DNA of 39,351 nucleotides from Pirellulales bacterium. GTDB taxonomy: Bacteria > Planctomycetota > Planctomycetia > Pirellulales > JAICIG01. This document shows positions 1 through 39,351 of this stretch, piece by piece. Position numbers and translations under genes: made by a program. The DNA lies in assembly GCA_035533075.1 (NCBI GenBank), contig DATLUO010000249.1:1-39351 (forward strand), in the 5' to 3' direction. Numbering within the stretch: the stretch's first letter is position 1; the number at the start of each line of letters is the position of its first letter. Under the pieces are notes generated by a model, which had not been told where the DNA came from, did no database searches, and saw only the letters and a list, made by a program, of their open reading frames with translations.

Positions 1-607
1 TCAGCCAGCTCTGGACGTCGGCCACCATTTGCGAGGTGGAACTGAACGTGGAGGTCGTTCCGTCCGCCCCGAAAACCGCCGTGCCGCTCACCGTGGAGGA
101 GAAATCGCCGCCAGGGGTCTTCCACATCTGGTTGGGATAAAAGGTGTTCGTCCAGGTCGCGTCATTGGTGGTGGTCGGAGCAAACGGCGGCATGAAATAC
201 TGCGGCACCCCCGTGCCTTGGCCCCAGTTCTGAGATACGTCATGCAGGCCTACGGTAGGGGTTACGGTGGTGGTGGAGTTGGTCAACTCCATCGTCACGG
301 TGAGCGACACGCTATTGATCGTCGAGCCCGCGGGAATGCTGCCGGCAACGTTGAAGTCGACGAGGCCTCGCATGGGGGTCAATGAAAAGTGCTCGAGACC
401 CACAAAAATGTACTGGGATGCGCCTCCGCTGTACTGGGGGTACTGGTACTCGATCAGCGAATTGTCCTTGGCCGGAGTGAGTGACACAGCCGTCAAGAGT
501 TCGCGCCGCTCCAACAACTCGACGCCCAGTCTTCGGCGGTAGGTATCACCCCGGCGTGAGCGTTTTATCTGCTTGCTGCGTAAAGACTTGAGTAGATCGA
601 AATTCAT
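1..607 (-). CDS. Exported DNRLRE-like surface protein with LEPR-XLL type N-terminus (3' end missing)
   Basis: The frame is open from an ATG at 607 to the left edge, so at least 202 residues are encoded and the C-terminus is missing. The start is very basic (about residues 11-27) and is followed at residues 31-39 by LLERRELLT. This is the LE-x-R-x-LL pattern seen at N-termini of large planctomycete surface proteins. The rest is Ser/Thr/Gly-rich beta-structure. It has an N-terminal DNSLIEY segment, then VDFNVAGSIPAGSTINSVSL, QNWGQGT, ATWTNTFYP, TPGGDFS and STSQMVADVQSWL. This series is typical of DNRLRE-like carbohydrate-binding or surface modules found in multi-domain secreted proteins. An AAGG lies about 10 nt before the start, a weak ribosome site. 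It is transcribed divergently from the YceI gene. The export role is inferred from the N-terminal type; the ligand is unknown. Confidence 0.8.
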   Translation of the reverse strand, partial: MNFDLLKSLRSKQIKRSRRGDTYRRRLGVELLERRELLTAVSLTPAKDNSLIEYQYPQYSGGASQYIFVGLEHFSLTPMRGLVDFNVAGSIPAGSTINSVSLTVTMELTNSTTTVTPTVGLHDVSQNWGQGTGVPQYFMPPFAPTTTNDATWTNTFYPNQMWKTPGGDFSSTVSGTAVFGADGTTSTFSSTSQMVADVQSWL

Positions 608-986
608 GAGTTGCCTTGCTCTGCGGTCGACGGAAACCTGTGCGTTGTTCGCAGGGTTAGACGCAATTCTCATTAAGGCCACGTCCGCCAACGATGGCAA
701 GAAAAAAGTGACCGGAACGGGAGACGACTCGGGCAGCGACGGATGACGGAACGGAATATTCCGCATAAAACACGCTGATGCGGCTACCCAAACCGCTTTT
801 CGCCTCGGCCCTTTGCCGGCAGTTGGTCCATGAGGAGATGCGCACCCCTATCAGTAATAACGGAGTGCGGGCGACAAAGCGCGCCTATTCGCAAAACGTC
901 CGACACTGAGCTTTACGCCGAGTTGAAGCGAGGCTAGCATTCGCGGCACCGGGACGTCACCAATCGCGAAATCGCGGGAGGAACGA
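608..986. other. Divergent intergenic region
   Basis: This stretch of about 380 bases separates the leftward surface-protein gene from the rightward YceI gene, so both promoters should lie here. Short open frames on both strands have no recognisable domain or ribosome site and are not called. No convincing sigma-70 promoter pair, tRNA or hairpin terminator was found by eye. Confidence 0.5.
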
Positions 987-1694
987 ATGTTAGTGAAGTC
1001 AAAATGCCGCGTCGTGTCGTTTGCCGCCTTGTCTCTGCTGGCCGGTTGGCTGCTCTGCCCTTCTTTGTCGTGCGCGGAAGACGGCCAAACGCCGAACCAA
1101 GGCGAGATCGCGCTCAAGGCAAGCCGAGTTTACGTCTTTGTCGGAAAAGTCGGCCTGGGCCATGAACATGCCGTCGTGGGGCGTATGAAATCGGGATTCA
1201 TCAATCTGGGTGCGAAGAGCAAGGCCGGCGAAATCGTGTTTGATATGCCGAGCTTTGCCGCCGATACCGCGGAAGCCCGAAAGTATCTCAGCCTGGAGGG
1301 GACGACGGCCGCCGCGCGGCAGAAGGAAGTGACCGACAACATGCTGGGCGGCGACGTGCTGGACGTTCGCAAGCATCCCACGGCGTCGTTTGCGATCGCG
1401 TCGGCGTTGCCGTTGGGCAAACGCTCGCAGGAAGGCCATGCCTTGTATCGTCTCGAAGGAGAGTTTACCTTGCACGGTGTCAAGCGGCCTTTGAAACTCG
1501 ATGCCGAGCTGGTCGAAGAAGAGGGACGGACGCGCGTCCGCGGCTCGTTCGCGGTCAAGCAGACCGATTTCGGCATCAAGCCCTTTTCCAAGGCGTTCGG
1601 GGCGGTCGGGGTCACCGACGAGTTGAAGATCTACGGCGAGATCGTGCTTGAGGGGAGGAGCGTGGCGGAACGCCGCGGACCCAAGCGCCAATAA
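987..1694 (+). CDS. YceI-family exported protein
   Basis: A protein of 235 aa. Residues 1-30 form a signal peptide: a basic start, a hydrophobic core around residues 11-24, and likely cleavage after Cys-Ala. The mature part is a YceI-like lipocalin-type beta-barrel. It has the early VGLGHEHAVVGR segment, DVLDVRKHPTASFAI (the family's 'xxxHPxAxF' strand), a GEFTLHGVKRPLKLDAEL strand and FGIKPFSKAFGAVGVTDELK near the end. YceI proteins are periplasmic and bind long isoprenoid or other apolar molecules; the ligand here is unknown. The start is fixed by GGGAGG five bases upstream of the ATG. A SAM methyltransferase follows within about 60 bases, then membrane methyltransferases of the isoprenylcysteine type. 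That context would suit an isoprenoid or lipid role, but this is inference. Confidence 0.9.
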   Translation: MLVKSKCRVVSFAALSLLAGWLLCPSLSCAEDGQTPNQGEIALKASRVYVFVGKVGLGHEHAVVGRMKSGFINLGAKSKAGEIVFDMPSFAADTAEARKYLSLEGTTAAARQKEVTDNMLGGDVLDVRKHPTASFAIASALPLGKRSQEGHALYRLEGEFTLHGVKRPLKLDAELVEEEGRTRVRGSFAVKQTDFGIKPFSKAFGAVGVTDELKIYGEIVLEGRSVAERRGPKRQ

Positions 1695-1753
1695 GTGCGA
1701 TCGTGCCTTTGACACAGAAGCCCGGCAGCGCCCGGCCTGGAGACGCAAAGAAC

Positions 1754-2596
1754 ATGATCCACTGTCCCGCCGTCCGCAAAGACGGCATCCGCTGGCACTA
1801 TGACCTGTCGACGCTGTTCTACCGGCTGCTCTGGGGGCGGCACATCCATCATGGACTGTGGGACGGCTCCGAGTCGCCCGCCGTGGCCCAGCAGAAGCTC
1901 ACCGAGACGCTGGCCGCGGCCGCCGGCATTCAGGGAGCCGAGCGCGTGCTCGACGTCGGCTGCGGCATGGGCGGTTCGTCGATCTTCCTGGCCAAACGGC
2001 ACCACTGCCGAGTGAGCGGCGTAACGCTCAGTCCCTTGCAGCGGATTTGGGCGTCGTCCGCGGCGCAGATGCAAGGGGTGGCCCGGCAGACGGATTTTCG
2101 CTGTGTCGATGCCGAGCAGGCGGTGATCCTTCCCGGATCATTCGACGTCGTGTGGAGCATCGAATGTACGGAGCACTTGTTCGACAAGCCGAAGTTTTTC
2201 CAGCGGGCGGGCGAGTGGCTGCGGCCCGGCGGGCGTGTGGCCATCTGCGCCTGGCTGGCCGGCAACCCGCTTGACGGCGAAGAACAGCGGAAACTGGTGT
2301 ACGACGTTTGCGAGGGTTTTTTCTGCCCGTCGCTGGGCACGCAGGAAAACTACGAGCAGTGGATGCGCGACGCGGGGCTGGTCGTCGAGCGGTCTGAGCT
2401 TTGGACCGAGCGCGTGATGCGGACCTGGGAGATTTGTGCCCAGCGAGTGCGATGGACGGGCGTGGGGCTGCTGGGCCGGCTCATCCACCGCGACACCGAC
2501 ATGTTTTTGCGGCGGTTCCAGACGATTCTGGCCGCCTACCACAGCGGCGCCATGCAATACGGCTGCTTCGTCGCGCGTAAACCGGAAGTTGCGTAG
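1754..2596 (+). CDS. Class I SAM-dependent methyltransferase (tocopherol/sterol-type)
   Basis: A protein of 280 aa from the ATG chosen here. GGAGA about ten bases upstream supports this start; a GTG at 1703 in frame would add 17 residues but has no ribosome site. The N-terminus, IRWHYDLSTLFYRLLWGRHIHHG up to about residue 34, is the 'HYD..S.FY...WG..IHHG' entry typical of gamma-tocopherol, sterol and cyclopropane-type methyltransferases. SAM-binding motif I is VLDVGCGMGG at about residues 65-74. It is followed by the acidic VDAEQA loop and the WSIECTEHLFDKPKFFQRAGEWLRPGG segment (motifs II-III). It probably methylates a small hydrophobic acceptor in the cytoplasm or at the membrane. The substrate cannot be read from sequence. 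Its stop codon TAG is also the start of a dispersed GTAGGGTGGG palindromic repeat. Confidence 0.9.
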   Translation: MIHCPAVRKDGIRWHYDLSTLFYRLLWGRHIHHGLWDGSESPAVAQQKLTETLAAAAGIQGAERVLDVGCGMGGSSIFLAKRHHCRVSGVTLSPLQRIWASSAAQMQGVARQTDFRCVDAEQAVILPGSFDVVWSIECTEHLFDKPKFFQRAGEWLRPGGRVAICAWLAGNPLDGEEQRKLVYDVCEGFFCPSLGTQENYEQWMRDAGLVVERSELWTERVMRTWEICAQRVRWTGVGLLGRLIHRDTDMFLRRFQTILAAYHSGAMQYGCFVARKPEVA

Positions 2597-2632
2597 GGTG
2601 GGAGCGAGCGAGCTTGCGAGCGCCGGCCCACC
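2593..2632 (+). repeat. Dispersed palindromic repeat, copy 1
   Basis: The element begins GTAGGGTGGG and ends CGCCGGCCCACC, with an internal GAGCTTGCGAGC. The same ~39-bp element recurs in six other places in the window (6278, 12901, 16709, 16766 inverted, 19898, 22713 inverted), always outside genes. Here the first TAG is the stop codon of the methyltransferase gene. It belongs to the class of small dispersed palindromic repeats of GC-rich genomes. No transposase is encoded. Confidence 0.85.
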
Positions 2633-2639
2633 GATTTGA

Positions 2640-2711
2640 GGCGTCAGGTTTCAGGCGTCAGGCATCAGGGCACATTACCTGACGCCTGACGCCTGATGCC
2701 TGATACCTGAT
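2640..2711. repeat. CAGGCGT-type inverted/tandem heptamer repeat
   Basis: A run of variants of the 7-mer CAGGCGT/CAGGCAT on one side is followed by its reverse complement (CTGACGCCTGACGCCTGATG) on the other. Together they form an imperfect hairpin of about 30 bp per arm around the spacer GCACATTA. A very similar block lies at 6325-6398. In both places it directly follows a copy of the GTAGGGTGGG repeat, so the two elements appear to travel together. Confidence 0.8.
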
Positions 2712-2757
2712 TCTTTGCGGCAGGCGGGACGGCCGCGCAACGAAGGAGTGTGCAAGG

Positions 2758-3540
2758 ATGCGCCGAGCCTGCGGAATCGCCTTTGGAATTGCCACGCACG
2801 CGCTGTTCTTTTATACGCTTTATCGCGTGTTCTTGTTTCTCTTCGCCGATCGGGCGCCGTCGCCGCCGGGACCGCTGTGGTACGATTTTGTGCTCGCGGG
2901 CCAATTTGGCGCGATCCACAGCTTCCTCTTGCACCCCACGACCCGGCGACGCCTCTCGCCCTGGATTCCCCCGCCGTTTTACGGCTGCTTTTTTTCGGCG
3001 GCCACCTGCCTGACGCTATTGATCATGTTCGCGGGCTGGCGATCGGCCGGGCCGACCCTCTGGCGGCTGACAGGCTTTTCCCGGCTGGTTGTGGAAGCGG
3101 CCTATGTCGGATCGTGGCTGATGCTGTTCTATAGCCTCTGCGTTTCGGGCCTGGGCTATCAGACCGGCTTCACGCCGTGGTGGCAGTGGGTCCGAGGCCG
3201 CGAACTGCCGCGTCGCCCGTTCGGCCCGCGCAACATCTATATGGTGTTGCGGCATCCGGTCTATCTGAGCTTCATGGCGACGGTCTGGTTCAACCCCGTG
3301 ATGACGCTCGACCGGCTGCTGCTGGCGGTCGTTTGGACGTGTTACATCTTCGTGGGAAGCTGGCTCAAAGACGAGCGCCTGATTCACTACCTGGGCGACA
3401 CTTACCGCGCCTACCAGGAGAAAGTGCCCGGCTATCCTTTCATGCCGTTCGGCCCATTGGCCCGCCGCAAACGGCACGAGGAGCCAAGCACAGTTCTATT
3501 GCCGCAGGCCGGTGCGCTTGCGGATCGCAAGGCGGCCTAG
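2758..3540 (+). CDS. Isoprenylcysteine methyltransferase/NnrU-like integral membrane protein
   Basis: A protein of 260 aa with about five hydrophobic segments (around residues 5-28, 44-60, 78-98, 110-130, 178-202). The C-terminal half carries the signature of the ICMT/NnrU/PEMT membrane methyltransferase superfamily: NIYMVLRHPVYLSFM (the RHPxY motif, SAM and lipid side), then LKDERLIHYLGDTYRAYQEKVPGYPF (the 'E...L....G..Y..Y...VP.y.P' motif). Such proteins methylate small membrane substrates or act in nitrogen-oxide metabolism (NnrU). The substrate here is unknown. AAGGAG nine bases before the ATG fixes the start. The tail after residue 235 is polar and lacks family features. A second, shorter member of the superfamily lies at 5520-6101. 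Confidence 0.87.
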   Translation: MRRACGIAFGIATHALFFYTLYRVFLFLFADRAPSPPGPLWYDFVLAGQFGAIHSFLLHPTTRRRLSPWIPPPFYGCFFSAATCLTLLIMFAGWRSAGPTLWRLTGFSRLVVEAAYVGSWLMLFYSLCVSGLGYQTGFTPWWQWVRGRELPRRPFGPRNIYMVLRHPVYLSFMATVWFNPVMTLDRLLLAVVWTCYIFVGSWLKDERLIHYLGDTYRAYQEKVPGYPFMPFGPLARRKRHEEPSTVLLPQAGALADRKAA

Positions 3541-3546
3541 CCGTGA

Positions 3547-3744
3547 CTACGATCCTCCGCCCTCACCGCCCGTCATGCCGCCTTCCCCGCCCGCCAGGCT
3601 CGCGGCCATGCCCTGTTGTGAAATGCTCAGCATGTCCTGAATCACTTGCGACGCCGCGGTGTTCGCCGACTGCAAGGCCGACGCGGCCGGGCTCGAAGGA
3701 GCGCTGACGCTGGAAACCGACGAAGATCCAATGGGGGACAACAT
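3547..3744 (-). CDS. Small Ser/Ala/Gly-rich protein A, paralogue of the 59-aa protein at 6470-6649
   Basis: A protein of 65 aa starting with MLSPIGSSSVSS. It is called as a gene because AGGAG lies about eight bases before the ATG and because residues 23-49 match a second small protein 2.9 kb away: ALQSA...SQVIQDMLSISQQGMAAS against ALQAASSQAIQDSLKISSQGQAAS. The conserved block could form one amphipathic helix. The start is Ser/Pro/Val-rich with no signal peptide, and the C-terminus is GGEGGMTGGEGGGS. No family is recognised. The gene is convergent with the membrane methyltransferase before it (6 bases between stops) and divergent from the ligase gene. Possible roles are a regulatory or scaffold peptide or a modified precursor peptide; nothing in the sequence decides this. 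Confidence 0.7.
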   Translation of the reverse strand: MLSPIGSSSVSSVSAPSSPAASALQSANTAASQVIQDMLSISQQGMAASLAGGEGGMTGGEGGGS

Positions 3745-3900
3745 CTTTCATCTCCTATCGTTGACCCGGAAGCCAAATCGTCTGCGGTCGCCGCGCAGAA
3801 GAACCGTCAGCAGAATTATCGACGTGCCTGGCTTGCATGCGCCATTCATACTTGGCGATTCGCAAAACTTTGCCGGTTGGGATAACCGTGTGAGACGCCC

Positions 3901-5280
3901 GTGAGCTTTTTCACTCTACGCAAATTACCGGGCCAGTGCTGGCCTCAACTGCCTGATGCGTGCCTGAGCCAAGTATGGGCGGCCTACCGCGCACTCGACG
4001 CCACTCAATGGCTCGCCGCCGCTGAGCTTGAGCACCGGCAGCTCAGCCAGTTGAACGAGCTCGTCGATCATTGCCGGGAGCACGTGCCTTTCTACCGTGA
4101 CTTGCTGGCGACTCACGGCATCGACGGTAAAGCGATTCAATCGATGAGCGACCTGCGCCGCATTCCGCTCTTGTCGCGCAGCACCTGGCAACAGCACTTC
4201 GACCGCTTTTGCGCCGAGCAACTGCCGCCAGGAACGGTGCCGTTCGACGAAGACCTGACTTCGGGCACCAGCGGCGTGCCCGTGCGCGTGCTCAAGACCA
4301 ACGTCTTTTACGTGTGGTGGCTGGCTTTTTATCTGCGCGACCTGGAGTGGAGCGATCTGCGGCCGAGCGGCACCATGGCGTCGATCCGCAGCACGCTGAA
4401 GACCGGCGTCGATCTCGAACATCTGTTGCAGGGGCAGCGGATGCGTTGCTGGAACCCCGTTTTGGAGCCGCTGCTGGAGACCGGCCAACTGTTCGGCATG
4501 GACCTCCGCCAGGATCCAAAGCGGCAAATCGAATGGCTGATGGAGATCAACCCCGACTACTTACTGAGCCACACTTCCAATCTCGAGCTGTTGGCCAATC
4601 TGCTGCTGGAAGAACCGCGCACGTTTCCCAAGCTGGCCGCCATCCAGGCGATTTCGGAAACGCTCACCGACGAAGCTCGAAGGAAGATCGAGACCGCGTT
4701 TCAGTCGCCGGTGCGAAACCTGTATAGTTGCGCGGAGGCGGGCTATTTGGCGTCGCCCTGCCCCGCGGGCCACGGTTTTCACGTGCATGCCGAGAACGTC
4801 ATCATGGAGATCCTCGACGACGGCGGCCAGCCCTGCCGGCCGGGCGAAACGGGCCGAGTCGTGTTGACGGTGTTGCACAACTTCCGCACGCCGTTCATCC
4901 GCTACGACATCGGCGATTTCGCCGCGCTCGCCGCGCAATCGTGCCCCTGCGGCCGCGGCCTGCCGCTGCTGACGCGCGTGGAAGGCAAGGCCCGGCCCCA
5001 TTTCAAGCTGCCCGGCGGACGGTGGAAACATTCGTCGGAATTGGTCCACGTCGTCACGGCCGTCGGCGCGCACCACCAGCACCAGGTCGTGCAACGCACT
5101 CTCGATCAGGTGATCGTCCGCATCGTGCCGGGCCGCGAATGGACCTCGGAGCATGGTCGACGTCTCGTCGAGGCCGTGCGCGGCTTTTTTGAGTCGTCGA
5201 TCGACGTGCGGTTGGAGGTCAGAGAGCGATTGGAGTTATCGCCCTCCGGCAAACTGCGCAGCATGGTGTGCGAGGCGTAA
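3901..5280 (+). CDS. CapK/PaaK-family AMP-forming ligase (phenylacetate-CoA ligase-like)
   Basis: A protein of 459 aa starting at GTG with only a weak upstream ribosome site. It shows the layout of the phenylacetate-CoA ligase/CapK branch of adenylate-forming enzymes. The N-terminal helix region contains LNELVDHCREHVPFYRDLL (about residues 51-69) and LRRIPLLSR (about 85-93). The P-loop-like LTSGTSGVPVRV lies at about 119-130 and ISETLTDEARRKIETAF near the middle. RYDIGD at about 334-339 is the adenylation core motif, followed by CPCGRGLPLL and a small C-terminal domain ending RLELSPSGKLRSMV. These enzymes activate a carboxylic acid with ATP to an acyl-AMP and usually pass it to CoA or another acceptor. 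CapK relatives often sit in polysaccharide or secondary-metabolite clusters. The two membrane methyltransferase genes on either side suggest work on an apolar or membrane-bound substrate (inference). Confidence 0.88.
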   Translation: MSFFTLRKLPGQCWPQLPDACLSQVWAAYRALDATQWLAAAELEHRQLSQLNELVDHCREHVPFYRDLLATHGIDGKAIQSMSDLRRIPLLSRSTWQQHFDRFCAEQLPPGTVPFDEDLTSGTSGVPVRVLKTNVFYVWWLAFYLRDLEWSDLRPSGTMASIRSTLKTGVDLEHLLQGQRMRCWNPVLEPLLETGQLFGMDLRQDPKRQIEWLMEINPDYLLSHTSNLELLANLLLEEPRTFPKLAAIQAISETLTDEARRKIETAFQSPVRNLYSCAEAGYLASPCPAGHGFHVHAENVIMEILDDGGQPCRPGETGRVVLTVLHNFRTPFIRYDIGDFAALAAQSCPCGRGLPLLTRVEGKARPHFKLPGGRWKHSSELVHVVTAVGAHHQHQVVQRTLDQVIVRIVPGREWTSEHGRRLVEAVRGFFESSIDVRLEVRERLELSPSGKLRSMVCEA

Positions 5281-5519
5281 CGGCCGTCGGCATTCATTTC
5301 GGGAACGTAATGCCCACAACATGTATCCGTCGAACTTCCTCGATAAATCCAAGCGCCGCCCAGGCAAGAGGCCGATACAGAGGATGGGATTGAATCCGCG
5401 ATGCTGTAACTCTCGGTCCGCAAAGGAGAAGCGTTCCAGCGACGTTATGTTCAGGTAACGCTGAATTTGCGGCGGCACGAGCAGACGCCGCATGAATCTC
5501 GAAAGGAGGCTTTGCCGTG

Positions 5520-6101
5520 ATGAACCCCTTATATGCAAGGGCGGTTATTTTTCTTGCAAGCGTCCTGATGATTGTGATCCGGGCGCCCCACGGACAGCGA
5601 AGTCGATCGCTGCCCGTTTTCAAGAGCCGCAAGGGCAGGCTGGAACGCGTGCTGCTGGGCATCAACTACGTGGCCTACTTTTTCCCACTCCTGTGGATCG
5701 CCACGCCGGTGTTCTGGTTTGCCGACTATCCGCTTCGCCCTCTCTCATTTTGCGCGGGCGGCTGTTGTCTTTTGGCCGGGCTGTGGCTCTTCCACCGATC
5801 GCACGCGGACCTCGGCGACAACTTTTCAGTTTCTCTGGAAGTGCGCGAAAAGCACCAACTGGTCACGCACGGTGTTTATCGCCGCGTTCGCCACCCGATG
5901 TATCTGGCGTTTTTCATCTACCTGTCGGGCCAAGCGCTGGTCATTCCGAACTGGCTGGCCGGCCCTAGCGAAGTCATTGTCATGCTGCTGCTTTTTGCGC
6001 TCCGCGTGGAGCGCGAGGAACGGATGATGCTGGAAGCCTTCGGCCACGACTACCGCGCCTACATGGCGTCGACCAAGCGTCTGCTGCCCAGCGTGTGGTG
6101 A
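5520..6101 (+). CDS. Isoprenylcysteine carboxyl methyltransferase-family membrane protein
   Basis: A protein of 193 aa. AGGAGG lies 10 bases before this ATG and 7 before an overlapping GTG at 5517, so the start is certain only to one codon. Hydrophobic segments lie at about residues 5-20, 42-64, 70-88 and 130-160. The ICMT signature is clear: LGDNFSVSLEVREKHQLVTHGVYRRVRHPMYLAFF (SAM-binding RHPMY) and then VEREERMMLEAFGHDYRAYMASTKRLLP (the 'E...L...FG..Y..Y....RL.P' motif). It should be an inner-membrane SAM-dependent methyltransferase acting on a small lipid-like or thiol/carboxyl substrate. It shares only the superfamily motifs with the protein at 2758-3540. The gap after the ligase gene (about 240 bases) shows no gene. 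Confidence 0.88.
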   Translation: MNPLYARAVIFLASVLMIVIRAPHGQRSRSLPVFKSRKGRLERVLLGINYVAYFFPLLWIATPVFWFADYPLRPLSFCAGGCCLLAGLWLFHRSHADLGDNFSVSLEVREKHQLVTHGVYRRVRHPMYLAFFIYLSGQALVIPNWLAGPSEVIVMLLLFALRVEREERMMLEAFGHDYRAYMASTKRLLPSVW

Positions 6102-6277
6102 ATCAGCGGCGCTCGCCCTTTTGCCAAGGAAAACGCAACAAGGGCTTGCCGAAGCGAACTTCAAGGCCGGCGGTGAGTGCCACGTAAACCGGATTTCCGG
6201 TAGGCCGTCTGGGAATCGGCCGAGCGGACGACGCGCAAGGCAGCATAAGCGTGTGGTGCGCGGCACGTGCCTGGTGC

Positions 6278-6316
6278 GTAAGGCGGGGCCAGCGAGCTTG
6301 CCAGCGCTGGCCCACC
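6278..6316 (+). repeat. Dispersed palindromic repeat, copy 2 (diverged)
   Basis: Diverged copy that reads GTAAGGCGGGGCCAGCGAGC at its start and GCGCTGGCCCACC at its end. The GGCCAGCG and CGCTGGCC parts now pair with each other, so the potential to fold is kept although the sequence has changed. Confidence 0.75.
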
Positions 6317-6324
6317 GTTCAAGA

Positions 6325-6398
6325 GGCGTCAGGTTTCAGGCGTGAGGCATCAGGCGCGGTTCTCCGACCGCGGCTGACACCTGAAGCCTGACGCCTGC
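6325..6398. repeat. CAGGCGT-type heptamer inverted repeat, second block
   Basis: Starts GCGTCAGGTTTCAGGCGTGA and returns as CTGACACCTGAAGCCTGACG around a GC-rich centre. It is homologous to the block at 2640-2711 and, like it, directly follows a copy of the GTAGGGTGGG element. Confidence 0.78.
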
Positions 6399-6469
6399 GA
6401 GTGGTCGGCCGGCGCTCGTCCCGGCGCGTTGGGGCCGGCCCCACCTAACGGCGCTCGCGCAGAGATCGC

Positions 6470-6649
6470 TTAGGATCCGTCGTGGTCGCCGTCGGAATCG
6501 AGCGCGGCACTGGCCGCCTGACCCTGCGACGAAATCTTGAGCGAATCCTGGATCGCCTGCGACGAAGCGGCCTGGAGCGCCGCCGTTTGCGGACTGGACT
6601 GGGTGGCGGCCGGCGAAATCGAGGGTGTGCTTGTAATCGATTGCAGCAT
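6470..6649 (-). CDS. Small Ser/Ala-rich protein B, paralogue of the 65-aa protein at 3547-3744
   Basis: A protein of 59 aa starting with MLQSITSTPSISPAATQ. GGGAG six bases before the ATG supports the start. Residues 24-47 (ALQAASSQAIQDSLKISSQGQAAS) align with the 65-aa protein A: identical at ALQ, IQD, IS, QG and AAS, with a three-residue gap. The C-terminus differs: here it is acidic (ALDSDGDHDGS) instead of Gly-rich. There is no signal peptide, Cys or transmembrane segment. Like protein A, it lies downstream of, and convergent with, an ICMT-family gene and is divergent from the next enzyme gene, here the MBL-fold protein. No known family is recognised; the function is unknown. Confidence 0.68.
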   Translation of the reverse strand: MLQSITSTPSISPAATQSSPQTAALQAASSQAIQDSLKISSQGQAASAALDSDGDHDGS

Positions 6650-6863
6650 GTTGGTCTCCCGCGGTTGCGTTAAAGGAAACAGATCACCCCCGGCGACGAT
6701 CTGCCAGTTTTCTCATCGGCCGCGCCAGCGAACAGCGGCACTTTTTTTGAAACTGGCCTGGGTTTGACGATGTTGAGGCTTGTTCCGGATGGATGAGGCG
6801 AACAAGAAGCGTAAACCTTGCCACTTCACCCGCGGGCCGGCCGGTCGCTACAATGCGCGGCGA

Positions 6864-8213
6864 ATGAAGGTGCGAGTTTTGAAATCGGCGTCGGTCCTGA
6901 TCGAGGCCAACGGCGTCAAGATCCTTACCGACCCGTGGTTGGTGGACGGCGAATACTACGGCTCATGGGCGCACTACCCGCCATTTCAATTCGACACGGC
7001 GGTATTCGCCGACGTCGATTTCATTTATCTGAGCCACATCCATCCCGATCATCTCAGCCGCAAGACGCTGGATTTGCTGCCTCGAAGCATTCCGGTGATT
7101 ATTCACGCGTACGCCACTTCTTTTCTGCGGGCCAACATCGAAGGGCTTGGCTTCCGGGCCGTCGAGCTGCCGCATGGCCGACGCACCCATTTGAAGAACG
7201 GCGTCCACATCAACATCTTTGCCGCCGACAACTGCGACCCCGCCCTCTGCGGCCGGTTTTTCGGCTGCGCGCGGTTCGAAAAGAACTTCGGCTCGACGCA
7301 GATCGACTCCTTGTCGGTCATCGATGACGGCAGGCACGTCGTGGTGAACGTCAACGATTGCCCATTTGAACTGGCAAGAGAGAGCATGGCCGCAGTCAAA
7401 CAACAATATGCCGACGTCGATCTGCTGCTGACCGGCTATTCAGGAGCAGGGCCTTATCCCCAATGCTTTCCTCAGTTGTCGTCGGCCGAGCGCGATCGGG
7501 CGGCCGCAGCGAAAAAGTCGCAGTTTCTCGAGCAGGCGCAGAGTTTCATCGTCGCGACGCGGCCTCGTTTTTACATACCGTTCGCCGGCACCTACACGCT
7601 TGCCGGTAAGTTGGCGAGGCTCAATTCGTGCCGGGGAGTGCCGGAGTTGGAAGAGGCCCGCGACTTTTTCGAGCGCGTGGATGCCCCCATCGACCGCGAC
7701 CGCTCACAGTGTGTCGCTCTTGCCTGCGGCGGACATATCGATCTGGCGGCGGGTGAATTCGACTCCGCTCATCTGCCGGCGGACCTGGCTGCCAAGGCAC
7801 GGTACGTTGCCGAAGTCCTCGCGCCTCGACCGCTCGATTACGAGTTGTGCGATCCACCCGATATCGATCCATTGCTGGCGATGGTTCCCAGGGCCTACGA
7901 GCGCATGGAACGCAAACGCCGCCAGCTTGGTTTCAGCAGCCAGACTCGACTGTTCGTGTGCCTCGGCGACGGCGTGAGCGCGCGGCTCTCGTTTTCCGGA
8001 GAAGGGTTTGGGTTCGTAGCCGAGGACGAGGCACGAACCCATGACTCCTATGTGTTGTTCCGCGCCGACCCACGCCTGCTGCTCTGGCTACTCAAAGGAC
8101 CCGAGTTTGCGCACTGGGACAACGCCGAAATCGGCTCCCATATCGAATTCAAACGGCAGCCGAATCGTTTCGAGCGCGGCCTCTACCACGTGATGTGCTT
8201 TTTCCACGTCTGA
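6864..8213 (+). CDS. Metallo-beta-lactamase-fold hydrolase
   Basis: A protein of 449 aa when started at the ATG that opens MKVRVLKSASVLIEANG, which matches where the MBL fold begins. An upstream in-frame ATG at 6789 would add a basic 25-residue extension with no family features. Neither has a good ribosome site. The metal-binding motif is SHIHPDHLS, giving H58-x-H60-x-D62-H63. Later candidate ligands lie in VNVNDCPF (the usual second metal site region) and in FAGTYTLAG. The HxHxDHLS form and the overall length resemble the UlaG/CMP-N-acetylneuraminate-hydroxylase-like branch more than lactamases, but there is no Rieske domain. The C-terminal 120 residues (KRRQLGF...GLYHVMCFFHV) look like a separate small domain. 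It is convergent with the S53 peptidase gene, 15 bases between them. The substrate is unknown. Confidence 0.85.
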   Translation: MKVRVLKSASVLIEANGVKILTDPWLVDGEYYGSWAHYPPFQFDTAVFADVDFIYLSHIHPDHLSRKTLDLLPRSIPVIIHAYATSFLRANIEGLGFRAVELPHGRRTHLKNGVHINIFAADNCDPALCGRFFGCARFEKNFGSTQIDSLSVIDDGRHVVVNVNDCPFELARESMAAVKQQYADVDLLLTGYSGAGPYPQCFPQLSSAERDRAAAAKKSQFLEQAQSFIVATRPRFYIPFAGTYTLAGKLARLNSCRGVPELEEARDFFERVDAPIDRDRSQCVALACGGHIDLAAGEFDSAHLPADLAAKARYVAEVLAPRPLDYELCDPPDIDPLLAMVPRAYERMERKRRQLGFSSQTRLFVCLGDGVSARLSFSGEGFGFVAEDEARTHDSYVLFRADPRLLLWLLKGPEFAHWDNAEIGSHIEFKRQPNRFERGLYHVMCFFHV

Positions 8214-8228
8214 CGCGTTGTGCCGCGA

Positions 8229-10355
8229 TCACCACCATTCTCGTCCGGAATAACCGCCACTTGCGTTGTCAACGACCGATGGCGTCGCGCTACCGCCCCA
8301 CCAGGCATCTTCCGACCGCTGCTCGGCATAGGCGCCATAGAAGCCGTAGTTGCCGGCCGACGCGAAGGGCGTCACCACGTAAACCCACTGCGAGTAGGCG
8401 TACGAGACGTTGTTGAACGCCTCGACCAAGAAATAGGAGACGGAACCGGAACTCAGGCCCGTGACGGTGACGCTGGTTGTCGAACCGTTGACCGTGCCCA
8501 GGAACTCGATGTTGTAGCCATTTGACCAATAGATGTTGTAACCCGTCGCTTGCGATTCCGCGTTCCAACTCAGCTCGACGCTGTTGGACGAGACCGGCGT
8601 GGCGGTGACCAGCGGGGCCGTGACCGACGCGGGCACGACGGGTGCCGGCAGCGTCACACTCACCACCGACGAATCCGCGGTCGACGTGGCGTTATAGGCC
8701 GCCACCATGAACGAGTCGGTCGAGCCGGCCGCAAGGCCGGTCACCTGCACGGCGCTGGTCGTGGAGCTGACGGATCCCAAATACTGGTCTTGGCCGCTGC
8801 TGTTCACCAGATAGACCTGATAACCCTGGGCACCGTTCACCAGGTTCCAATTCAGTTCGGCCGCCGTCGATGAGACGGCGCTGACCGTCAAAGTGGGGGC
8901 CGACAAGACGGGAGCGGGCGTCGGCATCGTCACGCTCACGACAGACGAATCGGCAACCGATGTCGAATTGTACGCCTCCACCACGAACGATTCCGTCGCG
9001 CCTGGCGTTTGTCCGCCAACGTCCACCGAAGTCGCCGAGGAACTGACGGAATTCACAAGCATGTTTTGGCCGTTGACGACCTGATAGATGTTATAGCCTT
9101 GGGCGCCGCTGACCGCGTTCCAGGAAAGTTGGGCGACCGTCGACGACACCGCGGTGGCGGTCACATTCGGGGCTGTCAAGCCTGAACTAGGCGGCGGCGG
9201 TGTGGTGCCGGCCAGTCCGTCGACGATCAGATTGGCGATGGGGCTGCCCAGGCCGGTAACGAGATCGTAGCCCGCGCCGGCCGGGTTGCCATTGCTGCCG
9301 CTGGTAATGTCGTGGAAGTCCGTCGAAGGGAGGCTGTAGAGATCGGCCTGGGCATTGGCGAGCGTGCCGGCCGAGCCACGCGCCTGGTCGGCAATGGCGA
9401 TCAGCGCCGACCATTGCGGCGCCCCGGCGCTGGTGCCGCCGACCGTGAACCAATCGAGTCTCGCATAGGAATCATAGACGGAGAAACCCGTGCTGGGATT
9501 GGCGTCGTAGGCCACGTCGGGCGACGTGCGGGTGCCGTACGACTGGACCGATGTTTGGTACGCCGGCTCGGCCTCGTATTGGCTCACGCCGCCGCCGCTG
9601 TCGCTCCACGCGCTTTCGCTGCCGTAGCTTCCGTTGCTGTTCAGATTGAGCGTCGTGCCGCCCACGGCCAACACGTTGGGCGACAGCGAAGGCCACACTC
9701 CCGGCGCGCCCGAATCGCCCGACGAAGCCACGAACGTGATGCCGATGTGGCCGGTAGGCGTAGTGAAGTGGCTGTCGTACGACATTTCCGACGAGAACTC
9801 GTTAGAACCCCAGCTCATGGAAACGACGCTCACATTCGGCAGGTTGCGTGCCACGTCGACCGCCGAAAGCAGGTTGCCGAGGCTGGCCGACGGTGCTTCG
9901 ACGAGCACGATGTTGGCCTGCGGCGCCATGGCGTGGGCCCACTCGACGTCGAGCGAGATCTCCTCCGACCAGCCGCTGTTGCCCTGCGGCCTTCGACCGC
10001 CCACAAACTGCTCGGTGAAGCTGGGTGGAGCGGCCAGCCCGAACTTCTGGTCGAACGTCGCCAGGTCCTGTTGGATGCTCGGATCGTCGTAGGCGTCGAC
10101 GATGGCGATCGTCTCGCCGGCGCCGCTGCCGGCTTCATTGAAGCCGTAGGCCTGGCTCACCTGCTGCGGCGTCAGGCCGGTTGGATTATTCGAAGCAGCC
10201 GCGCTATGACGCATCATTTCGGGCTGCATAATGATCGACGTGGCCGCGGAAGCCGACAACAACGACCGGACTTCCAGTGCTTCGAAACTCCGCAATTTGT
10301 TCCGCCGGCGGGCATGGGCAGACCGTTTGAACGTGGTCCTTCTCGAACCGAACAT
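8229..10355 (-). CDS. Secreted S53 (sedolisin) serine-carboxyl peptidase with three fibronectin-III-like domains
   Basis: A protein of 708 aa. The chosen ATG (MFGSRRTTFK) has GGAGA eight bases upstream; an in-frame upstream start lacks this. The N-terminus is basic and then carries FEALEVRSLLSA at about residues 24-35, an LEPR-XLL type export motif. The sedolisin catalytic domain follows at about 60-385. It has Glu132 and Asp136 in EEISLDVEWAHAMAP, Asp214 in SSGDSGA (oxyanion hole), Ser309 in GGTSAGAP and the calcium-site signature DITSGSNG...AGYDLVTGLGSP. All key residues are present, so it is probably active. The usual long inhibitory prodomain is absent: only about 30 residues separate the LL motif from the catalytic domain. 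Three FN3-like repeats, each with a 'SW(N/D)xxxxAxGYxxY' core, fill residues 390-670. It probably acts outside the cytoplasm on proteins. Confidence 0.93.
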   Translation of the reverse strand: MFGSRRTTFKRSAHARRRNKLRSFEALEVRSLLSASAATSIIMQPEMMRHSAAASNNPTGLTPQQVSQAYGFNEAGSGAGETIAIVDAYDDPSIQQDLATFDQKFGLAAPPSFTEQFVGGRRPQGNSGWSEEISLDVEWAHAMAPQANIVLVEAPSASLGNLLSAVDVARNLPNVSVVSMSWGSNEFSSEMSYDSHFTTPTGHIGITFVASSGDSGAPGVWPSLSPNVLAVGGTTLNLNSNGSYGSESAWSDSGGGVSQYEAEPAYQTSVQSYGTRTSPDVAYDANPSTGFSVYDSYARLDWFTVGGTSAGAPQWSALIAIADQARGSAGTLANAQADLYSLPSTDFHDITSGSNGNPAGAGYDLVTGLGSPIANLIVDGLAGTTPPPPSSGLTAPNVTATAVSSTVAQLSWNAVSGAQGYNIYQVVNGQNMLVNSVSSSATSVDVGGQTPGATESFVVEAYNSTSVADSSVVSVTMPTPAPVLSAPTLTVSAVSSTAAELNWNLVNGAQGYQVYLVNSSGQDQYLGSVSSTTSAVQVTGLAAGSTDSFMVAAYNATSTADSSVVSVTLPAPVVPASVTAPLVTATPVSSNSVELSWNAESQATGYNIYWSNGYNIEFLGTVNGSTTSVTVTGLSSGSVSYFLVEAFNNVSYAYSQWVYVVTPFASAGNYGFYGAYAEQRSEDAWWGGSATPSVVDNASGGYSGREWW

Positions 10356-10433
10356 GCGTCTATTCTCCGTGTGCTTTCTCAGAGCCAAAACGTCTGCCGT
10401 CCGTTGAGCGGCCGGCACCACCCGGTATTTTTA

Positions 10434-10462
10434 GATTTATGAACCGATCGCCGAAAAGTCAA
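10434..10462 (-). promoter_or_regulatory. Possible sigma-70-like promoter for the S53 peptidase gene
   Basis: On the minus strand TTGACT is followed, after 17 bases, by TAAATC, in the most AT-rich part of the gap between the 59-aa gene and the peptidase gene. The start codon is about 80 bases downstream. The -35 box is good and the -10 box weak, so this is only a candidate. Confidence 0.3.
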
Positions 10463-10485
10463 GCAATTTGTTTGTGCGGTCAGAA

Positions 10486-10665
10486 TCAGCATGCTTTTCG
10501 CTCGCACTCGACAAAACAGTTCTCGCGGGCCAGCACAAAGACGTCGGTCGCCAGATCGACGCACCGCCACCAACCCCAAGCGCCGGCGGCGGCAATGACT
10601 TTGACTCGCCTGAGCTCGTCGTCCATTCGAATGCGCCAGATGTCGCCCTTGTGAAGCGCCGGCAT
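10486..10665 (-). CDS. Small Trp/Cys-containing protein of 59 aa, function unknown
   Basis: The sequence AAAGGAGGTTGTC precedes the ATG, one of the best ribosome binding sites in the window, and the frame encodes MPALHKGDIWRIRM... and ends ECERKAC. The pattern KGDIWRIRMDDELRRVKVIA looks like a small SH3-like beta-barrel: 'G..W......V.V', then a Trp-rich turn WGWWRCVDLAT and FVLARENCFVEC. That is how many short planctomycete hypotheticals look. No signal peptide or membrane segment is seen. It has three Cys and four Trp in 59 residues. It lies upstream of the S53 peptidase gene on the same strand (130 bases away), with a possible promoter between them. No known family is recognised. Confidence 0.65.
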   Translation of the reverse strand: MPALHKGDIWRIRMDDELRRVKVIAAAGAWGWWRCVDLATDVFVLARENCFVECERKAC

Positions 10666-10813
10666 GACAACCTCCTTTGTTTGAAGTCCCCCATCTATCT
10701 TCTATAAACGGAGTTGCCCCTGTCAGGCGCGCAACCGCACTCGGCAGGCATCCGCCGACTAAAAGGAATAGCTGGTCTTGGACGCGGCTGGTATTAGGTG
10801 TTTTGGGTCGATG

Positions 10814-12703
10814 CTACGGCGCGACCGTGAGCGCCGACATCCGCTTGAGCACGTCGGCGTGTCGGCGGCTGGCCTCCAGGTTGCCGAGACGCTCATAGGC
10901 TTCGCTGAGCCAGCGTCGCGCATGCTTGTCGGAAGGATCGAGCTTGACGGCCATTTCGCCGTCGGCCGTGGCCTCTGGCCAGCGGCCGAACTGCGAGAGC
11001 ATGATCGCGCGGCGCAGGTAATCGCCCGATCTCCAGGGATTGAGCTCGATCAACCGGTCGGAATAATCGAGGCCCGCCTGAAAATCCCCCATCGTTTGGC
11101 AGACACTGGCCAGGACATCGAGCATGGTTTCATCGTCAGGCCGCAGCTCCAGGGCCCGCTGCCAGGTATCGCGCGCCAAGGCGTGATTGAGCCGCACTTC
11201 CTCCGTCCCCGCCAACGCCGAGAGCGCCCTGAAATCGTCGGGGGCAATGTCCACGATCATCTGCAGCGTTTGTTGCAGCTCGTCAGCCATCGCGGCGCTG
11301 GCATAGCCCGCTTCCTCGATCTGGGTGGCCTTGGCCAGCGCCTTTGCCCGCTCCAATTCCCAGGCCGGCATCGACGTGTGCTCTTCGTCGAACACGACGA
11401 GCGTTTCCCGTTCCGAAGGCGGGTGAAGATCGCGGTCATCCGTTTCCTGCAGGCGCAGAATTCGATGATCGGTTTGCGAGGCGTGGGCCACGTCGTGGGC
11501 GCTCAGGCGGGGCATGTGACAGTAGGCGCACGAATCGTTGGCCGGGGCGGCGGCCTGCTGCTCCGCCGGCAGCGAGCAGCCTTGGTCGGCATGGCACTCC
11601 AGGCAGCGCTGGCGGAAGTAGGCCGAGGCTTCACCGGCCGCGGGAACCGAGTGCGGATCGTGGCAGGAAGTACACCCCAGCCGGCCCTCGCTCTTCTTGA
11701 AGCACGTACTGTCGCGCATTTGCTGGACGTGGCTCACCGCCTTGGTCTTGCCGTCGCTGCGCACGCCGGTGCCCTCGACCAGCGTGGTCCACACGTCGTC
11801 CAGCCGGTCGCCCGGCCGAAAGTCGTCGAACGTCCGGCCATAGCGCGCAAAACGCATCTTGCCGATCAGATGGCACTGATAGCAGACCGCCTCGCGCCGG
11901 TCGTGATCCAAGCGGGCCGGATTCACGATCGGATCGTCCGACTGGGCCAGGCCGGGCGTCTCGTGCAGCGCGATGTGCCTTTCGCCCGGACCGTGGCAGC
12001 GCTCGCAGCCGATCGCCGCTTCGATCAGCACCGGCTCGACAAAACAGTTGTCGCGGTCGGGGTCCAAGTTGGGCCTCCCGGCATGGCAGATCACGCAGTG
12101 GTCTAAAATCCGCCGGCCGAACCGCGGATGTCGGCGCGAATAGCCGGGCGAGAGGTCCCACTTCTTGTCGCTCGCGTACCAGGAAATGGGCGATTGGAAG
12201 AGAATGCCTCCCCGGTCGATGGCGTACGACTTGCCGAGCGTGCCTGAACCGATAAAGAAGCTGATCTTCGCGGCCTCGTCGTAGAGCAGCTCACCGTCGT
12301 TGTCCAGCAGCAGCTCGTGGTGGTAGATGCCGTCGTCTTCCTTGGCCACGCGATAAATCCGGCCGTCGGGGGATTTGAATTCCGTGTTGACAAAGTCTTC
12401 GAGGTCGTCGCTGCCCGGCGTCGCTCCGGCCGAACGGTACATGGGGTGCGCCGCATAGCTCTCGGCGATCGAGGCGTGACACTTGGCGCAGGCCTGGCTG
12501 CCGACATAGCCTTGCGGCGCGGGCGCCGGTTTGACGGCCTTGCCCGTGATGAGCCTGCGGACGGGCGGGGCCTCGCTGACGGGATTCTGCACCCTCGGCC
12601 GACGCTGCCACCAGGCGCTGGCAACCATCAGCGCTAAGAGGACCGGAATGGCCATCAACAGGGGCCACGCTGAGCCCGGACCGGCTTTTTCCGATGATAC
12701 CAT
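10814..12703 (-). CDS. Membrane-anchored seven-haem cytochrome c with TPR-like C-terminal region
   Basis: A protein of 629 aa from the ATG that gives MVSSEKAGPG. A TTG at 12757 in frame has its GGAG too close and is rejected. One N-terminal membrane segment (about residues 14-32, PLLMAIPVLLALMVASAWW) should anchor it with the bulk in the periplasm. Seven CXXCH haem-c motifs follow in order: CAKCH (about 72), CVICH, CERCH, CYQCH, CTSCH, CLECH and CAYCH. Spacing and the CERCHGPGERH segment match the 'cytochrome c554/tetrahaem plus doubled CXXCH' type of planctomycete. The last 170 residues form TPR-like helical repeats (RALELRPDDETMLDVLASVCQ, RLIELNPWRSGDYLRRAI, KLDPSDKHARRWLSEAYERLG). It is probably an electron-transfer or haem-redox protein with a protein-binding tail; its redox partner is unknown. 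Confidence 0.92.
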   Translation of the reverse strand: MVSSEKAGPGSAWPLLMAIPVLLALMVASAWWQRRPRVQNPVSEAPPVRRLITGKAVKPAPAPQGYVGSQACAKCHASIAESYAAHPMYRSAGATPGSDDLEDFVNTEFKSPDGRIYRVAKEDDGIYHHELLLDNDGELLYDEAAKISFFIGSGTLGKSYAIDRGGILFQSPISWYASDKKWDLSPGYSRRHPRFGRRILDHCVICHAGRPNLDPDRDNCFVEPVLIEAAIGCERCHGPGERHIALHETPGLAQSDDPIVNPARLDHDRREAVCYQCHLIGKMRFARYGRTFDDFRPGDRLDDVWTTLVEGTGVRSDGKTKAVSHVQQMRDSTCFKKSEGRLGCTSCHDPHSVPAAGEASAYFRQRCLECHADQGCSLPAEQQAAAPANDSCAYCHMPRLSAHDVAHASQTDHRILRLQETDDRDLHPPSERETLVVFDEEHTSMPAWELERAKALAKATQIEEAGYASAAMADELQQTLQMIVDIAPDDFRALSALAGTEEVRLNHALARDTWQRALELRPDDETMLDVLASVCQTMGDFQAGLDYSDRLIELNPWRSGDYLRRAIMLSQFGRWPEATADGEMAVKLDPSDKHARRWLSEAYERLGNLEASRRHADVLKRMSALTVAP

Positions 12704-12900
12704 TTTGCTGTTTCCCAAACCTGCCGGCCCAGCGAGTCCCCGTGCGAAGCGCGCCAACTCCTGAGCGGCTTTGACCCACTTTTGGCGCCGCGGTTCCGGT
12801 TCGTCGACCGAAAACCGGCTCGCCGGCCGCTTGCTCTACCTCATGCTATTGTAACCCATCGGTCCCCTTGGAGCGAAGTGCCTGCGGCCCCGGATTTGCT

Positions 12901-12940
12901 GTAGGGTGGGACCAGCGACCTTCGGTCTCTCCCATCCTAC
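12901..12940 (+). repeat. Dispersed palindromic repeat, copy 3 (diverged)
   Basis: Begins GTAGGGTGGGACCAGCGACC and ends TCTCCCATCCTAC, so the two ends form an imperfect palindrome. It lies in the divergent gap between the cytochrome gene and the lipoprotein gene, about 30 bases before the lipoprotein start. Confidence 0.75.
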
Positions 12941-12969
12941 GCGCGTCTTAGCCAACCCAGGACACACAA

Positions 12970-13281
12970 ATGAAAACCTCCTCCATCATTACCGCTGGTT
13001 CAATCTTGCTCCTGCTTATTTCGGGCTGCCAGCAAACGGGCGCTCCTTCTCAGGAGGTCGGCCACGGTTCGGGCAGCGGGCAAAGTGCCACCCAGAAAGC
13101 GCCTGATGTGCAGCCCCCTAGCGAAGCGGCGGACGTAAACGACAAACAGGCGACCGCGGATGAGCCTGACGACCCAGGCATGACGACCGAGCGCGACAAG
13201 ACACGGCGGCAAGAGAAGCCTTCCGGCGACGAAAGCTCCCAGGCCGCTCCCAACGAGGGCGATGCCGAGCCGCCGCAGTGA
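12970..13281 (+). CDS. Small hydrophilic lipoprotein
   Basis: A protein of 103 aa. Residues 1-18 are a lipoprotein signal (MKTSSIITAGSILLLLISG) and Cys20 follows LISG, a good lipobox. The mature part is short, highly polar and disordered-looking: Gln/Ser/Gly, then Asp/Glu/Lys/Pro-rich (DVQPPSEAADVNDKQATADE, GDESSQAAPNEGDAEPPQ). AGGA seven bases before the ATG supports the start. No domain is recognised. It may act as a spacer or anchor at the envelope. It is convergent with yidD, nine bases between them. Confidence 0.75.
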   Translation: MKTSSIITAGSILLLLISGCQQTGAPSQEVGHGSGSGQSATQKAPDVQPPSEAADVNDKQATADEPDDPGMTTERDKTRRQEKPSGDESSQAAPNEGDAEPPQ

Positions 13282-13290
13282 CGTGCTGCC

Positions 13291-13530
13291 TCAAGGCGGA
13301 TCGTATCCGCCGGGATGAAACGGATGGCAGCGGCAGATGCGGACGATTCCCCGCCAGGCCCCGCGCAGCGCCCCATATTTCCGCACCGCGCCGATAAAAT
13401 AATTGCTGCAGGTCGGCGTGAAGCGGCATTGCTGGCCGATCAGCGGACTGAGCGTCCATTGGTAGAGCCGCGCCAAGGCAATCAGCGCTCGACCCGGCAG
13501 TTCAGTCAGAAAGTAGAGCAGGCGGTTCAT
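13291..13530 (-). CDS. yidD: YidD, membrane protein insertion efficiency factor
   Basis: A protein of 79 aa with the whole YidD signature: [20 protein letters not shown] (amphipathic helix), then [19 protein letters not shown] and [16 protein letters not shown]. The conserved Cys residues and the PTCS and HPGG motifs are present, and the length is normal. YidD assists YidC-dependent insertion of inner-membrane proteins. Its ATG overlaps the rnpA stop (ATGA, 4 bases), so the two are translationally coupled, as in many bacteria. Confidence 0.95.
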
Positions 13531-13910
13531 GCTTTGTCACGCCCCAGTTTCTTCGCGGCGCGGCGGGCCAACTGGACCAACGACTCCATGATAACCGGTA
13601 ATTCCGCCGTGTTGCCGGCTCTCGGCACGACGACCACGTCGATTCCCTGGGGCAGTTCCTCCCGCCGCAGTCGAAACGCTTCTCTCAGCAATCGCTTCCA
13701 ACGATTTCGCACCACGGCATTGCCCACTTTCCGCGAAACCGAAAGACCAAGCCGCGAGTGTCCCAAGTTGTTCTCGCAGGTGTGGACAATCAGCAGCGTG
13801 TCGGAAGCGACGCGGCGGCGACGGTAAACGCGTTGAAAATCAGCGCCCGAGCGCAGCCGATACTTTGCCCGAAATCGCCGGTCGAACCGGGGCGTCTCAG
13901 GCGTCGTCAT
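13527..13910 (-). CDS. rnpA: Ribonuclease P protein component
   Basis: A protein of 127 aa from the ATG giving [14 protein letters not shown]; a longer frame continues upstream without family features. It has the RnpA core: [55 protein letters not shown] (the RNR motif) and [12 protein letters not shown] near the end. The protein binds the RNA subunit of RNase P and helps 5' maturation of tRNAs. In most bacteria rpmH lies just upstream; here the upstream neighbour is a small membrane protein gene that overlaps it by 14 bases, and beyond that DnaJ and Hsp70 genes. The ribosome site is weak, consistent with coupling to the upstream gene. Confidence 0.95.
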
Positions 13911-14163
13911 CGTTGCCGTCCGCCCCTTGGTCGGGCAGTTGTTCGTCGAGCGGCCGCTGATACCACGACTCGTCGGCCGGCTTGCTGGCATCCGTCCGGT
14001 GCCGGGCAAGCCTTTTCACAGCGCGGCCGCCTAGCACCACCATGATCGCCATGCCGATTCCCAACACCACGATGCCCAGCAACGCGAGCAGCAGTTTCGT
14101 CCAGAGGAGCGGCGGCAGGGCGGTCGCGGCGTCGGCAAACAATCTGCCATTTGCAATTCGCAA
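13897..14163 (-). CDS. Small single-span membrane protein between dnaJ and rnpA
   Basis: A protein of 88 aa. A TTG start is used: AAGGA lies about eight bases upstream and no ATG or GTG fits before the hydrophobic part. The membrane segment (about residues 22-45, WTKLLLALLGIVVLGIGMAIMVVLGG) is followed by a basic stretch (RAVKRLARHR) and a polar tail with DGNDDDA at the end, so the tail should be cytoplasmic. It lies 15 bases after the DnaJ-like gene and overlaps rnpA by 14 bases, so it is very likely part of the same transcript. The start region is made of an AATTTGCAATTCGC-type simple repeat, so the first residues (RIAN) may be recent. No family is recognised. Confidence 0.65.
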   Translation of the reverse strand: MRIANGRLFADAATALPPLLWTKLLLALLGIVVLGIGMAIMVVLGGRAVKRLARHRTDASKPADESWYQRPLDEQLPDQGADGNDDDA

Positions 14164-14177
14164 TTTGCAATTCCTTC

Positions 14178-15122
14178 TTACCAGCGGACATCGCGGCGCG
14201 GACTCATGGGCCAGCGGGCGTCGATTTCGCGGATGTTAGCCAGGGCCGATTCGTCAAGATCGGGCGGGATCATGATCTGCACTTCGGCAAACAGGTCGCC
14301 CGGCGGCCGGCCCGCCACGGCCACGCCGTGCCCCTTGATGCGGAGCTTGCGGCCGCTGGAGCTGCCCGGCGGCACGCGCAACGAGACGGTCCCTTGCGGC
14401 GTCGGCACGTCGACTTTGGCCCCCTCGGCGGCCTCGCGCAGCGTGAGCGGCAGCCGGACGTAAAGGTGGTCGCCGCGCCGCGTGAAATACGGATGCGATG
14501 CCACACGGACCGTCACGAACAAATTTCCCCGCGGACCGCCGTTGAGACCCGGGTCTCCGCGGCCCCGCAGGCGCAGCTTCTTGCCGTCTTCGATGCCGGC
14601 CGGGATTTTGACCGTCAGCGTCTCCGTCTCGCCGCTTTCGTGCTGCAAGGTGAGCTGCGTCTCGCCGCCGCTCACCGCCAGGTTGAAAGGAATCTCGACT
14701 TGGGCCGTCACATCGGCCCCGGCCAGGCCGCCGGCGGCGCGACCGCGCCGTGGCCCTCCGCCGCGGCGCCGCATCTGGCTGAAGATGTCGCCAAAGCCGC
14801 CGGGCGCCTCGCCTCCAAAGAACTGGGCAAAGTCGAAACCTTCGGGCCCCGCGTTGGACGACCAGGTGCCGCCAGCCCGCGGACCGCCGCCTTGCGCCGC
14901 CTGCTCGAAGGCGCTGCCGTAGCGGTCGTACAACTCGCGCTTCTTGGGATCTTTCAGCACGTCGTAGGCGGCCTGGATCTCCTGGAACTTCTTCTTGGCG
15001 TTCTTGTCGTCGGGGTTGACGTCGGGGTGAAATTTGCGCGCCAGCTTCGCGTAGGCCTTATCGATTTCGGCCTGCGAAGCGCCGCGGTTGATGTCCAGCG
15101 ATTTGTAGTAGTCTTCTGCCAT
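14178..15122 (-). CDS. DnaJ/CbpA-type Hsp40 co-chaperone without zinc finger
   Basis: A protein of 314 aa. The start giving MAEDYYKSLDINRG matches where J domains begin. The J domain spans residues 1-70 with HPD at 32-34 (FHPDVNPDD). A Gly/Phe-rich linker follows (about 76-130, with FGGEAPGGFGDIFSQMRRR). Two C-terminal beta-domains follow, with AQVEIPFNLAVSGGETQLTL and VPTPQGTVSLRVPPGSSSG...LRIKGHG. There is no CXXCXGXG zinc-finger block, so it is a class II (CbpA/DnaJ2-like) co-chaperone. It should stimulate ATP hydrolysis by a partner Hsp70, most likely the Hsp70 encoded 26 bases upstream. It runs leftward in one chaperone operon that continues into rnpA-yidD. Confidence 0.93.
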   Translation of the reverse strand: MAEDYYKSLDINRGASQAEIDKAYAKLARKFHPDVNPDDKNAKKKFQEIQAAYDVLKDPKKRELYDRYGSAFEQAAQGGGPRAGGTWSSNAGPEGFDFAQFFGGEAPGGFGDIFSQMRRRGGGPRRGRAAGGLAGADVTAQVEIPFNLAVSGGETQLTLQHESGETETLTVKIPAGIEDGKKLRLRGRGDPGLNGGPRGNLFVTVRVASHPYFTRRGDHLYVRLPLTLREAAEGAKVDVPTPQGTVSLRVPPGSSSGRKLRIKGHGVAVAGRPPGDLFAEVQIMIPPDLDESALANIREIDARWPMSPRRDVRW

Positions 15123-15148
15123 CTCACCTAGCATAGCAGACCGCGGCC

Positions 15149-16690
15149 CTAGGCGCCGACGATCCGCTTTCGCCATTCGTCGAGCTGCTCGCGGCCGAGG
15201 CTGTTGTCGCGATTGATCTCTTGCTGCGCCTTGCGGCCGGTGCCGGCCACACCCACTTGCACCGACAAGCGGCCGTCGGCCCCATAACGGAACTCGACGT
15301 CGATCGGCGAACGGGCCGGCAAGCCGCGCGGCAAGTCGCGAATCACGCACGTGCCCAGCGGCGTGCAGGCTTCGGGCGACGGGCTTTCACCCTCGACAAT
15401 CTGCACCAGAATCGATCCCTGGTTGTCTTTCGACGTCTTGAACGCGCGGTGCGCCTTCACCGGCAACGTCGTGTTGCGGGGAATCAGCACCGCCGTGCGC
15501 TTGCGCTTGGTCGTCGGGTCGGTGCCCACCACGCCCAGGCTGTGCGAGTTTACGTTGCGCACCTTGAAGGCCGGCGGTTGGCCCTGACTCCTGGCCAGAA
15601 TCAACCCGGCCTGCAAAGCGGCCCCCTGGGCCACCGCCTCGTCGGGCGAAACCGAAGCGTCGGGTTCTTTGCCCGAAATCTGACGCAGCATGTCGACCAC
15701 CATCGGCATCCGCGACGAGCCGCCGACCAGCAACACGCGGTCGATGGCGCCCCAGTCGAGATCGGCCGCCCGCAGCACCTGCCGCACGGTGAACTGCGTG
15801 CGGTCGAGCAGGTCGCGGGTGATTTCCTGAAAGTGTTCGCGGGTCACTTCCACGCGCAGCGACTCGCCGCGGAAATGGCAGGTGACCGAGGCTTTCTTGC
15901 GGGCCGAGAGGGCCCGCTTGGCGTCTTCGCACTCCCGCCACAGCCCGCCGGCCGTGCTCGGATCGGTGCGCGGGTCGAACCGCGGATCGTGGCGATGCGC
16001 CTTCAAAAACTCCTCGGCCACAAAGTCGAGCAGCCGCTGGTCCCAGTCGCGGCCGCCGAGCTGCACGTCGCCGTCGGTGGCCAAGGCCGTAAACTCGGTG
16101 CCTTTGATCTCCATCAACGTCACGTCGAACGTGCCGCCGCCCAAATCATACACCAGCACCTTCTGCGGCGCGTGGGCCTCGCCTTGGGCGTTCAAAAAAC
16201 CTTGCTGGAACCCGAAGGCCACCGCGGCGGCCGTCGGTTCGTTGATGATGTCGAGCACGTCGAGGCCGGCCATGTAGCCCGCGTCTTGCGTTCCTTTGCG
16301 GCGCACCTCATCGAAATAGGCCGGCACGGTAACGACCGCCTTGTCGAACGGCCCGATCTGCCGCGCGGAATCGTCGCGCAGCTTTTTGAGGATGTAGGCC
16401 AGCAAGACTTCGGGTGGGTACTTCTTGTTATCGACCGCGCGGCGATACTCACGCGAGCCCATGTCGCGCTTGGCGCAATCGGCCACGCGCTCGGCTTCGG
16501 TGGCCATGGCCTTGACCGCCTCTTTGCCCACGACGACGTCGTCCCCGTCGAACAGCACCACGCTGGGCGTGGTCAGGTCGCCTTCGGCATTGGGCACGGT
16601 GACCGGCCGCCCGGTGTCGTCCAGCCGCGCCACGGCGGAGAACGTGGTGCCCAGGTCGATGCCAACGGCGGGTCCGAGAGGAGAGGTCAT
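15149..16690 (-). CDS. Hsp70-family chaperone, short form
   Basis: A protein of 513 aa against about 610-640 for DnaK. The actin-like ATPase is complete: phosphate-1 GIDLGTTFSAV (about residues 10-20), INEPTAAAVAFG, phosphate-2 VYDLGGGTFDVT (about 182-193) and the adenosine motif LLVGGSSRMPMV (about 318-329). A beta-type substrate-binding part follows (SHSLGVVGTDPTTKRKRTAVLIPRNTTLP, then QGSILVQIVEGESPSPEACT), ending about residue 490 with a short Arg/Lys-rich tail. The long helical lid of DnaK is missing. It would be a cytoplasmic Hsp70 of reduced form. It is followed closely by the DnaJ-like gene. Upstream it is separated from a second Hsp70 gene by a strong inverted repeat. No obvious ribosome site precedes the ATG. 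Confidence 0.93.
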   Translation of the reverse strand: MTSPLGPAVGIDLGTTFSAVARLDDTGRPVTVPNAEGDLTTPSVVLFDGDDVVVGKEAVKAMATEAERVADCAKRDMGSREYRRAVDNKKYPPEVLLAYILKKLRDDSARQIGPFDKAVVTVPAYFDEVRRKGTQDAGYMAGLDVLDIINEPTAAAVAFGFQQGFLNAQGEAHAPQKVLVYDLGGGTFDVTLMEIKGTEFTALATDGDVQLGGRDWDQRLLDFVAEEFLKAHRHDPRFDPRTDPSTAGGLWRECEDAKRALSARKKASVTCHFRGESLRVEVTREHFQEITRDLLDRTQFTVRQVLRAADLDWGAIDRVLLVGGSSRMPMVVDMLRQISGKEPDASVSPDEAVAQGAALQAGLILARSQGQPPAFKVRNVNSHSLGVVGTDPTTKRKRTAVLIPRNTTLPVKAHRAFKTSKDNQGSILVQIVEGESPSPEACTPLGTCVIRDLPRGLPARSPIDVEFRYGADGRLSVQVGVAGTGRKAQQEINRDNSLGREQLDEWRKRIVGA

Positions 16691-16708
16691 GCGAGCGAGT
16701 TATCGACA

Positions 16709-16804
16709 GTAGGGTGGGACCAGCGAGCTTGCGAGCGCCGGCCCACCGTAATCGACGTCGCCAACGGTGGGCCGGCGCTCGCAAGCTCGCTGGTCCCACC
16801 CTAC
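16709..16804. repeat. Perfect 39-bp inverted repeat (two copies of the dispersed palindromic element)
   Basis: Two copies of the GTAGGGTGGG element face each other: 16709-16747 and 16766-16804, with 18 bases between. The right arm is the exact reverse complement of the left arm over 39 bases. In RNA this would be a 39-bp stem. It lies in the gap between the two Hsp70 genes, before the start of the downstream one. It could end transcription, stabilise the downstream mRNA or be a target for RNase III; the sequence does not decide. Confidence 0.9.
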
Positions 16805-16843
16805 GTTCGTTGCCAAACCAAAAACAAAAATCATCGTTTGCAC

Positions 16844-19024
16844 CTAGTGGCTAGCTTCGGGTGCCGCGGGGGCTTCCACTTTCCAGGGAAACAGGCCCGG
16901 AGGCAAGCCGAGAAAGTTTCCACTCGGGTTGAGCCAGCACAGTATATAGTAGCCAAGCACCAGACCGATGACGGCCGACAATCCGAAACCGACCACGCTC
17001 ACCATGCCGCTGGTGCTCTTGCGTGGCTGGATTCTCGGCGTCGAAGTCGCCGGCGGCGATGGGGCCGCCAGCGGCGCCGCGGCCGGAGCCGCCATGGGCT
17101 GCGGATTCAGCGGACGCGGCGAGACGGGCTGCGACCACGCTGCCGGCCGGGCCGCTTCACCCGCCGCCGGTGCCGCGGTCGGCAAACCGGCCAGAAGCGG
17201 CCGCGACATGCTCGACGGCGCCGGTGCGCTGAGCGGCACGGGCCGCGCCGCACCCGCGGGCGCCATCGGCGCGGGAGACGATGGCACAATCGTCGGACTC
17301 GAAATCCCGCTCGGGTTCATCGGAATCGGCATGGTCGCGGCTGGGGGCAACGGAGCCGGGTCCACGGGCACGCTGGCACACTTCGCCTCAGCCGACGCGC
17401 CCAGATGATCGACATTCGCCGCCGGCGCGAACCCCGGCGTGTTCTTGGCCAACTTCAATTCGTCGGCGATGATGTCGGCGAAAACGTCCATGCCGCCGGC
17501 GGTGCTGACGGCTTGCTTCCATCTCGCTATCCGCTCGTCTGACAGGGCGCCTTCGCGTTCGAGCTGCAGCTTCACCTCGCGATTGGTGCCCGGCACCGTC
17601 GCCGACACTTTCAGACGTCCGTTCGTTTCGTACTCGTAGGTGATCTCCACGGGCCAGCCCGCCGGCAGGCCCGGCGGCAGGTCGCGCAGCGAGGTGCGGC
17701 CGATCGACGCGCAGTCGCTGGGCGCTGAGCTTTCGCCCTCCAGCACCTGCACCACGATCGAGCGCTGGTTCTCCATTTTCGTGACGAACCGTTCTTTCAC
17801 CTTGGCGGGCAGCGGCGTGTTGCGCGGAATCACAATCACGTTCCGCTTCCGCTGCGTCTTCGAATCGATGCCTTCGATGCCCAGACTGTGCGAATTGATG
17901 TTGGTGACGGTGAAGGCCGGGGCCTTGGCGCTGTCGGGCTGCGTGGCCAGCAAATAGCCGGCGTAGATCGCGGCCCCGCGGGCCACGGCTTCGTCCGGGT
18001 GAACGCGGCGGTCGGGCTCGATGCCCGAAAGTTGCGAGAGCATGCGGCCGACCATCGGCATGCGCGTGGCGCCGCCGACCAGCAGCAGGCGCTGGATGTC
18101 TTTCCACTCCAGACCGGCGGCGCCGAGCACCTGGCGGGTGGTGTACGACGTTCGCTCCAGCAGATCGGCGGTGATCTGCTCGAACAACTCGCGCGTGACT
18201 TTGACCGTCGTGGAGCTGCCCGCATGATCGACGCGGATGGTGGCGTTTTGTCGGGCACTCAAGGTGCGTTTCGCTTCTTCGACTTCGGTCAGCAGCCGCT
18301 GCAAGCTGGCCGGGTTGGTGCGCGGGTCTTCGCGATGTTCTTTGACGAAGGCTTCGGCGGCGTGATCGGCCAGGCGCATGTCCCAATCTCGGCCGCCCAG
18401 CCGCACGTCGCCGTCGGTGGCCAGGGTGCGGAGGTCGCCGGGCCGCATGTCGAGAACGGTCACGTCGAACGTGCCGCCGCCCAGGTCATACACGAGCACC
18501 TTGAGCGGCTCGCGCACTTCGCCGCTGATCGTGAGATAGCCCAGTTCTTCGCCAAAGGCCAAGGCCGCCGCGGTCGGCTCGTTGACCACATCGAGCACGG
18601 GCAAGGCGGCCATGCTGCCGGCGTCGGCCGTGGCTTTGCGGCGCGGCTCGTCGAAGAACGCCGGCACGGTGATCACCGCCCGGAAATCGGGCCCCAGCGT
18701 CCGCAGGATGTCGGCCTTGAGTTTCTTCAGCACCCAGGCCTGCACCACTTCGGGCGGCATATATTCGCCGCAGATGGCCCGCGAATAGACCGGGCTGCCC
18801 ATATCGCGCTTGACACACTCGGCGAACCGCGTCGGCTTGAGCGGGCCGACTTTTTTCGCCTCTTTGCCGACGACGATCTCGTCGTCTTCGAACAGCACGA
18901 CGCTGGGCGTGAGAACATCGCCTTCGCTGTTGTGAATCATGGCCGTCTTGCCCGACTCTTGCAGCCAGGAGACGGCGGAGTAGGTGGTTCCCAGATCGAT
19001 TCCAACGGCTCGGTTTCTCGACAT
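16844..19024 (-). CDS. Hsp70-family chaperone with C-terminal membrane anchor
   Basis: A protein of 726 aa. The ATPase is complete: GIDLGTTYSAV at residues 8-18, VNEPTAAALAFG at about 147-158, VYDLGGGTFDVTVLD at 178-192 and LLLVGGATRMPMV at 313-325. The beta-type substrate-binding part (SHSLGIEGIDSKTQRKRN, IPRNTPLPAKV, VQVLEGESSAPSD) continues to about residue 505. Instead of a DnaK lid there is a short helical piece and a long Pro/Ala/Ser/Met-rich linker (about 545-665). One transmembrane segment at about 674-698 (SVVGFGLSAVIGLVLGYYILCW) and 28 more residues end the protein. The chaperone domain should thus face the cytoplasm while held at the membrane. It is 13 bases downstream of the leucine-rich-repeat gene. 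Related to, but clearly different from, the 513-aa Hsp70 downstream. Confidence 0.94.
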   Translation of the reverse strand: MSRNRAVGIDLGTTYSAVSWLQESGKTAMIHNSEGDVLTPSVVLFEDDEIVVGKEAKKVGPLKPTRFAECVKRDMGSPVYSRAICGEYMPPEVVQAWVLKKLKADILRTLGPDFRAVITVPAFFDEPRRKATADAGSMAALPVLDVVNEPTAAALAFGEELGYLTISGEVREPLKVLVYDLGGGTFDVTVLDMRPGDLRTLATDGDVRLGGRDWDMRLADHAAEAFVKEHREDPRTNPASLQRLLTEVEEAKRTLSARQNATIRVDHAGSSTTVKVTRELFEQITADLLERTSYTTRQVLGAAGLEWKDIQRLLLVGGATRMPMVGRMLSQLSGIEPDRRVHPDEAVARGAAIYAGYLLATQPDSAKAPAFTVTNINSHSLGIEGIDSKTQRKRNVIVIPRNTPLPAKVKERFVTKMENQRSIVVQVLEGESSAPSDCASIGRTSLRDLPPGLPAGWPVEITYEYETNGRLKVSATVPGTNREVKLQLEREGALSDERIARWKQAVSTAGGMDVFADIIADELKLAKNTPGFAPAANVDHLGASAEAKCASVPVDPAPLPPAATMPIPMNPSGISSPTIVPSSPAPMAPAGAARPVPLSAPAPSSMSRPLLAGLPTAAPAAGEAARPAAWSQPVSPRPLNPQPMAAPAAAPLAAPSPPATSTPRIQPRKSTSGMVSVVGFGLSAVIGLVLGYYILCWLNPSGNFLGLPPGLFPWKVEAPAAPEASH

Positions 19025-19036
19025 GTTAGCGGTGGC

Positions 19037-19867
19037 TCACTGCACTCGCACGCCAAAGTTCTTCAGGGCCGCAAGCTGCTCGTTCTTGGCGGCGTCGGTC
19101 AGCGGATTGTCTGCCAGATAGAGCCGCAAGTAGGGAGCGAACCGCTTTTCGCCTTCGGCATCGGCCTTGGCCGAGGCCACCAACGGCGCCAGATCGTGAA
19201 TCTTGTTCCGCTCCAGAAAGAGCATGCTCAGCCGCTTGAAGTTGCCGATTGCGGTAATGTCTTCAATCTGGTTGTCGCTGAGCTTCAACAGCGATAGGTC
19301 TTTCAGCTCCGCCAGCGGCGCCAGGTTCGTCACCTGGTTCTTCGAGAGGTCGAGCGACGAAAGCTTGGCCAGCTTGGCCAACGGCGCCAGGTCGGAGACC
19401 TTGTTGCCCGACATGTACAGCGCCGAAAGCTTGCCCAGCGCCTCCAGCGACGGCAAGGCGGCGATCTGGTTGTTCGAGAGTTCCACATATTGCAGAGCCT
19501 TGAGGTTCGCCAGCGGAGCCACGTCGGCCAGCTTGTTTTGCGACAGGTCGAGCGATTGCAAATTGGCCAGGTTCGTCAGCGGCTTGATATCGGCCACTTC
19601 GTTCTGGGCCAGATTGATCAGCGCCAGATTGGTGCATTTCTCCAGTCCGGTCAGGTCGCGAATCTGCTTGCCCTTGGCTTCTAAAATGAACACCTTCCGC
19701 AGGTCGTCGTCGGTGAGCGTGGTGCTCGGATCGCGCTTGTCGAACAGCGTGGCCCGCACGGCCGTCTCCAGGTTCTTGTCGGGGAAGATGTCGGCCAAGG
19801 CGGTCCGGGCGATGCCGAGCGTGGCATAGACGATTGCGAACAGCAATCCGATGCGGTGCCTATTCAT
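19037..19867 (-). CDS. Secreted leucine-rich-repeat protein (internalin-like LRR)
   Basis: A protein of 276 aa. A signal peptide covers residues 1-25 (MNRHRIGLLFAIVYATLGIA, cleavage likely after ALA). Then a short cap (IFPDKNLETAVRATLF) is followed by about eight 22-residue leucine-rich repeats of the form 'L..L..L.L..N.I.D..PL..L', from about residue 68 to 230, and a C-terminal cap with YLRLYLADNPLTDAAK. The repeats match the bacterial internalin type rather than the plant or ribonuclease inhibitor types. It should bind a protein or glycan in the periplasm or at the surface. It is the first gene of the chaperone run: the anchored Hsp70 starts 13 bases after its stop. GAGAGGA about ten bases before the ATG supports the start. 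Confidence 0.92.
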   Translation of the reverse strand: MNRHRIGLLFAIVYATLGIARTALADIFPDKNLETAVRATLFDKRDPSTTLTDDDLRKVFILEAKGKQIRDLTGLEKCTNLALINLAQNEVADIKPLTNLANLQSLDLSQNKLADVAPLANLKALQYVELSNNQIAALPSLEALGKLSALYMSGNKVSDLAPLAKLAKLSSLDLSKNQVTNLAPLAELKDLSLLKLSDNQIEDITAIGNFKRLSMLFLERNKIHDLAPLVASAKADAEGEKRFAPYLRLYLADNPLTDAAKNEQLAALKNFGVRVQ

Positions 19868-19897
19868 GGTGGGTTGTCCTCTCTTCTGGATGCTAAC

Positions 19898-19970
19898 GTA
19901 GGGTGGGACCAGCGAGCTTGCGAGCCCCGGCCCACCGACGAAGGGTTCAGGGTTCAGGGTTCTGGGTTCT
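19898..19970. repeat. Dispersed palindromic repeat, copy 5, followed by GGGTTCA heptamers
   Basis: 19898-19936 is a copy of the GTAGGGTGGG element with one change (CCCCGG for CGCCGG). It is followed after a short spacer by three to four copies of GGGTTCA/GGGTTCT. The same order, palindrome then heptamer run, occurs at 2593-2711 and 6278-6398 with a different heptamer (CAGGCGT). Confidence 0.8.
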
Positions 19971-20008
19971 CAATTAAGCCTAATAAGCGGCCCGGCCGTC
20001 GGCAAGTT

Positions 20009-21067
20009 TCAAGTCCGGCGTCCGGCCATCAACTCGTCGGCATAGGCGAACAATGCCGGTGTGCCGCCGGTGTGCAGGAAGACCACCGGCCGATCGGCGG
20101 GCAAACGTCCGTGCCGCACGTCGTCGATCAATGCCGCCAGTGCTTTGGACGTATAAACCGGATCGAGCAAAATACCCTCCGTCGTGGCCAACAACTCGAA
20201 GGCCGCCATCCCTTCCGGCGACGGCAAGCCATAGCCGGGGCCGATATACGCCAGCGTGGTGTCGACGTCGTCGGGTTCGACCCACGATGGCCTGGCGGCC
20301 GCATCGATCAGGCCGATCAGCTCGGCCGCCTGGTTCGCGGTCTTGGCCAGGTCGGTCGGATGGTGCCACGGCCAGCGAATCGGGGCCACGACGCGCACCG
20401 CCACATCCGAGCCGAGGAGCGCCTTGCCCAGCAGCAGCCCGGACGCCGTCGAACCGGCCGACGCCACATAGACCGCGCTCGGCGAGAGCCGATGTTCGTG
20501 ACACTGCTCCATGATCTCAGCGAAGCCGAGCGCGTAGCTCAGTGCCGCCCGTGGCTTGACCACTTCGTTTTCCCAGGAGTAGACCCGCTTTCCCTGGGCG
20601 CGAAGCTCGTTTGCCCGTGCGGCCAGCCGCTCGTACAACTCCGGCCCTAACGGCAGATCGACCATCTCGACGGTGGCGCCCAGCAGATAGTCGAGCAGCA
20701 AGTTTCCCTGCACCGGGGCATCCGGGGGGCCGCCGAGCAGCAGGTGACATTCGAGGCCCAGCTTGGCGCAGGCGGCGGCGGTCTGGCGGCAGTTGTTCGA
20801 TTGCACGCCGGCGCCCCAGACCAGCATCTCGGCGCCTTGCTCCAAAGCGTGGGCCAGCAGGAACTCGTTGTGCCGGGCTTTGTTGCCGCCAAAGGCCAGG
20901 CCGGTGCAGTCGTCGCGTTTGATCCACACGGTCGGGCCGCCCAGCGCGGCCGAGAATCTCGGCAACGGCTCCAGCGGCGTCGGCAAATGGGCCAACGAAA
21001 CGCGTGGCACTCGGTCGATTGCACGACGGAGTTGGGTCGCGTTCAAGCTCTGGCTGGTCGCGGTCAT
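20009..21067 (-). CDS. PLP-dependent D-cysteine desulfhydrase / ACC deaminase-family enzyme
   Basis: A protein of 352 aa. AGGA eight bases before the ATG (MTATSQSLNA) fixes the start; an open extension further upstream overlaps the divergent gene and is rejected. The family features are LAHLPTPLEPLPRFSAALGG, VWIKRDDCTGLAFGGNKARHNEFL (Lys63 in GGNKAR binds PLP), GAGVQSNNCRQTAAACAKLG and SAGSTASGLLLG (phosphate-binding Ser/Gly loop). Later LDPVYTSKALAALIDDVRHG and FLHTGGTPALFAY close the fold. Members release sulfide, ammonia and pyruvate from D-cysteine or open 1-aminocyclopropane-1-carboxylate. The two activities cannot be told apart by eye. It acts in the cytoplasm and is divergent from the glycine-zipper gene. 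Confidence 0.9.
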   Translation of the reverse strand: MTATSQSLNATQLRRAIDRVPRVSLAHLPTPLEPLPRFSAALGGPTVWIKRDDCTGLAFGGNKARHNEFLLAHALEQGAEMLVWGAGVQSNNCRQTAAACAKLGLECHLLLGGPPDAPVQGNLLLDYLLGATVEMVDLPLGPELYERLAARANELRAQGKRVYSWENEVVKPRAALSYALGFAEIMEQCHEHRLSPSAVYVASAGSTASGLLLGKALLGSDVAVRVVAPIRWPWHHPTDLAKTANQAAELIGLIDAAARPSWVEPDDVDTTLAYIGPGYGLPSPEGMAAFELLATTEGILLDPVYTSKALAALIDDVRHGRLPADRPVVFLHTGGTPALFAYADELMAGRRT

Positions 21068-21154
21068 CGCAATGTTCCTGGGCTGTACACCGGCACGATC
21101 TTTGCAACCTGTTTGTGCAAGCGGCAGGCAAATACGCTCAACAGGAGCCCGATC

Positions 21155-21790
21155 ATGACCGAACGCACCATTCAACCAGAAGATACGCAGTTTAACCAGG
21201 GTCAGCCCAAGTCGACCAATGCCGATCCGATTACCGGCGAGCCTGGGGCGCATCCGGTGGGCGTTGGCGTCGGCGCCGCGGGCGGAGGAATCACGGGCGC
21301 CGCCATCGGAGCGGCGGCCGGCCCCGTGGGCGCGGCGGTGGGCGCGGTGGCGGGCGCGATCATCGGCGGAATGGCCGGCAAAGACATCGCCGAATCGTAC
21401 GACCCGACGGCCGAAGACGCCTATTGGCGCGAACATTTCCGCACGCGTCCTTACATCGGTCCCGAAGACACCTACGAGCGCTTTGAGCCGGCCTACCGCT
21501 ATGGCTGGGAGTCTCGCCAGAAACACGCCGGGCGAACGTTCGAGGAAGTCGAGCCGGAACTTCAGCAGCACTGGACGACGGCCGCACCCGACATGGGCTG
21601 GGACACGGCCCGACATGCCAGTCGCGACGCCTGGGAACGGCTGGGCGCCACCAGCATGCGGCCCCACGGCTCGGCACCGGGCACGCCGGCCCCCGACATG
21701 GTGCCCGAACTGCGGGGCGAACCCCACGCCGGCCATCCCTCGACGGCCCAGGCAAACGTTGACCGCAGCCGGCCCGCGGAACGACGGTAG
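21155..21790 (+). CDS. Glycine-zipper protein of unknown function
   Basis: A protein of 211 aa starting at an ATG with AGGAG seven bases before it. Residues 1-28 are polar. A glycine-zipper block follows at about 30-75 (VGVGVGAAGGGITGAAIGAAAGPVG..., GxxxG pattern), which in other proteins packs in membranes or oligomers. The rest is conserved-looking: DPTAEDAYWREHFRTRPYIG, FEPAYRYGWESRQKHAGRTFEEVEPELQQHW and a C-terminal Pro-rich tail. This 'AYWRE...RPY...YRYGW' combination occurs in a widespread uncharacterised stress-associated family. No signal peptide is visible. A palindrome of 10-bp arms lies about 35 bases after the stop. Confidence 0.82.
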   Translation: MTERTIQPEDTQFNQGQPKSTNADPITGEPGAHPVGVGVGAAGGGITGAAIGAAAGPVGAAVGAVAGAIIGGMAGKDIAESYDPTAEDAYWREHFRTRPYIGPEDTYERFEPAYRYGWESRQKHAGRTFEEVEPELQQHWTTAAPDMGWDTARHASRDAWERLGATSMRPHGSAPGTPAPDMVPELRGEPHAGHPSTAQANVDRSRPAERR

Positions 21791-21825
21791 TTCGTCGAGA
21801 ACGCGGAGGTGACCCCACCCTTGGC

Positions 21826-21848
21826 CAACTGACAGATTCTGTCAGTTG
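21826..21848. repeat. Perfect 10-bp inverted repeat after the glycine-zipper gene
   Basis: CAACTGACAG, three bases, CTGTCAGTTG. It could be an RNA hairpin but has no following T-run, so it is not a standard intrinsic terminator. It may also be a binding site. Confidence 0.6.
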
Positions 21849-22011
21849 ATCGGGCGTTCCCCGTCCCACCGGCAAGCCAAGCGAAGATCGGCCGGCATGG
21901 CTAAAGCGCTCGCTGGCCGTTTTCCGTTTGCCGTTACCAGTAATACGCGAAACACCGGCCGCGAATTCCAAAAAAGTTCCGCCGGCCACCAGCCAGCCGT
22001 TTGCTCCGCGC

Positions 22012-22356
22012 CATGCGACACGCGTGTCGCCTCGGCGCGCGCCGCCGCAGACGAACGGGCCGCAGGCACTTTGGCCGCGCGCGGCCAAAGTGCCGACCGT
22101 AGCCTTTCGCTCCGCGAGAGGAAAGCCGTTCACCTCGCGACCCATGCGACACGCGTGTCGCATCGGCACGCGCTGCCGGAGACGAACGGGCCGCCGCCAC
22201 TTTGGCCGCGCGCAGCCAAAGTGCCGACCGTAGCCCTTTCGCTCCGCGAAAGGAAAGCCGTTCACCTCGCGACCCATGCGACACGCGTGTCGCATCGGCA
22301 CGCGCCGCCGGAGACGAACGGGCCACGGGCACTTTGGCAGCACGCTGCCAAAAGTG
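22012..22356. repeat. Tandem array of a ~131-bp hairpin-containing unit (two full copies and one partial)
   Basis: Units begin at 22012, 22143 and 22275 with CATGCGACACGCGTGTCGC, itself a palindrome (GCGACACGCGTGTCGC). Each carries a second hairpin with outer arms CACTTTGG/CCAAAGTG (22066-22093, 22198-22223, 22329-22356). The first two also carry a third near-palindrome, CTTTCGCTCCGCGAAAG-like. The third unit stops just after the second hairpin. The period is 131-132 bases. One base pair in the long hairpin is C:G in the first unit, mismatched C/A in the second and A:T in the third. Confidence 0.85.
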
Positions 22357-22574
22357 AGCAGGATGACGGATGACACCCCTCCAACGGATAAGCGCCGGCA
22401 TTCGTTCTTTGGAAATTTGGTAGTCGAACGTGCCATCGGGCGCTGGTTACGACCCCCAAGACCTTCGCGCGGATATGACTGGCTTAAAAGCTTTGATAAG
22501 CCAACGTTGATGCGTTCGAGCAGCGTCGTAACCTTATGTATAGATCAGGTTTTGCGACGAGCGGGAGGACCGCG

Positions 22575-22600
22575 ACACTTGTATTCTTCACAAGTGTTTT
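22575..22600 (+). terminator. Weak intrinsic terminator-like hairpin
   Basis: ACACTTGT, a seven-base loop and ACAAGTGT followed by TTT then AGC. The stem is 8 bp and mostly AT, so it would be weak. It reads as a terminator only on the plus strand, where the glycine-zipper gene lies about 780 bases upstream. Confidence 0.3.
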
Positions 22601-22646
22601 AGCTTCTTCCCTGCTCGCCGGTGCTTGGCGCTGCCCTTCTTCCGGA

Positions 22647-22669
22647 GGGGTGGGCGCGGAGCCCACCCC
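22647..22669. repeat. Strong GC hairpin downstream of the giant gene
   Basis: GGGGTGGGC, five bases, GCCCACCCC: a 9-bp GC-rich stem about 85 bases after the giant gene's stop codon on the leftward strand. No T-run follows on either strand. It may mark the 3' end of the transcript in a Rho-dependent or processing-based way. Confidence 0.45.
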
Positions 22670-22712
22670 CCAATCCTGAACACGGGACCCGTGCCTGAAC
22701 ACGGAACCCTTC

Positions 22713-22748
22713 GGTGGGCCGGCGCTCGCGAGCTCACGGGTCCCACCG
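22713..22748 (-). repeat. Dispersed palindromic repeat, copy 6 (reverse orientation, diverged)
   Basis: Starts GGTGGGCCGGCGCTCGCGAG and ends CGGGTCCCACC. This is the reverse orientation of the GTAGGGTGGG element with several changes near the right end. It lies just after the giant gene's stop codon. Confidence 0.75.
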
Positions 22749-22752
22749 GGCG

Positions 22753-25700
22753 CTACGACAACTGCCGCACGCTGCCCGACGACGGCGGCGGCGGAGTGTT
22801 GCGATACTCGGTACTGTCGATGATCTCGATCTGCACGCTGCGCTGCGTGGCGCCCTGCTGGAACTGCTGCACGTAGCCGGCCAGCTCGGCGGACGTCGGA
22901 GCGCGGTTCAGATACTCCTGGAAGAAGCCGATCGTCACGTTCTGGAAGTTCTCCGTGCTGTACTCGAAGCCGTTCACCACGTCGACCCGCGTCATCGCGC
23001 CCGAGTCGAGGTTGGTGGTCCAGAATTGCAGGCCGGCGCTGTCAGGCTCGCGGTTCAAGAGCCGCTCGTAGAGCGCCGTCACCCAGGCCGCGTTGGCCGA
23101 CAAATCGGGATGCGCCGCCGCCGCCTCGTTGAAGAACTCCGGCGAGCTGATCATGCCCGAAATCACGTGCTCCGGCCCGCCGTAGACCTTCCACACGTCG
23201 TCGCGCCAGTAGGTCAGGCCGCTCGCATCGGCCGGACGCAACAGGAACTGTTGGTAGTAGTTCTCGATGATCGGGTCGAGCCGTTCGTCGCTTTCGAAGA
23301 TGCCCTGGGCAACGATGCTCAGCGGCTGGCCTTGCTGGATCAGCGTGGTCCAGTAGGCCAGTCCGCCCGAATCGGGAGCGCGGCCCAGCACCTGCTGGTA
23401 GAGCTTCTCGACGAGCGTGGCCTCGTAGGCCGTCACCGTGACGGTGGCCACGCTGCTGTTCAACTGTCCGTCGTTCACCACATAGCTGAAAGTGTCGGTG
23501 GCCTGGAAGTTCGCGCCCTTGGTATAGGTGAAGGAGCCGTCGGCGTTGAGCTGCACGCTGCCGGCGGAGGGCGGAGTGACAAGCTGCACCGAGAGCGGCA
23601 GCCCGTTGGGATCGGTGTCGCCCACCAGCACGCCGTCGCCGGCGGTGGCCGAGCTGCTGCCGCCCACGCCGAGCACGTAGGAGTGGTCGATGGCCGTCGG
23701 CACGCCGTCGACCTCGATGGTGAAGGTCTGCGCGGCCGACGTGTTTTGGCCGCCGTTGGCCGTGCTGCCGCTGTTGTGCAGCACGACGGAGAAGGTCGTC
23801 TTGCCAAACTGGTTGGCGGCGGGCGTGAAGGTCAGGTTGCCCGTCGTCGGGTCGATCGTGGGCAGCGTGGTAAACAGGTTCGCGTTGCTGGTCGAGACGA
23901 CGCTGGTGGTGAAGTTGAGCGTCTCGCCCGACTGGCTCGACGGGCCCTTGCTGATGTTCGTGGCCCAGTTCGGCACCGTTTGCGTGGGCGAATTCATGGC
24001 CACCCGTTCGTTGCCTCCGGCGGTGAACGACGGCGCCTGGTTCACCTGATTGACCGTGACCGAGATTTGATCGGTGGCCGTTCCCGCCTGGTCGGTGGCC
24101 AACAGGTCGATGGTGGCCGTACCGAACTCGTCGTTGAGGAAGTGGAACGTGAGCGTGGCGGTGGCGGGACCGGGGCCCGACAGGCTGGCGGTGAACGGGC
24201 TGGGGCTGCTCATGTTGGCCAGCGACAGCGTCATCGGATCGATGGCGCCGTCCATGTCGTTGAATACCTGTGAGAGCTGGCTGTTGCTGAAAATATAATC
24301 GACCGCGTTCTCGTTCACCGTCACCGGCGGCAGCGGAGCGGCCAGGGTCGGCGGATGGTTGACCCTGTCGACGTTGATGTGGAAGGTGACCGGCTGCGAC
24401 TGGTCGATTCCGCCGTTGGCGGTGCCACCGTTGTCCTGGGCGATGACGGTGACGGTCGCCGTGCCGAAGACGTGCGTGCCGGGCGTGAAGGTGAGCGTGC
24501 CCGACGGGCTGATGGCGGGCCCGCCGTTGGCGGCGAAGAGCGAGTTGTTGTCGTTGGTCACAAGGTAGGTGACCTGCTGCCCGGCCTCGTTGGCGCCTTG
24601 GCCCGGGCTGGACGCGGCCCAGCCGGGGACGGTGGTGGTGGCGGAGTCTTCGTTGACCGTCTGGTCGGGGCCGATGTGGGTGAACATCGGCGGGTCGTTG
24701 ACGAAGTTGACGGTGATGGGGAAGGTCTCGGTGGCCGAGGTATCGACGCCGCCGTTGGACGTGCCGCCGTTGTCTTGCAGATCAACGGTGATCTGCGCGC
24801 CGCCGCTGACGTCCGGCGCCAGTGTGTAGGTGAGCGTGCCGGTGGGGCCGATGGCCGGCGGCACGGAGAACAGGCCCGGATTGGTGTCGCCGACCACATT
24901 GAAGTGGACCGTCTGGCCGGCCTCGTTGGCTTCCGGCGGATAGTTGCCCGAAGGGCTGATGTTGCTGGCGAAGTTGGCGATCGAATGGGCGCCGGTGGTG
25001 CCGGCGGCATCGACCTGCAAGTCGAACTCGTTGACGGGGGGCGGATTGCTCGCAAAGACGAAGCTGGGGGCGTCGTTCACATAGTTGGCGACGATGGTGA
25101 ACGTCTGAGTGACCGACGTATCTTGGCCGCCGAAGGCCGTGCCGCCATTGTCCTGCAGGCTGACGGTCACCTGGTCGATGCCGCTGACGTTGGGGTTCAG
25201 CGTATAGGTGAGCGTGCCGGTGCCGTCGCCGTTGACGACGATCGCCGGGGCGACCGCGAACAGACTGGGGTTGCTGTCGGCGAGATTGAACTGCAGCGTC
25301 TGACCGGCCTCGTTGGCTTCGGGCGGATACTGCTCAGAAGGGCTGACCTTCTGCACGAAATCCTTGAAGCTCACAGCGCCGGCGTCTTCGTAGACGGCCG
25401 GCGGGTTGGCGGGCAGGAAGAAGCTGGGAGCGTCGTTGACAAAGCGTACGGGCAGGATGGCCGTGGCCGTCGCGGCGCTGAAGGGCCACGATCCGGCCGT
25501 GCCATTGGCCGTGACGGAACTGTCGAAGGCAGTCAGGTCGACCAACGTGCCATGGGTATCGGGACCGCCGGTGCCCTGGTCCCAGGTGCTGTCCCAGGCC
25601 TGGAACGACATGCTGGGGGCCGCGCCGTGGCCGGCATTGTCGCCGCTGAAGTTGGCTTCGGGCAGGAACCGCACCCAGTCGTTGCCGCCCAGCAGCAGGG

Positions 25701-28700
25701 CATTGCTGCTGGAGACGACGGGGAAGTTGGTCCAAGTGGCGCCGGCGTTCAAAGAATACTGCCACGCGCCGCTGGTGGTTTGCGTCAGACCGCTGACGGC
25801 GATGCCCATGGCCGAGGCCGGCGCGAAAAGCGTGATCACGTTGTCGCCGGTCGAGGTGAGCATCGACAGGACTGAGGATCCGGCCGGCGTGGGTGCGGCG
25901 CCGGTCTGGCCCGATCCGGCGTCTTCGTTGATGGGCGTGAACTGGATGGCGTCGGTGGTATCGAGCTCGGGAGCGTCGTTTTCGGGCGTGACGGCCAGGC
26001 TGGCCGTGGCCGTCTGGGCGCTGAAGGGCAAGGTGCCGCTGGTGTCGCCGGCCACCTTCGTCAGGTCGATGATGCTCAAGGCGGCGGGCGTGGAAGCGGG
26101 GTCGGTGGTCTTGCCGGTGAGGGCGTCCGGGGTCTGGTCCCAGGCCATGAAGGAGATGGTCGGCGCGGTGGCGCCGGTGCCGGCCCATTCGATGTTGGGC
26201 AAGAAGCGAATCCAGTCGCTGCCGTCCAAGAGCAAAGCGCTCGTGACGCTCGTCGCCGGGTCGATGGTGACCCACGTGGAATCGTCGACCGACCACTGCC
26301 ACTTGCCGTCGGCGGTGCCGGTGATGCCGGTGACGGCGATGCCCAGCTTGGCGTTTTCGGCCTTGAGCGTGATGGAGCTGGCGATGCCGGCCTTGGTGTC
26401 GGAAATCCGGAAGCCGCTGTCGAGCGGCTCGGCGGTGAGGCCGCTGCCGGAGTCTTCCTGGATGGCCGGCAAGGCGATTTTGGTGTTGGTGATCAGCGGC
26501 GCGTCGTTGTCGGGCGTCACGTTGAGCGTGCCCGTGGCCGTTTGGGCACTGAAGGGCAGCGAGCCGCTGGTGTCAGCGGCCACCGACGTGAGATTGATGA
26601 TGCTGGGCGTGGCGGCCGTCGAGGCGAGGTCGACCTGGCCGGTGATCGAGTCCATCGTTTCATCCCAGGCCATAAACGAGATCGTCGGCGCCGCCCCCAC
26701 GTTGTCGCTGAACTCCAGGTTGGGCACGAAGCGCAGCCAGTCGCTACCGTCGAGCAATAGCGCCGTGCGGACACTGGTGGCCGGATTGATCGTGTAGGGG
26801 AAGGTCACTCCGCCGTTGAAGCTTACCTGCCAAGAGCCGCTGGCGGTGCCGGTGATGCCGGTGACGGCGATACCCAGTTTCGCGTCTTCGGCCTTGAGGC
26901 CGACGGCGCCGGCGATGCCCGCCGCAGGATTGGAAATCTCGAAGCCTGGGTCGGACGGAGCCCCCGTGAAGGTGCCGCCAGCGTTTTCCGGGGTGGCCGG
27001 CAAGCTGATGCTGGTGCTGGCGATCGCCGGCGCGTCGTTGTCGGGCGTAACGTTCAGCGTGGCCGTGGCGGTCTGGGCACTGAAAGGCCACGACCCGCCG
27101 GAACCGCGCTGCGTCAGGTTGATGGTGGTGCCGGCCGCATCGAAGCCGGCGGCGTAGCTGGCGTTGGGATTCGCCAAGAGCGCCTGCTGGTAGGTCGTCA
27201 GGTCAAAACTTTGGTCCCAGCCCACGACCTGCATTGTCGGCGCGGGCCCCACGTTGTCGTTGAACTCGAGGTTGGGTACGAAACGGATCCAATCGCTGCC
27301 GTCGAGCAACAGCGCCGTGGAGGGGTCCGTGGAGGGCGCGATCGTCTGCCAACTGCCGTCGGCAGGCACGGTGGCGGGCGCGACCGGCGGAGGCGCCCAC
27401 TGCCACATGCCATTGTTCGTCTGCGCGACGCCGGTCACGGCGATGCCCAACGTGGCGCCTGCGGCCTTCAGCGTGAGGTCGCCGGCGATGCCTGCGGCAG
27501 GATCAGAAATCTGGAAGCCGTTGTCCGGCGGTTCGCCGGGCATGCCGCTGCCGGAGTCTTCGTGGGCGGCCGGCAAGGTGATGCTGCTGTTGACAAACGC
27601 CGGCGCGTCGTTGTCGGCCGTCACCGTGAGCGTGGCTGTGGCGGCGGCGTGGTAATCGCTGAACGGCCATGACGCGCCAGAGCCGCGCTGGGTCAGATCG
27701 ATCGTCGTGCCATGCACGTCGAGCCCGGCGGAAAGCGGAGCAGTGGGATTGCCCACGAGCGCCTGTTGATACGTGAACAGGTCCAGCGTTCCGTCCCAGG
27801 CCACAAAGGTGATCTGTGCAACGGGGCTCGACTCGGGGGCGGGCAGGAACCGCACGAGGTCGCTGGCGCTGAGGAGCAAGGCGTTGTAGTCCGCCACGCT
27901 GGGGAAATTGACCCAGGTCGTCGTGCCACTCAGCTCGTACTGCCAGATGCCGCCCGTCTGGCTGGCGCTGGTGATCGCGATGCCGGGCACGGCGCCTTGC
28001 GCGGTGAACGCGCTGCCGTTCGTGACCGTGGCCAACATGGCACTGACCGTCGAGCCGGGATCGGCCGCTTCTCCGGGCAGTCCCGTGCCGGCATCTTCGG
28101 GAATCGTCACGAAGTTGAACGCCCCGGTGTTGTCGAGCGTCGGCGCATCGTTGTCGGGCCTCACGGTGAGCGTGGCCGTGGCGCCCGCCGAACTGAACGG
28201 TGAAGAGGTTCCGCCCGTGGCGGATTGGGCGATCGTTGTCACCGTCGTGCCGGCAGGATCCGGCCCGCCCGTCGCCAGGTCATAGGTGGAGTCGAAGAGC
28301 ACGAACGACAGGTTCACCGTGCCGTTGAACTCCGGACTGGGAACAAACCGCACCAGGTCGGTGCCGCGCAGCAGCAGGGCGCCACTCGCTGGGATCGTTG
28401 GGAAGGTGGCCCAAGTCGTGCCGCCGTCGAGGGAATACTGCCAGTTGCTGGTGGCCGTCATACCGGTGGCGGCCGTGATCGCGATGCCGGGCACGGCACC
28501 TTCGGCCGTGAAATTCGCCGCTGTCGTGACCCCGCCCGTGGTCAGCATGCTGCTGACCGACGAGCCCGCGTCAAACGGTTCGGGTTGGGTCGGCGAAACG
28601 GGTTGCGTTTGCGAATCCTCGGGAATGGTCGTGAAGTTGAACGCCGGCGTCGGACTCGGCATGGTCGGCGCGTCGTTGTCGGCCTGCACGTCAAGCGTGG

Positions 28701-31700
28701 CCGTGGCGCCCGCCGAACTGAACGGCGAAGAGGTTCCGCCCGTGGCCGACCGGGCGATCGTTGTCACCGTCGTGCCGTCAGGATCCGACCGGCCCGTCGC
28801 CAGGTCATAGGTGGAGTCGAAGAGCACGAACGACAGGTTCACCGTGCCGTTGAACTCCGGACTGGGAACAAACCGCACCAGGTCGGTGCCGCGCAGCAAC
28901 AGGGCGCCACTCGCTGGGATCGTGGGGAAGGTGGCCCAAGTCGTGCCGCTGTCGAGGGAAAACTGCCAGTAACTGGTGGCCGTCGTACCGGTGGCGGCCG
29001 TGATCGCGATGCCAGGCACGGCGCCCGCGGCCGTGAAGTTCGCCGCTATCGTGACCCCGCCCGTGGTCAGCATGCTGCTGACCGTCGAACCCGTGTCGTA
29101 ACGCTCCGTTTTCCCGGCGAGATCGGTGATCTGCGCGTCTTCGTGGACCGGGGCGAAGTTGAACGCCGGCGTCGGACTCGGCATGGTCGGCGCGTCGTCG
29201 TCGGGCGTGACGGCCAGCGTGGCCGTGGCGCCCCCCGAACTGAACGGCGAAGAGGTTCCGCCCGTGGCAAACTGTGCGATGGTCGTGACCGTTGTGCCGT
29301 GAGTGTCCGGAGCGCCTGTGGCCAGGTTCCAGGTGCCGTCCCAGGCGACGAAGCCAAGTTGGGCGGTGCCGGAGTTTTCCGGGGTGAAGTTGAGTCGCAC
29401 CCGGTCGTTGGCGCTCAGCAGCAAGGCGTTGGTGAGGCTCACGGCGGGGAAATTGACCCAGGTCGTCGTCCCACTCAACTCGTACTGCCACGTGCCGGGC
29501 AGGGATGCCGTGGCCGTGGCGCTGGTCACCGCGATGCCCGGCACCGCGCCCGGCGCGGTGAACGTCGCCGCTCCCGCACCGCCGGTGGCCAGCAAGTCGC
29601 TGATCGACGTGCCCGAGTTCGGGGGATCGGCGGTCAGCCCGCTTCCGGCGTCCTCAGTGAGCGGGGCGAAGCTGAACGGCGCGCTGCTGTCGAGCGTGGG
29701 TGCATCGTTCACAGCGTTGACGGTGATGGTGGCCGTGGCGGTCTGGACGGGAAGCACACCGAACGCCGATTCGCTGAAGGGCAACGAGCCGGCCGGGTCG
29801 CTGCCGGGCGTGGCTTTCGTCAGGTCGACCGGCGATGGCGTCGTGGGCGTCGAAGCGGGGTCGACCTGTCCGGTGATCGTGTCAAAAGTTTCGTCCCAGG
29901 CCGCGAACGAAATGGTCTCCGTGGAACCGGCGCTGTCGCTGAATTCATGATTCGGCAAGAAACGGATCCAATCGCCGCCGTCGAGCAACAGCGCGGTCTG
30001 CGGTGTCGGCGGCGTGACGGTGCCGGTGTTCGAACCCGTGACGTCCGACCAGGGAGCGGCCGTCGTGGAGATCGCCAGCCAGTTCACGTCGTCGGTCGAC
30101 CACTGCCACTGGCCGTTCGAGTCGTCCACGCCCGTCACCGCGATGCCCAGCATTCCGCCTTCGCTCAAGGTGTTGATTTTTACGTCGCCGCCGATGACCG
30201 ACGACGAAATCTGCGCGCCGACATTGGGATTTTCGCCGGGTTGGCCCGCGTCTTCGTTGATCGCCGCAAGTGAAACGATGGGGTTGGTCAGGCTGGGCGC
30301 GTCGTTGCCCGGAGTGACGGTGAGCGTGGCCGTGGCCGAAGCGATGCTGAAAGGCCACGAGCCGCCATGCCCTCGCACGGTGAGGTCGATGGTCGTGCCG
30401 TCTTTGTCGCTGGTTGCCACACCGCCGTTCTGCGCGCTCGTGTAGGCGTCCACGGTGCCGTCCCAGAGGTAGAACTGGATCTGGGGCGTGCCGCTCGAAT
30501 CGGGTTGGGGCACGAACCGCAGCGAGTCGTTCTGGTTGAGAAGCAGCGCATTGGCGAGGGTGATGCTGGCGTCAAGGTTGGTCCAAGTGGTCGAGCCGTT
30601 GAGTTGATATTGCCAGGTGCCGCCGGTCTGGCTGGCGGAATAGACGGCGATGCCCGGAGCGCCCGTTTCATTGAAGGGCGGCGAGAGCGCCGGAAAGCTT
30701 ACCGTCCCCCCGACGGCGCCGGCCAGCATGGCGCCCACCGTCGACTGCGGACCGGTAGTGGAGTCGTCGGTAATCGTGCCCAGCGCGAAGCTCGGGGTGC
30801 CATTGATCACGGGTGCGTCGTTGTCGGAAATGACGTTGATCGTGATTGTGTCGGTCGTCGTCCGCGGTCCGCCCGGACCGACGTTGCCGTTGTCGTCGGT
30901 GACGAACGTCAGCGTGGCGGCGCCGCTGAACTCGACCAACTCGGTGTAGGTCAGGGTGGCCAGGGCCTGATTGATGGCGGAGAGCGTGCCGCTCATGCTG
31001 ATGGCCGAGGTGCCGTTGCCGCTGAACGTGACCAGGCCGCTGGTGTTGCCGCCCAAGACGAGGGAACCGGCCCCCGCCGAGAGCGTGATCTGCTCGCTGA
31101 ATTGGTTGTTGGGATTGTTGTAGTAGGGGTTGACGAGCACCCCGCCCGCGGCGGCCGGGTTGACGTCGCCCGGCGATAGCGTCAGGTTCATCACGTCGCT
31201 GTCGGTGACCTCGATCCAGTTGCTGCCGCCCGTTGGCAGAGGCAGGGTGGGCAGGTCCGGGTCTGAGAACACCAGCGGCACACCCTCATAGGCGTTGGAG
31301 GTCGCGCCGCCGGGAACCGGCACCGTCACGCCGTTGAGCGCCAGCCCCGGCGGGTCGTTGATGGGCAGCACGTTCATCGTCAAGGTGGTGGTGGTCGTCA
31401 ACGCCGGCGGCGGCGAGTTGCCGTTGTCGTCGACGCTGACCGTGAGCGTGGCCGGCATGCCATAGGTCGTGCTGTCGAAGTTGTCGTCGGGCGTGTAGAC
31501 CAGGCCTTCGAGCACCGTATCGAGTCCGGGCGTGGGAGGCACGGTGCTGAGGTCGCCCAACGGCGCCGTGATGGTGATCGTGCCCGTCCCGTTGCCGATG
31601 GTCGTCCCCGTCGGGTCGCTCAGCGGAATCACGCCCAGCGCCTGCAACTGCTGCAAGGCGGTGCTGGTGAGCGTGAGCGTGCCGGTGTTGGCCGTGACGG

Positions 31701-34700
31701 TGAGCGTCTCGCTGCCGCCGTTGCTGTCGACGTCGTAGACGCTGAGGGCGTCGCCCAGCACTTGGGCAAACGTCACCGAGCCGTGCTCGTTGATGGACGG
31801 CAAAGCGACGGTCGAACCGCCCACGTTCTTGTTGTTGAAGAAAACCTCCGGGGCCTCGTTCGTCGGACTGGCCAAGAGCACGCGGAAGTGCGTGTAACCG
31901 CTCGACTCGTTGGCCTGCAAAAAGTTGCCGGCGCGGTCGGTGATGTTGGGGCCCGGGCCGGGAGAACCGACCAGCGTGGCCGAGGGATTGTAGGGGTCGA
32001 ACTGGTTGCCGTTGTCGAGATAGATGTCGTACTGGTGCCCGTTCAGCCACACGCCGCTGGCCGCCACCAGGTGAATGATGTGATTGTTGTTGTCGTAGTT
32101 GAAGAAATAATCGACGCCCGGCGTGAGCAGCCGGCCGTCGTCGACCACGTCGACGCTGGAAGCGAGCACCGAAGCGTCGTAGACGCCGGGGCCCGTGCCG
32201 TCGCTGAGCTGAAGGGTGAACTCCGTCAGGTTTTGCCCGCGGATGAACACCGTGTTGGGCGCGGAGCTGAGGTTGTTCGCACTACGGGGCGAGGGGGCCA
32301 GCAGCGCGGCGGTCGGCCCGCTGGTGGCGGCGTGTTCAATGGCCCCGCGGTCGATGTAGACGTTGTTGCCCAAGCCGGGGAAGAGCTTGGGCGCGTTCGG
32401 ATCGGCCACGCGCAACTGCCCGTACAAGTCGTAAGCCGGAGCGATGATCGGCGACGGGGCCACGCCCAAGGGCGCGGTGACCGACGTGATGGCGGTGCGG
32501 TCTTGCAGGCTGTTGATCGAACTGTCGATGGCGATCGAGTTCGACGTCAGATAAAAGTTGGCGGTCGTCGGGTTGGTGCTTGGACCGCGGAACGTGTTGG
32601 AAGCCGGCCCTTGAAGCTGCGTGAACGAGGCGGGCGTTTCGGCGAAAGCCCCCGTGCCGACGTTGCTGTTCGTGCCGTCGTTTTGATAGAGGTTTTCCCC
32701 CAGCACCTCAGGCGAGGCAAGGTTCTGCGACGAGTTGTCGACGCTGACGCCGGTCTTCAAGTTGACCAGCAGATTGTTGAGAATCGTGGGGCTGGCATTG
32801 TTGGCCACCTGAATGCCGATGCCCTGCCCGACGTCGCCACCCGCCGCGATATCGGCGCCGTAAATGGTGTTGTTCACGATCTTGCCGAAGGGCACGGCAC
32901 CCGCGGCGGCGGCGGTGGGCGTGCCGGCGTAGTAGACGCCGGCGCCCGTGGCCGACACGCCGTAGATCAGGTTGTTCTCGATCACCACGCCGCGGGTGAG
33001 ATTGTCGCTGTCCAACACCGGCGTGTTGACCACTCCGCCCGGAGAGGGGCCTTCCGCATACGGAATCACGGCGCCGCCGGCGGCCTGGGGCACGCCCTCG
33101 ACGGTGATGCCGTTCTTGGAGGCGTTGCTGATCTGGTTGCCCGCCAGAATGATCTCGCCCTGAGGCCGCGGCACAGTCACGTCGCCCAGCACGCCCGGGA
33201 AAGGCACGTAGGGGCCGTAATTGCTCGCCACGTCGAACTGGCCATAGTTGATCACGTGATTGAGCGGTTCGACTTCGATCGTGCCGCTGCCGCTGGCGAG
33301 ACCTCCCACCGCCGCGGCGATCGTCACGGACCGCGCGATGTCGGAAACGAAATGGTCGATCGCCGTGATGCTGAACGTGGCCGACGTTTGGCCGGCGGGA
33401 ATGGTCACCTGGGTCGCGGCGCCGACGCTCGCCGCCGGATCGCCCGCAATCGACACGGCCTCGGGATCGGAGTTGACCAGCGTGACGACCATCGGATAGG
33501 TCGCCGGCGTGTTGCGCGTGACCGTGGCCACGTACGTCGCCTGGCTCGTGCCGCCCACGATGACCGCGCCGGGCGTGATGTTCACGGAGAGCGCGGGAGT
33601 GTCATTGTCGGAACTGGTGTTGGGCTCGGAGGTTTGACTGTCGGGCAAAATGTCGACGGCCGCGGAAATCGGGTTCAGGTTTCCGCCCGTCGCGGTGAAG
33701 ATGACCGTCGAGGGGTACTCGGCCACGGCCGAGTCGAGCACCGTGACGTCCACGGTCACCGACGATTGTCCGTCGGGGATGACAACGCTGGTCGGCACGG
33801 TGGCCAGCGTCGGATCGCTGCTGGTGAGCGAGACGGTCACGTCGCCCGAGGTCTGGCCGTCGCGGGTAATGGTCAGCTCCTTGGGTTTGGTTCCCGCGTC
33901 GTCAGGCAGCGGCGATGTGCCGCCGGGACTGACGCTGACGGTCAGGTCGCCGACGGCGCTGGCGATGAACGTGCCGCGGCCCATCGTGCCGGCCACCAGC
34001 AACTGTTCGCTGGCAACGTATTCGAGGCTATAGACCGGAACATCGGGCAAGCCGATGGCATAGCGCTGCCAGGTCGCCGAGGGCAGCCCGCTGTTCGGCA
34101 CGGTCAGCGAGTAGACCCCGTCTTCGGTGCCGACGTAAAGCGTTCCGTTGGACTGGCCCGGCGCAAAGGCCAGGGAGAAGGGGCTGGTGGTGAGGGCGGT
34201 CAAGCTCCCCGCGCCGGTGCCCGTGATATTCGTGAAGGTATTTCCTCCATCCGTCGTCATCCAGATCCGCCCGTTGGCGTCGGCCACAAAGGCGCGCTTC
34301 CAATGGTCGGGATCGACGGTGATGGCCGTCACCGTGCCGCCCGAGTAGTTCGTGGCGTTCAGCAGCCCGTTGGCGGAGTCGCGCAGAAGCACTTGGGAGT
34401 TGGCGCCGACCCAAATCACGTCCGGGTTGTCCGTGGTGCCATAGGCCATCGGCGCCCCGGTGATGCTGTTGTTGGTGAGCGGGAACGTATTCGAAAGCAC
34501 CTCGGTGAAATCGTTTCCACCGTCAAACGATTCCCAGACCGCGTCTTGGCCGGCGATGAGCATCCGCGTCGGATTCACCGAGTTGAGCACGATGGGAACG
34601 ACGAAAGGAAAGATGTCGACCGCGCCCAAGAAGGTGTTTTGCGCCGGCACATAGAGAAATGGAAACGTCTGATTGATGACCGCGCCGCTGGCATTGTAGG

Positions 34701-37700
34701 TGGTAGCCGTCAGATCGCCCGGAAACAGATTGGTCGACAGATCGGCACTGGTGTAGCGGACCGATTGCGTCGGATTGCTGTTGTCGACGTTCACCGAACC
34801 GCCGTCGCCCTCGTTGCTTGGCGTTTCGGTCCAAACGACGTTGTTGCTCGCAGTTTGCTCGGGAGTGCCCGTGTCCTGGTTGCCGGCCAGCACGGTGTTG
34901 GTGAGCGTATCGAAGGCCACGTTGTGGCTCTCGCTCACCTGTAAGTTGCCGATCATCGAATACCAGTCGCCTTGCGGGCTGGTGGCGCTGGTGACCGAGG
35001 GGTTGGTGAGCCGATAAACGCCGCCATCGTCGACCTCCAGCAGGTTGCCCTGGCTGTCGAAGGCCAGATGCCGCGAGTCGGCGTGCGGGGCCGTGTTGGT
35101 GGCGGTGTCGTTGTTGGTGATCGGGGTCCACTGGCTGCCGACCGGTTGCGAGGCGTCGCCGCGGAACAGACGGCCCGTGTAGTTGGTGGCGCCGATCGAG
35201 TTGGGCCATTGGAAAATGCCGGGATCGCCCGGACCGGGCTGACGGTCGCCGCCGACGTAGACCACGTCCGGGTTGCTGGGATCGGCCGCGATCGAGAAGT
35301 GGATAATGCCTTGAGAACCCGGGATCGGTGACACGCCGTCGTCGGGCTGGAGTCCGTACGGCGTGCCGTTTTCGTTCGTCGAAGGCGTGCTCATCAACTG
35401 CCACGTGTTCGGCGCGGTTGGGTTCCAGGTGGCCGGCGTGGCCGAGAAATCGGGGCCGTCCGCGCGATACAAGTCGGCCAACTGCCCGTTCTCGACGTAG
35501 CCGAAATAGACGGCGTTGGTCTGGGCCGCGGCGTCGTAATGGACGGCGAAACGGACGTTGTCGTCGGCATTATCCGGCTGATTTGTGAACTGGTTCAAAG
35601 CGTCGGTCTGCATCGTCAGGTTGGCCGGCGTGATGTTGGTCCAGGTTAGGCCCCCGTTGTCCGTGGTGAAGATGCCGCCGTTGTTGTTCGGCGCCGCGGC
35701 GTTGTCGAGCGAGGCCACATAGAAGCGGTTCGGATCGCCGGCGTCACCCACCAGATCGGTCACGTCTCCGAACGGCAGGCCGCTGGGCTCCAGTACGCTG
35801 GTGAAGGTCGGCGAGACGACGGTGCCGGTAAGAGTGCTGGTCTTGACGGTGGCCAGGTACAGCCCGCCGCTGCTGGCGAAAGTGCCGAGAAAATTGGGAG
35901 CGGAAAAGCCGTTGGCGCCCGCCAGCAAGGTGGTCGTGCCGGTGGTCGGGTTGTCGCGTTCGGCCGCGCCCGAAATGTTCAGCCCTTGCAAGTTGGCCGG
36001 ACTGATGTCGGTCCAGTTCGTGCCGCCGTCGGTCGAGCGAATCAGGCCGCTCAAAAAGCCGCCGGCGAAGCCAAAGGAGCTGAACCGTCCGATGCCGGCG
36101 ATCAGCGTCGGATTGTTGTTGGCGTCGACGGTCAGGGCGTTGGTGTTGGTATTGATCGCGAACTGCAAGGAGCCGATCGACTGGCTCGGCAGCCGCTGGT
36201 TGCCGCCTACGGTGACGGCGGGCAGGTTGTCGGTCAACGGCGTCCATGTGGGCGCCGCGGTGTCGCTGGGGTTCGGATCGTAATTGGTCGTCTGCCAGAC
36301 GCCGCCGTTGACCGCGCCAATATAGACCACGTTGGGATTGTTCGGATCGGGCAGCACCACCTCGACCGCGCCGGCGGCGGCGTTGCCGGCCTCGCCCGGC
36401 GCCTGGGCCGCCGTTTGCGACTGTCCGCCGGTGATCGGCGCCGGGCCTTCGGGAGTCCAGCTCGTGGTGCCGAACTGGCGGTCGCTGGCCGGCGGGCTGG
36501 GATTGTCGGTGACGGTCAGCGCGGCGCTGCCGCTGAGAAAACCGGTGGCCAGGGCCACGATATCCGCGGTCTGCAAGCCGCCGGGATGGCCCGTGACCCC
36601 GTCATCGACCGGCGTGACGGTGAATGTCGTGGAAACCCTGCTGCCGTCGGCCGGAATGGTGACGGTGGCCGGCGAGACCGCCGCGGCGCCCGGGTTGAGG
36701 CTTTGCAGGTTGATCGTCAGACCGTCGGGATAGACCGCCGGATTGAGCGGTCCGGTATTCAGATACACGGTGCCCGTAATCGGCGTCGTCGAGTTCTGCG
36801 CGGCCGACGTCGAGGCCAGCGTCACCGCCAGCTTGGGATAGACGGCCGGATCGTCGGTCACGTCCAGCGTGGTGGAGACGCTGTTATACGACGTCGCGGA
36901 GGCCACGAGTTGAACGGTTTGCGTGCCGTCGGCTTCCTCGCTGCTGGCAAACAGGCTGGCCAGGGACCCCGACAGCGTCTTCGGCTGTCCGGTGACCGTG
37001 ACGGTAACCGAAGCCTGCCCGGCGGGAATCGTGAGCGTATTGCCGACCAGGTCGCCTCCCACGCCGGCGAGGGTCACGTTGGTACTGGGAGCAAAAGCGT
37101 TGTCGACGTCGTAAGCCGCCAGGGTGGCGGAGAGTGGATTTGTCAGATCGCCTTCGCGAGTGATGGTGATGGTCGTCGAACCGCTCTCGGCGATCGACGA
37201 GGCGTTGGCGGTCACCGTCAGGCGGTTGTAGTTGCCGGCGCTGCTCGTCACCTCGGCGACGTTGAACAGGTTGATGACGTTGATCGAGGGGTTGCTGACG
37301 CCTTGCGCTCCGTTCTGCGCGTCGGCGGCGCTCACGTTGACCAAGGTGGGATTGGTGTTGATGGCCACCACGATGGTGTCGGCCACTTGCTGGGCGGTGC
37401 TGGCGGCCGTGTAGTAGACGCCCACGTTTCCGGCCGACGCCGACGCCGAGGCCGACGCCGAGCCCGAGGCAAAGGTGGCGGGCGTGGCGGGCGAAACCAG
37501 CAAGTCGGCGGTGGACTTGCTGGTGATCGTCACGCTGGCGGGCGCGGCCGTGAGCTTGCTGATCGCCTGGCTGATGGCCGCCTCGATGTCGGCGGCGATC
37601 GTGGCGGCGTTGTCGGTCGGCTGCACGATAATCGGCGTCACGCCCGACGCCGGCGTGGCCGTGGGCGTGACCAGCTCGAAGGTGATCGTCGCTCCGCCCG

Positions 37701-39351
37701 CGCTGAGCGTGAATTCATCGTTGTGGGCGCTGGCCGCGGCGCCGGTCAAGGCCGGTGCGGCGACCACTTGCGGCAACTCGACGAACTGGAAGGTCACCGC
37801 GTGGTTGCCGTCGTTGAGCGTGAACGTCTGACCGTTGGCCAGCGCCGCTCCGGCCGTGGCCAACAGCGAGTACTGATCGGCGAAGCGCGCGTTCGTGTCG
37901 TACGACTTGGTGAGCGCGATGTCGGTGCTGAGTCCGTCGATGGTTTGCCCGTACTCGGTGCCGCGGCGGATTTCGAGCTGGTAGGGACCGGTGAGCACCG
38001 ACTGGGGCGCTCCCGGTTCGGGGTTGGCCGGCGCCGCGAAATAGCCTGTCGCGCCACTGGTCGCGTCGGTGACCATTTCGCCGCGTTCGGCGAAGCCGAT
38101 CACCACGTCGTCGATGTACCAGCCTTCATAGTCGTTGTTCTCGGCGCGTTGCGCGCCGGCGCCCGGCTGGATCTGACCGCCCGTCATGCTGCCGAACCCG
38201 TTGCCGTAGACGTTCTGGTTGGCGTAGGGGTTGGCCGCGCCGGTGACGGCGTTGATCGCCAGGTCGGACGGGTTGAAGGTGGTGCCGGCGGTGCTGAAAT
38301 CGAACCGCAACTGCAGGTTGCCCTGCCCGGCGTAATCGCTCAGGTCGATGCGCGCCTGGCGCCAGCCGGTGCCGGTGGTGACGCTGTCGAACAAGGGTTG
38401 CACGACCTGCAAACCGAAGCCGTTGTTGTAATACTGGCCGTATTGTTTCGAATCAACCGATCCGGTTTCGGCCTGGGCGCTTTGATAATAGGGCCGCTCG
38501 GCCTCGGCATTGGGATAGTTGGGCTGGTAGAGGTTGTTGGTGGCCAGCAATTGCCAGGTGGCTCCGCCGTCTTCGGAGACCTCTACGCGGGCGCTGTCGA
38601 GCATCTGGTTCAAGTCTTGGAGCGTGCTCTGAGCGTCCTGCGTGTTGAGGTAATAGTTGAAGTACAGAGCCGGCTGGTCGCTCGACGAGTAGTTGGCCAG
38701 GCTGAAGCTGTTGGTGGTCAACACGCCGTAGGCGCCGCCGGGTGTATTGTAATTCGGCTGATACGGTCCGCCGCTGGCCTCGTTTTTCCAGCCCTGGGCG
38801 ATCTGTGGATTGGTGATGTAGTTTTCGGCGCCCGGCTGCGTCGAAATCGTTTTATTGTTGTCCGGATCTTCGAGGCCGAAATAGAAGCTTTGGTTTTCTT
38901 GGGCGGGCGGCGGAGCGTTGGGCGTCGCCGGATTGCGGCTGTTGTCGGGCGCGGTGTTGATGCCGTGTCCGGGGTCGGTGTTACGGTTCTGGGTGACGTG
39001 CCAAAGGTTGTAGTCGAGCGTCGAGAAGGCCAGGCCGGTGACGTCGAACGTTCCCTGCAAGGGCACGCTGCTGCTGAAGCTGGCGGGGCCCGCATTTGGG
39101 TCGTTGCTGGGATTGAAGATTTTTTGCAGAATACCATTCGTGTCGAAGGCGTAGAGCGAGGTTTGCCCGGTCGCGAAGGACGTGGCCGTCGAGAAGAGCA
39201 TGTCGGCATACTTGCCGTTTTCGACGTCGGGCGGGCCGGCCGTCAGGCCCTGGAACGCAAAGGCGCCCACTTTGCCCACCAACGTCGCCGGGACGCTGAT
39301 GTTGTTGATGCTGTTCACGCCGGTGAGGTTGATGCCGATCGTGTTGAGGTC
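22753..39351 (-). CDS. Giant multidomain surface/secreted protein with DUF4214 C-terminus (5' end missing)
   Basis: The frame is open through the right edge: the codons before a GTG at 39318 are also open (DLNTIGINLTG), so the true start lies outside and at least 5,532 residues are encoded. Residues below count from the edge. About 1-430: beta-rich part with VEVSEDGGATWQLL and WYIDDVVIGFAERGE. About 713-834: Calx-beta-like SSIAESGSTTITITREGD, with a related domain after it. About 958-1796: Asp-box beta-propeller (STDGGTNW, SFDGGNDF, TTDGGNTF). A further Calx-beta-like domain follows. About 2030-2235: beta-helix (VIENNLIYG, IVNNTIYG, ILNNLLVN). Later cadherin/Ig-like domains follow, then ten ~175-residue repeats (about 2840-4640), then cadherin-like domains with VNEDS/EANEAGQ and a VGDTDPNG...FTYTKGANF domain. 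About 5308-5515 are DUF4214 repeats (VLGRAPDSGGLAYW, LLNREPDSAGLQFW). It probably acts in adhesion or as cell-surface material. Confidence 0.95.
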   Translation of the reverse strand, partial: DLNTIGINLTGVNSINNISVPATLVGKVGAFAFQGLTAGPPDVENGKYADMLFSTATSFATGQTSLYAFDTNGILQKIFNPSNDPNAGPASFSSSVPLQGTFDVTGLAFSTLDYNLWHVTQNRNTDPGHGINTAPDNSRNPATPNAPPPAQENQSFYFGLEDPDNNKTISTQPGAENYITNPQIAQGWKNEASGGPYQPNYNTPGGAYGVLTTNSFSLANYSSSDQPALYFNYYLNTQDAQSTLQDLNQMLDSARVEVSEDGGATWQLLATNNLYQPNYPNAEAERPYYQSAQAETGSVDSKQYGQYYNNGFGLQVVQPLFDSVTTGTGWRQARIDLSDYAGQGNLQLRFDFSTAGTTFNPSDLAINAVTGAANPYANQNVYGNGFGSMTGGQIQPGAGAQRAENNDYEGWYIDDVVIGFAERGEMVTDATSGATGYFAAPANPEPGAPQSVLTGPYQLEIRRGTEYGQTIDGLSTDIALTKSYDTNARFADQYSLLATAGAALANGQTFTLNDGNHAVTFQFVELPQVVAAPALTGAAASAHNDEFTLSAGGATITFELVTPTATPASGVTPIIVQPTDNAATIAADIEAAISQAISKLTAAPASVTITSKSTADLLVSPATPATFASGSASASASASAGNVGVYYTAASTAQQVADTIVVAINTNPTLVNVSAADAQNGAQGVSNPSINVINLFNVAEVTSSAGNYNRLTVTANASSIAESGSTTITITREGDLTNPLSATLAAYDVDNAFAPSTNVTLAGVGGDLVGNTLTIPAGQASVTVTVTGQPKTLSGSLASLFASSEEADGTQTVQLVASATSYNSVSTTLDVTDDPAVYPKLAVTLASTSAAQNSTTPITGTVYLNTGPLNPAVYPDGLTINLQSLNPGAAAVSPATVTIPADGSRVSTTFTVTPVDDGVTGHPGGLQTADIVALATGFLSGSAALTVTDNPSPPASDRQFGTTSWTPEGPAPITGGQSQTAAQAPGEAGNAAAGAVEVVLPDPNNPNVVYIGAVNGGVWQTTNYDPNPSDTAAPTWTPLTDNLPAVTVGGNQRLPSQSIGSLQFAINTNTNALTVDANNNPTLIAGIGRFSSFGFAGGFLSGLIRSTDGGTNWTDISPANLQGLNISGAAERDNPTTGTTTLLAGANGFSAPNFLGTFASSGGLYLATVKTSTLTGTVVSPTFTSVLEPSGLPFGDVTDLVGDAGDPNRFYVASLDNAAAPNNNGGIFTTDNGGLTWTNITPANLTMQTDALNQFTNQPDNADDNVRFAVHYDAAAQTNAVYFGYVENGQLADLYRADGPDFSATPATWNPTAPNTWQLMSTPSTNENGTPYGLQPDDGVSPIPGSQGIIHFSIAADPSNPDVVYVGGDRQPGPGDPGIFQWPNSIGATNYTGRLFRGDASQPVGSQWTPITNNDTATNTAPHADSRHLAFDSQGNLLEVDDGGVYRLTNPSVTSATSPQGDWYSMIGNLQVSESHNVAFDTLTNTVLAGNQDTGTPEQTASNNVVWTETPSNEGDGGSVNVDNSNPTQSVRYTSADLSTNLFPGDLTATTYNASGAVINQTFPFLYVPAQNTFLGAVDIFPFVVPIVLNSVNPTRMLIAGQDAVWESFDGGNDFTEVLSNTFPLTNNSITGAPMAYGTTDNPDVIWVGANSQVLLRDSANGLLNATNYSGGTVTAITVDPDHWKRAFVADANGRIWMTTDGGNTFTNITGTGAGSLTALTTSPFSLAFAPGQSNGTLYVGTEDGVYSLTVPNSGLPSATWQRYAIGLPDVPVYSLEYVASEQLLVAGTMGRGTFIASAVGDLTVSVSPGGTSPLPDDAGTKPKELTITRDGQTSGDVTVSLTSSDPTLATVPTSVVIPDGQSSVTVDVTVLDSAVAEYPSTVIFTATGGNLNPISAAVDILPDSQTSEPNTSSDNDTPALSVNITPGAVIVGGTSQATYVATVTRNTPATYPMVVTLVNSDPEAVSIAGDPAASVGAATQVTIPAGQTSATFSITAIDHFVSDIARSVTIAAAVGGLASGSGTIEVEPLNHVINYGQFDVASNYGPYVPFPGVLGDVTVPRPQGEIILAGNQISNASKNGITVEGVPQAAGGAVIPYAEGPSPGGVVNTPVLDSDNLTRGVVIENNLIYGVSATGAGVYYAGTPTAAAAGAVPFGKIVNNTIYGADIAAGGDVGQGIGIQVANNASPTILNNLLVNLKTGVSVDNSSQNLASPEVLGENLYQNDGTNSNVGTGAFAETPASFTQLQGPASNTFRGPSTNPTTANFYLTSNSIAIDSSINSLQDRTAITSVTAPLGVAPSPIIAPAYDLYGQLRVADPNAPKLFPGLGNNVYIDRGAIEHAATSGPTAALLAPSPRSANNLSSAPNTVFIRGQNLTEFTLQLSDGTGPGVYDASVLASSVDVVDDGRLLTPGVDYFFNYDNNNHIIHLVAASGVWLNGHQYDIYLDNGNQFDPYNPSATLVGSPGPGPNITDRAGNFLQANESSGYTHFRVLLASPTNEAPEVFFNNKNVGGSTVALPSINEHGSVTFAQVLGDALSVYDVDSNGGSETLTVTANTGTLTLTSTALQQLQALGVIPLSDPTGTTIGNGTGTITITAPLGDLSTVPPTPGLDTVLEGLVYTPDDNFDSTTYGMPATLTVSVDDNGNSPPPALTTTTTLTMNVLPINDPPGLALNGVTVPVPGGATSNAYEGVPLVFSDPDLPTLPLPTGGSNWIEVTDSDVMNLTLSPGDVNPAAAGGVLVNPYYNNPNNQFSEQITLSAGAGSLVLGGNTSGLVTFSGNGTSAISMSGTLSAINQALATLTYTELVEFSGAATLTFVTDDNGNVGPGGPRTTTDTITINVISDNDAPVINGTPSFALGTITDDSTTGPQSTVGAMLAGAVGGTVSFPALSPPFNETGAPGIAVYSASQTGGTWQYQLNGSTTWTNLDASITLANALLLNQNDSLRFVPQPDSSGTPQIQFYLWDGTVDAYTSAQNGGVATSDKDGTTIDLTVRGHGGSWPFSIASATATLTVTPGNDAPSLTNPIVSLAAINEDAGQPGENPNVGAQISSSVIGGDVKINTLSEGGMLGIAVTGVDDSNGQWQWSTDDVNWLAISTTAAPWSDVTGSNTGTVTPPTPQTALLLDGGDWIRFLPNHEFSDSAGSTETISFAAWDETFDTITGQVDPASTPTTPSPVDLTKATPGSDPAGSLPFSESAFGVLPVQTATATITVNAVNDAPTLDSSAPFSFAPLTEDAGSGLTADPPNSGTSISDLLATGGAGAATFTAPGAVPGIAVTSATATASLPGTWQYELSGTTTWVNFPAVSLTNALLLSANDRVRLNFTPENSGTAQLGFVAWDGTWNLATGAPDTHGTTVTTIAQFATGGTSSPFSSGGATATLAVTPDDDAPTMPSPTPAFNFAPVHEDAQITDLAGKTERYDTGSTVSSMLTTGGVTIAANFTAAGAVPGIAITAATGTTATSYWQFSLDSGTTWATFPTIPASGALLLRGTDLVRFVPSPEFNGTVNLSFVLFDSTYDLATGRSDPDGTTVTTIARSATGGTSSPFSSAGATATLDVQADNDAPTMPSPTPAFNFTTIPEDSQTQPVSPTQPEPFDAGSSVSSMLTTGGVTTAANFTAEGAVPGIAITAATGMTATSNWQYSLDGGTTWATFPTIPASGALLLRGTDLVRFVPSPEFNGTVNLSFVLFDSTYDLATGGPDPAGTTVTTIAQSATGGTSSPFSSAGATATLTVRPDNDAPTLDNTGAFNFVTIPEDAGTGLPGEAADPGSTVSAMLATVTNGSAFTAQGAVPGIAITSASQTGGIWQYELSGTTTWVNFPSVADYNALLLSASDLVRFLPAPESSPVAQITFVAWDGTLDLFTYQQALVGNPTAPLSAGLDVHGTTIDLTQRGSGASWPFSDYHAAATATLTVTADNDAPAFVNSSITLPAAHEDSGSGMPGEPPDNGFQISDPAAGIAGDLTLKAAGATLGIAVTGVAQTNNGMWQWAPPPVAPATVPADGSWQTIAPSTDPSTALLLDGSDWIRFVPNLEFNDNVGPAPTMQVVGWDQSFDLTTYQQALLANPNASYAAGFDAAGTTINLTQRGSGGSWPFSAQTATATLNVTPDNDAPAIASTSISLPATPENAGGTFTGAPSDPGFEISNPAAGIAGAVGLKAEDAKLGIAVTGITGTASGSWQVSFNGGVTFPYTINPATSVRTALLLDGSDWLRFVPNLEFSDNVGAAPTISFMAWDETMDSITGQVDLASTAATPSIINLTSVAADTSGSLPFSAQTATGTLNVTPDNDAPLITNTKIALPAIQEDSGSGLTAEPLDSGFRISDTKAGIASSITLKAENAKLGIAVTGITGTADGKWQWSVDDSTWVTIDPATSVTSALLLDGSDWIRFLPNIEWAGTGATAPTISFMAWDQTPDALTGKTTDPASTPAALSIIDLTKVAGDTSGTLPFSAQTATASLAVTPENDAPELDTTDAIQFTPINEDAGSGQTGAAPTPAGSSVLSMLTSTGDNVITLFAPASAMGIAVSGLTQTTSGAWQYSLNAGATWTNFPVVSSSNALLLGGNDWVRFLPEANFSGDNAGHGAAPSMSFQAWDSTWDQGTGGPDTHGTLVDLTAFDSSVTANGTAGSWPFSAATATAILPVRFVNDAPSFFLPANPPAVYEDAGAVSFKDFVQKVSPSEQYPPEANEAGQTLQFNLADSNPSLFAVAPAIVVNGDGTGTLTYTLNPNVSGIDQVTVSLQDNGGTAFGGQDTSVTQTFTIVANYVNDAPSFVFASNPPPVNEFDLQVDAAGTTGAHSIANFASNISPSGNYPPEANEAGQTVHFNVVGDTNPGLFSVPPAIGPTGTLTYTLAPDVSGGAQITVDLQDNGGTSNGGVDTSATETFPITVNFVNDPPMFTHIGPDQTVNEDSATTTVPGWAASSPGQGANEAGQQVTYLVTNDNNSLFAANGGPAISPSGTLTFTPGTHVFGTATVTVIAQDNGGTANGGIDQSQPVTFHINVDRVNHPPTLAAPLPPVTVNENAVDYIFSNSQLSQVFNDMDGAIDPMTLSLANMSSPSPFTASLSGPGPATATLTFHFLNDEFGTATIDLLATDQAGTATDQISVTVNQVNQAPSFTAGGNERVAMNSPTQTVPNWATNISKGPSSQSGETLNFTTSVVSTSNANLFTTLPTIDPTTGNLTFTPAANQFGKTTFSVVLHNSGSTANGGQNTSAAQTFTIEVDGVPTAIDHSYVLGVGGSSSATAGDGVLVGDTDPNGLPLSVQLVTPPSAGSVQLNADGSFTYTKGANFQATDTFSYVVNDGQLNSSVATVTVTAYEATLVEKLYQQVLGRAPDSGGLAYWTTLIQQGQPLSIVAQGIFESDERLDPIIENYYQQFLLRPADASGLTYWRDDVWKVYGGPEHVISGMISSPEFFNEAAAAHPDLSANAAWVTALYERLLNREPDSAGLQFWTTNLDSGAMTRVDVVNGFEYSTENFQNVTIGFFQEYLNRAPTSAELAGYVQQFQQGATQRSVQIEIIDSTEYRNTPPPPSSGSVRQLS
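25430..30825 (-). repeat. Ten in-frame ~175-aa Ig/cadherin-like repeats inside the giant gene
   Basis: Unit borders, marked by the codons for (D/V)NDAP, lie near 30811, 30296, 29698, 29190, 28666, 28140, 27600, 27028, 26489, 25969 and 25430, so units are 508-598 bases long. Each unit has an acidic start (EDAGSG-like), a GIAVTG strand, GxWQYSLDGGTTW, ALLL then DWxRFxP, then an AWD(x)TxDxxTGxxD turn and a final PFS....ATATLTV strand before NDAP. This matches the tandem Ig/cadherin-like repeats of giant bacterial adhesins. Confidence 0.9.
28140..29190 (-). repeat. Near-identical adjacent pair within the giant gene's repeat array
   Basis: Two neighbouring units (about 28140-28665 and 28666-29190, 524-526 bases each) are almost the same at DNA level, including silent positions, over at least 350 bases around 28200-28550 and 28725-29080. 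Other units in the array agree in protein but not closely in DNA. This points to a recent in-frame duplication or gene conversion. Confidence 0.85.

Follow-up and report, generated by a model that had tools for sequence, protein, structure and literature searches.

The described proteins closest to the small genes reported here are the taxonomically restricted (orphan) small proteins of bacteria and the putative motility protein YjfB (PF14070). Like the former, the present family has fewer than 70 aa, no recognised domain, a distribution that seems limited to one bacterial family and a variable tail; it differs from orphan small-protein families in general by the presence, in one genome, of a second copy 2.7 kb from the first, and is otherwise ordinary. 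The likeness to YjfB lies in a length of 60–68 aa, a polar start and a single helix with a central Q-G, but the Pirellulales members of YjfB carry a conserved Lys and a C-terminal G..fD motif, and the present family has neither. A literature search on YjfB returned no paper, and searches for reports on small proteins in this planctomycete group returned nothing relevant.

The two genes, m1 and m2, lie in the window, the whole analysed stretch of 39,351 nucleotides from a Pirellulales bacterium (Table 1). An earlier note, made from the sequence, had described two minus-strand ORFs of 65 and 59 aa with good ribosome sites, and both were recovered with these lengths and positions. The ribosome sites read GATAGGAGATGAAAG-ATG for m1 and CGGGAGACCAAC-ATG for m2, both purine-rich and 6–7 bases upstream of the ATG. 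In m1, an uncharged Ser-rich N-terminus is followed by a conserved block, QVIQDMLSISQQGMAAS, and a Gly-rich tail. The block of m2, QAIQDSLKISSQGQAAS, leads into an acidic tail, DSDGDHDGS, common to the homologue in GZL_HY_2_bin.141, a metagenome-assembled genome (MAG) of the Pirellulales. Lys and Arg are missing from m1, while m2 and the GZL_HY_2_bin.141 copy have one such residue each. The first 20 residues of the family members are 55–70% S/T/P/I with 0–1 charged residues.

Table 1. Positions of the two probable small-protein genes, their neighbours and an intergenic repeat in the window
Feature	Coordinates	Strand	Evidence and remarks
Small protein gene m1, 65 aa	3547..3744	-	ORF, RBS AGGAG, paralogy, codon constraint
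Small protein gene m2, 59 aa	6470..6649	-	ORF, RBS GGGAG, homologue in GZL_HY_2_bin.141 (E 4.5e-7)
NnrU/MddA-type membrane protein gene, 260 aa	2758..3540	+	PF07298, 27 bits (cut-off 24.7); convergent with m1; judged incidental
CapK/PaaK-type AMP-dependent ligase gene	3901..5280	+	Divergent from m1; judged incidental
Isoprenylcysteine carboxyl methyltransferase (ICMT) family gene	5517..6101	+	Convergent with m2; judged incidental
Metallo-beta-lactamase-fold (MBL) gene	about 6867..8213	+	PF13483, 33.4 bits; divergent from m2; judged incidental
Repeat GCGAGCTTGCSAGCGCYGGCCCACC, six copies	2608-2632, 6292-6316, 16723-16747, 16766-16790, 19912-19936, 22713-22737

Judged from their sequences, m1 and m2 are paralogues of one small-protein family, with a similarity beyond chance. 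Their local alignment scored 96, a value reached by none of 5,000 shuffles (mean 38, maximum 81). The similarity extends past the shared block of ~25 residues noted earlier, with the ML starts, the Ser-rich N-terminus and the helix aligning from the start to the helix end. When the complete 8.5-Mb genome was searched in six frames with m2, m1 (E 2.5e-4) was the sole other credible match, the next one (E 0.91) containing an internal stop, and a profile search found no third copy in this genome.

Outside the window genome, a homologue was sought and one was found, on the minus strand of GZL_HY_2_bin.141 at C95:29841-30029 (query m2, E 4.5e-7). This third member has 63 aa, MLPPVGNSSVSLPPPTLTSDATAEQLIANVAKNFQSLQDTLSLSAAGLAASAQVDGDGDHDGG, and shares with m1 and m2 the ML start, the Ser-rich N-terminus and the block QxxQDxLxxSxxGxAAS; its DGDHDG tail is common to m2 and missing from m1. 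The gene is present in both genomes examined of the same bacterial family. Among 396 genomes of the order, these two alone gave strong matches; five further matches (E 0.001-0.009) were partial and on reading proved to be parts of other frames or stop-bearing, and weak Pirellulales matches that were read through were likewise discarded, being partial, interrupted by stops or embedded in long frames with no relation to the family. The window genome was the only one to match at E 0.001 among 397 genomes of the class, wider scans of genome contigs returned only GZL_HY_2_bin.141, and no family member was found in IMG/VR viral contigs or in plasmids. The profile, built on three members, is thin. 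As these large-set searches score 15-16 candidates per genome, their sensitivity for diverged 60-aa members is limited and some may have been missed. Neither m1 nor m2 had a significant match in Pfam, NCBIfam, PHROGs, PADLOC or PDB sequences, in agreement with the earlier view that no known small-protein family is involved, and positions 2500-7000 had no Rfam match. Within the reach of these searches, the ~60-aa family is restricted to one family of Pirellulales. It is unnamed, yet ordinary as a kind, a lineage-restricted small protein; its interest is that a translated-looking family missed by the family databases is documented in a little-studied planctomycete lineage.

AlphaFold2, run on the three-row alignment, placed a single helix at m2 residues 20-51 (mean pLDDT 67, pTM 0.38), a model of low-to-middling confidence in which no partner is visible. 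The hydrophobic moment of the helix block exceeded that of most shuffles in m1 (0.018) and in the GZL_HY_2_bin.141 copy (0.033), but not in m2 (0.37). With low certainty, we picture a soluble protein whose N-terminal arm, disordered, nearly uncharged and rich in Ser/Thr/Pro, is followed by one helix of ~30 residues with mild amphipathic character (ALQ..QxIQDxLxISxxGxAAS); this helix may self-associate or dock on another protein, and the acidic or Gly-rich tail would be free to vary. The predicted mode of action is probably protein–protein contact, again at low certainty, and it would be independent of the adjacent methyltransferases. A separate ribosome site precedes each gene, and the genomic surroundings in one genome bear no relation to those in the other. 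We consider it fairly likely that m1 and m2 are copies of a lineage-restricted, locally duplicated and real-looking small-protein gene whose product combines such an arm with a docking helix and acts independently of the methyltransferases. A calcium binder of the EF-hand or dockerin type was also considered and rejected: a DxDxDG loop can be read in the tails of m2 (DSDGDHDG) and the GZL_HY_2_bin.141 copy (DGDGDHDG), not in that of m1, and the chain is too short to supply loop positions 9 and 12.

The first alternative is that the proteins are putative substrates or helpers of flagellar (type III) export, a counterpart of the YjfB proteins that other Pirellulales families carry. Their size and design resemble YjfB: the start is unstructured and rich in Ser, a QG sits in the middle of the single helix and the end is flexible. 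The N-terminal composition given above is compatible with type III signals, which are similarly rich in S/T/P/I and low in charge. Flagellin genes occur in both genomes and FlhA in the window genome; a role analogous to YjfB is still conceivable because both genomes have flagellin genes. PF14070 exceeds its cut-off in 4 of 39 genomes of the order, all in other Pirellulales families, and a six-frame search of the window genome and of GZL_HY_2_bin.141 returned nothing at E 10. Against this, membership of YjfB, which was suggested by eye, was not supported: hmmscan of m1 and m2 with PF14070 (model cut-off 27 bits) gave nothing at E 1, and profile–profile comparison with Pirellulales YjfB yielded an hhalign probability of 0.1% and a score below the shuffle mean, with 134 of 200 column shuffles scoring as high or higher. 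The proteins are not recognisable as flagellins either, since scores against the four Flagellin_N-matching proteins of the two genomes were mostly at shuffle level, and the best of them (m1 against L103) was matched or beaten by 12 of 300 shuffles. Moreover, neither the window nor the stretch of GZL_HY_2_bin.141 that was read has flagellar genes next to the small genes, and FlhA was not found in the latter genome (88% complete). We therefore regard a part in flagellar export as unlikely, and the broader proposal of a putative family-specific exported or motility-linked small protein that replaces YjfB-type proteins in this planctomycete lineage as improbable.

The ORFs might also be chance or untranslated frames in high-GC intergenic DNA, given their small size and low-complexity Ser/Ala/Gly composition. 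Codon-level purifying selection was assessed over the 20 codons of the block in the three members, with synonymous sites near saturation. Between m1 and m2, identity by codon position is 0.75/0.70/0.40 (pS 0.79, pN 0.26); against the GZL_HY_2_bin.141 copy it is 0.55/0.60/0.35 for m1 (pS 0.61, pN 0.46) and 0.60/0.70/0.30 for m2 (pS 0.74, pN 0.37). Thus pS exceeds pN in all three pairs, and third positions vary most; GC3 is 0.76-0.78, the highest of the three codon positions. Because third codon positions change most, m1 and m2 appear translated and constrained. The constraint on positions 1 and 2, the similarity to paralogue and homologue exceeding all shuffles, the conserved start and end and the ribosome sites together make chance ORFs very improbable, and the two frames are probably genuine, constrained genes.

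According to the earlier note, each small gene is convergent with a gene of the ICMT/NnrU superfamily and divergent from the next enzyme gene, and the micro-proteins may work with the membrane enzymes. The twofold arrangement is present, but the label ICMT-type fits only one of the two neighbours: the gene at 5517 is a clear ICMT (PF04140, 52.5 bits; NF040696, 210 bits, cut-off 160), and that at 2758 is of the NnrU type and nearer to the methanethiol methyltransferase MddA (NF045656, 87.6 bits, under the cut-off of 270). The stop codons of the 2758 gene and m1 are 6 bp apart, and a gap of 368 bp containing an interspersed repeat separates the 5517 gene from m2. This repeat, GCGAGCTTGCSAGCGCYGGCCCACC, occurs six times in the window with up to 3 mismatches, against 0 expected; the copies at 16723 and 16766 form an inverted pair, and palindromes of the CAGGCGTCAGG type (2640-2712 and 6326-6398) come after the 2608 and 6292 copies.

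A role for the micro-proteins in regulating the neighbouring membrane methyltransferases, or as their subunits, draws on this recurrence within 4 kb, once beside an NnrU-type and once beside an ICMT gene. Yet the small genes lie on the strand opposite to the methyltransferase genes and are not co-transcribed with them, and their products, rich in Ser/Ala/Gln, show no evident transmembrane segment. The sole outside homologue (n=1) occupies a position unrelated to membrane methyltransferases: it converges on a Ser/Thr kinase (STPK) gene and lies downstream of a same-strand gene for an EEP-type nuclease, both named from reading the translations and not by family search. PF04140 has six matches on six contigs of the window genome and four in GZL_HY_2_bin.141, and none of the nine other ICMT loci (five and four, respectively) has a micro-gene nearby, the window locus alone having one. 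At E 1e-20, the CapK-type ligase had no match in GZL_HY_2_bin.141 and the MBL protein none in 38 relatives, GZL_HY_2_bin.141 included. A partnership with the methyltransferases is accordingly highly unlikely, and a functional or evolutionary tie to them is not supported by these comparisons. A recurring gene order, however tempting, is weak functional evidence if the one homologue from another genome has different neighbours.

Also proposed earlier, from the recurrence of the arrangement within 4 kb, was duplication of a unit made up of methyltransferase, micro-gene and enzyme. This is exceedingly improbable: the similarity of the two methyltransferases is distant (27% over 63 aa, with E 0.007 for one comparison) and does not exceed that among members of the superfamily, the CapK-type ligase is not related to the MBL protein, and the DNA upstream of m1 shares no promoter or other similarity with that upstream of m2, aligning no better than shuffles. 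The simplest account would be that, once the two genomes had diverged, the small gene was duplicated locally without its neighbours, because within the block m1 and m2 resemble one another more closely than they do the third member (pN 0.26 against 0.46 and 0.37). An older duplication followed by loss could also explain the pair, as the DGDHDG tail found in m2 and the GZL_HY_2_bin.141 copy is missing from m1.

Elsewhere in the window, 8229-10421 (minus strand) encodes a protease that reads like a member of the S53/sedolisin group; it contains fibronectin-like repeats and, near its N-terminus, a FEALEVRSLLSA motif, a kind of signal found in planctomycete exported proteins. Two adjacent DnaK-like genes occupy 14178-19024 (minus strand) beside a DnaJ-type gene; one of the two DnaK-like products has a long linker rich in Pro and Ala and ends in a membrane segment. 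A giant ORF of 5,521 aa at 22753-39318 (minus strand) starts no more than 33 bp from the end of the contig; cadherin-like stretches recur many times along it, its C-terminus looks like DUF4214 on reading, and it is perhaps a truncated giant surface protein.
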